The translations under genes were made by a program, and so were the position numbers. From the IMG/VR virus record IMGVR_UViG_3300010396_000027, positions 1 through 42,108 of that record: a DNA stretch of 42,108 nt; one strand, given 5' to 3'. Positions 1 through 42,108 of this stretch are shown piece after piece. This DNA is from a virus. Positions within the stretch are counted from its first letter, which is position 1. Each line of letters starts with the position of its first letter. A model generated the notes under the pieces. That model was not told the origin of the DNA. It saw only the letters and a list, made by a program, of their open reading frames with translations, and did no database searches.

Positions 1-123
1 ACACCGGCAAGGACATCAGCCGCGGCCAACGTGGCTCGAGCGAGAAGGTCGGTGACGTCGACCTCGTGTGGCGTCTCGCGTCCGTTGACCGTGACGCCGG
101 CCTCTTCGACGTGATCGCCACCC
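1..123. repeat. 123-bp terminal direct repeat (left copy): circular-assembly overlap
   Basis: The first 123 bases are identical to the last 123 (41986-42108). The repeat lies inside a coding sequence, and joining the copies gives one uninterrupted reading frame for the replicase. That is the signature of a circular or circularly permuted genome assembled to a linear contig, not of a biological terminal repeat. Collapsing the repeat gives a circle of about 41,985 bp. Confidence 0.93.
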
Positions 124-545
124 ACCGGCGCATCACGTGGGCGCCCGACAAGTTCCAGATCGTCCGACACGACGAACCCCTCGCCCACAAGCTCGCGAGC
201 AGTGAGACGTGGCCGGGTGGCACGAGCGAGATCGCGGCCGAGCTCGACGCTCTCGACGTGCCTATCGACGCGCCGACGCGGGTCGCTCAAGCGGCTCTGA
301 AGAAGGCCGGTGGTGGGCGTCGTCGGCAGCTGGTCGTGGCGGCCATGAAGTGGCGTCAGGAACGCGGAACCGCGCGGGGAACCACACGGACAGTGAACAG
401 CGGAACCGAGTCGCCAGAAAACGTGCTGACCAGGAACGGAACCGCTGCGGAACCGCCGGAACCGCATATCGAGTCCAACCCGGTGTTCCCACCACCAATA
501 GGTGGGAACCACCGGGACCGCCCCTCGGCAGAAGACCTCATCTGA
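1..545 (+). CDS. Primase-polymerase/helicase replicase, C-terminal part (5' end lies at the right end of the window)
   Basis: This is the 3' end of the gene that starts at 40473; codons here begin at positions 3, 6, 9 and so on, and the stop TGA is at 543-545. Joined across the circle the protein is about 685 residues. This part holds the end of the RecA/KaiC-like ATPase core (a WRLAS strand near position 70) followed by a probably flexible, Arg/Pro-rich tail from about position 290 (repeated N/E/P-rich stretches), typical of a partner-binding or DNA-binding tail in phage replication helicases. The stop overlaps the next start as TGATG, so the downstream nuclease is translationally coupled. 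Assignment rests on the N-terminal and Walker motifs described at 40473. Confidence 0.85.
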   Translation, partial: TGKDISRGQRGSSEKVGDVDLVWRLASVDRDAGLFDVIATHRRITWAPDKFQIVRHDEPLAHKLASSETWPGGTSEIAAELDALDVPIDAPTRVAQAALKKAGGGRRRQLVVAAMKWRQERGTARGTTRTVNSGTESPENVLTRNGTAAEPPEPHIESNPVFPPPIGGNHRDRPSAEDLI

Positions 546-1012
546 TGTCCCGCGCACGTGCCAAAGGCACTCGATGGGAGACCGAGCTCCTCACCCGACT
601 CCGCGCCGTCTGGCCCCACGCCGAACGCGCACCCCTGCGCGGCTCGAACGACCGCGGCGACTACACCGCCTGCAACCAATGGCTCCTCGAAGCCAAATCG
701 ACCACCACCCCCCGCTTCCTCGAATGGGCACGTACCGCGCGTCGCAAAGCTGCCGGCGACCCCTGGGCCGTCCTCTGGCACGGCGACCGACGCAGCGACC
801 TCGGCCAACCCCTCGTCCTCGTCGACCTCGACACCTTCCTCGATCTCGCCGCACACGAAATGGCTGCACCCCGAATCGTTCTCCCCGCACCGACCGCAGA
901 CACGGCCGCACGCGGGGACGCGCGGCCGGCGGCGCCGAACGGACACGACGAGGCACCACCCGTCGCCGACGTTCCGCCGCCGGCCGCCACCCTCAACGAG
1001 ACCACCGCATGA
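545..1012 (+). CDS. PD-(D/E)XK nuclease, Holliday-junction-resolvase-like
   Basis: 155 residues beginning MSRARAKGTRWE. It has the layout of archaeal Hjc/phage resolvase-like PD-(D/E)XK nucleases: an early KGTRWE glutamate (about residue 12), a GSNDRGD aspartate (about residue 48) and a LEAK E-x-K motif (about residues 58-61), then an alpha-helical segment WARTARRKAAG. The C-terminal 40 residues are Ala/Pro-rich and probably disordered. It overlaps the replicase stop as TGATG, so it is probably made with it to process replication or recombination junctions. An alternative is a generic VRR-NUC or RecB-family nuclease; the fold assignment is firmer than the substrate. Confidence 0.75.
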   Translation: MSRARAKGTRWETELLTRLRAVWPHAERAPLRGSNDRGDYTACNQWLLEAKSTTTPRFLEWARTARRKAAGDPWAVLWHGDRRSDLGQPLVLVDLDTFLDLAAHEMAAPRIVLPAPTADTAARGDARPAAPNGHDEAPPVADVPPPAATLNETTA

Positions 1013-1233
1013 CCCAACACGAGTACGTCCCCGCAACACGACTCCGCCCCGGCGACACGCTCTACGCCTGCGGCACCACATGCGACCTCGACGACGTCAA
1101 CACACGCACTGATCACGTCGAGCTCCGCACCAACTGTCGATGCTTCCGCGTGCCCCTCACCACGCGCTTCAAGCGCGTCGTCCGCTCCCGACGCATCCAG
1201 ATGGGCCGCCGCGCCACACGAGGTGCACGATGA
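1009..1233 (+). CDS. Small hypothetical protein, 74 aa
   Basis: Starts at ATG 1009, overlapping the previous stop as ATGA. The product is basic, with three cysteines (YACGTTC and TNCRCF regions) and an Arg-rich C terminus (RSRRIQMGRR). The phrase RLRPGDTLYACG resembles small beta-barrel folds in some phage proteins, but I recognise no family. Its position between the nuclease and the methyltransferase makes a DNA-metabolism accessory plausible only by context. Confidence 0.65.
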   Translation: MTQHEYVPATRLRPGDTLYACGTTCDLDDVNTRTDHVELRTNCRCFRVPLTTRFKRVVRSRRIQMGRRATRGAR

Positions 1234-1496
1234 CGATCCTCGACGACGACATCGCGATCTTCCGACTCGCGATCGAAACCGAAGACCTCACACGCGCCGA
1301 ACGTGCCGCGCTCGAACGCTCCGCGAAACGACTCACCCGCAAATGGAACACGCGAGCGCGCGGCGGATTCGGCAAACCATCACTCGCCGAACGTCGCAAG
1401 CGTGGACGCATCGACCTCGTTGCCGAGCTCCACGGAGAAGGCGTACCGCTCGAGTGGTGGCCCGACGAAGACGCGCCCCAGGAGGCCACCGCGTGA
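1230..1496 (+). CDS. Small hypothetical protein, 88 aa
   Basis: ATG at 1230 overlaps the previous stop (ATGA). The product has an acidic N terminus (MTILDDDIAIF), a helical and charged middle (TRAERAALERSAKRLTRKW) and an acidic C terminus. No family recognised. Third-position GC is very high in this frame, supporting coding. It is coupled to the downstream cytosine methyltransferase through the sequence GTGATG at 1493-1498. Confidence 0.65.
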   Translation: MTILDDDIAIFRLAIETEDLTRAERAALERSAKRLTRKWNTRARGGFGKPSLAERRKRGRIDLVAELHGEGVPLEWWPDEDAPQEATA

Positions 1497-2230
1497 TGTC
1501 TCGCTCTACCGACGTAAACCCGCGGCCGCGATTGCTCGACCTGTTCTGCGGCGCGGGCGGCGCGGCGATGGGCTACCACCGCGCGGGCTTCGATGTTGTC
1601 GGTGTCGATCTCTCGCCGCAGCCGAACTATCCGTTCGAGTTTCACCAGGGCGACGCGCTCGAGGCCCTCGACGGTTGCCTCTCTGGACTTTTCGAGCGCG
1701 ATTTCGACGTGATCCACGCCTCGCCGCCGTGTCAGGACTACGTGCAGTGGAACAACCTGAACGCGGTCAAATGGGGTAACCGCGTCGAGCACCCCAGGCT
1801 TATCGGCCCCGTTCGAGAACGTCTGCGCGACATCGGACTCCCATACGTGATCGAGAACGTGGTGGGCTCGGAGCTCGATCAGCCGACGATGCTCTGCGGG
1901 TCCATGTTCGGGCTCAACGTGCGGCGTCATCGCCTCTTCGAGTCGAGCATGCTCCTGATGAGGCCGCAGCGTTGTCGGCACACACGCAGGGAGATCGCCG
2001 TTTACGGGAAGCTCGACGGCCGGCGTATTTGGACGCGCGTCGACGGCAGTGAAGTACGCGCAGCCCGCACGATCGAGCAAGCACGTGAGGCAATGGGCAT
2101 CGACTGGATGACGTGGGACGAGATCAAGGAAGCGATCCCACCCGCGTACACGCAGTTCCTCGGCGAGCAGTTCGTTGAAGCTGTCGCTTCTCCGTCGTGC
2201 CGACGCGCGACGCGTTGTGCGAGCCGCTGA
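1496..2230 (+). CDS. DNA (cytosine-C5) methyltransferase
   Basis: 244 residues with ordered C5-methyltransferase motifs: motif I LLDLFCGAGGAAMGY (residues 13-27, AdoMet binding), motif IV SPPCQ with catalytic Cys79, motif VI IENV (119-122) and motif VIII RRHRLFES (143-150). The target-recognition region is short, as in small phage enzymes. GGAGG at 1481-1485 lies upstream of ATG 1496; GTG 1493 in frame is an alternative. It would methylate phage DNA to evade host restriction, or act as an orphan regulatory enzyme; no cognate restriction gene is visible. The last ~12 codons overlap the next reading frame and look less conserved. Confidence 0.88.
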   Translation: MSRSTDVNPRPRLLDLFCGAGGAAMGYHRAGFDVVGVDLSPQPNYPFEFHQGDALEALDGCLSGLFERDFDVIHASPPCQDYVQWNNLNAVKWGNRVEHPRLIGPVRERLRDIGLPYVIENVVGSELDQPTMLCGSMFGLNVRRHRLFESSMLLMRPQRCRHTRREIAVYGKLDGRRIWTRVDGSEVRAARTIEQAREAMGIDWMTWDEIKEAIPPAYTQFLGEQFVEAVASPSCRRATRCASR

Positions 2231-2426
2231 CGTGGTTCGTGCCACTCCCGGACGGCGGCTGCTGCTATCTCCAAGAGGGCGACGCGCCCGAGGATCACAG
2301 GCGTTGGAGACGCTTGTCGCGGCGATGCGTCGCCAGTACCCGATGGCCGAGAAGTCGATGTCACCGGAAGTGCTCGCCGCGTTCAACGATGCCGAACGCA
2401 CACTCGGGAAGCAGCCGCGGGTATGA
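2197..2426 (+). pseudogene. Probable ~76-aa small gene read in two frames (apparent frameshift near 2300)
   Basis: Codon use supports one frame from GTG 2197 to about 2300 (third positions almost all G/C; product begins VPTRDALCEPLTWFV) and a different frame from TTG 2304 to the stop at 2424-2426 (ETLVAAMRRQYPMAEKSMSP and on). A single -1 shift near 2300 joins them into one ~76-residue protein. The first frame read straight on gives an unlikely Arg-rich stretch. Possible explanations are a one-base assembly error, a broken gene, or two separate tiny ORFs with the second starting at TTG 2304 or ATG 2325. No slippery heptamer is visible. Function unknown. Confidence 0.45.
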
Positions 2427-2485
2427 ACCGCTGGGTCAACCTCCAACTGCACGTCTCTGTACAGGGAGAGGACGACAAGCCATGA
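2423..2485 (+). CDS. 20-residue coupled micro-ORF
   Basis: MNRWVNLQLHVSVQGEDDKP. Its ATG overlaps the preceding stop as ATGA (2423-2426), and its TGA overlaps the next start as ATGA (2482-2485), so it exactly bridges the gap between two genes. Third codon positions are mostly G/C. It may encode a real micropeptide, or serve to keep ribosomes moving for translational coupling. Confidence 0.45.
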   Translation: MNRWVNLQLHVSVQGEDDKP

Positions 2486-2679
2486 GCGTGAGTCAGCCCG
2501 GTCCACTGTCACCCGTTCCGGAGCCGTTCTGGCACCGCTCATGGCGCACGCTGTGGCGGTGGCGTCCCGAGTGCATCGAGCACGGCAAGCGGTTCGCTTC
2601 GCGTGACGAGTTCGATCTGCACTACCGCCTTCGCCACTTGGCGGCTGTTCAGGGAGAGCAGGAGACACCGCGGCAATGA
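2482..2679 (+). CDS. Small hypothetical protein, 65 aa
   Basis: ATG 2482 is preceded by GGGAGAGGA at about 2464-2472. The product carries a Trp/Arg-rich segment (HRSWRTLWRWRPE) followed by C-x3-H and H-x3-H-like residues (ECIEHGK, DLHYRLRHL), possibly a small zinc-binding module similar to phage zinc-finger-like peptides. It overlaps the N6-methyltransferase start as ATGA. No function assigned. Confidence 0.6.
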   Translation: MSVSQPGPLSPVPEPFWHRSWRTLWRWRPECIEHGKRFASRDEFDLHYRLRHLAAVQGEQETPRQ

Positions 2680-3188
2680 GCTTGAGCGCGCATCAATCTC
2701 CGGTACGAGGAGCATCCGACGACTGGCTGACGCCGCCCGAGATCATCGAGGCCGTGGGGCCGTTCGACCTCGATCCGTGTGCGTCCGTAGCGCAGCCGTG
2801 GGCGACCGCACAGACGCAGTGGACCATCGAGGACGATGGGATGGCGCGCGACTGGTTCGGGTTCGTGTGGTGCAACCCGCCGTTCGGTCCGCTCGCTGAG
2901 CGTTGGATCTCGCGGCTCGCTGACCACGGCAACGGCATCGCGCTCGTCCCGGCCCGCACCGAGACGCGCTGGTTCGTCCGCGAGATATGGGAGCGCGCGA
3001 CGTGCCTCCTGTTCCTACATGGACGGCCGCACTTCCATCGTCCGGTGACGGGCGAGCGCGCGCCATTCAACAGCGGCGCTCCCATAGTCCTCATCGGGTA
3101 CGGGCAACGCGCGGCGCTACGACTCGCAGGATGTGACCTCGCCAGTTCGTTCGTCTCGTTGGCGGGGTGTGAGGAAGGAACACCATGA
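2676..3188 (+). CDS. Phage DNA N6-adenine methyltransferase (Dam-like)
   Basis: 170 residues matching the layout of the phage N-6-adenine-methyltransferase family: DDWLTPPEI near the N terminus (15-23), DLDPCAS (31-37) and the catalytic CNPPFG (66-71), followed by a segment ALVPARTETRWF. It transfers methyl to adenine N6 in DNA. It lies two genes after a C5-methyltransferase, so the phage carries two independent modification activities. The start overlaps the previous stop (ATGA). The specificity cannot be read from the sequence. Confidence 0.87.
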   Translation: MSLSAHQSPVRGASDDWLTPPEIIEAVGPFDLDPCASVAQPWATAQTQWTIEDDGMARDWFGFVWCNPPFGPLAERWISRLADHGNGIALVPARTETRWFVREIWERATCLLFLHGRPHFHRPVTGERAPFNSGAPIVLIGYGQRAALRLAGCDLASSFVSLAGCEEGTP

Positions 3189-3739
3189 GCAGCCCCGAGA
3201 TGAGTCACGAAGAAGTCGGTCGGTTGAGGTGGCCCTGGCTGACGGTCACTTGGAACTGTCGCCACGACGCACACGAACTGTGCCCCGGCTATGAGGTCGA
3301 AGGTGAGTGCCGTTGCTTGTGCCACCACCCGAAGTGCGCGCCGAATACGAAGGGACGTGGGCCGATGAGCGCTGAGCCTTCTGTGGACTCACCCACACCC
3401 CTAAGCCCCGACGACGAGATCGCGGATGTGATCCTCGCGTCGTTGGCGCGCGGCGAGATGATCGGCAACGGACAGGCACAGCCGCTCGCGGGCCGTCTCG
3501 CGCGATCGTTGCTCGCCGCGCGTTCTGAGGTTGTTGCACTCCGTACAGCACTCGCCGAACTCGCGAACTACGACGAAGGCTGCATCGCTCACGGTCCTGA
3601 GTGCGAGCATGGCTGCTTGTTCTGCGAGACGCCGTGGCCGTACGACTGGAAGAACGGGACGCGCATCGAGAAGCACGCTGACAACTGCGATCTCGTTGCG
3701 GCTCGCGCGGTCTTGTCTTCTACCGAAGGAGCGAAATGA
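3185..3739 (+). CDS. Cysteine-rich hypothetical protein, 184 aa
   Basis: Two Cys/His clusters flank a helical middle. The N-terminal one (TWNCRHDAHELCPGY ... CRCLCHHPKCAP) resembles a small zinc-binding module. The C-terminal one (EGCIAHGPECEHGCLFCETPW ... HADNCD) contains C-x4-C-x3-C-x2-C spacing. The middle (about residues 75-125) is Ala/Leu-rich and helical. An internal ATG after residue 60 (MSAEPSVDSPTPLSPDDE) could start a separate, shorter protein; the whole ORF is in frame and coupled at both ends, so I keep the long form. Function unknown. Confidence 0.6.
   Translation: MSSPEMSHEEVGRLRWPWLTVTWNCRHDAHELCPGYEVEGECRCLCHHPKCAPNTKGRGPMSAEPSVDSPTPLSPDDEIADVILASLARGEMIGNGQAQPLAGRLARSLLAARSEVVALRTALAELANYDEGCIAHGPECEHGCLFCETPWPYDWKNGTRIEKHADNCDLVAARAVLSSTEGAK
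3719..3732 (+). promoter_or_regulatory. Duplicated 14-bp ribosome-binding segment, copy 1
   Basis: TCTACCGAAGGAGC, containing the GAAGGAG ribosome-binding site of the RNA ligase (ATG 3736). The same 14 bases recur at 4279-4292 just after the RNA ligase, so both genes in this stretch end in Ser/Ala-Ser-Thr-Glu-Gly-Ala. Confidence 0.6.
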
Positions 3740-4296
3740 GAAAAATCCCGACGCTGTTCGTTCGCGACGAGGCCACGAACCGCCGCTACGTGAAGAACGA
3801 AGTCACGCCTGGCTGCGAATGGGTGCTCGCCGGTGAAGGCATCGCAACACGGAAGTACGACGGGACGTGCGTCGCGATCAACGAAGACGGCGAGTGGATG
3901 GCGCGGCGCGAAGTGAAGGCGGGCAAGGGCGCGCCTGAGAACTTCGTCCTGATCGAGCACGACGACGTGACGGGAAAGTCGGTCGGTTGGGAGCCCGCAG
4001 AGCAGAGCGGCTTCTACAAGTGGCTTCAAGAGGCCCTCGGCAACCCGTACGAGCGGCGCTATGAGGACTCCTACGAACTGTGCGGCCCGAAGGTCAACGG
4101 CAACCCGGAGAAGTTGGACAAGCACGAACTGATCCGCCACGCCGACGCTGAAGAACTCGACGCACCACGCGACTTCGACGGCCTCGCAACGTGGCTTCAC
4201 TCGCACTCTTTCGAGGGCATCGTCTGGCATCACCCTGATGGCCGCATGGTGAAGTTGAAGAAGCGCGACTTTCCCGCGTCTACCGAAGGAGCATGA
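3736..4296 (+). CDS. Compact RNA ligase (covalent nucleotidyltransferase)
   Basis: 186 residues with ordered ligase motifs: motif I RKYDGT with presumed AMP-accepting Lys40, motif III-like YELCGPKVNGN (113-122), motif IV EGIVW (160-164) and motif V VKLKKRDF (172-179). This matches the small RNA-ligase family seen in many phages (RNA ligase 1-like, DUF5565 type) rather than DNA ligases, which carry an OB domain absent here. Likely role: ATP-dependent repair of nicked RNA, such as tRNA cut by host anticodon nucleases. No polynucleotide kinase partner is visible. Strong GAAGGAG site before ATG 3736. The ligase motifs are clear; RNA as substrate is inferred from family resemblance. Confidence 0.8.
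   Translation: MRKIPTLFVRDEATNRRYVKNEVTPGCEWVLAGEGIATRKYDGTCVAINEDGEWMARREVKAGKGAPENFVLIEHDDVTGKSVGWEPAEQSGFYKWLQEALGNPYERRYEDSYELCGPKVNGNPEKLDKHELIRHADAEELDAPRDFDGLATWLHSHSFEGIVWHHPDGRMVKLKKRDFPASTEGA
4279..4292 (+). promoter_or_regulatory. Duplicated 14-bp ribosome-binding segment, copy 2
   Basis: Exact copy of 3719-3732. Its GGAG is seven bases before ATG 4299 but only one base before ATG 4293, which decides the start of the next gene in favour of 4299. Confidence 0.6.
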
Positions 4297-4298
4297 AC

Positions 4299-4445
4299 AT
4301 GGCAGCGGAATCGACACCGAAAGCTGTGGTGGAGACGATCGGCGATTACCTCGCGATGAAGGGCGACCCGCAATGTGAGGGCATCGTGGTTCGACTTGTC
4401 GAGCACCTGGAGGACGCGGGTTACATCGCGTGGGGGCTCCGCTGA
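4299..4445 (+). CDS. Small hypothetical protein, 48 aa
   Basis: Acidic, mostly helical product starting MAAESTPKAVVETIGDYLAM, with GDPQCEGIVVRLVEHLEDAGY following. Start chosen by the GAAGGAG at 4285-4291. No family recognised. Confidence 0.55.
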   Translation: MAAESTPKAVVETIGDYLAMKGDPQCEGIVVRLVEHLEDAGYIAWGLR

Positions 4446-4464
4446 TGACGCCCTCCTCGGTCGC

Positions 4465-4626
4465 GTGTTGCGGCGGTTCATCTACGACCACGGTCGCCAT
4501 GAGTCGGAGAACCCGTTCGTCTCACTGAAGTGGGGCGAGCTGCTCATCGACGGACGGATCGATGTAACCGACCCCGAACAAGCCGCCCTGGAACGCGTGT
4601 GGAGGTCGATTCCCGATGGCGTCTGA
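4465..4626 (+). CDS. Small hypothetical protein, about 53 aa, start uncertain
   Basis: The frame ending at 4626 is clearly coding (RRFIYDHGRHESENPFVSLK, then WGELLIDGRIDVTDPEQAA). No good ribosome-binding site was found. Candidate starts are GTG 4465, TTG 4468 or the far-upstream GTG 4375. The sequence just upstream of 4465 (SADDALLGRV) also looks coding, so the true start may be further upstream or non-standard. The stop overlaps the next gene. Confidence 0.5.
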   Translation: MLRRFIYDHGRHESENPFVSLKWGELLIDGRIDVTDPEQAALERVWRSIPDGV

Positions 4627-4852
4627 CCCCTTTAGGAGTACAGGAAACCCGCGGCCACTCGATGACTTCGATTTGGGACGCGCGCTCGTGAGCGTCGTCT
4701 GCGAGGAACAATCCGCCGCAGCGTGCGATCCGTTGTTCGCGGAGGTGTTGGGTCGGAACATGCGTGCCCCTCTCACAAAGGCAGCGAAGGTCGTCGCGGA
4801 GCTGGCCGAAGCGGTACGCGAGTTGCGAGTAGAGAGCGAGGGTTTGGGGTGA
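4616..4852 (+). CDS. Small hypothetical protein, 78 aa
   Basis: Starts MASDPFRSTGNPRPLDDFDL and ends with a helix rich in Ala, Glu and Val (KVVAELAEAVRELRVESEGL) that could form a coiled coil. Overlaps the previous gene by 11 bases and the next start as GTGA. Function unknown. Confidence 0.6.
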   Translation: MASDPFRSTGNPRPLDDFDLGRALVSVVCEEQSAAACDPLFAEVLGRNMRAPLTKAAKVVAELAEAVRELRVESEGLG

Positions 4853-5070
4853 GCGACGAGCGAGCGTGGGAAGTCGCAGCGGATATCGCGCAGAGCCGAT
4901 CCATCTCATTGGCAGAGGGCGCCGCGGTGATGGTTCGTGCGGCGCGCGAGATGGAGACGGCACACCGCGACCTGACCCGCATCCTGGTGAGCGCGGCCAC
5001 CGCGTTTGCGGCGGTGATGGCCCGTCGTCGGCGGCGTCCCTGGAAGGCAAACAAGAGGAGTTATGGGTGA
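4849..5070 (+). CDS. Small helical hypothetical protein, 73 aa
   Basis: Starts at GTG 4849 (GTGA overlap). An acidic, amphipathic helical N-terminal part (SDERAWEVAADIAQSRSISL) is followed by a small-residue helix (SAATAFAAVMA) and a run of five arginines near the end, a pattern of nucleic-acid-binding or membrane-edge peptides. No family recognised. Confidence 0.55.
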   Translation: MSDERAWEVAADIAQSRSISLAEGAAVMVRAAREMETAHRDLTRILVSAATAFAAVMARRRRRPWKANKRSYG

Positions 5071-5114
5071 CGGTGACCGAAGATCGGGCAGAGAGCATCG
5101 AGGAGGCAGCGTGA
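5067..5114 (+). CDS. 15-residue coupled micro-ORF
   Basis: VTVTEDRAESIEEAA. GTG 5067 overlaps the previous stop as GTGA, has GAGGAG six bases upstream, and its own TGA overlaps GTG 5111 of the next gene. It is positioned exactly like the micro-ORF at 2423-2485. A longer frame starting ATG 5063 also exists for the downstream gene, so this could be a chance ORF inside the ribosome-binding region. Confidence 0.35.
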   Translation: MTVTEDRAESIEEAA

Positions 5115-5719
5115 GCCGGCCGATCATCAGCGACCAGGAGATCGACGCGTGCCTCGACGCACTCGCCGAGCTTCAACAGCGACGTACCGCACGCGTGTTG
5201 AAGCAGGCCGTCGCGCGCAATGCCCGCGGTGGCAGCAGCAAACCTGACGGTTGGCCGCGCGGGAAGGGCTACGACGGCTCAGGCGGACCGTTGAGGATCA
5301 CCGTGGAACCGGACGAGCACGGCGGTCTGGAGTCCCTCGAATGCAACAGTGTGGAGATGGCAGTCATCGCCCGAGATCGGACACAGCGCGACGAGCTCCA
5401 CGACGCGGTAGTAGCCGCAGTGCAGAACCTCAAGCACGCGGCGAGCAACCTCGGCCAGCTGCGGGCGCGCATCGACCAGTTGGAGAACCTCGACTTCGAC
5501 GCCGAGAAAGCCAACGAGCGGAAGTGCCAGGCCATGGCAAGGATCAACGTGCACGAGGACTTCTACAAGCGCCGCGAGATCAACGGTGTCTGGTGGGACC
5601 TGGGATCCTGGGCCTACTCGTTCGCGATCGAGACCGACCGGCTGCCCACGGTGGACGAGTGCCGGGCCCGGAAGGAAGGCCGCAACGTGAAGCGACGCGT
5701 CATCGAGAAGGCGTCGTGA
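5111..5719 (+). CDS. Hypothetical protein with central coiled coil, 202 aa
   Basis: Start set at GTG 5111, preceded by GAGGAGG at 5099-5105; an in-frame ATG at 5063 would add 16 unlikely residues. The N-terminal helix (SDQEIDACLDALAELQQRR) is followed by a basic Gly-rich link, a beta-like segment (LRITVEPDEHGGLESLE), a long heptad-rich helix (QNLKHAASNLGQLRARIDQL) and a C-terminal region with WWDLGSWAYSF and basic residues. No catalytic motif recognised. It sits at the end of the replication operon. Confidence 0.65.
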   Translation: MSRPIISDQEIDACLDALAELQQRRTARVLKQAVARNARGGSSKPDGWPRGKGYDGSGGPLRITVEPDEHGGLESLECNSVEMAVIARDRTQRDELHDAVVAAVQNLKHAASNLGQLRARIDQLENLDFDAEKANERKCQAMARINVHEDFYKRREINGVWWDLGSWAYSFAIETDRLPTVDECRARKEGRNVKRRVIEKAS

Positions 5720-6003
5720 ACACCACGGGCCTCAACAAGAAGGCGCTGCTCGAAGCGAACCGACGCCTCGCGGCCGAGCTCGCACAACGTGACGGCCGCA
5801 ACCGCCCGTCACCCTGGCGCCAGCACCACTCACTCGCTGGCAAGCCCAAGCGCGCCCTCGACCACGATGAAGCAGCAGCCGCAGCGATGGGCACGGGCAA
5901 CGCGAACGAGTACCGATGCGACTGGTGCGGCCGTTGGCACATCGGCAGGCTCGGCGCGAACACGGTGCCGAACCCAGAACGCGCCCGGGAAACAGCACCG
6001 TGA
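5716..6003 (+). CDS. Small protein with C-terminal zinc-knuckle-like motif, 95 aa
   Basis: GTG 5716 overlaps the previous stop (GTGA). The N-terminal helix (LNKKALLEANRRLAAELAQR) is basic; the C-terminal half carries YRCDWCGRWHIGR, a C-x2-C-x3-H cluster seen in many phage proteins encoded next to HNH genes. It is the last gene before the terminator at 6063. Function unknown. Confidence 0.65.
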   Translation: MNTTGLNKKALLEANRRLAAELAQRDGRNRPSPWRQHHSLAGKPKRALDHDEAAAAAMGTGNANEYRCDWCGRWHIGRLGANTVPNPERARETAP

Positions 6004-6062
6004 GGACTGGAGCGGCATTGACGCCAATCCGTCCCACCCGTCAGGTATGTTTTCCCAACGTG

Positions 6063-6096
6063 AAGCGGTGTGCCTTCTGACGGCCACCGCTTTTTT
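6063..6096 (+). terminator. Rho-independent terminator ending the early operon
   Basis: Stem AAGCGGTG (6063-6070) pairs with CACCGCTT (6085-6092); inside it, GCC (6072-6074) pairs with GGC (6082-6084), with one bulged T. A T6 run follows (6091-6096). It lies between the replication operon and the HNH/packaging block, so it probably separates early from late transcription. No convincing promoter is visible in the rest of 6004-6127. Confidence 0.8.
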
Positions 6097-6127
6097 CAAT
6101 TCTCGGCCGGTGAGTCGGAGGTGCAGT

Positions 6128-6475
6128 GTGACCTCTCGACGCGCAAGCCATCGCGGTGTGAGCGCTCGCTTCCGTGGCGACGTCTCGCCCGAAGAGCTAG
6201 TCGGCCGCAACGTCACGGTGGACCCGAGCGGATGCTGGATCTGGGGCGACGATCCCGAGAAGTACGGGAACACGTCCACGCCCGACTTCAAGATCGTCGT
6301 GCACCGGTTCGTCTACGAGACGCTCGTCGGGCCGATCCCCGCCGGCCACCACCTGCACCACAAGTGCGAGGTCAAGGCCTGCTGCAACCCCGACCATCTG
6401 GAGCCGCTGACCCCCGCTGAGCACTCGGCAGCGCACAGGGAATCGCGCGCAGAGTCGATCTCGTCACCGGCCTGA
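6128..6475 (+). CDS. HNH endonuclease (HNH_3-like), copy 1
   Basis: 115 residues. GTG 6128 is preceded by GGAGG at 6117-6121. After a basic N terminus and a GCWIWG segment it carries HRFVYE, then HHLHHKCEVKACCNPDHLEP, the HNH_3-type histidine/cysteine signature of phage HNH nucleases, with AEHSAAH at the end. These enzymes cut DNA and are either homing endonucleases or packaging partners. It is the first of three HNH genes immediately before terminase. Confidence 0.82.
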   Translation: MTSRRASHRGVSARFRGDVSPEELVGRNVTVDPSGCWIWGDDPEKYGNTSTPDFKIVVHRFVYETLVGPIPAGHHLHHKCEVKACCNPDHLEPLTPAEHSAAHRESRAESISSPA

Positions 6476-6541
6476 GCCACGTGCTCGACCACTCTCTGCG
6501 TTCCAGGCCGTGAGCACGGGCAACAACCCACGCAGCGCCTG

Positions 6542-6820
6542 ATGCCCAAGCGCACCGGCCGCTACTGGCGCGAGCATGTAGTACCAGCAGTCCTCGCCCG
6601 AGACGGCGGCATCTGCTGGATCTGCGGCCACCCCGGCGCAACCACCGCAGACCACGACCCGCCAGCAAGCAAACTGCCACCGCACCTGCACATGGACCTG
6701 CGCTTCCTCAAGGCAGCACACGACCGCTGCAACCGGATCAAGCGAGACCGCACCGTCGAGTACGCACGGCAGCGCATCGCCAAGCAGACCACGGGGTCGA
6801 GCGGCGGCTTCAGCTGGTGA
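6542..6820 (+). CDS. HNH endonuclease, copy 2
   Basis: 92 residues with a zinc-bound HNH core: ICWICGHPG (C-x2-C), ADHDPP (the HD of the motif) and LKAAHDRCNRIKRDR (H-x2-C-N). The short length and the position near terminase match HNH proteins that assist DNA packaging in cos-type phages. It follows the copy-1 HNH gene after 66 bases. Confidence 0.82.
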   Translation: MPKRTGRYWREHVVPAVLARDGGICWICGHPGATTADHDPPASKLPPHLHMDLRFLKAAHDRCNRIKRDRTVEYARQRIAKQTTGSSGGFSW

Positions 6821-6853
6821 AGTTGTCCCATCCCTAGTTCACAAGCGCGCTCC

Positions 6854-7336
6854 GTGTCCGAGCATCAGCGCGTGGCGAAGCTCCGCAACGATCGCATAAC
6901 CAGTCGACGCCGTTACCGACGGGCCAGAGTGCAGCGCCTTGCCACTGGTCGAGTGGTCAGCGCCACGGGTCGAACGTGGATCGCTGGTCGATGCCAGGCC
7001 TGTGACCGGCCGTTCGTGACTCGTGTCCGCTCGACTACTACGTGCAGCACCACATGCTCCAAGCGCCTGAAGGGGCGCAAGCGAAACGTGCGCCGCCGAT
7101 CGAAGTACCACCTATTGCGCCACTCCATCTTCGAGCGTGACGGTTGGAAGTGCCGCATCTGTGGTGATCCAGTGGACGCTGCCGCAAGGGCGCCGACACT
7201 GGATGCTCCGGTGCTCGACCACATCGTGCCTCGAGCCAAGGGTGGAGCGCTTGCCGACCCAACCAATCTCCAGTGCGCCCACTTCTACTGCAACAGCGTG
7301 AAGCAGGACCGCGTGGGCTTCAGTCTCCTGCCCTAG
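6854..7336 (+). CDS. HNH endonuclease with extra N-terminal zinc ribbon, copy 3
   Basis: 160 residues starting at GTG 6854. The N-terminal half is very basic and has a C-x2-C ... C-x3-C ribbon (GRCQACDRPF ... TTTCSTTCSKR). The C-terminal half is a canonical HNH: RDGWKCRICGDPV, VLDHIVPRAKGG, NLQCAHFYCNSVK. It directly precedes the small terminase, the position where HNH proteins act with terminase in DNA packaging. No clear ribosome-binding site was found for GTG 6854; internal starts are possible. Confidence 0.82.
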   Translation: MSEHQRVAKLRNDRITSRRRYRRARVQRLATGRVVSATGRTWIAGRCQACDRPFVTRVRSTTTCSTTCSKRLKGRKRNVRRRSKYHLLRHSIFERDGWKCRICGDPVDAAARAPTLDAPVLDHIVPRAKGGALADPTNLQCAHFYCNSVKQDRVGFSLLP

Positions 7337-7343
7337 GACGGTG

Positions 7344-7367
7344 GGGTGGGAGGAGGACCGCCCACCC
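7344..7367. other. G-rich hairpin between HNH and terminase genes
   Basis: GGGTGGG (7344-7350) pairs with CCCACCC (7361-7367) around a 10-base loop. There is no T run, so a classical terminator is unlikely. The location, between the packaging-associated HNH gene and the small terminase, makes a cos/pac-linked element or an mRNA leader structure possible. The rest of 7337-7432 shows only the AGGAGG ribosome-binding site of terS. Confidence 0.4.
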
Positions 7368-7432
7368 ACGAAGCCTCGCAAGGTCTGCTCCGACGTCTAT
7401 CTGTGACGATTTCCGCCATGCAGGAGGGCCTG

Positions 7433-7720
7433 ATGTCGAAGCCTCTGCGTGCGGTCAAGCCGGGCGAGAAGCCAGAACCCGAGCGACATCTGACGATCAC
7501 GGAAGCCGCGGCGCGCGGCACGATCCGCCAGCAGCTTGTGGCACTTCGGGAACGCGTCGCGAAGACGGTCGAGGATCCGAACTGCCCAGCCCGCGAACTC
7601 GCCGCCCTGTCGCGTCGGCTGATGGAGATCACCAAGGAGATCGAGGCCATCGACGTGCGGGACGCCGAGGAAGCAGGTGGCGGTGCCGCAACTCCAGACG
7701 AAGACTGGGAGGCTGTCTGA
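7433..7720 (+). CDS. terS: Terminase small subunit
   Basis: 95 residues. ATG 7433 has AGGAGG just upstream; ATG 7418 is a possible earlier start. After a basic N terminus (SKPLRAVKPGEKPEPERHL) the product is helical: TITEAAARGTIRQQLVALRE, then a conserved-looking segment VEDPNCPARELAALSRRLME typical of small terminase proteins of actinophages. It would recognise the packaging site and recruit the large subunit. It overlaps terL by 44 bases. Confidence 0.75.
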   Translation: MSKPLRAVKPGEKPEPERHLTITEAAARGTIRQQLVALRERVAKTVEDPNCPARELAALSRRLMEITKEIEAIDVRDAEEAGGGAATPDEDWEAV

Positions 7721-9116
7721 GATTGCCCGCCATGTGATCCTTCCGACGGGGATCGTGTCGACGGGCTGGCCGGCGGTGCGGGATACCGCGGCGGACTTCG
7801 GGGTCACGTTCGACGCTTGGCAGGACGGCGCCGGCCGGGTGATCTTGGCGAAGCGGGCCGACGGCTCGTATGCCTGCTCGATCGGCGGCGTGGTGATGTC
7901 GATCCCTCGCCAGGTCGGCAAGACGTTCCTGATCGGTGCGATCGTTTTCGCGCTCTGCCTGCTCAATCCCGGACTGACGGTGCTGTGGACAGCGCACCGC
8001 CTCCGCACCGCGGATGAGACGTTCGCCAAGATGCAGGCGTTCGCGAATCGGAAGAAGATCAAGCCCCACGTCGCGAAGGTCACGGTCGGCTCGGGCGACG
8101 AGGAGATCAAGTTCCACAACGACAGCCGGATCATGTTCGGCGCCCGCGAGCGCGGCTTCGGCCGGGGCTTCGATGACGTGGATGTCGAGGTCTTCGATGA
8201 GGCACAGATCCTCACCGAGAACGCGATCGACGACATGGTGCCGGCGACCAACACGGCGAAGAACCCGCTCCTGATCTACACCGGCACGCCGCCGAAGCCG
8301 ACCGACCCTTCGCAGGTGTTCACCGCCAAGCGCGCCGATGCCCTGAACGGCGACGATGGCGACACCGCATATATCGAGTTCAGCGCCGACCGCGGCTGCA
8401 AGCTGACCGACCGGAAGCAGTGGGGTAAGGCGAACCCGAGCTTCGTCTCTGGTCGCACGCCGGAAGCGGCGATGCTCCGCATGATCAAGAACCTCTCCGA
8501 AGAGTCCTTCGTTCGGGAGGGCCTCGGAATCTGGGACGAAGACGACCAGAAAGCCGACATCGACCAGAAGGTCTGGGCCGAGCTCGAGCACGTGGAAGAG
8601 CAGCGACCTTCGCCCGTCGCGCTCGCAGTACAGGTCTCCGAAGATCGGCAATGGACCCACATCGGGCTCGCGGGCCGAAGGTCTGACGGTCTCGTTCACC
8701 TTCAGGTCATCGACTCGTTCCAAGGCACCGGCGGCGTCGCGCAACGGCTCGGTGAGCTTCAGCGGAAGTGGCAGTGCGGCGAGATCGCGATCGATCCCGG
8801 TGGGCCTTCCGGGTCGCTGATGCCCGCGCTCGAGGCCGCGAAGATCGCGACGGACCCCGCGTGGGCGCGGGAGATCGCCGGCGCCGACGCCGCGTTCCTC
8901 GACGCGGTGAAAGAACGGACCGTGCGTCACGCGTCGCAGCCCGTGTTGAACATCTCGGTTCGGGCCGCGCGGAAGCAGCCGACGGGCAAGGCGTGGGTGT
9001 GGGTGTCGAACGAACCCGGGACTGACATCGCGCCGTTGAAGGCGGTGACGCTCGCGCTCGCGCAGTTGGCGAAGGGCCCGACGACGCAGAGCTACGTGCC
9101 GAAGCGTCTTCGCTAG
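7677..9116 (+). CDS. terL: Terminase large subunit (packaging ATPase and nuclease)
   Basis: 479 residues. The ATPase half shows Walker A IPRQVGKT (76-83), Walker B VEVFDEAQ (170-177; D174/E175) and a coupling-motif-like YTGTPP (201-206). The nuclease half has AIDPGGPSGS (371-380) and a C-terminal HASQPVLN segment. Where most relatives have an aspartate in an AVDVS strand (first metal ligand), this protein reads AVQVS, with Gln319 instead; Glu322/Asp323 are nearby. Start is GTG 7677, with GTG 7683 as an alternative. It drives DNA into the prohead and cuts concatemers. Confidence 0.93.
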   Translation: MAVPQLQTKTGRLSEIARHVILPTGIVSTGWPAVRDTAADFGVTFDAWQDGAGRVILAKRADGSYACSIGGVVMSIPRQVGKTFLIGAIVFALCLLNPGLTVLWTAHRLRTADETFAKMQAFANRKKIKPHVAKVTVGSGDEEIKFHNDSRIMFGARERGFGRGFDDVDVEVFDEAQILTENAIDDMVPATNTAKNPLLIYTGTPPKPTDPSQVFTAKRADALNGDDGDTAYIEFSADRGCKLTDRKQWGKANPSFVSGRTPEAAMLRMIKNLSEESFVREGLGIWDEDDQKADIDQKVWAELEHVEEQRPSPVALAVQVSEDRQWTHIGLAGRRSDGLVHLQVIDSFQGTGGVAQRLGELQRKWQCGEIAIDPGGPSGSLMPALEAAKIATDPAWAREIAGADAAFLDAVKERTVRHASQPVLNISVRAARKQPTGKAWVWVSNEPGTDIAPLKAVTLALAQLAKGPTTQSYVPKRLR

Positions 9117-9129
9117 TTCGGAGGGATCC

Positions 9130-10593
9130 ATGATCGAAACCTCCGTTGTCGGTTCGCCAGGCTGGTGGCTCGCTCGTCTCATGGGGAAGCTCGAGCGGAA
9201 ACGGCCCGACTACCAGAACCTATGGGACTACTACACCGGCGACGCGATGATCGCGCCGCTCAACCCGTCCTCCGCGGTGCGGGAAGCGTTTCGGCGGCTG
9301 ATGTACCTCTCGCGCACGAACTTCGCCGAGCTCGTCGTGGAAGCCGTGCGCGAGCGGATGAAGGTGACCGGATTCCGCACCGGCGCTGACTCCGACGATC
9401 TTGGCGACAAGGAAGCGTGGCGGATCTGGCAGGCGAACGAGCTCGACGCCGACTCGGGGATGCTGCACCGAGCGAAACTCGTGATGGGCGACGCGTACGC
9501 GATGATCGGCGGTGTTGACCCGGAGATCGGTGCCGCGGTGATCACGCCCGAAGATCCGCGCGAGGTCATCACCGAGCATGATTCGGTGCGGAAACGGAAG
9601 GTCATCGCTGCGCTGAAGGTGTTCTGCGACGACACCGTGGGGCTCGACAAGGCGATTCTGTTCCTGCCCGGCAAGGTCTACAAGGCAGCACGTCAGTCGA
9701 ACGACGCGAACACCTACTCGCTCGGTGATCTCGGCGCGTGGGAGTGGATGCCGAACACTCCGGAGACGTGGCCTTCGCTGACGATCCCGGTGGTGCGGTT
9801 CCCGAACCGTGCCGACCTCTCCGGTTGCTCGAAGGGCGAGTTCGAGCCGCACCTTCCGATCCTCGACCGGATCAACTACGAGATCCTCCAACGGCTCGAG
9901 ATCGCGACGATGCAGGCGTTCAAGCAGCGCGGCATCAAAGGCCTCCCGCAGATCGGTCCCGACGGCAAGGAGATCGACTACACCGACGTGTTCTCCGCGG
10001 ACCCGGGCGCCCTTTGGCAGCTGCCCGCAACCGCGGACATCTGGGAGTCCGGCCAGGTCGACCTCTCCGGGATCCGGGACTCGATCCGCCACGACGTGCA
10101 AGACCTCGCCGCGGTCACCCGCACGCCGCTCTTCTACCTGACGCCCGACGCCGCGAACGGCAGCGCTGAAGGTGCATCGCTCGCGCGTGAAGGGCTCGTG
10201 TTCAAGACCGAGGATCGGCTCCTGGAGACCGGCGAGTCGTGGGAAGCGACCGAAGCGATCGCGTTCGACCTCGCCGGCGACAAGGAGCGCGCGAAGCGGA
10301 CCGACATGGAAGTGATCTGGGCCTCGCCGGAGCGGTTCTCGCTCGCGGAACGGTTCGATGCTGCGGTGAAGGCGAGCGCGGCCGGGGTGCCGTGGCGGAC
10401 GGTCATGGCGACGATCCTCCAGTACTCGCCGCAAGAGATCGCACGGATGGAAGAGGAACGTGGGCAAGACGTGCTGCTCGGCATCCCCGAGGGTCCGGTG
10501 CAGACGCGCGTCACGGAACAGGGGGTCGTGAATGGCACCCCTCCCGCCGCACCTCCGCCGCCCGCTAACCCTCCGGTTTCAGCAGGCACTTAG
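9130..10593 (+). CDS. Portal protein
   Basis: 487 residues, with GGAGG eight bases before ATG 9130. It starts with RPDYQNLWDYYTGDA and SRTNFAELVVEAVRERMKV, typical of SPP1 gp6-type portals of actinophages, followed by ALKVFCDD, a central beta-rich part and DSIRHDVQDLAAVTRTPLFY plus ASLAREGLVFK, the conserved helical clip/stem segment. It forms the dodecameric ring through which DNA enters. Ends in a Pro/Ala-rich tail. The next gene begins inside its 3' end. Confidence 0.92.
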   Translation: MIETSVVGSPGWWLARLMGKLERKRPDYQNLWDYYTGDAMIAPLNPSSAVREAFRRLMYLSRTNFAELVVEAVRERMKVTGFRTGADSDDLGDKEAWRIWQANELDADSGMLHRAKLVMGDAYAMIGGVDPEIGAAVITPEDPREVITEHDSVRKRKVIAALKVFCDDTVGLDKAILFLPGKVYKAARQSNDANTYSLGDLGAWEWMPNTPETWPSLTIPVVRFPNRADLSGCSKGEFEPHLPILDRINYEILQRLEIATMQAFKQRGIKGLPQIGPDGKEIDYTDVFSADPGALWQLPATADIWESGQVDLSGIRDSIRHDVQDLAAVTRTPLFYLTPDAANGSAEGASLAREGLVFKTEDRLLETGESWEATEAIAFDLAGDKERAKRTDMEVIWASPERFSLAERFDAAVKASAAGVPWRTVMATILQYSPQEIARMEEERGQDVLLGIPEGPVQTRVTEQGVVNGTPPAAPPPPANPPVSAGT

Positions 10594-11122
10594 AACGATC
10601 GGCGCGCGCACCACACCGCAACTCGCACGCGCCTGGTCCTCGCTCGACAGCTACCGCGAACCCGACATCGCGATCTTCGCCGAGCAGACCGCACCCGCGT
10701 TGAACGCGGCGAAGTTCGCAGCAGTCCGACAGGCCGCCGGCTACTACACCCTCACCGCAGGAGTACGCGCCATCGGCGTGAAGGCCGCGACGATCGCGGT
10801 CGAGCCCGACACGCGAGCTCCGTTCATCGCTACCTGGCTTGCGTTGAAAAATGGCGACCCGATCGAAACCGCAGTCGAGCACGGAGCCTCACGACTCGAC
10901 GCGCTCTCGACAGATTTCATTGTGAGCAGCGCTCGCCAAACCGGCGATGCAGTGATCGAAAAGTCCGGACTCAAGATCATCGGATGGGAGCGAATCCCCG
11001 ACGATGACGCGTGTCCGTGGTGCGAGGAAGTCGCGCCGGGCTTCTACCACTCCGCCGAGAGCGCGGACTTTGGGCATTCGAACTGCGGATGCTCGGCAGA
11101 GCCCCTCTACATCTCTGACTGA
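10532..11122 (+). CDS. MuF-like minor capsid protein
   Basis: 196 residues, overlapping the portal gene by 62 bases. After a helical N-terminal domain the C terminus reads WERIPDDDACPWCEEVAPGF ... HSNCGCSAEPLY, the cysteine cluster of the Mu gpF C-terminal family found right after portal genes. These proteins ride on the portal and may be ejected with DNA. No protease motif is visible, so this is unlikely to be a maturation protease. Confidence 0.75.
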   Translation: MAPLPPHLRRPLTLRFQQALRTIGARTTPQLARAWSSLDSYREPDIAIFAEQTAPALNAAKFAAVRQAAGYYTLTAGVRAIGVKAATIAVEPDTRAPFIATWLALKNGDPIETAVEHGASRLDALSTDFIVSSARQTGDAVIEKSGLKIIGWERIPDDDACPWCEEVAPGFYHSAESADFGHSNCGCSAEPLYISD

Positions 11123-11160
11123 CGCGCGATGCGCGGTCACCAACCAAAGGAGCAGGCGCG

Positions 11161-11718
11161 ATGCCTGACGCCCAAACGACCACGGACGCGACGTCCACTA
11201 CCGACACGAACGCAACGGCAGCCACCACCGCGACCGACCAGACGGCCGAGCTCGGTGACGGCGGCCAGAAGGCACTCGCCGAAGAACGACGGCTCCGCAA
11301 GGAAGCCGAGAAGCAAGCCAAGGCCAACGCGACCGAACTTCAGAAGCTGCGCGACGCGAATCTGAACGAGGTCGACAAAGCCATCTTGGCTGCACGAGAA
11401 GAGGGCAAGACCGAAGCACTGCGCGAAGCAGGAATCGGCCGCGTAGAAGACGCCGTACGAGCCGCTGCCGGCGGCAGAAATGTCGACGTCGACGCACTCC
11501 TCGAGAGTCTCGACCCGACGAAGTTCCTTGATGATGCAGGCGGTCCGGACCGCGAGGCCATTCAGGCGTGGGTTGACCGGATCGCACCCGCCGCAGGGGA
11601 ACGCGGCGACGGCTTCGGGGTCCCCGACCTCGCGCAAGGCACACGCACTCCAGCAAAGGGGCTCGGATCCGACGAGCTCACGAACGCACTCGCACGAATG
11701 GTTGGCGCTCGACGCTGA
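11161..11718 (+). CDS. Scaffolding protein
   Basis: 185 residues immediately before the capsid gene, with AAGGAG at 11147-11152. The N terminus is Thr/Ala-rich and disordered (TTTDATSTTDTNATAATTAT). The middle is a charged coiled coil (ALAEERRLRKEAEKQAKANA). The C terminus (SDELTNALARMVGARR) is helical and basic, as in scaffold proteins that bind capsid. It directs prohead assembly and is probably removed later. Confidence 0.82.
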   Translation: MPDAQTTTDATSTTDTNATAATTATDQTAELGDGGQKALAEERRLRKEAEKQAKANATELQKLRDANLNEVDKAILAAREEGKTEALREAGIGRVEDAVRAAAGGRNVDVDALLESLDPTKFLDDAGGPDREAIQAWVDRIAPAAGERGDGFGVPDLAQGTRTPAKGLGSDELTNALARMVGARR

Positions 11719-11767
11719 CGGGACTTCCGTCGGCGGTACCGCCACGTCCTGAAACAAGGAGCACAAC

Positions 11768-12718
11768 ATGGCGATTACCGCCTCAACCCAACGATCCGAT
11801 TTCTCGGGGTTTCTGCCCCGACACATCGCGGCGCCGTTCTTCGAGACCGCACGCCGTAACTCGGTGCTGATGCAACTCGCCCGCGAAGTGCCGCTGTCGA
11901 TCAACGGCGAAGCGATCCCCGTCGTGACCGGCCGACCCACTGCGAACTGGGTCGCTGAAGGTGCGCAGAAGCCCGCCTCGCACGGGACCATGACGCTCGA
12001 CACGATGGACCCGAAGAAGCTGGCGTGCATCGCGGTCGTGTCGCAGGAAGTCGTGCGTGCCGATCCCGGCAACTACGTCACGAACCTCCGCGACGACATC
12101 GGTGAGGCGTTCGCGATCGCGTTCGACCTCGCCGGTTTCCACAACCTGGGCGGCGACGGCACGGGCACCGGCCCGTTCTCGTCGTATATCGACCAGACCA
12201 CGAAGTCGGCCGAGCTCGGCGCAACATCGCAGGCCAACGGTGGCCTGTACGTCGATCTCGTCGAAGGCATGGACGAGATCATCACGCAGCCCGATCTCGC
12301 CGGGACCCGCAAATACAAGGTGACCGGCTTCGCGTTCGACACGCAGATGGAGACCCGGTTCCGGCGTGCGGTCAGCACGACCGGTGAGCCGCTCTGGACG
12401 GATCTCCCGACGCAGACCGAACCCAGCGCGCTCACGCAGACGGGCACCACGATGGGTCGCCGGTCGTTCATGGGCGACGGTGTCGCGAACAGCACCGGCA
12501 AGATCCTCGGCTACGTCGGAGACTGGTCACAGGTCGTGTGGGGTCAGATCGGCGGGATCAACTACTCCCTGTCCGACCAGGCCACCGTCACGATCAACGG
12601 CTCGTTGGTCTCCCTGTGGGAGAACAACCTCGTCGCGATCCGGGCAGAGACCGAGTTCGGGTTCGTCGTGAACGACCCGAAGGCGTTCCTCCAGTACCGC
12701 AACGACTCCGGTAGCTGA
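11768..12718 (+). CDS. Major capsid protein (HK97 fold)
   Basis: 316 residues preceded by AAGGAG. Features of HK97-type capsids: an N-terminal FLPRHIAAPFFETARRNSVL segment, VPLSINGEAIPVVTGRPTAN and WVAEGAQKP typical of the family, SQEVVRADPGNYVTNLRDDI (spine-helix region), and a C-terminal LVAIRAETEFGFVVNDPKAF segment, a hallmark of the P-domain end. No N-terminal delta domain precedes it, in line with a separate scaffold gene. Confidence 0.92.
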   Translation: MAITASTQRSDFSGFLPRHIAAPFFETARRNSVLMQLAREVPLSINGEAIPVVTGRPTANWVAEGAQKPASHGTMTLDTMDPKKLACIAVVSQEVVRADPGNYVTNLRDDIGEAFAIAFDLAGFHNLGGDGTGTGPFSSYIDQTTKSAELGATSQANGGLYVDLVEGMDEIITQPDLAGTRKYKVTGFAFDTQMETRFRRAVSTTGEPLWTDLPTQTEPSALTQTGTTMGRRSFMGDGVANSTGKILGYVGDWSQVVWGQIGGINYSLSDQATVTINGSLVSLWENNLVAIRAETEFGFVVNDPKAFLQYRNDSGS

Positions 12719-12732
12719 TCGGAGCCTTGGTC

Positions 12733-13329
12733 ATGGCCGAGCCGCTCGCAACAGACAACGATGTTGCCGGGCGGCTCGGCCGCGACCTCACATCAGACGA
12801 ACTCGCACGTATCGACACGCTCCTCGCGGACGTGTCCGCGGCAGTGCGCGCATACGCGGGACAGACGTTCACGCAAGAACAGACCACCGATCTTGTGACG
12901 ATCCGCAACCGAGCGGTGCGGCTACCGCAGCAGCCCATCACTGACGTCGCGTCAGCAGTCGACCAGTTCGGTAACAATGTCCCGTTCATCTGGATTACGG
13001 GCGACACGATGATCGCGTTGGCGAGCTCGACGTGGGTGAACGCGTTCGAGTTGAACCTCTATCCGTGGACGCGGCTCTCGAAGGTCCGGGTGACCTATAC
13101 GCACGGCTACGAGACCGTCCCTGACGACGTTGTCGCGGTCGTGTGCTCGGTTATCGGCCGCGCGCTGGGTGTGTCACCCACTCAGGGTGGCATCACGTCC
13201 GAGTCCATCACGAACTACTCGTACACGATCGGTTCTGCGGCAGCGCAGGGGCCATTCGGGCTGATGGCCGAAGAGAAATCGGTCCTCGACCGGTACCGCA
13301 CCCTCGCGGGACCTGCCTGGATGCTTTGA
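12733..13329 (+). CDS. Head-tail connector (adaptor, gp6/gp15-like)
   Basis: 198 residues starting at ATG 12733 with GGAG upstream (an in-frame TTG lies at 12727). N-terminal helices (DNDVAGRLGRDLTSDELARI), a beta-rich middle (VTIRNRAVRLPQQPITDVAS) and KVRVTYTHGYETVPDDVVAV are the usual pattern of the adaptor that binds below the portal. Its stop codon overlaps the first glycosyltransferase start, so the accessory cassette is translationally coupled to the structural operon. Confidence 0.82.
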   Translation: MAEPLATDNDVAGRLGRDLTSDELARIDTLLADVSAAVRAYAGQTFTQEQTTDLVTIRNRAVRLPQQPITDVASAVDQFGNNVPFIWITGDTMIALASSTWVNAFELNLYPWTRLSKVRVTYTHGYETVPDDVVAVVCSVIGRALGVSPTQGGITSESITNYSYTIGSAAAQGPFGLMAEEKSVLDRYRTLAGPAWML

Positions 13330-13991
13330 TCGTCATCATCATCCCGGTCTTACGCAGACCGTGGCGCGTGCAACCCCTCGTGGATTCGATCGAGGCGAAT
13401 ACCCTCGCCGAACACCGAACACTGTTCGTCGCGTCTCCAGGCGACGACGACGAGATCGCAGCGATCAATGACGTTGGCGCCGAATGGATCGAAACGCCGG
13501 AGCAGTACCCGTCGGGCGACTACGCCCGCAAGATCAACCTCGCCTACCGGGCGTCGTGGGAACCGCTCATGTTCCTCGGCGCCGACGATCTGTGCTTCCA
13601 TCCCGACTGGTTCGAGAAGGCGTCCGCGAAGTTCGGCGGCGACATCGGAGTCGTCGGTACGAACGACCTCGGCAACCGGCGCGTCATGCAAGGCGTACAT
13701 GCCACTCACTCGCTCGTGAGCCGCGAATACATCGACCGGCACGGCACGATCGACGAACCCCACAAGGTGCTCCACGAGGGCTACCAGCACAACTGGGTCG
13801 ACACCGAGTTCGTTGGCACCGCGCAACATCGTGGCGCGTTCATCTCAGCCCGCGAGAGTGTCGTGGAACATCTACACCCTCACTGGAACGCGGACGTTCC
13901 TGTAGACAGCACTTACGAGCACGGCCTCTCCGGCTTTGAACGGGACCGCCGCTATTACCTCGGCAGACAGCACCTGTGGAACGGGAGGTGA
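13326..13991 (+). CDS. Glycosyltransferase-like protein (GT-A fold), cassette gene 1
   Basis: 221 residues, starting at TTG 13326 (LIVIIIPVLRRPWRVQPLVD), which overlaps the connector stop. The first strand and helix resemble family-2 glycosyltransferases; GADD at residues 85-88 fits the metal/nucleotide-sugar binding DxD position. Downstream HEGYQHNWVDTEF and HLHPHWNA hold His/Asp residues seen in phage GT-A enzymes. It would transfer a sugar from a nucleotide-sugar donor. The TTG start and very tight coupling suggest low, stoichiometry-controlled expression. No membrane segment, so it should act in the cytoplasm. Confidence 0.75.
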   Translation: MIVIIIPVLRRPWRVQPLVDSIEANTLAEHRTLFVASPGDDDEIAAINDVGAEWIETPEQYPSGDYARKINLAYRASWEPLMFLGADDLCFHPDWFEKASAKFGGDIGVVGTNDLGNRRVMQGVHATHSLVSREYIDRHGTIDEPHKVLHEGYQHNWVDTEFVGTAQHRGAFISARESVVEHLHPHWNADVPVDSTYEHGLSGFERDRRYYLGRQHLWNGR

Positions 13992-13993
13992 CG

Positions 13994-14635
13994 ATGGACG
14001 TTACGGTCTGCATCGGTACCTTCGGCTCCAAGGAATGGGCCGACCTCGCCCACGAACGTGCCATCCCGTCCGTCGAACGTCAAGGCGTCACCTGGGTGCA
14101 TCTGAACCGCGCGACGCTGCACGAAGCGCGCAACGAATGCCTCGACTACGTGACCACCGAGCACGTCTGTTTCCTCGACGCCGACGACGAGCTGGAGCCC
14201 CACTATTTCGAGCACATCGCCAAATCCGACGCTGACGTTCGTGTCCCATCCGTCAGGTACGTTCGCAACGGGTTCGATCAGGGTGTCCGGATGCCGACGA
14301 TCGCCGGCCACACGCACGTCTGCGTCCCCGACTGCCTCGCTTACGGCAACTACTGCGTGATAGGTACTGTCGCCCCCACGCACCTCTTGCGCGAGGTTGG
14401 CGGGTTCCGCGACTTCGCGTGGTCGGAGGACTGGGATCTTTGGGTGCGCTGCTGGAAAGCCGGTGCGACGTTCGAGAACGTCGAACGCGCCGTGTACCGC
14501 GCGCACGTCCGTACCGACTCCCGCAACCGCGGCCAATCGCAGGACGCGAAGAACGCCGCGCATGCCGCGATCGCGGAAGCGAACGGCCTGCCGTGGCCGC
14601 TCCCGGTGAACCACCAAGCTCTGGTGGACGCGTGA
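13994..14635 (+). CDS. Family 2 glycosyltransferase, cassette gene 2
   Basis: 213 residues; start ATG 13994 with GGGAGG at 13983-13988. Standard GT2 layout: VTVCIGTFGSKEWADLAHER (nucleotide-binding strand), DADD at 62-65 after VCFL, and the acceptor-side GGFRDFAWSEDWDLWVR, whose ED-x-D-L-W is the usual GT2 catalytic base region. C-terminal WPLPVNHQALVDA. It is coupled by GTGA to the next gene. The donor sugar and acceptor cannot be read from sequence. Confidence 0.88.
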   Translation: MDVTVCIGTFGSKEWADLAHERAIPSVERQGVTWVHLNRATLHEARNECLDYVTTEHVCFLDADDELEPHYFEHIAKSDADVRVPSVRYVRNGFDQGVRMPTIAGHTHVCVPDCLAYGNYCVIGTVAPTHLLREVGGFRDFAWSEDWDLWVRCWKAGATFENVERAVYRAHVRTDSRNRGQSQDAKNAAHAAIAEANGLPWPLPVNHQALVDA

Positions 14636-15303
14636 CGGTCACGCTCGTCGTGTTCACCGACGGCCGTGACCACATCTACGAGACACTCCCGTCAGCGGTC
14701 GCGAACCTCGACGGGCCGATCTCGCGTCGGATCATCTACGACGACACCGGCGATGCACTCAACCGCGCTCGCCTCGCGGACGCGTTCCCGACGTTCACGA
14801 TCACGCATAGCCCCGATGGACGCCAAGGGTTCGGTGGCGCGATCCGATTCATGTGGCAATGGCTCGCCGCATCCGATACCAACACTTACGTCCTGCACCT
14901 CGAGGACGATTTCCTCTTCGACCGTGAAGTGAACCTCGCAGCGATATGCCAACTGCTCGACACGCATCCTTCACTCGTACAGGTCGTGTTGAAACGGCAG
15001 GCGTGGAGTGACGAGGAGATCGCAGCCGGTGGGGTCGTGCAACGCAACCCAGGCGCCTACGTGGAGCACGAGTGGGGCGATCACGCGTACCTGACACACC
15101 GCGAGTTCTGGAGCACGAACCCGTGCCTGTATCGGCGGACGCTCTGTGAGCGCGGCTGGCCCGACGATCCGTACAGCGAAGGGAAGTTCGGCGCGCTGAT
15201 CCGTGATGAGTCAGTAGCGATGCCGTTCGCGTACTGGGGTGCCCGGAACGATCCGCCGCTTGTCACGCACGTCGGTGACCAACGCGCAGGCGTCGGTTAC
15301 TGA
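14632..15303 (+). CDS. Glycosyltransferase-like protein, cassette gene 3
   Basis: 223 residues from GTG 14632 (VTVTLVVFTDGRDHIYETLP). The centre holds VLHLEDDFLF, with E91-D92-D93 at the donor-binding position of GT-A enzymes, preceded by GFGGAIRFMWQWL. WGDHAYLTHREFWSTNPCLY and WPDDPYSEGKFGALI follow as an acceptor-side region. It overlaps the methyltransferase start as TGATG. Similarity is to phage glycosyltransferases encoded among structural genes. Confidence 0.78.
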   Translation: MTVTLVVFTDGRDHIYETLPSAVANLDGPISRRIIYDDTGDALNRARLADAFPTFTITHSPDGRQGFGGAIRFMWQWLAASDTNTYVLHLEDDFLFDREVNLAAICQLLDTHPSLVQVVLKRQAWSDEEIAAGGVVQRNPGAYVEHEWGDHAYLTHREFWSTNPCLYRRTLCERGWPDDPYSEGKFGALIRDESVAMPFAYWGARNDPPLVTHVGDQRAGVGY

Positions 15304-15920
15304 TGACCTTCGCGATCAAACCTGGCTACCAAGAAAACCCTGGGCCGGTCTACTTCCTCGATGACGTGACCTCGACGCGCGGGCTCGTGTTTCAACCGGA
15401 CGTTTACACGCTCGCGGAGTTCCTGGCGGAGATCACCGGCGGCGAGATCATCGACGTGGGTTGCGGTTGGGGCGACAAGCTCGCCGGTATCCATGAACGG
15501 CACCCGTCGTGGGGGCTGCTCGGGATCGACTACGGCGACAACATCGCCCACTGCCGCGACGCGTACACCTGGGGGACGTGGATCGACGCCGACCTCGAAG
15601 AGATCGAACGGATAGACGCGCGTGGTGCGATCGTCGTCTGCTCCGATGTCGTAGAGCACCTCGTAGACCCCCGGCCGCTGCTCCACGCGCTGCGCGACTC
15701 GCAAGCGACCGCGATCATCCTCTCGACACCGGAACGCGACGTACAGCACGGCGCGCACCACAACGGCCCGTCACCGAACCTGTGTCACGTACGCGAGTGG
15801 AACGTTGCCGAGTTCCGCGAGTTCCTCACCGGCGAAGGGTTGAACGTGCGTCATCAGGGATTGACGCGCGGTCATGACCAGTCATGGATCATGCCGACAC
15901 AGTTGGCGATCTGTACGTGA
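15303..15920 (+). CDS. SAM-dependent methyltransferase (class I), cassette gene 4
   Basis: 205 residues with a clear class I methyltransferase motif I IIDVGCGWGDKL (49-60), LLGIDYGD (strand 2), VVCSDVVEHLVDPRPLLHAL (motif II/III region) and AIILSTPERD. It is sandwiched between glycosyltransferases and coupled to both, so the parsimonious role is O-methylation of the added glycan (a capping step), rather than DNA or protein methylation. It lacks the NPPY/PCQ motifs of DNA methyltransferases. Confidence 0.85.
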   Translation: MTFAIKPGYQENPGPVYFLDDVTSTRGLVFQPDVYTLAEFLAEITGGEIIDVGCGWGDKLAGIHERHPSWGLLGIDYGDNIAHCRDAYTWGTWIDADLEEIERIDARGAIVVCSDVVEHLVDPRPLLHALRDSQATAIILSTPERDVQHGAHHNGPSPNLCHVREWNVAEFREFLTGEGLNVRHQGLTRGHDQSWIMPTQLAICT

Positions 15921-16705
15921 CGGATGTCGCCGGGATCACGATGTGCCGGGACGAAGCGGACATCATCGGCCCGTTTCTCCGCAAGCTCGCCGCACAAGTC
16001 GACTTCATCGTGATCGCCGACAACAACAGCGTTGACGGCACACGCGACATCCTCGCCGATCTTGAACGTGAATTGCCCCTGACGGTCCTAGATGATCCAG
16101 AGGTCGGATACTTCCAATCCGCGAAGATGACTGACCTCGCGCACCGTGCAGCGTCGCTCGGTGCAACGTGGGTTGTTCCAGCCGATTGCGATGAAGTCTG
16201 GTATGCGCCCTTCCATCATCGGGTAGCCGACCTTCTTGAAGAGCTCGCGCCGCAGTGGTTCTGTGCCGCAGCCACGCTCTATGACCATGTAGCTACCGCG
16301 ATCGACCCCGACGAACCGGACCCGTTGTCGCGTCTCGGGTGGCGCCGACGCGAACCGGCACCGTTGGTGAAGGTCGCATGCCGTGTCCGCGACGACCTGA
16401 CGATCAACCAGGGAAACCACTCGGCCAGCTACGACGGCGGCGCGACGGTCTACACCGACCATCTCGTGATCCGGCACTTCCCGTATCGCAGCTCGGAGCA
16501 GATGATCCGCAAAGCATTGAACGGTGCGGAGGCGTACGCAGCGACCGACCTTCCCGAAGACCAGGGGGCGCACTGGCGGCAATACGGCCAACTCATCGCG
16601 CAAGAGGGCGAAGCGGCATTCACGGAGAACGTGTTCCGCAAGTGGTTCTGGTCGGCTGATCCGAACGCTGATCGATCGTTGCTCTTTGATCCGTGTCCCG
16701 TGTAA
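15917..16705 (+). CDS. Family 2 glycosyltransferase, cassette gene 5
   Basis: 262 residues; GTG 15917 overlaps the methyltransferase stop (GTGA); an in-frame ATG at 15884 would add 11 residues. It begins VTDVAGITMCRDEADIIGPF, followed by VIADNNSVDGTRDIL, with the ADCDEVW motif (D90-C-D92-E93) as metal site. This resembles the GT2 subfamily whose members start MVRDE and read DNxSxDGT. The C-terminal half (TVYTDHLVIRHFPYRSSEQM) fits that subfamily too. Likely adds a further residue to a growing glycan. Confidence 0.87.
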   Translation: MTDVAGITMCRDEADIIGPFLRKLAAQVDFIVIADNNSVDGTRDILADLERELPLTVLDDPEVGYFQSAKMTDLAHRAASLGATWVVPADCDEVWYAPFHHRVADLLEELAPQWFCAAATLYDHVATAIDPDEPDPLSRLGWRRREPAPLVKVACRVRDDLTINQGNHSASYDGGATVYTDHLVIRHFPYRSSEQMIRKALNGAEAYAATDLPEDQGAHWRQYGQLIAQEGEAAFTENVFRKWFWSADPNADRSLLFDPCPV

Positions 16706-17379
16706 GCATCATCGTCCCGCGCGCCGGCGACTGCCCGCACCGCGAACGCGCATGGCAATGGGTACGCAGCCAGTACGAAGATTTCGAGGTCGTCGAAGGT
16801 TGGGGCGACGCTGACCGATGGGTGAAAGCCGAAGCTGTGGCGGATGCGCTCGACCGAGCGACAGGCGACATCCTCGTCCTGCACGATGCGGATGTGTGGT
16901 CCGATCACCTGCACGAAGCGATTGCCACGGTGGAGTCAGGTAAGCACCAGTGGGGATCGCCGCACTGGACAGTACGCAGGCTCACCGAGCAGGGAACGAT
17001 GCTGTTCCTGGATGGTGAGCGCGAGTCAGCAGAGATCGAAGAGGATCATCACGCGGTACTCGGCGGCGGCATCGTTGTCGTGAGACGCGAGGCATACGAA
17101 CAGGCACCGTTCGACCCGCGGTTTGTGGGTTGGGGTCAGGAAGATAAGGCCCTTGCGGCGGCGCTCAGGTCATTGTGCGGAGCGCCGTTCGTTGACCGTC
17201 AGCCGCTCTGGCATCTCTGGCATCCGCCACAACCGCGAATGAGCCGTCGGGATGGGTCGGAAGCTGGCGTCGCTCTCTGGCGACGCTACATAGCCGCTCG
17301 GGCATGGCCCGAGCGGATGCGCGAACTGATCGAGGAGGGCCGAGCATGCCTATCACCCGGTTCTTCACCACGCCTGTAA
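16693..17379 (+). CDS. Galactosyltransferase-like glycosyltransferase (GT7/27 C-terminal motif), cassette gene 6
   Basis: 228 residues; GTG 16693 overlaps the previous gene by 13 bases. After VSRVSIIVPRAGDCPHRERA, a DxD-type HDADVW motif lies at 64-69 and the C-terminal part contains FVGWGQEDKALA (144-155), which corresponds to the GWGxED signature of GT7/GT27 galactosyl- and GalNAc-transferases. WHLWHPPQPR near the C terminus holds the usual metal-binding histidines. It overlaps the next structural gene by 34 bases. Confidence 0.85.
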   Translation: MSRVSIIVPRAGDCPHRERAWQWVRSQYEDFEVVEGWGDADRWVKAEAVADALDRATGDILVLHDADVWSDHLHEAIATVESGKHQWGSPHWTVRRLTEQGTMLFLDGERESAEIEEDHHAVLGGGIVVVRREAYEQAPFDPRFVGWGQEDKALAAALRSLCGAPFVDRQPLWHLWHPPQPRMSRRDGSEAGVALWRRYIAARAWPERMRELIEEGRACLSPGSSPRL

Positions 17380-17696
17380 CGATCATCGAACCCGGCAGTT
17401 CATCGGACGGCTACAGCGGAACCGCACCCGACTGGCAACATCCCGCGTCCCAACGGCACGTCAACGGATGGCTCACCCAAGTTTCAACCACGGAAGAAAT
17501 CGGTGGCCGTGACGTGACCGTCACCTACGACGAGCTCACACTCCCCGCAGGGGACCCGATCACGTCGGCAGCCCGCGTGCAATACGCCACCGACTTGTTC
17601 GAGGTCGACGGCCGACCCCAACGGTCCCGTACTCCGGGCCAGTCGGATCATCACGTCATCGTCCGGTTGCGGCTCGCGACAGAGGTGACCGTATGA
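17346..17696 (+). CDS. Head closure (stopper) protein
   Basis: 116 residues with GGAGG upstream of ATG 17346. N-terminal MPITRFFTTPVTIIEPGSSS followed by beta-strands (VTVTYDELTLPAGDPITSAA; VQYATDLFEVDGRPQR) matches the small beta-barrel stoppers that follow adaptor genes. This marks the resumption of the connector block after the glycosyltransferase cassette, which therefore splits adaptor from stopper. Confidence 0.7.
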   Translation: MPITRFFTTPVTIIEPGSSSDGYSGTAPDWQHPASQRHVNGWLTQVSTTEEIGGRDVTVTYDELTLPAGDPITSAARVQYATDLFEVDGRPQRSRTPGQSDHHVIVRLRLATEVTV

Positions 17697-17938
17697 CGGT
17701 GAAGTTCGTTCTCAACCGTGCTGGTGTACGCGAGTTGTTACGAGGCGCGCAGATGCAGGCCGAGGTAACACGCCGCGCTGAACATATTGCGGCCGCGGCG
17801 GGGCCTGGTCACGAAGTGGTTTCGTCGGTTGGTCGGAACCGGGCACGAGCAGAAGTCCGTACGACCACGATCGAAGCGAAGATCGCAGAAGCCGCCCACC
17901 AGAACCTCACCCGAGCGATCAGGGCCGGCGGCGAGTAA
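17693..17938 (+). CDS. HK97 gp10-like/head-tail joining protein
   Basis: 81 residues; ATGA overlap at start. MTVKFVLNRAGVRELLRGAQ and EVTRRAEHIAAAAGPGHEV match the N-terminal helices of the small tail-component family (gp10/Neck1-like) between stopper and tail terminator. It ends with RTTTIEAKIAEAAHQNLTRA. It is short for the family. Confidence 0.7.
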   Translation: MTVKFVLNRAGVRELLRGAQMQAEVTRRAEHIAAAAGPGHEVVSSVGRNRARAEVRTTTIEAKIAEAAHQNLTRAIRAGGE

Positions 17939-18358
17939 ATGGAGACGATCGTCTTCCCCGACCCGGTAGAACTCGCGATCGACGCTCTCACGGCCGGCCT
18001 CGCCGAAGCGGGTGACGATGCTCGGGTCGGAGCGAAGATCCCCGCGGCATCCCGTTGGATCACGATCACGCTGATCGATACCGAAGTGCGCGACATCGTC
18101 GTGCAACGATCGATCTTGCGTGTCGCATGCCAGGTTGGTGATGGACCGACAGCGAAGAAGGACGCGCAAGCTCTCGCACAACTTGTGCGCGCGATTCTCG
18201 GCTCCATCCAGGGCACCCAACAGGCCGGTACCACGGTCTACAAAGTGACCGACGTACACCTCGCCGATGACCCGGACCAGATAACGGGCCTGAATCGCGT
18301 GACGTTCAACGTTGCGATCTCCCTGCGCGGTACCGCCGTCGTTCTCGGCGTCTCATAG
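17939..18358 (+). CDS. Tail terminator protein
   Basis: 139 residues. Starts METIVFPDPVELAIDALTAG and has the alpha/beta layout (WITITLIDTEVRDIVVQRSI; LAQLVRAILGSI; LNRVTFNVAISLRG) of tail terminators that cap the tail tube before head joining. Position just before the major tail protein agrees. Confidence 0.75.
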   Translation: METIVFPDPVELAIDALTAGLAEAGDDARVGAKIPAASRWITITLIDTEVRDIVVQRSILRVACQVGDGPTAKKDAQALAQLVRAILGSIQGTQQAGTTVYKVTDVHLADDPDQITGLNRVTFNVAISLRGTAVVLGVS

Positions 18359-18456
18359 CGCCTCTGTCTCGTTCTTCAGATTCTCCGTGACACATCTCGA
18401 CGTGTCGCGGGTAAATCCGGCTGACCCGACCAGTAACACGTAAGGAGCCACCAACC

Positions 18457-18993
18457 ATGGCGGCGAACACAGCAGCGAACGTCCTGGTCGGTGCGACCGG
18501 CCACGTCTACGGCGCCCCCTCGGGCACGTCTCTCCCCACCCACGAGATCGAAGGTCTCAACGCCTCGTTCGTGAACCTCGGCTACATCTCCGAGGCCGGT
18601 GTCGTACAGCACATCTCCGGCTCGGTCACCACGATCAAGGCGTGGGGCGGTGACGTGATCCGCAAGGTCCGCACCGAGCACGACCTCACCTTCGATGTCG
18701 TGATGATCGAAACGAACCCGACATCGCTCGGCACGTACTACGGGCCGCAGTCCGACGCCGCGACCGTCACGGAGATCAAGGCCAACAACGGGCTCCGTCA
18801 GTCGTGGGTCATCGATGTCGTAGACGGCACGAACCTCGTCCGGATCGTCATTCCCGACGGTGAAGTGCTCGAGACCGGCGACGTGACATACGCGACAGCG
18901 AACGCGATCTCGTACCCGATCACGATCTCCGCATACGCGGACGGTTCGGGCAACAAGGCGTACGTGTACGCGCACGACACGGGCGCTTCCTGA
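18457..18993 (+). CDS. Major tail protein
   Basis: 178 residues with AAGGAG upstream. Mostly beta-strands; begins MAANTAANVLVGATGHVYGA and contains HISGSVTTIKAWGGDVIRKV and LTFDVVMIETNPTSLGTYYG, the sequence pattern of tail-tube proteins of actinophages. It precedes the tail-assembly chaperones, as usual. The gap 18359-18456 holds only weak inverted repeats (GACAC/GTGTC around 18390-18407) and the ribosome-binding site. Confidence 0.85.
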   Translation: MAANTAANVLVGATGHVYGAPSGTSLPTHEIEGLNASFVNLGYISEAGVVQHISGSVTTIKAWGGDVIRKVRTEHDLTFDVVMIETNPTSLGTYYGPQSDAATVTEIKANNGLRQSWVIDVVDGTNLVRIVIPDGEVLETGDVTYATANAISYPITISAYADGSGNKAYVYAHDTGAS

Positions 18994-19000
18994 TCGGTAT

Positions 19001-19037
19001 GGGTGCGGCGGTGTCCCAGCCGGTCGCCGCCGCACCC
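19001..19037 (+). terminator. Strong hairpin after major tail gene (possible attenuator)
   Basis: GGGTGCGGCGG (19001-19011) pairs perfectly with CCGCCGCACCC (19027-19037), loop 15 bases. There is no T run after it, so it may act as an attenuator or mRNA-stabilising hairpin that keeps the major tail protein abundant relative to the chaperones and tape measure downstream. Confidence 0.55.
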
Positions 19038-19076
19038 GACCGTCCCCGTACCGGCTGAATGGAAAGGAACCGGCTG

Positions 19077-19466
19077 ATGCCGTTCGATCTCGACGCGGTT
19101 CTCGTAGAACCGAAGAAGGCCGCGAAAACGAAGCAGTTCACGTTCACGTTTGACGGCGACGAATACACGCTCATCACTCCCGCCGACTCGATCAACCTCG
19201 ACCTCCTCGCGCTCAACGCCGCGAACCGCGGCGACTATGTGAACGCGCTCATGCGGCTCATGAGTCCAGACGAATACGCGCGGATCGTCAGATCATCGAA
19301 GACATTCACAGGTGAAGCGATCCTGTCCCTCCTCGACGCCTACTACAAGCACACGGCGGCGATGGACACGGGGGAATCTGCGGCCTCGTCGAACTCGTCC
19401 AAGAGCACGGCGAGGCCATCGAAGCGGACCTCCAAGAGCACTACGGGATCGCGCTCGCGCACCTAG
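19077..19466 (+). CDS. Tail assembly chaperone, gpG-like
   Basis: 129 residues starting at ATG 19077 (AAGGA upstream; ATG 19059 is possible). The N-terminal part PFDLDAVLVEPKKAAKTKQF is followed by FTFDGDEYTLITPADSINLD and a helical stretch. After the slippery site at 19370-19376 the zero frame turns into Ser/Thr/Lys/Arg low complexity, indicating that this tail is not under strong constraint. Together with the frameshift product it would coat the tape measure during tail assembly. Confidence 0.82.
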   Translation: MPFDLDAVLVEPKKAAKTKQFTFTFDGDEYTLITPADSINLDLLALNAANRGDYVNALMRLMSPDEYARIVRSSKTFTGEAILSLLDAYYKHTAAMDTGESAASSNSSKSTARPSKRTSKSTTGSRSRT

Positions 19467-19825
19467 GAAGCGGCGAGCTCTCCTGGCGGAGGCTCAACGT
19501 CCTGGTCAACGGACTCGGGCAAGGAACACGGCTCTACCGTGCGATCACCGGCGACCACTGGACATCCACAGATCATCTTCTCGCGCTCGTCGCAGACCGC
19601 CTCGCGATCCTCGTGTGGCAGCCGACGAAAGATGGCGCGAACGGCAAGAACTTCCCGACGCCGTTACTTCGTCCAGGTCAAGAACCGGCCGCCACCACCG
19701 ACGACCGAGACGGCAGACGATTCGGAAGCAAGGGCCTCACAACGGCCGATGTCGACGCGCTACTCGCGCGCATGCGCGATGGGGGTGATGACGTATCGCG
19801 ATCGAACTCGGAACCGCTTACGTAA
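19077..19825 (+). CDS. Tail assembly chaperone gpGT-like, -1 frameshift product
   Basis: A -1 ribosomal slip at GGGGGAA (19370-19376) would join the first ~100 residues of the G protein to a second open frame ending at 19825, giving about 249 residues. The second frame is clearly coding: GLVELVQEHGEAIEADLQEH, YGIALAHLGSGELSWRRLNV, WTSTDHLLALVADRLAILVW. It has no good start of its own and directly precedes the tape measure gene, the classic arrangement of dsDNA tailed phages. The exact slip codon is inferred. Confidence 0.8.
19370..19376 (+). other. Programmed -1 frameshift site
   Basis: GGGGGAA, read in frame 0 as ACG GGG GAA. A one-base backward slip allows the P-site Gly codon to re-pair fully and puts the ribosome into the gpT frame. 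It is located at the end of the conserved part of the G protein, as expected. Confidence 0.75.
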
Positions 19826-22800
19826 GTGTGGTGCCCTCCGCGCGAGGTATCGAAGCGAACCTCGCGAAAGAGCTCGGGTCAGTCTCGACAGTCGCCGCGG
19901 CGGAAGGCACGAAGGCCGGGACGGCGCTCGGGGGGAACGTAGCGAAAAGTCTTCAGACGACGTTGGGTAAGACGTCGAGTCTCGCGGCCGGTCTGGGTGT
20001 GCCGTTCGCGGCGCAACTGTCGACGATCAACTCGCGGTTTGACGTGTCGTCCGCGAAAGCAGACGGGTTCCGGCAGACGATCGAGAACGTCGGTAAAGCA
20101 TCCCTGATCGCGGCCGGTGTTGGGCTCACGGCCATCGGGACCTCGGCCGTTCACGCGGCAGATCAGTTCGAGATTTCGCGCGCACGGCTCGAAACGGCGG
20201 TGAAGAACACGGGCGGCGATTTTGAGGACGCATCGAAGGGCGTTTCGACGCTCGATGATTCGTTCGTCAAGCTCGGGTTCAACACATCGGATACCGAGGA
20301 TGCGCTGTCACGGTTGACCGTCGCGACAGGCAGCGTGTCCAAGGCGACACAACTCATGGCCGTCGCGGCCGACATCGCGCGGGCCCGGAACATTCCGTTG
20401 GTGCAATCGACGGATCTGCTCGCCAAGGCCGCGAACGGCAACTTTCTCGGGTTGCGGCGGCTCGGTATCGCGTCGAAGGACCAGATCGCGAGCTTCCATT
20501 CTCTTGCTGATGTGACCGATTTCCTCGCGAAGAAGTTCGGGGGTCAGGCCGCGGCATTCTCGGACACGTTCGCCGGGAAGATGGCCGCGCTGAAGGCGCA
20601 GGCTAACCAGCTCGAGGTGACGATCGGCACCGGGCTCATTCCGAGGATTCAGGGTCTCGCCGATCTGACGGTCCGTGGAGTCCAGGGATTCGAGTCATTC
20701 AACCGTTCTACCGACGGGACGGCCGGAAGGCTCGCGCTGATAGCGGCCGCGACACCTGCCGTCATCTTCGCTTTCACGAAGATCAAGGACGCGATTGTCG
20801 CTGCCACGGCTGCTGAAGGTGGCCTCAGCGTCGCGTCCACCGGTCTTGTTGGAGCGTTGGTGGGTGTCGCTGGTGGAGTCGCGTTGGGAGACAAGCTCAA
20901 GGAGAGTCTTGCCGGCGGCAAGGTGAATGTTGACGCGCTCACTGCTTCGTTCAAGCATCTGGCGGACTCGAATAAGCTGGACTCGAACGCGGTTGATCTA
21001 CTCGGGACGAGTTTCGGGAAGTTGTCAGGCGATCTGACAACGATCCGAGGTAACACGCTCCAGAAGGGGTTCGGGTTCGCGGGGTCGGCGCAGCAGGCAG
21101 TGCGCGACATTGGCGCGACCAACGACGCCCTGAAGAAGTTGATTGTCACAGCGGGACCGACGGCTGCCTACAAGGCGTTCGCGCAACTTGCTGCGGGGCT
21201 CGAGCGGGCAGGGCAGAACTCCCGCGACATCGGCCAACAGTTCAGTCCCTTCCTCCATGCGCTACAGCAGGCCCAAGAAGACTCGGACAAGACGACCGGA
21301 TCACTGGATCACACTGGTAATGCGGCACGCCAGGCTGGCGACGCGTTCGCGTATATGGGCGGTCAGATCAAGAGCGCCGCGGACGCCCTCGACACGATCA
21401 ACGGCAAAGCGTTCAAGGGCATCCAGACCGGCATTGCGCGTGATACCGCCCAGACTGGCGTGCAGGACGCGATCGACGCGCTCAACAACCCGGACCCCGG
21501 ATCTTCCGGCGGTGGTGGCGGTGGGGAAACCGCGACAGCGACCGCTCTCGACGCGATCCAGAAGAACCTCACGTTGCGCGACTCGCAACGTGGTGTGCAG
21601 CAGGCCGCACAGGGCGTCAAAGACGCGCAAGAGCAACTGACTCGCGCTCAGCAGGATCAGACGACCGCTACCCAGACACTCCGATCCGCGCAGGAGAACT
21701 ACCGCCAGACCCTGCAAGGAGTGTCTCGGGACTCGAAGGCAGCGAAGGATGCTGCGGACGCGCTCGCGCAGGCACAGAACAACAAGGAAGGCGCGCAACT
21801 TTCCGTCGATGCCGCGAAACGCAACCTCGAGAAAGCGAAGAACGACAAGGGCCTCCTCGCGCTCGCGGTGAAGGACGCGCGCGACAAGCTCGCAGCCGAC
21901 AAGGCCGGCGGATCTGGCAGCACACAGTTCGTCGAGACCCCGACCGGCAGCCAGCAGGTGTCCAGCACAGGCGGCGCGGACCCGGAGCAGATCCGCAAGG
22001 ACCAGATCGCGCTCAACGACGCGATCATCGACCAGAAAGGCGCCGACGATACCGTCAAGCAGGCCGAGCTCGACCTGAAGAACGCGCGTCTCGCGGCGAA
22101 ACAGTCGACGAAGGACGCGGCGGAAGCGCAACGGATCTACAACGGGACAATCAACGGGTTCCCGCCCGCGTCGCAGGAAGCGAAACAAGCGCAGGATCAG
22201 TTGACGCAGGCGCAGCGTGGTGCCGAAGACGCCGCGGACGGCGTACGGCACGCGCAGGATCAGTTGACGACTGCGGTGAACGCGACCGCCGACGCGAACC
22301 TCGCGTTGCTCCGCGCGCAAGCCGACGTTGACGGGAAACTTACAGCGTCGTCGGGTGCGTCCTCGGCGGGGAAGAAGCTCGATTCGTTGAAGACGCGTAC
22401 GGACAACGCGACCACAGCGATCCTCAACCTCGCGGACGCGGCGGGGAAGGCGGACCTCGCGGCCGGGCACTCGTTCGGATATGCGATCTCCGACGAGATC
22501 GGGGTACTCCGTACGTACGCGGCGGCGAATCCGCTGTTGGCGCATGCGTTCGATGGTGCCCTCGCGGACTTGCAACATCAGTTCGACCTGTACCTGTCGC
22601 ATCAGGCACCCCCGCCGTACATCGCGCCCGCAACGGTCGGGACAACGACCGGGCCAGGAGCGGGGAACATCCGGCGGCGTGCCGCTGGCGGTCCGGTGGA
22701 CCCGCATCAGGCGTATCTGGTGAACGAGAACGGCGCCGAGCTGCTCATCATGGGCGACAAGGGCGGCACCGTCGTACCGAACCACTCGCTGCGGAACTCG

Positions 22801-22944
22801 CGGCCATGGGCCGGTGGTGGTGACACCTACAACATTTATGCGTCCGCGTTGGAAGCGCACAGGATCGGCCAGATTGTTGTCGAGTCCCTTCAGCATGTCA
22901 CTGCGTCGAAGGGTGCGATCCGTAACGTCCGATTCGCCAACTGA
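19795..22944 (+). CDS. Tape measure protein (start apparently ATC at 19795; first ordinary start GTG 19828)
   Basis: 1049 residues from 19795 (1038 from GTG 19828). The N-terminal peptide IELGTAYVSVVPSARGIEAN, conserved in actinophage tape measures, starts upstream of GTG 19828 and follows an ATC GCG where ATG GCG is expected; a near-ideal GGGGGTGA ribosome-binding site lies at 19781-19788. Hydrophobic Ala/Gly-rich segments at about residues 310-360 may cross the membrane during DNA ejection, and residues about 580-850 are long Gln/Ala-rich coiled coils. At about 1.5 A per residue, the tail would be near 155 nm. Confidence 0.92.
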   Translation: MAIELGTAYVSVVPSARGIEANLAKELGSVSTVAAAEGTKAGTALGGNVAKSLQTTLGKTSSLAAGLGVPFAAQLSTINSRFDVSSAKADGFRQTIENVGKASLIAAGVGLTAIGTSAVHAADQFEISRARLETAVKNTGGDFEDASKGVSTLDDSFVKLGFNTSDTEDALSRLTVATGSVSKATQLMAVAADIARARNIPLVQSTDLLAKAANGNFLGLRRLGIASKDQIASFHSLADVTDFLAKKFGGQAAAFSDTFAGKMAALKAQANQLEVTIGTGLIPRIQGLADLTVRGVQGFESFNRSTDGTAGRLALIAAATPAVIFAFTKIKDAIVAATAAEGGLSVASTGLVGALVGVAGGVALGDKLKESLAGGKVNVDALTASFKHLADSNKLDSNAVDLLGTSFGKLSGDLTTIRGNTLQKGFGFAGSAQQAVRDIGATNDALKKLIVTAGPTAAYKAFAQLAAGLERAGQNSRDIGQQFSPFLHALQQAQEDSDKTTGSLDHTGNAARQAGDAFAYMGGQIKSAADALDTINGKAFKGIQTGIARDTAQTGVQDAIDALNNPDPGSSGGGGGGETATATALDAIQKNLTLRDSQRGVQQAAQGVKDAQEQLTRAQQDQTTATQTLRSAQENYRQTLQGVSRDSKAAKDAADALAQAQNNKEGAQLSVDAAKRNLEKAKNDKGLLALAVKDARDKLAADKAGGSGSTQFVETPTGSQQVSSTGGADPEQIRKDQIALNDAIIDQKGADDTVKQAELDLKNARLAAKQSTKDAAEAQRIYNGTINGFPPASQEAKQAQDQLTQAQRGAEDAADGVRHAQDQLTTAVNATADANLALLRAQADVDGKLTASSGASSAGKKLDSLKTRTDNATTAILNLADAAGKADLAAGHSFGYAISDEIGVLRTYAAANPLLAHAFDGALADLQHQFDLYLSHQAPPPYIAPATVGTTTGPGAGNIRRRAAGGPVDPHQAYLVNENGAELLIMGDKGGTVVPNHSLRNSRPWAGGGDTYNIYASALEAHRIGQIVVESLQHVTASKGAIRNVRFAN

Positions 22945-24152
22945 TGACGCGGCCGTTCACGCAACTCGACGCCGCGTTCAACTCCGGGACCGTCGACATC
23001 ACATCGTTCGCGCGTGACGGCCTGACGGTCTCGCGAGGGAACACGCAGATCGTCACGAACGGGTTCGTCGCCGATCCGGGCACACTCGATTCGCCGCTCG
23101 ACAACATCACACGTCGGTTCGACCCGAACTACGCGGCCGGACCGTACGGTGGGGGCGCGGATCTCGTTCCACGCGTCGGAATGGCCGCGTTCGCGAACTG
23201 GAACGCCACACCGTACGGGCTGCTCGTCGCGACGGCGGACGGCTGGCCGCAGTCGTTCCCTCTCGACGGGGCAGATCAGTCGGTCGCGCTGCAAGCGACA
23301 GACGCCACGAACATCTTCTCGAACGCAAGTCTGTATATCTCGCGGCCCGCGGAATACTCGGGTGCGCGGATTCAGGCGGTCGTGGATGCGGTCGGTTGGG
23401 CAGGTCCGACGTCGATCGCTCACGGGAACTGCATCATCGGGCCCCTCAACCTCGGTTCGGTGTCGGCATGGCCGCACATGGAAGACGTGACGAAGGCCGA
23501 ATGGGGCGACCTGTATATCGCGAACGATGGGACGCTCACGTTCCGGTCCCGCGACCAGATCCTCTCCGAAACACGGTCGTCGGTGTCGCAAGCGACCTAC
23601 GTGCAGAACGGTACTGACGGGTTCGCTTACTCGGGGATCACGCTCGGGTCGCCTCCTGTCGTGAACGACTGCACCATCACGCACAACGACACCGGCGACG
23701 AAGTGAACGCACAAGACGCTGACAGCATCGCCGCGTTCGGTGTCTGCTCCGCGAGTCTCTCGCTACCGATTCACACTCGGTCGCAGGCACAGCAGTACGC
23801 GGACTGGATGGTCACACGGTTCAAGACGCCGATCACCACGTTCGCGTCAGTGACGTTCACGCCAAGCAACGAGCCGGGCGACACGTTCGACACATGGACT
23901 GAGGTTCTCACCCGCGAGCTCTGCGACCTTGTGACCGTCAACCTCGATCCACTGATCCTCGACACGGATGGCATTACGCGTATCCCGAGCGGTGATCCGA
24001 TCGTGCGTGACTGCTGGATACGTGGCATACAACCGAACTTCTCGCAAGAGCCGTACTCCGTGACGTTCTTCCTGCAAGACGCATCGTGGATCGCCGGGTT
24101 GTGGAAGTGGGACGTGTCGACATGGGACGGCCCCGACGTGTGGGCGTTGTGA
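22944..24152 (+). CDS. Minor tail protein (distal tail/tail-tip)
   Basis: 402 residues starting as TGATG after the tape measure. The mostly beta sequence (TRPFTQLDAAFNSGTVDITS; RDGLTVSRGNTQIVTNGFV; LLVATADGWPQSFPLDGADQ; SYSVTFFLQD-like end with WIAGLWKWDVSTW) resembles the minor tail proteins that follow tape measures in actinophages and build the tail tip. No enzymatic motif seen. Confidence 0.75.
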   Translation: MTRPFTQLDAAFNSGTVDITSFARDGLTVSRGNTQIVTNGFVADPGTLDSPLDNITRRFDPNYAAGPYGGGADLVPRVGMAAFANWNATPYGLLVATADGWPQSFPLDGADQSVALQATDATNIFSNASLYISRPAEYSGARIQAVVDAVGWAGPTSIAHGNCIIGPLNLGSVSAWPHMEDVTKAEWGDLYIANDGTLTFRSRDQILSETRSSVSQATYVQNGTDGFAYSGITLGSPPVVNDCTITHNDTGDEVNAQDADSIAAFGVCSASLSLPIHTRSQAQQYADWMVTRFKTPITTFASVTFTPSNEPGDTFDTWTEVLTRELCDLVTVNLDPLILDTDGITRIPSGDPIVRDCWIRGIQPNFSQEPYSVTFFLQDASWIAGLWKWDVSTWDGPDVWAL

Positions 24153-24161
24153 GGAGGCAGC

Positions 24162-24644
24162 ATGCCGGCTGATCGAACAGACCCGGCCGATGTTGGCTCC
24201 GGCGATACCGGATCGTCGTCGTGGATCAACGCGCTTCCGCGCGGGAAGATCGGCCGTGACGAACTCACTTCCGATTCTGCGGGTACGACTTCGACGGAAG
24301 TGATCCTTGAGGACACGATCGTCGTCTCGTCGGATGGCCGGGAGATCGACATCGACGCGTCGGTGTGTGTGCGTTCGGACATCGATGGTGGCGCGCAGGC
24401 CGCGATCATCTTCGATGGCGATCAGGTCGACCGGAAGAACAACGATTCGGTGAACGCGGGTAAGGACATCTCGTGGTCGTTGTTCGCGCAGGTGCAACCT
24501 GCCGCGGGCACATATGTGGTGCAGGTCATTACGGGTGTGTCGGGTACGGCGGGGAACACGGTGACGGCGAAGGCGAACGGTAAGACGGGTTCGCACGGGA
24601 CGTGCAAGTTCCGCGTCGTGGATCAAGGGCCTGCGTTGTCCTGA
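24162..24644 (+). CDS. Probable tail-tip accessory protein, 160 aa
   Basis: GAGGAGG at 24152-24158 precedes ATG 24162. A disordered start is followed by beta strands (TEVILEDTIVVSSDGREIDI; WSLFAQVQPAAGTYVVQVIT; TVTAKANGKTGSHGTCKFRV), resembling an Ig-like or jelly-roll virion domain. It lies between the minor tail protein and the fibre and is coupled as TGATG to the fibre gene, so a virion role is likely by context. Confidence 0.6.
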   Translation: MPADRTDPADVGSGDTGSSSWINALPRGKIGRDELTSDSAGTTSTEVILEDTIVVSSDGREIDIDASVCVRSDIDGGAQAAIIFDGDQVDRKNNDSVNAGKDISWSLFAQVQPAAGTYVVQVITGVSGTAGNTVTAKANGKTGSHGTCKFRVVDQGPALS

Positions 24645-25405
24645 TGGGCGATCTTCCTGAGGATGTAGCGCGCCGCCTGAAGAAGCTCAGTCGGGGTGTA
24701 ATGCCCGCGGGCGGTCACGGTGGTCGTGTGCTACGGAAAGCGTCCGACGCCGATTTTGATGTGGCGTGGCAGCCCGACAGTGGCGTCCCGTCGGGTGGTA
24801 CGACCGGCCAGGTCCTCACGAAGACGGGCTACTCGGACGGTAACTACGACTGGCGTACACCCCCGACGATCCCGGCGGGTGGCACGACCGGCCAGGTGCT
24901 CACGAAGATCGACGCGACCGATTTCAACGCGGATTGGGAGACGCCCGCTTCTGGTAGTTCGGGCTTCCCAATAGGACCAGAAGACGACACAAACGCGACG
25001 CACGAAATCTCGACCGCGCTCGTCGGGACCGCTTCAGTCTTCGTCGCGAACTCGATCCTTGACGCCCACCCCGGGACGACGGGCGATTTGCAGATCGTCA
25101 CCGGCACTTCGGGCGGTTCTGATTCGAGTGGCGTGTCCATCGACTCGACCGTCTACACGGGCGCGGACGCCAAGCTCACACTCGCGACGCAGGAGAGCGC
25201 AGCGCAGGGCGCGGAAGCGACCCTGATCGTGACGAATGATTCAGCAACCTCCGGATCGATAGAACTCGCGATACAGAACGGCGCGCACACTGCTAGCTGC
25301 ACGATCGACCCGCCCGCGATCTTCTTGCCGAACCTCCCAACATCCGACCCAGGGAACACGGGTCAGCTGTGGAATGACTCTGGCACTGTCAAGGTCTCGC
25401 CGTAG
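24644..25405 (+). CDS. Tail fibre-like protein with GGTTGQVLTK repeats
   Basis: 253 residues. The N-terminal helical part (MGDLPEDVARRLKKLSRGV) may attach to the tail. Two repeats of about 28 residues follow, each with GGTTGQVLTK and a terminal DW/W residue, a repeat widespread in phage fibres and tail-associated proteins. The C-terminal part is beta-rich and Ser/Thr-rich (SSGVSIDSTVYTGADAKLTL). Probably a receptor-binding or fibre component. Confidence 0.7.
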   Translation: MGDLPEDVARRLKKLSRGVMPAGGHGGRVLRKASDADFDVAWQPDSGVPSGGTTGQVLTKTGYSDGNYDWRTPPTIPAGGTTGQVLTKIDATDFNADWETPASGSSGFPIGPEDDTNATHEISTALVGTASVFVANSILDAHPGTTGDLQIVTGTSGGSDSSGVSIDSTVYTGADAKLTLATQESAAQGAEATLIVTNDSATSGSIELAIQNGAHTASCTIDPPAIFLPNLPTSDPGNTGQLWNDSGTVKVSP

Positions 25406-25409
25406 GTAG

Positions 25410-25715
25410 ATGTCTCGTCGTGTTGATGACGAGGACCGGGCCTACACGATGAGTGAAGCGGTGCAACTCGCGTTAGCTGATGTTGTGGCCCGCGACCGGA
25501 CGCGTCGGAAGCTCCGCAAGTTCTTCGCCCGCGCGGATCGGATCAAACGTCAACCGGGTTGGCAGCCGTGGTGGGAACCACCGACCGTATGTCCGAAGGG
25601 TCATGTCGATCCGGATTGGCATTTCCCGGCTGGTGTGCGTCGTTGTGGTGTGTGTGAACGGGCGCGTAATCGCGGGTGGCGACAACGATCGTTGAAGGAG
25701 GGACCGCATGCCTGA
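25410..25715 (+). CDS. Small zinc-ribbon-like protein, 101 aa
   Basis: ATG 25410. A basic helical N-terminal half (VARDRTRRKLRKFFARADRI) is followed by a C-terminal VCPKGH and RRCGVCERARNRGWR cluster (C-x3-H and C-x2-C), a small zinc ribbon. Often found next to lysis or tail genes in actinophages. No enzymatic motif. Overlaps the lysin gene by 8 bases. Confidence 0.6.
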   Translation: MSRRVDDEDRAYTMSEAVQLALADVVARDRTRRKLRKFFARADRIKRQPGWQPWWEPPTVCPKGHVDPDWHFPAGVRRCGVCERARNRGWRQRSLKEGPHA

Positions 25716-26526
25716 CGTGTTGCCGAACATGGAAGACGCGTTGGCGTGGGAAGTTGCGCAAGACGGCGATCTCTACATCATCCGCCGGCCGATCAGCTTC
25801 GACCACGCGTACAACGATCCGCAGGGCGAGGACTGCTCCGAGTTGCAGTTGCTCGCGTGCCGCCAGGCGTGCATCCTCGCGGGGAAGCCGCAGGACTGGC
25901 TGTTCCCGTACGACGTATCGAACACCGTGGGGATGTACCTGCATGCGCAAGCGCGCGGCTGGCTCGCATCCGTCCCGGCCGGTGTCGCGTTACGTGGCGC
26001 GATCATGCTCAAAGGTCGCGCCGGGGGTGCGGGTGCAGCAGGGCACACTGCAATGTCGGGCGGGAACGGCCAGCAGTTCGCCGCGCACTCCTCTCACCTC
26101 CCCGCGTCGCAGCAGGTCGGTTGGGCACCGATGTACGGCGGCAGCGACTACCAGGACTCGATCATCTTCCCGCCCGACATAGCGTTCTACCCGACCCGCG
26201 ACACGATCCCGGTCGATCCGAAGGTGTTGCAGTGGCTTGCCAGCTTGGAGGAGTGGGCAGCGTCGTTCGATCATCCGCGCACGAAGGACGGCAAGTACGG
26301 GTACCTCCGACAGGGTGACACGAACCACCGTGTGACGGTGCTCGTGAACATGCTGATCCTCCGAGGGTTGCTCGACCCGTCGAAGAAGACGAACACCTAC
26401 AACGGCAACGTCGTGCGCTCGGTTCGCAATGTGCAGCACTCGCTCCCGACACCGGTCAAGGGTGGTCGCCGTGCCGGTGCCGGTGTCGCCCACTGGCTCG
26501 TCAACCCGTCACCGAAGGCAGCGTGA
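25708..26526 (+). CDS. Endolysin/peptidoglycan hydrolase, NlpC/P60- or CHAP-like
   Basis: 272 residues. The N-terminal half fits a papain-like cell-wall peptidase: GEDCSELQLLACRQACILAG with candidate nucleophile Cys43, and GHTAMSGGNGQQFAAHSSH with candidate His113. The C-terminal region (YGYLRQGDTNHRVTVLVNML; NVVRSVRNVQHSL) may bind the wall. No signal peptide, so a holin is needed; three small membrane proteins follow. Amidase specificity cannot be excluded. The gene lies inside the tail block. Confidence 0.7.
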   Translation: MPDVLPNMEDALAWEVAQDGDLYIIRRPISFDHAYNDPQGEDCSELQLLACRQACILAGKPQDWLFPYDVSNTVGMYLHAQARGWLASVPAGVALRGAIMLKGRAGGAGAAGHTAMSGGNGQQFAAHSSHLPASQQVGWAPMYGGSDYQDSIIFPPDIAFYPTRDTIPVDPKVLQWLASLEEWAASFDHPRTKDGKYGYLRQGDTNHRVTVLVNMLILRGLLDPSKKTNTYNGNVVRSVRNVQHSLPTPVKGGRRAGAGVAHWLVNPSPKAA

Positions 26527-26744
26527 ACGCCTGCATGCCGGACAGAGCCCGCAGCGATGTACGTCGCCTGTTCTCCACTGATCAACGCGTCGAACTCCTC
26601 GAAGACGATCTCGATAAGAACGACGACGCGTTCGCCGCGCTCACCAAAGCCGTGAATCGACTGACGGGAGTCCTCGTGGGAGCGATCATCTCGTTCGCGT
26701 CGTCGGCAGTTGCGCTCGTCTACTCGATCGCGACACGACGATGA
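26523..26744 (+). CDS. Small membrane protein, XhlA-like holin-associated
   Basis: 73 residues; GTGA overlap at the lysin stop. An acidic coiled-coil half (TDQRVELLEDDLDKNDDAFA) is followed by one transmembrane segment (LTGVLVGAIISFASSAVALVYSI, residues about 47-69) and a basic end, the layout of haemolysin XhlA-type lysis helpers. Start GTG 26523; ATG 26535 is possible. Confidence 0.65.
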   Translation: MNACMPDRARSDVRRLFSTDQRVELLEDDLDKNDDAFAALTKAVNRLTGVLVGAIISFASSAVALVYSIATRR

Positions 26745-27091
26745 CGCACCGTCTCGCACACTGGTTCGCACGTTCAGGCTGGTTCATTCTCCTGGTACTG
26801 ATCGTCCTCACTCCGATCATCCTGACCGGCCTTTACATCACGCTCGCGAACCGGATCAGCGACACCGCGGCGGCGGCGGCGCATGGTGCGTGTGTCGGCC
26901 AGAACGAGGTGCGCCACGAGGTTGTCTCGTTCGTTGACGACACGATCACCCGCTCGACTCGCAGCCTCACCGCGACGCTCGCGAGCCCGAGTTCGAGTTC
27001 CGCGCAGAAAGCCGCGGCGACGAAGAACCTGTCGGAACTGCGCGACTTCTCTGACCGGATTCACGGAAGTCTCTCACCACGCAAATGCTGA
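26741..27091 (+). CDS. Single-pass membrane protein of the lysis cassette, 116 aa
   Basis: ATGA overlap with the preceding gene. One transmembrane segment near the N terminus (WFILLVLIVLTPIILTGLYI, about residues 14-33) and an exported or periplasm-side Ala/Ser-rich helical domain with a single Cys at 51 and a C-terminal Cys. Could be a lysis regulator or spanin-like protein of actinophages; no family identified. Confidence 0.6.
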   Translation: MTHRLAHWFARSGWFILLVLIVLTPIILTGLYITLANRISDTAAAAAHGACVGQNEVRHEVVSFVDDTITRSTRSLTATLASPSSSSAQKAAATKNLSELRDFSDRIHGSLSPRKC

Positions 27092-27108
27092 CCCAAGGAG
27101 TAATCCTG

Positions 27109-27282
27109 ATGAACTTCGGCCGCTACACCAAGACCGTCACTGCGCTCGTTGGCGCAGGCATCGCGTTCGCGACGCTCGTCATCACCAGCGCACCCTCCGC
27201 GATCTCGAGCTCGGAGTGGCTGTCGGGTGCGATCGGTCTTGCGACCGCGCTCGGCGTCTACAGCCTGCCCAACAAGGGCTAG
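27109..27282 (+). CDS. Small holin, 57 aa
   Basis: ATG 27109 has AAGGAG at 27095-27100 (ATG 27085 in frame is less well placed). Two hydrophobic helices (TVTALVGAGIAFATLVIT, about 9-26; LSGAIGLATALGVYSL, about 38-53) separated by SSSEW, with a short PNKG tail, the typical form of small actinophage holins. It sits two genes after the lysin. Confidence 0.7.
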   Translation: MNFGRYTKTVTALVGAGIAFATLVITSAPSAISSSEWLSGAIGLATALGVYSLPNKG

Positions 27283-27313
27283 CCCGCGCGCTCGCGCACC
27301 TCGAAAGAAGGCG

Positions 27314-27333
27314 GCGGCCGGTGAAACGGCCGC
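27314..27333 (+). other. GC-rich hairpin after holin
   Basis: GCGGCCG (27314-27320) pairs with CGGCCGC (27327-27333), loop GTGAAA. No T run. It lies between the lysis and fibre genes and may attenuate readthrough or protect mRNA. Confidence 0.4.
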
Positions 27334-27349
27334 GCTGAGAAAGGCGACG

Positions 27350-27769
27350 ATGCCCACAATCCTTGATCTCGTCTGGAAGCCCAGCGCGGACGCGCCCACA
27401 CTCCCGACCGACACCTACCCGGTGCTCGCTCCCGCGGTGTACCGCAACGACGGGTACTCGATCCACTTCACGCTCTCCGATGGTGACGACCCGTACGTGC
27501 CGGAAGGGACGTTGACCGCGCAGATCCGTAAGGCGCGACTCGCCGCGGGCGCAACCCCCGGCGAGCCGCTCGCGTCGTTCGACGTGACAGTCGGCGGCGA
27601 TAACGGTAACGAGGTGACGCTCGACCTCGACGAGACGATCACCGAAGCGCTTCCCGATTCCGCGTATTGGGACTTGCAGGAGTCGTTCGTCGATGGGCCG
27701 CCGCGGACATGGTTCACGGGCCGCGTGAAGGCGTGGGGCGACATCACGCGTGACGAGGACGGCTCGTGA
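27350..27769 (+). CDS. Fibre-attachment/baseplate-like protein (BppU-like N-terminal)
   Basis: 139 residues starting at ATG 27350 with GAGAAAGG upstream. [20 protein letters not shown], followed by QIRKARL, strongly recalls the beta-sandwich N-terminal domain of upper-baseplate or fibre-attachment proteins, in which DGDD/P and QIR recur. It is coupled as GTGA to the first collagen-like fibre gene and probably links it to the tail. Confidence 0.65.
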
Positions 27770-30135
27770 ACGTCGACATCGAGGTGCAGGTCGGCACATC
27801 ACCGACCGTCGATGTCGACGTGCAGATCGCACCGCCGACGTTCACCGTCGTGTCGGTGCTGCCTACGGGTCCGCGAGGACCGCGCGGCATCGGCATCCCC
27901 ACCGGTGGCAACCCGGGCCAGTTCGTCGTCAAGACCGGCCCGGCTGACGGTGAGCTCGGCTTCATCGACCCCGACGCGGCGACGCAAGGCCCGACAGGTC
28001 CCACAGGACCAACAGGCGCAACCGGTCCGCAGGGAACCCCCGGCGCGGCGGGCGCTGCCGGTGCGACGGGTCACACTGGCCCGACCGGTGCTACTGGCCC
28101 CACGGGGGCGACTGGTTCACAAGGCATCCAGGGCTCGACGGGTGCCACGGGCGCTACGGGATCTCAAGGCGCGCAAGGTGTCGCGGGTCCTATTGGTGCG
28201 ACGGGGCCGCAGGGTTCCGCGGGCACGAACGGTGCCACCGGTGCAACCGGGCCGACCGGAGCTACGGGCAGCGCGGGCGTTCAAGGCCCCACCGGCGCGA
28301 CGGGAGCTACTGGCTCGCAAGGGTTGCAGGGCATAGCAGGTCCGACAGGTCCGACCGGGAGCACGGGCGCGACGGGCACGGCCGGTGCTCCCGGCTCGGC
28401 TGGCGCAACGGGTCCCACGGGACCAACGGGACCAACGGGCGCAACCGGATCGCAAGGTGTTCAAGGAGTCGCCGGCCCAACTGGACCTACCGGTGCGACG
28501 GGAAGTGCTGGCACTCCGGGTTCGGCCGGGGCAACCGGTCCGACAGGACCGACTGGCGCGACAGGGACCGCAGGTTCACCAGGCGCGGCCGGAGCAACTG
28601 GACCGACAGGTCCCACGGGTACCACGGGTAGCGCTGGAAGTAATGGCGCGCCCGGCGCGACAGGCCCCACCGGTGCTACTGGACCGCAGGGAATCGCGGG
28701 ACCAACAGGAGCGACAGGCGCGACCGGTCCTGGTGGGTCGTCCACGGTCGATGTCACGCAGACCGCCCACGGCTTCTCATTCGGTGACGCGGTCAGGTAC
28801 GACGGCTCCGAGTACGTGCACGCGCAAGCCGACTCAGCCGCGCACGCGGAGGTCATCGGCTTGGTCTCCGCGGTTACTGACGCGGATCACTTCACGCTCT
28901 CCACCGGTGGACGCATCGACGGATTCACCGGCGCGACCGCAGGCGAGGTCTACTTCCTCGACCCCGACAATGCGGGCCTGTTGACGTTGACGGAACCGAC
29001 GACAGTCGGGCAGATATCGAAGCCGCTGCTCATCACAGACTCGACCACGAGCGGGTTTTTCGTGAACTTTCGTGGCGAAGTCATCGCGGATCTCGGTACA
29101 GGAGGAGGGGGAAGCTGGATCTACGGCGACGGTTCCGATGGCGAACTCATAGTTCCCGTGGCATCGCGCGACATCACCGACGCTGTGCTGACCGTCGGGT
29201 CTACGACGCTCACGTCGGACACCGCGGACTTCACCTCCGACGACCTGCACACGCTCGTCGACGTTTCCGTGAGCGACTTCCACCTTGCGGTGGGCACCAT
29301 CGTCACGATCAACTCTCCAACGTCCGTCGAGCTGTCGCGCCCATCGGACGTGTCGACGAGCAGCGCGACCATCGGATCGAATCGCGTCCCGACCGGCTGG
29401 CGTTGGACCGACGTCACCGTCGTCGAAGGCGCAACCTTCACGATCTCCCCGCTCCTCTTCCCGATCACCGGCATCGCTGCCGACGCCTTCGGGGAGGACT
29501 GGAAAGTGCCCTCGGTGATGATGGTCGGAACGGACACCTTCACCATCAATGGCACGCTCGATCTTCACGGGCAGAGCGCGTCCGGCGCGACCCCCGGCGA
29601 CGGTTCGTTTTTCGTAGGCGCAGCGGGAACGACTGGGGACGGAGCCCTCCCGGCAGTCCCCTACTCCGGCATGACTGCCGACGGACAATCCGGCGATGGC
29701 GACGGTCATCCCGGCACTTCAGTCGGAAAACTGAACTTCGAGGGAGCTCCGCTTCTTGACCCGGTACTCCTGCGCTCGTTCCGCGACGGACTCTGGCCGG
29801 GGACCCCAGGAGCGAGCGGCGGGGGTGATGGATCGCACGCAGGAGGCGCAGGCGGCAACGCAGGCACGAGCGCGCTCATCTGCTTCCGGCACATCGTGCA
29901 TGGCCCATCGAATCTCTACGACCTGCGCGGCGGTGACGGCGGTGACGGCGACCCGGCCGGGAACTGCGGTGGTGGCGGCGGTGGTGGCGGCGTATGGTGG
30001 ATGACCATCTCCGACGACCTCACCGGCGACGCGAATATCAGCGGCGCGGGTGGCGCGGGTGGTACGGGCTCGGGAACGGGTACCGATGGCCAGTCAGGCG
30101 AGGACGGTTTCGTGATCCACGTGCTGAACACCTGA
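27766..30135 (+). CDS. Tail fibre with long collagen-like domain, 789 aa
   Basis: GTG 27766 overlaps the previous stop. After a beta N terminus the product runs about 83 uninterrupted Gly-X-Y triplets (27988 to about 28735), mostly Gly-Pro-Thr, Gly-Ala-Thr and Gly-Ser/Ala-Gln/Gly. Then come beta-rich domains and a Gly-rich C terminus (about residues 740-789) with a polyglycine run (GGGGGGGV). Such triple-helical stalks carry a receptor-binding head. The many Thr in the third triplet position are likely solvent-exposed and could be O-glycosylated. Confidence 0.85.
27988..28735 (+). repeat. Collagen-like Gly-X-Y repeat tract, fibre 1
   Basis: About 83 consecutive codon triplets encoding Gly-X-Y with codon-diverse GGN, CCN/GCN and ACN sequences; imperfect tandem 9-bp and 18-bp units. 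Not CRISPR: no conserved repeat/spacer alternation. Confidence 0.9.
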
Positions 30136-30209
30136 TGCGCGTGATGGGTCTCTCTATCTGGCAGCCCGCGCGCGGCCACGAAACTTCTGAAGGGTGGGAG
30201 ATCCGATGA
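30135..30209 (+). CDS. 24-residue coupled micro-ORF between the two fibres
   Basis: Starts as TGATG at the stop of fibre 1, ends with a TGA overlapping ATG 30206 of fibre 2 (ATGA). Product begins [20 protein letters not shown]. It is the third gap-filling micro-ORF with overlaps at both ends, so a translational relay rather than a functional peptide is a fair reading. Confidence 0.4.
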
Positions 30210-32068
30210 CCGGTTCCGCGTTTCAAGCCGTCATCGGCGCCGACGGACCCACAGGACCGACCGGCGCGACCGGCGCGACGGGTGCTGATGGATCACCCGG
30301 CAGCGCTGGCGCGACTGGTCCCACTGGCCCGACAGGTGCAACGGGAAGTGCCGGGTCGCCAGGTAGCCCGGGAAGTGCTGGAGCAACAGGTCCGACGGGA
30401 GCTACCGGGCCTACGGGTTCGGCGGGAAGCAATGGCTCCAACGGCGCGACGGGACCCACGGGCGCAACGGGTCCCACAGGTGTCACTGGTCCGACAGGAA
30501 CCACGGGAACCACGGGAGCGACCGGGCCAACGGGAGCAACCGGCGCGACTGGACCGAGCGCGCTCACCACGAAGGGCGACATCGCCACCTACGACACGGG
30601 CGTCGCGCGTCTTCCTGTCGGCACCAACGGTCAGGTACTCGTCCCCGACTCCGCGCAGGCGAAGGGGATCAAGTGGGCGAACCTCGGCGACCTCACCGAG
30701 ATCGGATCACTGCAAGCGATTGCGCTTGTGCAAGCCGCGCAGATCGCAGCCGAACAGCGCGCGGACTCTGGTTACTACGTCGGCCAGGGCTGCGCGATCG
30801 GCGTCTCCGGAACGGCAGGGAAGCTCTCGATCACTGCGGGCACCGTGATCGTCGGGACTACCGATCTCGCGGTCGCGGCCGCGAGTGCAATCACCGGCAC
30901 GGACAGTTCGCACGACGACATCACCGAACTCGCGGATGCAACCAATCCGAAGTGGGTCGTCGTTGAACTCGACAGCTCGGGCATCAGCTACAACCAGGGC
31001 ACCGCAGCCGCGACGCCGGCAATCCCCGCGTTCACCGCGTCACGTGTTCCGCTCGCGCTGCTCTACATCCCCGCAGCGGCGACGAACTCGACCACGATCG
31101 ATTCGCTCCTCACGACAGCGAACGGCAACGTCAAGCTCGTCAGCATCGCGGTCACGCGTCTCGGACCGACGGCCACCGGCTGGCAGTACGACCAGGACAC
31201 ATGGACGTACGAGGGTGGCGGCATGGCCGGCTGGCTGTTCTCAACAACCAACAACCCCACCACGTATCTCCCGCCCGGCACGAAGGTGTCGTTCAACGAT
31301 GGCTCCGTGAAGTACGGGGTCGTCGCGCACTCGTCGTTCTCACCTGCGACACCGCTCACGTCGGTGTCGAGTTCGTCAACGCCATCATCGGATAGCAAGC
31401 TCAACAAGACGGCGCACGGCCTGAATAACGGCGACGTGGTGACCCTCTCCGGCGTCTCGGGAACGACTGGCATCGCGAACAGCACGAACTACTACGTGGT
31501 GACGGTTACCGCGAACGCGTTTCAGCTCTCCAACACCTTGCGCGGAGCGGCGATCACCCTCGGGGGAACCCAAGACACTGGCATCACGGTTACCGGCGTG
31601 AAGGCTGTCACGCTGATTCCGAACGCGACGTACACGATGTCGAACGCGACACTCGTCCGACCGCGCTTCTCCTACCAGGACAACCCGCAAGCTGGAAGCT
31701 TCGACTGGATCTTCACGTGGACCCCCACGCTGTCGGGATGGAGTGCAGCACCGACCGGGAACTTCTACCGGTTCTCGACGAGCGGCACGAAGATCACCCT
31801 GTTCATAGCGCAGGGCACCGGCGGCGCGGGAACGAGCAACAACGCAACGCACACCGCGTCCCTGCCCGTTAACCCGAAGTTGCTCTCGTTCATGCTCTGG
31901 ATGAACCCGTGCTACGCGATCGACAACGGCACCAACCAGACCGGACTCCTACGCATCGCGTCCGGCGCCACGGTTATCGGCCTGAACGGCATCATCGCTT
32001 CCGCGAACAACACAAGCTCGGGGAGCAGCGCGATCCTTGGCGGCCAGATCACCTACGAGTTCGCATGA
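30206..32068 (+). CDS. Second tail fibre with collagen-like domain, 620 aa
   Basis: ATG 30206 has GGGAG upstream. Residues 11-118 are 36 Gly-X-Y triplets, again rich in Gly-Pro-Thr and Gly-Ala-Thr. Next comes [19 protein letters not shown], related to the GGTTGQVLTK repeats of the protein at 24644, then an Ala-rich helical and beta region and a Ser/Thr-rich C-terminal half. It probably forms another trimeric fibre or receptor-binding protein. Ends ATGA into the esterase gene. Confidence 0.82.
30236..30559 (+). repeat. Collagen-like Gly-X-Y repeat tract, fibre 2
   Basis: 36 consecutive Gly-X-Y triplets. Shares the Gly-Pro-Thr/Gly-Ala-Thr motif composition of the tract at 27988-28735, allowing recombination between the two fibre genes. 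Confidence 0.9.
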
Positions 32069-33276
32069 CGATCCAACAGCTCGCGCTCGTCGGCGACTCG
32101 CAGACCGAGGGCACCTACCTCGACTACGCGTACTCGCGCAGCGGGCAAGGTTCATGGTTCGAGCTGCTTCGCGATCGCCTCGCGAACGTCGCGGGCATTG
32201 GTCCTCTCATCAGCTCCGGCTTCCGTGGCGTGGGTCTCGGTCTCGCCGGATCGGTCGAGTGGAGCTTCACATCGGGTGCTGATGTCTGGACCGCGATCAC
32301 GAGCGCGAGCGCGTTCGACAAATGCCCGTACGGCATCGCCCGCTACGCATTCGGCGCATCGAAGATCGCGACCTACACGATCCCGAACCGCCAGCGCGCC
32401 AACATCGGCTTCGCGCTCTACTACGTCGACCTCGGTGTCGGCGGGAACTGGCAGTACCGCATCGACGGCGGCACCTGGACGAACATGGGTCAGACGCTCG
32501 CCCACAACGACGCGCTCTGCAAGTTCTACGTCTCCACCCCCGTCACCTCGACCGTGGACATCCGAGCGTCGTCGGATGCTACGACGGGCGTGAACTGCGT
32601 ACCCGCCGGGATCGAGCTGTTCTACGCGAGCCCGTCGTCGACGCAAGGGCTGATCGTCCACAACATCGCGCTCGACGGCCTCGCGCTGCACGAACTCGCA
32701 CTTTCGGGCTCCGGTGATCGGATGGCCTGGTTCGACTCGGTAACGCAACGAGGATCGAACACGATCACGAACACGCCCGCCGCGGGCATGGTCGTGATGC
32801 AGATGACGAACGACTGCCACGTGATAAACAACGCGGCGACGTACGCGGCCGATCTCACTACGGTTCGGAACCGGCTCGCACCGATCGGCCCGCTCCTCGT
32901 GATGAACCCGTGGGAGTACTTCTCGGAGTCATCCCAGCAAGCCACCTATCGAGCGCAGACGAAGACGACGTGCGCTGGCTTCTCACCCGCTGTGCCCGTG
33001 TTCGATCTCTACGACGCGTGGTCATCGAACGGCATCACGGGCTACGCGGCGGCAGCAGCCGCCGGGCTCATGGGTGACAGCACGCACGACTCTCAACTCG
33101 GTCACTTCGACGTCGCCAACCGCGTCCTCTGGCAGATCCGCAACCGCTTCTTCCCATCATTCGCGAGCGCAGGCTCATCGGCGCCGGTCGTCGGGAAGCG
33201 CGCGACCCCCGCGTACTCGGGCAAGCTCGCGAACGTCGCGTACGCAGGCGCGCCGATCTCGTTGGTGCCGGTCTGA
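32065..33276 (+). CDS. SGNH/GDSL hydrolase (tail-associated esterase), 403 aa
   Basis: ATGA overlap with fibre 2. The N terminus carries the block I motif [11 protein letters not shown] with catalytic Ser12; [10 protein letters not shown] near residues 338-347 gives the C-terminal Asp/His pair. The middle (about 60-230) is a beta-rich insertion resembling a carbohydrate-binding or fibre domain. SGNH proteins next to tail fibres usually deacetylate host polysaccharide or glycolipid during adsorption. No signal peptide. Here it could also act on glycans added by the phage's own enzymes. Confidence 0.83.
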
Positions 33277-34379
33277 TGCGCATCGGCATCTACGCCAGCA
33301 TGCGCAACGAGGAAGCGAACCTCGACGCCTGGCTCGCATGCACCGAAGACGCAGACTTGGTGGTGTTGAACGACACCGGCTCATCGGACCACTCGATGAA
33401 GATGGCCCAACGCCGCGCACTCCGCGACGCACGCCTCTCTGTATCGCAGCTCCCGGTCGAGCCGATGCAGCTGTCCAACGCGCTCAACATCGCGCTCGCC
33501 CAACTCCCCGAAGACGTCGACCTCGCGATCCGCCTCGACCTCGACGAACGCCTCCAACCCGGCTGGCGCGACGCGATCGAAGCAGCGTGGGCCGCGCGCA
33601 CGACCGACCTCCCGCTCCTCGCCCCGGTCTGGTTCGACCACGGCGGCGACCCCTACCTCCACACCCGCGTCCACTCCCGTCACGGGTTCCGGTGGACCGA
33701 ACCCGTCCACGAGGTCCTCGTCACCCTCGACGGCCGCTCAGCACACGTGAACGGCGACGTCGACTACCTCGAACGCATCGTCGCCGACACCACGATCGAG
33801 CATCACCAGGACTTCACGAAGGACCGCTCTCAAGTCCTCGGCGAACTCCAAGCCGCGCACGACGCGGATCCGATGAATCCTCGTTGGCTGCACTATCTCG
33901 GACGCGAGTACACGTACCGCGCCGACTGGAACCACGCGATCCCACTCCTGCGCGCGCACACGGAGAGCTTCGACTTCCCCGAGCAGCGCGCCGAGTCGTG
34001 GATCCTCTTGGGCGACGCCTACCGCGCGCTCATGCCCGCCGAAGATGTCCCACCCCGCCCGTACCGTGAAGCAACCACCGTCGCCCCATCACGACGCGAA
34101 GGATGGGTGCGGCTCGCGGAACTCTGCATGGAGCAAGGCCACTGGTCCGAGTGCCTCGACGCAGCCGAGGCCGCGCTGAGCATCACCGAACGCGACTGGT
34201 ACCTCAACCACTCGTGGGCCTGGGGCGCGCTCCCGCACCACCTCGCAGCCATCGCAGCCTGGGAACTCGGCCGTCCCGAAGAAGCCGCCTACTACGGCGC
34301 GCAAGCCGCGGAACTCGAGCCCACCAACGCGCTCTACCGCTCGAACCTCTCCTGGTACCGCGGAGCCGCCGCGGCCTGA
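33276..34379 (+). CDS. Family 2 glycosyltransferase with C-terminal TPR-like repeats, 367 aa
   Basis: TGATG overlap with the esterase. The first ~200 residues match GT2 enzymes: IGIYASMRNEEANLDAWLAC, VVLNDTGSSDHSMKMAQRRA, and LDLDERLQ with the D88-L-D90-E91 metal site. Residues about 210-360 form amphipathic helix pairs (NPRWLHYLGREYTYRADWNH; WVRLAELCMEQGHWSECLDA; LAAIAAWELGRPEEAAYYGA) typical of TPRs, which can hold a protein acceptor, as in O-GlcNAc transferases. This makes it the best candidate for the first, protein-linked sugar transfer. Confidence 0.87.
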   Translation: MRIGIYASMRNEEANLDAWLACTEDADLVVLNDTGSSDHSMKMAQRRALRDARLSVSQLPVEPMQLSNALNIALAQLPEDVDLAIRLDLDERLQPGWRDAIEAAWAARTTDLPLLAPVWFDHGGDPYLHTRVHSRHGFRWTEPVHEVLVTLDGRSAHVNGDVDYLERIVADTTIEHHQDFTKDRSQVLGELQAAHDADPMNPRWLHYLGREYTYRADWNHAIPLLRAHTESFDFPEQRAESWILLGDAYRALMPAEDVPPRPYREATTVAPSRREGWVRLAELCMEQGHWSECLDAAEAALSITERDWYLNHSWAWGALPHHLAAIAAWELGRPEEAAYYGAQAAELEPTNALYRSNLSWYRGAAAA

Positions 34380-34414
34380 CATCGCGGGTGGAGTAGAACC
34401 CAACAGCGTCGAAC

Positions 34415-34442
34415 GCCCCGGCCCTCGCGGCCGGGGCTTCTT
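34415..34442. terminator. Bidirectional terminator between late operon and lipoprotein gene
   Basis: Stem GCCCCGGCC (34415-34423) pairs with GGCCGGGGC (34429-34437), loop CTCGC, followed by TTCTT. It lies between the convergent ends of the rightward GT-TPR gene and the leftward lipoprotein gene. Confidence 0.85.
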
Positions 34443-34447
34443 CGCGT

Positions 34448-34810
34448 TCAGGAACAGTCGCTCGAGCTGCTCTTGATCCAGTTGGCGTCGACCCACACTG
34501 CATCGCCTGTGCTCTGAACCCGCACCTGCCGTTCCCCTCCGAACGCGGTGTCGATCAGGATGGCCGGCGCACACGCAGGCACCATCACGACGACACCTGA
34601 CGCGGCGAGGTCGCGCAGGCCCACGTTGTCGTTCGCGGCTCCTGCCTTCGCGATCTGATCGAAGTCGGAGCGTGTCACGCCCGCGGGTGTAGGACCGCCG
34701 CCCGAGTCGACATAGACCGTGCCCCCGAGCTTCTGCGTGGCCGTGCTCGAGCAGCCCGCCGTCATGGCAAGGGCCGCCCCGATGAGCAGTACCGCCCCGA
34801 TTCGCTTCAT
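34448..34810 (-). CDS. Small lipoprotein, lysogenic-conversion or exclusion candidate, 120 aa
   Basis: Read leftward. The start is placed at the ATG whose complement is at 34808-34810, preceded by GGAGG; an in-frame upstream ATG (34849) lacks this. MKRIGAVLLIGAALAMTAGC is a lipoprotein signal with a lipobox ending in Cys20. The mature part is beta-rich with two further Cys (APACA; SDCS). It is one of two leftward genes, close to attP and insulated by a terminator, the typical position of a prophage-expressed moron. Possible role: superinfection exclusion or surface change. No family recognised. Confidence 0.75.
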   Translation of the reverse strand: MKRIGAVLLIGAALAMTAGCSSTATQKLGGTVYVDSGGGPTPAGVTRSDFDQIAKAGAANDNVGLRDLAASGVVVMVPACAPAILIDTAFGGERQVRVQSTGDAVWVDANWIKSSSSDCS

Positions 34811-34826
34811 GGTTCCTCCGCGAGTT

Positions 34827-34845
34827 TGGTGGCAGGAATGGTGGC
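34827..34845 (+). promoter_or_regulatory. int: Paired TGGTGGC repeats, left integrase arm-site candidate
   Basis: TGGTGGC at 34827-34833 and 34839-34845, same orientation, 12 bases apart. The same pair with the same spacing occurs on the other side of the tRNA-like core (35023-35041). Confidence 0.55.
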
Positions 34846-34948
34846 ACAAATATTGAGAATGCGCGCAATGACTCTGAGGTCATGCGATATGAACCCGCCC
34901 GTAGCCTGGGTTTGCACCAAAGTCGAGAGCCCTCGCAACCGTAAGCAC

Positions 34949-34990
34949 GGATTATGAGTCCCCTGCTCTGACCACTGAGCTACCGGCCCC
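34949..34990 (-). other. attP core: 5' half of a CAT-anticodon tRNA
   Basis: On the minus strand this reads as a tRNA 5' half: acceptor strand GGGCCGG, TA, D-arm GCTC-loop-GAGC, A, anticodon stem GGGGA, loop CTCATAA with anticodon CAT. Continuation TCC pairs with the stem but the next base is G where a C is required, and no variable loop, T-arm or acceptor 3' strand follows. So homology ends inside the anticodon stem, the usual crossover limit for tRNA-targeting integrases. Unlike most phages, it is the 5' half that is carried. Confidence 0.75.
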
Positions 34991-35022
34991 AGTCTGGGTT
35001 GTGGGCGACTCCACGCCTCGAT

Positions 35023-35041
35023 TGGTGGCGCGATTGGTGGC
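35023..35041 (+). promoter_or_regulatory. int: Paired TGGTGGC repeats, right integrase arm-site candidate
   Basis: TGGTGGC at 35023-35029 and 35035-35041, again 12 bases apart and in the same orientation as the left pair. The extended direct repeat is GATTGGTGGCGC twice. Confidence 0.55.
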
Positions 35042-35073
35042 GCGCGGTCCCAACTGGCGTGTAGAACGACCGC

Positions 35074-36201
35074 ATGACGGGCCACATCGTCAAGCGCGGC
35101 GACGCCTACCGAGTCACTGTCGACCTGGGCAAAGACCCCATCACGGGCAAACGATCCCGTGCCTCGGGCACCGCCCGAACCAAGCGTGAGGCCATCCGAC
35201 TGGGCGAATCCCTTGCTCGAGCGTCGCGGCCCGGAGACCGCTCGCGCACCGTCGGCTATCTGCTTGACGAGTGGCTCGCGTTTCGCAAGGAAGACTGGTC
35301 CCCCTCGACCTACATCGGCGCCAAGAGCAAGGTCGAGACCTGGCTGAAACCCAACCTCGGCGAACTGCCCCTTCGCCAGCTGACTCCCGATCGCATCGAC
35401 GGCCTCTACCGGCGGATGCGCACGGAGCCGAACGGCCGCGGCGCGAAGCTCTCGGGCGCGTCGGTGCGCCGCACCCACGCCGCCCTCAGCGCCGCCTGCG
35501 AGCAAGCGGTCAAGTGGGGCTGGCTCGCTGCCAATCCGTGCAAGCGCGCGTCGCCCGGCAAGGCCCGCCGGCCAACGGTGAATCCCCCGTCGTTCGACGA
35601 GGTCCGGAGGATCGTCGAGCACGGCATCCCCGAGCTCGGCCCCGTCGTCGCGCTCGCGCTCGCTACTGGCGCGCGCCGCGGGGAGCTCTGCGGGATCCAG
35701 TGGGGCGACATCGACTTCGAAGCCGCAACGATCACGATCCGACGCTCCGTTGTGCAGCTGAAAGGCGGCACCGAAACGATCGAGGATCAACGCAAGAGCC
35801 CCGTGCGCACCGTGAGCATTCCCGAAGAGACCGTCGCGATGCTGCGCGAGCGCTACGCCGAGCAGGCAGCGTTCGCGAAGTCTGAGAAGGCCGCGCTCCT
35901 CCCGACTGCATACGTGCTCGGCGAGATGCCCGGTCAGGTCAACCCGCTCTACCCCGAGCGGGTGACGGGCCGTTGGCGCGACGCCGCGAAGGCGGCCGGG
36001 AGTACCGCGCGGTTTCACGACATCCGACACGCACACCTCACGAAGCTGCTCGCCGCGGGCATTCCCGTTGGACACGTCGGTCGTCGCGCCGGTCACGCCG
36101 ATGGAGGTCGCGTGCTGATGTCGGTGTACTCGCACGCGGTCGCGGAGCTCGACCGGCAGAGCGCGGATGTCGTCGGCGCCGCACTGCAACGCGAGGCGTG
36201 A
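35074..36201 (+). CDS. int: Tyrosine integrase
   Basis: 375 residues. N-terminal arm-binding-like region (GHIVKRGDAYRVTVDLGKDP) followed by a core-binding SAM-like domain (GYLLDEWLAFRKEDWSPSTY) and a catalytic domain with R201 in TGARRGEL, H315-D-I-R318, H341 in AGHAD and nucleophile Y352 in MSVYSH. It catalyses integration at attP just upstream. No ribosome-binding site precedes ATG 35074; TAGAAC at 35062-35067, six bases before it, could be the -10 of a leaderless transcript, but no -35 match is visible. Confidence 0.93.
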   Translation: MTGHIVKRGDAYRVTVDLGKDPITGKRSRASGTARTKREAIRLGESLARASRPGDRSRTVGYLLDEWLAFRKEDWSPSTYIGAKSKVETWLKPNLGELPLRQLTPDRIDGLYRRMRTEPNGRGAKLSGASVRRTHAALSAACEQAVKWGWLAANPCKRASPGKARRPTVNPPSFDEVRRIVEHGIPELGPVVALALATGARRGELCGIQWGDIDFEAATITIRRSVVQLKGGTETIEDQRKSPVRTVSIPEETVAMLRERYAEQAAFAKSEKAALLPTAYVLGEMPGQVNPLYPERVTGRWRDAAKAAGSTARFHDIRHAHLTKLLAAGIPVGHVGRRAGHADGGRVLMSVYSHAVAELDRQSADVVGAALQREA

Positions 36202-36437
36202 TTGCATCGCGCAGTCAACACGTGTTGCGCGGACAGGTAGAAGAATTCCCTGATTTCGCACAGGTTCGTTACGCCTGTTGCGCGTGCGCGCGTAGGCGCA
36301 TCTTGCGCAAAATGATCGTCTAGCCAAGGTCAACTCTTCTCGCTACGTTCCCTAGCCCGAGGGGCTAGCTACTGCTCGGTAGGGCTGTCTCACCCAGTCC
36401 GTACGTTTGGGTGCCGACACGGGGACGGGGAGCAGGG
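36202..36437. promoter_or_regulatory. Palindrome-rich intergenic region between int and the 48-aa ORF
   Basis: 236 bases without a gene. It contains a perfect 12-bp palindrome CAACACGTGTTG (36216-36227), a 9-bp direct repeat TGTTGCGCG (36223-36231 and 36276-36284), a TTGCGCAA palindrome (36303-36310) and the inverted repeat CTAGCCC-GAG-GGGCTAG (36352-36368). These look like protein-binding sites, for Xis, repressor or a host factor. No convincing -35/-10 pair was found. Confidence 0.5.
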
Positions 36438-36584
36438 ATGGAAGACGAAGGGGTCGATGAACGGCTCACGCGGATCGAGCAGCGCCTCGAGCGCATCCTG
36501 GAGGTCATCCGCCGGCGATCCCAAGGGCCTCTTCGATCTGATCCAGACGTCCCTCAATTGCGTCGAGACGCTGAGGCGTCGTGA
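36438..36584 (+). CDS. Possible 48-residue coiled-coil protein
   Basis: ATG 36438 with GGGGAGCAGGG upstream. N-terminal heptads RLTRIEQRLERILEVI and a basic tail. Overlaps the 3' end of the convergent repressor gene by about 80 bases, whose own C terminus also ends in heptad RLDAIEGRLDQIEEAL; a dimerisation partner or dominant-negative is conceivable. Could be a chance frame. Confidence 0.4.
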   Translation: MEDEGVDERLTRIEQRLERILEVIRRRSQGPLRSDPDVPQLRRDAEAS

Positions 36585-36852
36585 GGCGACGACTCCGGTG
36601 CACCATCAGCGCGATCTCGTTCTCGCTGATATCGAGGAATTCCATGAGCGCGGGGTAGTTCGCCGGGCTCGGTAGTGACGTGCCGTTGAGCCAGCGGCCG
36701 ACCTGCGATTGCGCGACGCCGAGTTCGGCAGCCGCGTCGTCTTGGGTCATCTCCTCCCCCATGCGCCTGCGAAGCGCGTCTGCGAGCGACATGGGGGGAT
36801 CGTTTCGTTTGCGCGCCATCACAGTCCAGCCGATCGTATGCGTTTCACGCAT
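36505..36852 (-). CDS. Phage repressor (XRE helix-turn-helix)
   Basis: Leftward, 115 residues from the ATG at 36850-36852. The helix-turn-helix is MTQDDAAAELGVAQSQVGRW, followed by LNGTSLPSPANYPALMEFLD, the classic XRE pattern. The C-terminal coiled coil (RLDAIEGRLDQIEEALGI) likely dimerises; no protease domain, so SOS cleavage is unlikely. TAGTTT at 36858-36863 could be the -10 of a leaderless mRNA starting at this ATG; ATG 36819 (MARKRND) is an alternative. The operator at 36836-36854 overlaps the first codons, suggesting autoregulation. Confidence 0.82.
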   Translation of the reverse strand: MRETHTIGWTVMARKRNDPPMSLADALRRRMGEEMTQDDAAAELGVAQSQVGRWLNGTSLPSPANYPALMEFLDISENEIALMVHRSRRLTTPQRLDAIEGRLDQIEEALGIAGG

Positions 36853-36854
36853 AC
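36836..36854. promoter_or_regulatory. Operator O1 at the repressor start
   Basis: GTATGCG-TTTCA-CGCATAC, a perfect inverted repeat covering the repressor's start codon. Shares the TATGCG half-site with O2 but with a different spacer (5 against 9 between TATGCG arms). Confidence 0.6.
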
Positions 36855-36882
36855 ATGAAACTACGGCACGGTGATTCTTGGC

Positions 36883-36905
36883 CTATGCGCTTGACATGCG
36901 CATAG
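36883..36905. promoter_or_regulatory. Operator O2 with embedded -35 of the rightward promoter
   Basis: CTATGCGC-TTGACAT-GCGCATAG, perfect 8-bp arms. Its spacer contains TTGACA (36891-36896). A further GCGCATA half-site (36912-36918) covers the -10 region, so bound repressor would block the promoter. Confidence 0.65.
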
Positions 36906-36926
36906 CGCCATGCGCATACTGTCCGC
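36891..36926 (+). promoter_or_regulatory. Rightward early promoter (PR-like), leaderless
   Basis: -35 TTGACA (36891-36896), 18-base spacer, -10 CATACT (36915-36920), and ATG 36927 only six bases later. The mRNA should start at or next to the ATG, so the first early gene is probably leaderless, common in actinobacteria. Confidence 0.65.
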
Positions 36927-37202
36927 ATGGCTTCCGACGAGCTCCTGCGGGCCTGGGGCGAGAACATCCGCAGCCAGCGCGCGCTCTTCACGCCGGACGG
37001 CACACCCCGCGCGAGCGGCGCTGACCCGGTGATGACGCAAGCGCAGCTGGGCGAACTGCTCGACCCGCCAGTTGGGCAATCGACGGTGGCGCGTTGGGAA
37101 GCGGGACTCATGGAGCCGCGCCGGATCTACAAGGCGCAACTCGCCCGCGTGCTCGTGCTCGACGTGCGCATGCTCTTCCCCCTCACGCGGAGCGTCGCAT
37201 GA
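36927..37202 (+). CDS. Cro-like XRE regulator, 91 aa
   Basis: First rightward gene. Helix-turn-helix at about residues 36-64 (MTQAQLGELLDPPVGQSTVA then RWEAG), with RRIYKAQLARVLVLDVRMLF as C-terminal dimer region. Divergent from the repressor around shared operators, so probably opposes it. No ribosome-binding site; fits leaderless translation. Coupled as ATGA to the next gene. Confidence 0.78.
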   Translation: MASDELLRAWGENIRSQRALFTPDGTPRASGADPVMTQAQLGELLDPPVGQSTVARWEAGLMEPRRIYKAQLARVLVLDVRMLFPLTRSVA

Positions 37203-37402
37203 CCAACGAACCGCTGGTCCTCTCCGTTCAGGAGCTCGCCGACAGCTTCGGCGTCTCGATACACGTCATCTACCGCGACATCAAGGCCGGGAACATCCCC
37301 GCTCGGAAGATCGGCGGGAAGCTCGTCATCTCCCGTGCCTGGCGCGATCGCTTCGTCGCTTCTCTTGACCCTGAGTCTCAGGCAGTGGCGGTGGCAAGTT
37401 GA
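37199..37402 (+). CDS. Excisionase-like MerR/HTH_17 protein, 67 aa
   Basis: LSVQELADSFGVSIHVIYRD followed by IKAGNIPARKIGGKLVISRA is the HTH_17/Xis pattern of a small winged DNA-binding domain. Location next to the Cro-like gene near int suggests it directs excision or regulates early genes. ATGA overlap at 37199-37202; downstream coupling by TTGA. Confidence 0.72.
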   Translation: MTNEPLVLSVQELADSFGVSIHVIYRDIKAGNIPARKIGGKLVISRAWRDRFVASLDPESQAVAVAS

Positions 37403-37614
37403 GCGCGACTCGCGATTACACGAGGGGCGAAGAGGCCATCTACTCCTGGCTCCGCGACCGCGTGCCGCGTGCGGGTGCAACTCGTATCGATGTCGGCGAG
37501 TTGTGGGGCCGGACGATTCCCGAGTGGGAGTCCGCACTCGACCAGCTCATTCGCGACGGGTGGATCGTAGAAGTCCGCGTTCCTGGCGGTTCTCGCCTCA
37601 AGGCCCTCTCATGA
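37399..37614 (+). CDS. Winged-helix-like small protein, 71 aa
   Basis: TTG start overlapping the previous stop (TTGA). EEAIYSWLRDRVPRAGATRI then DVGELWGRTIPEWESALDQL and IRDGWIVEVRVPGGSRLK give helix-helix-strand order of a winged helix. Likely DNA-binding; role unknown. Confidence 0.6.
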   Translation: MSATRDYTRGEEAIYSWLRDRVPRAGATRIDVGELWGRTIPEWESALDQLIRDGWIVEVRVPGGSRLKALS

Positions 37615-37748
37615 CCGCCCCTGCGGTGACTTGCGTGCAGTCCATCCCCACTGGATTGCACGCGGTCACCGGAGCGACGGATCGCGCGTTGGCTGGCCCC
37701 TCCGCGCGGTCTGTCGCTCTCTCACTCGTACAAGGAGATGCCCGATGA
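37611..37748 (+). CDS. Small hypothetical protein, 45 aa
   Basis: ATG 37611 overlaps the previous stop; ATGA overlap at its end. Product MTAPAVTCVQSIPTGLHAVT and on, rich in Ala/Ser/Thr. No features recognised. Confidence 0.45.
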   Translation: MTAPAVTCVQSIPTGLHAVTGATDRALAGPSARSVALSLVQGDAR

Positions 37749-37855
37749 ATCAGAGCCTTGCCGGTGAGTTCGCGTCGATGGTCGCGTTACTCGCGGTGTT
37801 CTTCGTCCCCGTCGCGATCGCGGTCGCGCGCGACTCCCGTAGGCGCGTCCGGTGA
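37745..37855 (+). CDS. 36-residue membrane peptide
   Basis: ATG 37745 with AAGGAGA at 37731-37737. One transmembrane helix (FASMVALLAVFFVPVAIAVA) and a basic end (RDSRRRVR), so cytoplasmic C terminus is expected. Coupled by GTGA to the next membrane peptide. Confidence 0.55.
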   Translation: MNQSLAGEFASMVALLAVFFVPVAIAVARDSRRRVR

Positions 37856-37950
37856 CCGCGCTCATCATCTTCGGTGCGGTGCTCACGGTGCTGCTCGCAC
37901 TCGCGATCGTCACCCATCACGACCACCACAAGCACGGATGGCACGCATGA
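37852..37950 (+). CDS. 32-residue membrane peptide with His-rich tail
   Basis: GTG 37852. One hydrophobic helix (TALIIFGAVLTVLLALAIVT) followed by HHDHHKHGWHA: six histidines within eleven residues, a likely metal-binding tail. It is tandem to another membrane peptide and coupled to it. Function unknown. Confidence 0.55.
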   Translation: MTALIIFGAVLTVLLALAIVTHHDHHKHGWHA

Positions 37951-38195
37951 TCGAACACAGCGACCGCGTACACGAGGCCACATTCACCGTCGGGAAGCTT
38001 TTCGACGTCGGCGTGACCGGCTGGTACTCGCCCGCCGAGCACGGCTTCGACGCCCACCCGTCGGTCGCGTTGCGGTTCGATCAGACGATCGGCCTGCATT
38101 TCTCGACTGCGCTGGCGCCAGCGGATGCACGTCATCTCGCTGAGGCGCTGATCGCTGCGGCCGACGCAGTCGAGGCAGCACACGCGCTCACCTAG
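37947..38195 (+). CDS. Hypothetical protein, 82 aa
   Basis: ATGA overlap at 37947 (ATG 37938 possible). VTGWYSPAEHGFDAHPSVAL and LRFDQTIGLHFSTALAPADA suggest a small alpha/beta fold, with helix HLAEALIAAADAVEAAHAL at the end. Similar proteins occur in actinophage early regions but I do not know their role. Confidence 0.6.
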   Translation: MIEHSDRVHEATFTVGKLFDVGVTGWYSPAEHGFDAHPSVALRFDQTIGLHFSTALAPADARHLAEALIAAADAVEAAHALT

Positions 38196-38232
38196 TTCGC
38201 CCAATCGTTCTCATTCCCCGAAGGAGCAATCT

Positions 38233-38292
38233 ATGGACGGCAACAAGTGCGGATCATTGAAGCGTCTCACCGTCGCGGAGATCGGCGCGTGA
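38233..38292 (+). CDS. 19-residue micro-ORF with strong ribosome-binding site
   Basis: MDGNKCGSLKRLTVAEIGA. GAAGGAG seven bases upstream of ATG 38233; its stop overlaps GTG 38289 as GTGA. The best-supported of the gap-filling micro-ORFs because it has its own strong site after a 37-base gap. Confidence 0.5.
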   Translation: MDGNKCGSLKRLTVAEIGA

Positions 38293-38444
38293 ACCGCCAG
38301 CGCGCGCTTCTCGCCTACTCACTCGCTCTCGCGGTCGCGCTCGCGTTCATGCGCGCCGCAACACAGACCCCCCAGGACCTCGAGGTTGTCGTCGACGCGT
38401 CGGCACCTTCTCGGACAACGTCGCCTCAGTTCGACAACCTCTAG
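38289..38444 (+). CDS. 51-residue exported or membrane-anchored peptide
   Basis: GTG 38289. Basic start (VNRQRALLAYSLALAVALAF) with a hydrophobic core resembling a signal anchor, then a hydrophilic Ser/Thr/Asp tail. Depends on translation of the preceding micro-ORF. No function known. Confidence 0.5.
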   Translation: MNRQRALLAYSLALAVALAFMRAATQTPQDLEVVVDASAPSRTTSPQFDNL

Positions 38445-38451
38445 TTCCAGA

Positions 38452-38483
38452 CGATGCCCCGGTGCCTTTGTGCCGGGGCATCG
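38452..38483 (+). terminator. Strong 11-bp hairpin, possible attenuator
   Basis: CGATGCCCCGG (38452-38462) pairs perfectly with CCGGGGCATCG (38473-38483), loop TGCCTTTGTG. No T run follows; probably partial termination or mRNA protection between the regulator and replication parts of the early operon. Confidence 0.6.
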
Positions 38484-38529
38484 CTCTACTCCTCATAGTT
38501 ACGCCGACGTAGTTCCAGAGGTGAAAGTA

Positions 38530-38853
38530 ATGAAGCTCATCGACAAGGTTGGGAAGGCAGTCGAACGCTTCTTCGACTGGCTCGGTCTCACCTCACCCGA
38601 TGCCGAGAACGCGTACGCAGATGCACTGATCGCGCCGTACGACGCGAAGCAGTGGCCGACGTGCAAGCCGCGCATCGGGGAGACGTTCGAGCGGTACCGC
38701 GCGCGAGCACGGCAGTCGCAGGAACGCGCGCTGCTCGAAGAGATATGGCGCGTCACCGCGACACCCGACGAGACGGGCGTGTGGAAGACCAACGTCGATT
38801 CGATCACCCGTGCGCGTGACTCGCTGCTCAACACCCCTGGGTGGCCTGCATGA
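38530..38853 (+). CDS. Hypothetical protein, 107 aa
   Basis: ATG 38530 with AGAGGTGAAAG upstream. KLIDKVGKAVERFFDWLGLT and a charged helical C-terminal half (ARARQSQERALLEEIWRVTA). No family recognised. ATGA overlap to the next gene. Confidence 0.6.
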   Translation: MKLIDKVGKAVERFFDWLGLTSPDAENAYADALIAPYDAKQWPTCKPRIGETFERYRARARQSQERALLEEIWRVTATPDETGVWKTNVDSITRARDSLLNTPGWPA

Positions 38854-39002
38854 GCACCACGGAAGAGGCCGCCGACGCGGCGATCGTCGCGTTGCGTCAT
38901 CTCGTGGAGGAGCTCCGCGGTCACATCGAGTTCGTGGAAGCCGAAAACGCGCGCCTGCTCGCCGAGGTTCGCATGATGCGAGAGAGGTTGTCGTATGGGT
39001 GA
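38850..39002 (+). CDS. Small coiled-coil protein, 50 aa
   Basis: ATGA overlap. Almost entirely helical, with heptads in AAIVALRHLVEELRGHIEFV and EAENARLLAEVRMMRERL. Could be a multimerisation subunit for the neighbouring exonuclease. It overlaps the exonuclease gene by eight bases (ATG 38995). Confidence 0.55.
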   Translation: MSTTEEAADAAIVALRHLVEELRGHIEFVEAENARLLAEVRMMRERLSYG

Positions 39003-39990
39003 TGTCCCGCGTGACCGATGGGGCCGGTACCTCATCACGAACGGGAAGGGTTCCGCGAAGCCGTACACGCGTGCGACAACCGTGTCCTCGACGTTGTCGG
39101 ACAGCTTCGGGCTCACGAAGTGGAAGATGCGCACCCTCGCGCTCGGGCTCGCGCAACGCGACGACATCTACGCACGCATCGCAGCGTCTGAACCCGAAGA
39201 CAAGAAGGGCCTCGACAAGCTCTGCGAAGACGCGCTCGAGGCGGGACGATCATCCGCGGGTGCGAACTACGGGACCGCGCTGCACGAAGCGGTTGCACGC
39301 CTGAACCGTGGTGAGGAAGTGACGATGCCGGCGCCGTGGCAAGCCGACCTTGACGCCTACCAGCAACTCGTCGCCGACAGTGGCCTCACCGTGCACCCCG
39401 AGTACGTCGAACAGATATGTGTCCTCGACGACGTGAAAGTTGCCGGCACGTTCGACCTTCTCGTCACGTTGCCGGATGGGTCGCTCGCGGTCGCGGACTT
39501 GAAGACGGGTCAGTCGCTCGATTTCTCGTGGCATGAGATCGCGATCCAGCTCGCGTTGTACGCGCACGCCGTCGACATCTTCAATCCCGAGTACGGGTTC
39601 CGGAAACCGATGCCGACCGTACGCACCGACCGTGCGCTCGTGATCCATCTCCCGGCCGGGAAAAACGTCTGCTCCCTTCACACTGTCGACATCGAACAGG
39701 GATGGGAAGCAGCGCAGCTTGCGCTCGCGGTCCGCGAGTGGCGCACCCGCAAGCGAATCACCGCGCCGTTCACCCACCACGGTCCGACGATCGCACCCGA
39801 CGTACGACGCGAGCAGTTGAAGCGTCGCGTCGAGCAGTTGCGCGACCTCGGCCATCTCGACGCGCTCGCGGAGCGTTGGCCGGCTGGTGTCCCTGGGTTC
39901 AAGTCGGATCATCAGCACACCGTCGACGAGCTCGTTGCGCTCGAAGCACTCGTGTCGCAACTCGAGGTGCTCGTCGGCGCGCCCTTCTAG
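38995..39990 (+). CDS. Cas4/RecB-like PD-(D/E)XK exonuclease
   Basis: 331 residues. Contains GTALHEAVARLN (His of the Cas4/RecB group), KVAGTFDLLVTLPDGSLAVA (Asp) and DLKTGQ (D-x-K), then HEIAIQLALYAHAV with the Q-x3-Y motif, the ordered motifs of RecB-family exonucleases found next to phage single-strand-binding genes. Role: DNA-end resection or recombination in replication. No iron-sulphur cysteines of Cas4 proper are visible, so this is the phage RecB-like branch. Confidence 0.83.
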   Translation: MGDVPRDRWGRYLITNGKGSAKPYTRATTVSSTLSDSFGLTKWKMRTLALGLAQRDDIYARIAASEPEDKKGLDKLCEDALEAGRSSAGANYGTALHEAVARLNRGEEVTMPAPWQADLDAYQQLVADSGLTVHPEYVEQICVLDDVKVAGTFDLLVTLPDGSLAVADLKTGQSLDFSWHEIAIQLALYAHAVDIFNPEYGFRKPMPTVRTDRALVIHLPAGKNVCSLHTVDIEQGWEAAQLALAVREWRTRKRITAPFTHHGPTIAPDVRREQLKRRVEQLRDLGHLDALAERWPAGVPGFKSDHQHTVDELVALEALVSQLEVLVGAPF

Positions 39991-40028
39991 ACGAAAAGCA
40001 CTTCCCCAACACGAAGAGGAGAGTTTCC

Positions 40029-40412
40029 ATGTCGATCTGGGATGAGTTCCGTCAAGCCGACGACCGGTTCAAGTTCGAGACCCCCGGTGACGCGATCGCC
40101 GGCACAATCACCGGGCTGCGCGTCGCGACGATGCCCGACAACACGCGTATCCCGCAGTTGACGATCAAGCGGGACGACGGCACCGAATCGTCGGTGCTGG
40201 CGTCGCAGTCGCAGCTGCAACGCAAGCTCGCGGCGCTCGACCCGCAGGCCGGTCAGCGGATCGCGATCTCTTTCACGCACGTCGAGCAGTTGCAGGGCGG
40301 GAAGACGATGAAGCACTTCGACATCGCGCTCAAGCCCGCCGACGCGTCGACGCCGCAACCGGCAGCCGCGAACGCGGGTGCGCCGTCGACATCGGCTGCG
40401 GATCTGATCTAG
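40029..40412 (+). CDS. Possible single-stranded-DNA-binding protein (OB-fold-like), 127 aa
   Basis: ATG 40029 with GAAGAGGAGAG upstream. The core (GDAIAGTITGLRVATMPDNT, QLTIKRDDGTESSVLASQSQ, QRIAISFTHVEQLQGGKTMK) is beta-rich with the spacing of small phage OB folds, followed by an Ala/Pro tail ending in acidic/hydrophobic AADLI, like the partner-binding tip of SSBs. It sits between an exonuclease and the replicase. The assignment is by context and pattern. Confidence 0.6.
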   Translation: MSIWDEFRQADDRFKFETPGDAIAGTITGLRVATMPDNTRIPQLTIKRDDGTESSVLASQSQLQRKLAALDPQAGQRIAISFTHVEQLQGGKTMKHFDIALKPADASTPQPAAANAGAPSTSAADLI

Positions 40413-40472
40413 CGGCGCAGAGAGGGCGCCCTGGACGGCGTACCGCAGATCGTTCCTGCGGCAGGGCACGTG

Positions 40473-42108
40473 ATGACCGACAACCGAACAGTGCTCGACG
40501 AAGCACACTTCTACGCCGCACGCGGCTGGCGCGTCGTACCAATCCTCCCCGGCCAAAAACGTCCCGCGCTCGACGCATGGGTAGAACGCGCCACAACCGA
40601 CCACGTCCTCATCGACGACTGGTGGCGCGCACACCCCGATCACGGTGTCGGCATCGTCACCGGCGAACAATCCGGCCTGTTCGTCCTCGACATCGACCCC
40701 GAACACGGCGGCGACGACACACTCGCAGACCTCGAACACACCCACGGCCCACTCGCCGACACCATCGAAACGATCACCGGCAGCGGCGGCCGCCACATCC
40801 TCTTCACATGGCCCGGATGGAACCCCGGCACCAACGCCGGCCAGTTAGGCCCCGGCCTCGACCTCCGCGCCGAAGGCGGCCAGATCGTCGCACCCCCCAC
40901 CATCCACCCCAACGGCCGCCCCTACATGTGGGAGCTCGCACACGACCCCCACGACGGCCTCGCCGTCGCCGCCGCACCCGACTGGCTCCTCGAGCTCCTG
41001 AAACCGCTCGCCGCTGTCACACCCCGACGCGACATCGCGGCGTACACCGGCGACCCGCGTCCCGGTGACCGATTCGCTGCGAACGTCACCTGGCCCGAGC
41101 TCCTCGAACGCGACGGCGCCCAATGCGTCGACCGTCGCACCGACCGCAAAACGAACAGCGACTACGAGCTCTGGACCCGGCCCGGGAAGAACGCACGCGA
41201 CGGCGCGTCAGCGTCGCTCTACTACGGCGGCACCGACCTCCTCAAGGTCTTCACGACGAACTGGCCGGGCCTCACCGAAGGGCAGACCTACACCCGGTTC
41301 GGATACCTCACCGCGACCCGCTACCACGGCGACCACCGTGCAGCAGCACGCGCACTCGCCGACGTCGAAGGCGACCAGACACGCGTCGCCACATGGATCG
41401 CGGGACTGCCCGACATCGAAACCGCTGTCACCGCGCCCGCCGAGAACGTCGAGGACGTGGACGCGCTCCCGACACCGATCGTGTGGTCCGAGTTCTGGCA
41501 GCGCGACACCACACCCAACGAATGGCTCTGCGAGCCGTTCCTGCCCGCCGGCCGACAAGTCGCGTTCTACGCGCCCGCGAAGCTCGGCAAAAGCCTCCTC
41601 GCGTTCGAGGTCGCCGCCGCGCTCGCAACCGGCCAACCCGTACTCGGCCGGCCCGCCAGCGACCCCATCCCCGTCATGTACGTCGACCTCGAGATGACAC
41701 CCGACGACGTCGAAGAACGCCTCGACGCGATGGGCTACGGACCCGAGAGCGACCTCGACCGCCTGCACTACTACTCGCTGCCATTCTTCGGACCACTCGA
41801 CGAAGCCGCCGGCGCCAACGGCGTGATGAAACGTGCGCTCCAACACGAAGCACGCCTCGTCGTCATCGACACGATGGCCCGCGCCGTCGCCGGCGAAGAG
41901 AACAGCGCCGACACCTACCGCGCGTTCTACCGACACCTCGGCATGAGTCTCAAAGCCGCCGGGATCGCGCTCCTCCGCATCGACGACACCGGCAAGGACA
42001 TCAGCCGCGGCCAACGTGGCTCGAGCGAGAAGGTCGGTGACGTCGACCTCGTGTGGCGTCTCGCGTCCGTTGACCGTGACGCCGGCCTCTTCGACGTGAT
42101 CGCCACCC
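40473..42108 (+). CDS. Primase-polymerase/helicase replicase, N-terminal part (continues at 1-545)
   Basis: Bifunctional: the first ~200 residues form an archaeo-eukaryotic primase (PrimPol) domain with VLDIDPEHGG (DxD metal site), GSGGRHILF (sxH motif) and DLRAEGGQIVAPPTIHPNGR; residues from about 340 form a RecA/KaiC-like helicase with Walker A APAKLGKS (367-374) and Walker B RLVVIDTMAR. It would make primers and unwind the origin. ATG 40473 is chosen; GTG 40470 in frame is possible. The ribosome-binding site GCAGGG is weak. The product continues across the circular join to stop at 545, about 685 residues in all. Confidence 0.88.
   Translation, partial: MTDNRTVLDEAHFYAARGWRVVPILPGQKRPALDAWVERATTDHVLIDDWWRAHPDHGVGIVTGEQSGLFVLDIDPEHGGDDTLADLEHTHGPLADTIETITGSGGRHILFTWPGWNPGTNAGQLGPGLDLRAEGGQIVAPPTIHPNGRPYMWELAHDPHDGLAVAAAPDWLLELLKPLAAVTPRRDIAAYTGDPRPGDRFAANVTWPELLERDGAQCVDRRTDRKTNSDYELWTRPGKNARDGASASLYYGGTDLLKVFTTNWPGLTEGQTYTRFGYLTATRYHGDHRAAARALADVEGDQTRVATWIAGLPDIETAVTAPAENVEDVDALPTPIVWSEFWQRDTTPNEWLCEPFLPAGRQVAFYAPAKLGKSLLAFEVAAALATGQPVLGRPASDPIPVMYVDLEMTPDDVEERLDAMGYGPESDLDRLHYYSLPFFGPLDEAAGANGVMKRALQHEARLVVIDTMARAVAGEENSADTYRAFYRHLGMSLKAAGIALLRIDDTGKDISRGQRGSSEKVGDVDLVWRLASVDRDAGLFDVIAT
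41986..42108. repeat. 123-bp terminal direct repeat (right copy)
   Basis: Identical to 1-123; see the left copy. It lies in the Walker B-proximal part of the replicase. Confidence 0.93.

Follow-up and report, generated by a model that had tools for sequence, protein, structure and literature searches.

Glycosylation of phage virions has so far been reported for a few mycobacteriophages (PMC12363180, PMC11256854 and PMC12619734). The virions of Che8 and Corndog are described as glycosylated (PMC12363180), glycans are reported on Che8 virion proteins (PMC12363180, PMC11256854) and mycobacteriophage glycans are placed at the C-termini of the capsid and tube proteins (PMC12619734). Outside the phages, chlorovirus PBCV-1 uses virus-encoded machinery to build a complex glycan on its major capsid protein, Vp54, with a terminal rhamnose that is doubly methylated (PMC9614988). 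The DNA analyzed here, hereafter the window, is a stretch of 42,108 nucleotides making up an uncultivated virus record (IMGVR_UViG_3300010396_000027). It carries a set of putative glycan-building genes among those for head and neck proteins.

The gene block between adaptor and stopper

Positions 13326 to 17379 of the plus strand, on which the neighboring, capsid, tail-tube and TPR-fused transferase genes described below also lie, are filled by six coupled genes for five GT-A glycosyltransferases and one class I methyltransferase. On the left is the head-tail adaptor gene (12727-13329; phrog_442, 3.5e-27), whose stop is overlapped by the TTG start of GT1 (13326-13991; motif FLGADD). There follow GT2, a family 2 glycosyltransferase (13976-14635; FLDADDE), GT3 (14632-15303; LEDDF), a class I SAM methyltransferase (15303-15920), GT5 of the Glyco_tranf_2_4 type (15884-16705; ADCDE) and GT6, which resembles galactosyl- and polypeptide-GalNAc-transferases (16693-17379; HDAD and GWGQED). 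The head closure or stopper gene (17346-17696; phrog_501, 1e-13) closes the block on the right. The original prediction had placed six coupled genes between an adaptor and a stopper, and both the coordinates and the PHROG matches of the two neighbors agree with it.

Matches above the curated Pfam cut-off were obtained for GT2 (PF13632, 2.2e-8; PF00535, 2.7e-7), GT5 (PF13704, 3.8e-10) and the methyltransferase (PF13489, 3.9e-7; 30.4 bits against a cut-off of 27). GT6 remained under the Pfam cut-off, its assignment resting only on phrog_1721 (1.8e-10). GT3 matched phrog_3047 (3.9e-12) and no Pfam model, while GT1 matched neither Pfam nor PHROG models, nor any of the phage records searched at E<=0.01. 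For these two the assignment relies on fold. The AlphaFold2 model of GT1, made from a 25-sequence family, has a pLDDT of 94.9 and 420 Foldseek matches in the PDB at E<=0.001, with SpsA at the top; that of GT3 has a pLDDT of 94.8 and 487 PDB matches, to GT-A enzymes. The models settle both as GT-A folds, the outcome expected when structure prediction was proposed as a check, and the Pfam, PHROG and AlphaFold/Foldseek evidence together bears out the count of five transferases and a methyltransferase. The claim that membrane segments are lacking also held: no membrane-like segment was found in the six proteins, the highest 19-residue hydropathy being 1.45. The further transferase, fused to TPR repeats, that had been proposed at 33276 is present 3' of the fiber genes (33276-34379; phrog_13126, 8.4e-68, plus TPR_2). 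It lies outside the conserved cassette described below and had no match in the first 149 loci, most of which are related to the cassette and extend no more than about 10 kb downstream.

A cassette with fixed order and an exchangeable slot

A search for the same block in other phages, also suggested at the outset, found it with the order GT1-GT2-GT3-slot-GT5-GT6 kept in 38/38 complete non-redundant cassettes. The carriers are dozens of uncultivated phages whose proteins are otherwise hardly similar: identity to the window's proteins is 31-59% for the transferases and 25-31% for the portals, and mostly undetectable for TerL. Hosts include at least Actinomycetes, and some carriers are prophages, for instance in Parafrankia soli. 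Among 50,697 annotated phage records, the five-transferase cassette is all but missing. It is inserted in the head/neck block at no fewer than three different junctions, the neighbors at three of them being head/neck proteins by PHROG, and it is confined to this block in those carriers where placement was possible.

The position between GT3 and GT5, taken in the window by the methyltransferase, is a slot in which tailoring enzymes are exchanged; most of them are methyltransferases, drawn from several families. A methyltransferase as a fixed member of the cassette was rejected: phmmer with the window's enzyme returned one weak relative, and the slot families are unrelated. That the slot methyltransferase acts on a sugar, rather than on protein or RNA, is inferred from its sharing the slot with other tailoring enzymes. 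The slot resembles variable steps in bacterial polysaccharide loci and hints that selection favors variety in the coats of phage particles.

Placement also bears on what the enzymes modify. Temperate phages convert host surface sugars, and the presence of the cassette in some prophages would fit enzymes that alter the host surface for superinfection exclusion or receptor change. We hold this to be extremely improbable: the six proteins have no membrane segments (flippase genes were not searched separately), every carrier that could be placed has the cassette among head genes, and virion proteins bear a matching tag (see below). Collagen-like spore proteins are glycosylated by glycosyltransferases, and the acceptors could likewise be Thr residues of the collagen-like (Gly-X-Thr) segments in the window's two large tail fibers, where long Gly-Pro/Ala-Thr repeats occupy 27766-30135 and 30194-32068 with the TPR-fused transferase 3' of them. 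However, PF01391 repeats occur in only 13/37 carrier records, which rules them out as the universal acceptor; several records without collagen are long (52-173 kb), and the cassette lies among head genes, not fiber genes. We regard this reading as very unlikely; the fiber, singled out earlier as a possible beneficiary, is a less plausible specific acceptor than the capsid and tail tube. The third candidate is a hypermodified DNA base built by these enzymes, such as glycosylated 5-hydroxymethylcytosine. Phage glycosyltransferases able to act on DNA are cited in PMC12619734, and carrier G403 has a gene for a Tet_JBP protein. It is, however, the only such record among 32, in which thymidylate-synthase-type hydroxymethylases number 0/32 and C5 methylases 8/32; the cassette itself contains no DNA-modification enzyme, and neither Tet_JBP nor the thymidylate-synthase family was found in the window genome. 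DNA modification was rejected on the Tet_JBP and thymidylate-synthase counts and is given next to no credence. Fibers, DNA and host surface are all less likely targets than capsid and tail.

A terminal serine on capsid and tail-tube proteins

The two predicted acceptors flank the block. The major capsid protein (MCP; 11768-12718), a homologue of annotated major capsid proteins, ends in RNDSGS, and the major tail, or tube, protein (MTP; 18457-18993; phrog_117, 4.9e-44) in HDTGAS. The final Gly-Ser (12710-12715) and Ala-Ser codons (18985-18990) are predicted to encode C-terminal O-glycosylation tags. In the carriers, across several capsid families, capsid and major tail proteins have Ser as last residue, mostly as [Gly/Ala/Ser/Thr]-Ser. 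Among the transferase-bearing loci fetched, a terminal Ser was found in 17/17 MCPs of the window's capsid family and 33/34 MTPs, and was rare elsewhere (portal, 1/39; protease/mhp, 2/44; TerL, 1/39; neck, 0/13), although frequent in stoppers (13/41) and terminators (11/40).

Phages without transferases mostly have capsid and tail homologues devoid of the tag. The capsid Gly-Ser is absent from four aligned transferase-less homologues of the window protein, and among named phages the tag is missing in D29, AGM4, Jace, Hum25, ArV2 and Spartoi; the transferase-less Alpacados capsid ends in Thr-Ser. Since a scan with tail proteins yielded only 6 control loci, control phages were sampled with capsid profiles. 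In this sample the tag was present in 7/7 loci with cassette-type transferases versus 15/105 without (Fisher p=4.7e-6). PF00535 matched in 2/50 capsid-sampled contigs, both tagged. Tags on MCP and MTP were concordant (8 loci with both, 28 with neither, 3 discordant; p=6e-6). Because the sequences have common ancestry, these p-values overstate independence.

Some observations do not fit. In one carrier clade (L062, L066 and L149) the capsids end in Ala, against the tag reading. Five cassette-less loci have both tags; four of them contain some other candidate gene of carbohydrate, glycerophosphate or methyltransferase type, two being weakly supported, and no such gene was seen in L256 or in several singly tagged cassette-less loci, all of these contigs being fragments. 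Nor was the distance from MCP to MTP significantly increased in cassette-less tagged phages (p=0.25, stand-alone test). Tags without a visible transferase, the exceptional clade and the terminal Ser of stoppers and terminators leave room for another interpretation, namely that virions are glycosylated at some other site or protein and the terminal Gly/Ala-Ser is an unrelated signal of assembly or ancestry. This we consider unlikely: the tag recurs across several PHROG capsid families as well as in tail proteins, and the C-terminus is the attachment region reported for mycobacteriophages (PMC12619734). We lean, if only slightly, toward a broader proposal: terminal [Gly/Ala/Ser]-Ser would serve generally as a tag for glycosylation, having arisen several times on phage capsid and tail-tube proteins that are not related, and phages with the tag would pick up decoration cassettes, exchangeable for one another, in their neck blocks. 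These would include the five-transferase core, other transferases and methyltransferases, and possibly glycerophosphate-type polymers. If true, coated virions would be widespread among uncultivated phages, and the C-terminal residues of just two proteins would suffice to predict them.

Proposed pathway and relation to described systems

The conserved cassette, its confinement to head/neck genes in the carriers that could be placed, the homology of GT6 to a Che8 transferase and the tag that accompanies the transferases make a virion-glycosylation module, as originally proposed, the best reading of the block. Very probably, the six genes make a methylated oligosaccharide and attach it to the phage's own major capsid and tail-tube proteins; no glycan has been measured. 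The pathway would operate in the cytoplasm during late gene expression. By inference, GT6, the member common to Che8 and Corndog-type phages, or else GT3 would initiate the chain at the terminal Ser; its elongation would fall to GT1, GT2 and GT5, and the slot methyltransferase would O-methylate a sugar. The resulting coat would alter particle recognition or extracellular stability, a use that was not tested. With the tag as a predictor of the modified virion proteins, the site, spread and use of phage glycan coats become testable from sequence.

Likeness to PBCV-1 is a functional analogy only, the Vp54 glycan being N-linked to Asn in a eukaryotic virus. GX15bay (MK557849, Caudovirales), the sole annotated phage record found with GT2, GT3 and GT5 relatives, groups them with additional transferases and a gene annotated as a methyltransferase in a single block; unlike in the window, this block lies 5' of the terminase, outside the neck block, in another order and with an extra annotated rhamnosyltransferase. 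Closer ties are found through GT6, whose HMM detects Firecracker gp35 (7.5e-37), Che8 gp109 (3e-33) and prophiGD102-1 gp75 (5e-31); the capsid and tail proteins of the last phage end in RAGS and AGS. Firecracker, a Corndog-type phage, has an O-methyltransferase, two annotated transferases and one hypothetical protein (gp33-gp36) among its head genes; its capsid ends in LVGS and its tail protein in GDS. Several transferases plus a methyltransferase in this location had been put forward as new; Firecracker precedes, and the window is not the first of its kind. It differs from Firecracker, whose genes lie at the portal/protease junction, include fewer transferases and lack detectable GT1, GT2 and GT5 families. 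Che8 likewise encodes transferases (gp108-gp110), and its capsid and tail ends (KTGS and SDGS) are like those of the window (SGS and GAS). GT3 is only weakly linked to gp110, reported as an essential transferase (HMM, 3e-6; hhalign probability, 7%). Unlike in the window, the three annotated Che8 transferases lie near the right genome end, outside the neck block, with no annotated methyltransferase adjoining them, and GT1 and GT5 relatives were not detected. Since Che8 combines reported glycans with Gly-Ser ends and a GT6-family protein, gp109, the window system is, as judged by sequence comparison, a mycobacteriophage-type variant: a new, expanded form of that virion glycosylation, widespread in uncultivated phages.

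Gene content of the cassette in the window and in uncultivated phages

The late operon of the window runs in the order portal, protease-like protein, scaffold, capsid, adaptor, six genes, stopper, neck protein, terminator and tail protein, with adaptor and stopper identified from PHROG profiles. The six genes (13326-17379) each overlap or abut the next. Genes 2, 4 (the methyltransferase) and 5 are called by Pfam and gene 6 by PHROG; gene 3 has a PHROG match and a confident structure model, while gene 1 is identified by its structure model alone. Both models show a GT-A fold, as had been anticipated for the transferases. The sequence motifs named in the original prediction were all found, and the statement that the six proteins lack membrane segments was upheld, no membrane-like segment being detected in any of them.

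Viral contigs were scanned with gene 6 and later with an alignment of gene 1, yielding 77 and 74 loci, respectively; profiles of the window's genes were placed on the loci, with clustering at 95% identity. Gene 1 is present in 72 clusters, 38 of which (window included) contain all five transferases. The same block recurs in other phages: the best-match order is GT1-GT2-GT3-GT5-GT6 (numbered as the window's genes) in 38/38. GT1 and GT2 overlap or abut in nearly every case; wider gaps lie mainly between GT2 and GT3 and between GT3 and GT5. Proteins encoded in the gaps include methyltransferases of the Methyltransf_23, Methyltransf_24 and FkbM types, NAD-dependent epimerases, Polysacc_synt_2 dehydratases, a PIG-L-type de-N-acetylase (match below cut-off) and occasional HNH or endonuclease VII enzymes. 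Given this variety, the slot between the transferases is exchangeable and the window's methyltransferase is one of its occupants.

An HNH or endonuclease VII gene lies inside the cassettes of loci L066 (4558-5298) and L129 (13467-14267), where a link to cassette mobility is possible. Elsewhere in the window, two large fibre proteins (27766-30135 and 30194-32068) contain long collagen-like Gly-Pro/Ala-Thr repeats with Thr highly regular at the third position, and a tail protein (31909-33276) that resembles GDSL/SGNH hydrolases only weakly (PF13472, E=0.004, below cut-off) adjoins a TPR-fused transferase. A 103-kb carrier contig (L191, that of locus L037) encodes a Tet_JBP oxygenase distant from the cassette.

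Insertion sites and distribution

Placed by the window's profiles, 14 of the 38 cassettes lie at the adaptor-stopper junction, six between capsid and adaptor, three between stopper and neck protein and seven after an adaptor with no recognised stopper; eight remained unplaced. Key neighbours were confirmed by PHROG. Among the unplaced, the cassette of L037 is flanked by a portal/protease protein on one side and a phrog_777 capsid on the other; that of L118 comes immediately 3' of a phrog_10 capsid. The junction varies even among the phages whose capsid and portal most resemble the window's (53-65% identity), GT1 following the capsid in L088, the adaptor in L108 and the stopper in L090. In another close structural relative (L027, 5226-7455), a GT-B-type enzyme and two methyltransferases replace the GT1-GT5 core between stopper and neck protein, in an insert that also holds a GT6 relative. 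Transferase identity stays roughly constant (31-59%) whether portal identity is 26% or 60%, and a tree of concatenated transferases implies at least eight junction changes if cassettes behind an adaptor but without a recognised stopper are treated as a separate state. On the simplest reading of these comparisons, the cassette is a mobile or re-inserted module that nonetheless stays with the head genes.

Only one of 50,697 annotated phage records, GX15bay, has GT2, GT3 and GT5 relatives as a block; a single-sequence tblastn search with GT1 over the same records gave no match. Host evidence consists of a prophage in Parafrankia soli and one more genome (395 genomes of its class were searched), whose 3.6-kb locus comprises adaptor, GT1, GT2 and GT3. 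A short contig from an acidobacterial MAG was also found, but misbinning is possible.

A C-terminal serine on capsid and tail-tube proteins

While C-termini were being listed, a terminal Ser, mostly preceded by Gly, Ala, Ser or Thr, was seen at the end of 17/17 capsid and 33/34 tail proteins in cassette loci, all chosen by their transferases. It is present in 1/39 portal, 2/44 protease-like, 1/39 TerL, 2/28 scaffold and 0/13 neck proteins of these loci, and at intermediate frequency in stoppers (13/41) and terminators (11/40); these, about a third and a quarter, might be modified too. In the capsid alignment, the tag is a short extension past the C-terminus of homologues from phages without an annotated transferase (within the fetched region only). 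Carriers with other capsid families (phrog_283, phrog_1328) are also tagged, and the phrog_777 capsid of L037 ends in ..TVGS. In the carriers with other capsid families, 24 of 27 candidate capsids end in Ser; a few were picked from several ORFs by size and position, and PHROG assigns all ten tested as major head proteins. The three exceptions (L062, L066, L149) form a single clade with capsids ending in Ala, where either the acceptor differs or the tag has been lost.

Because these loci had been selected by transferases, a second sample was drawn by capsid. Among its 112 non-redundant capsids, the tag is found in 7/7 accompanied by cassette-type transferases versus 15/105 without (p=4.7e-6; tag p-values take no account of shared ancestry). 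Capsid and tail tags are concordant in 36/39 loci. PF00535 matched only two of 50 capsid-sampled contigs, both tagged. Five phages carry both tags without the cassette. One (L275), whose capsid and tail protein end in GSGS, encodes, between capsid and stopper (4047-6365), a protein of 773 residues that contains a CDP-glycerol glycerophosphotransferase domain; a virion coat of the glycerophosphate type is possible there. L345 has a nucleotide-sugar-transferase-like/methyltransferase fusion between capsid and tail protein (transferase part below cut-off), L224 encodes a fusion protein with an FkbM methyltransferase between its stopper and neck genes, and L267 has a weak GT-B match; no candidate decoration gene was found in the 13 kb of L256.

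Proposed pathway and relation to glycosylated mycobacteriophages

What is observed is which enzyme families occur, how and where their genes are arranged, and the tag; that a glycan is attached, in which order the steps run and what the glycan is used for are inferred. Late in infection, the enzymes would modify the subunits of capsid and tail tube in the cytoplasm. An enzyme common to Che8-type phages, GT6 or possibly GT3, would start the chain at the terminal Ser, the remaining transferases would extend it and the slot enzyme would methylate it.

Che8, Corndog and Myrna are described as mycobacteriophages with glycosylated proteins (PMC12363180), and mycobacteriophage glycans are reported at the C-terminal ends of the capsid and tail-tube subunits (PMC12619734). 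The capsid and tail proteins end in ..NKTGS and ..YSDGS in Che8, in ..LVGS and ..KGDS in the Corndog-type phage Firecracker and in ..RAGS and ..IAGS in prophiGD102-1, which has transferases; those of D29, AGM4 and Jace have other endings, without the tag. Transferases combined with a methyltransferase had been put forward as new. This cannot be maintained, since in Firecracker the interval from portal to protease already carries transferases and an O-methyltransferase. The link between Che8 gp110 and GT3 is weak; the GT6 family is common to the window, Che8 (gp109), Firecracker (gp35) and prophiGD102-1 (gp75).
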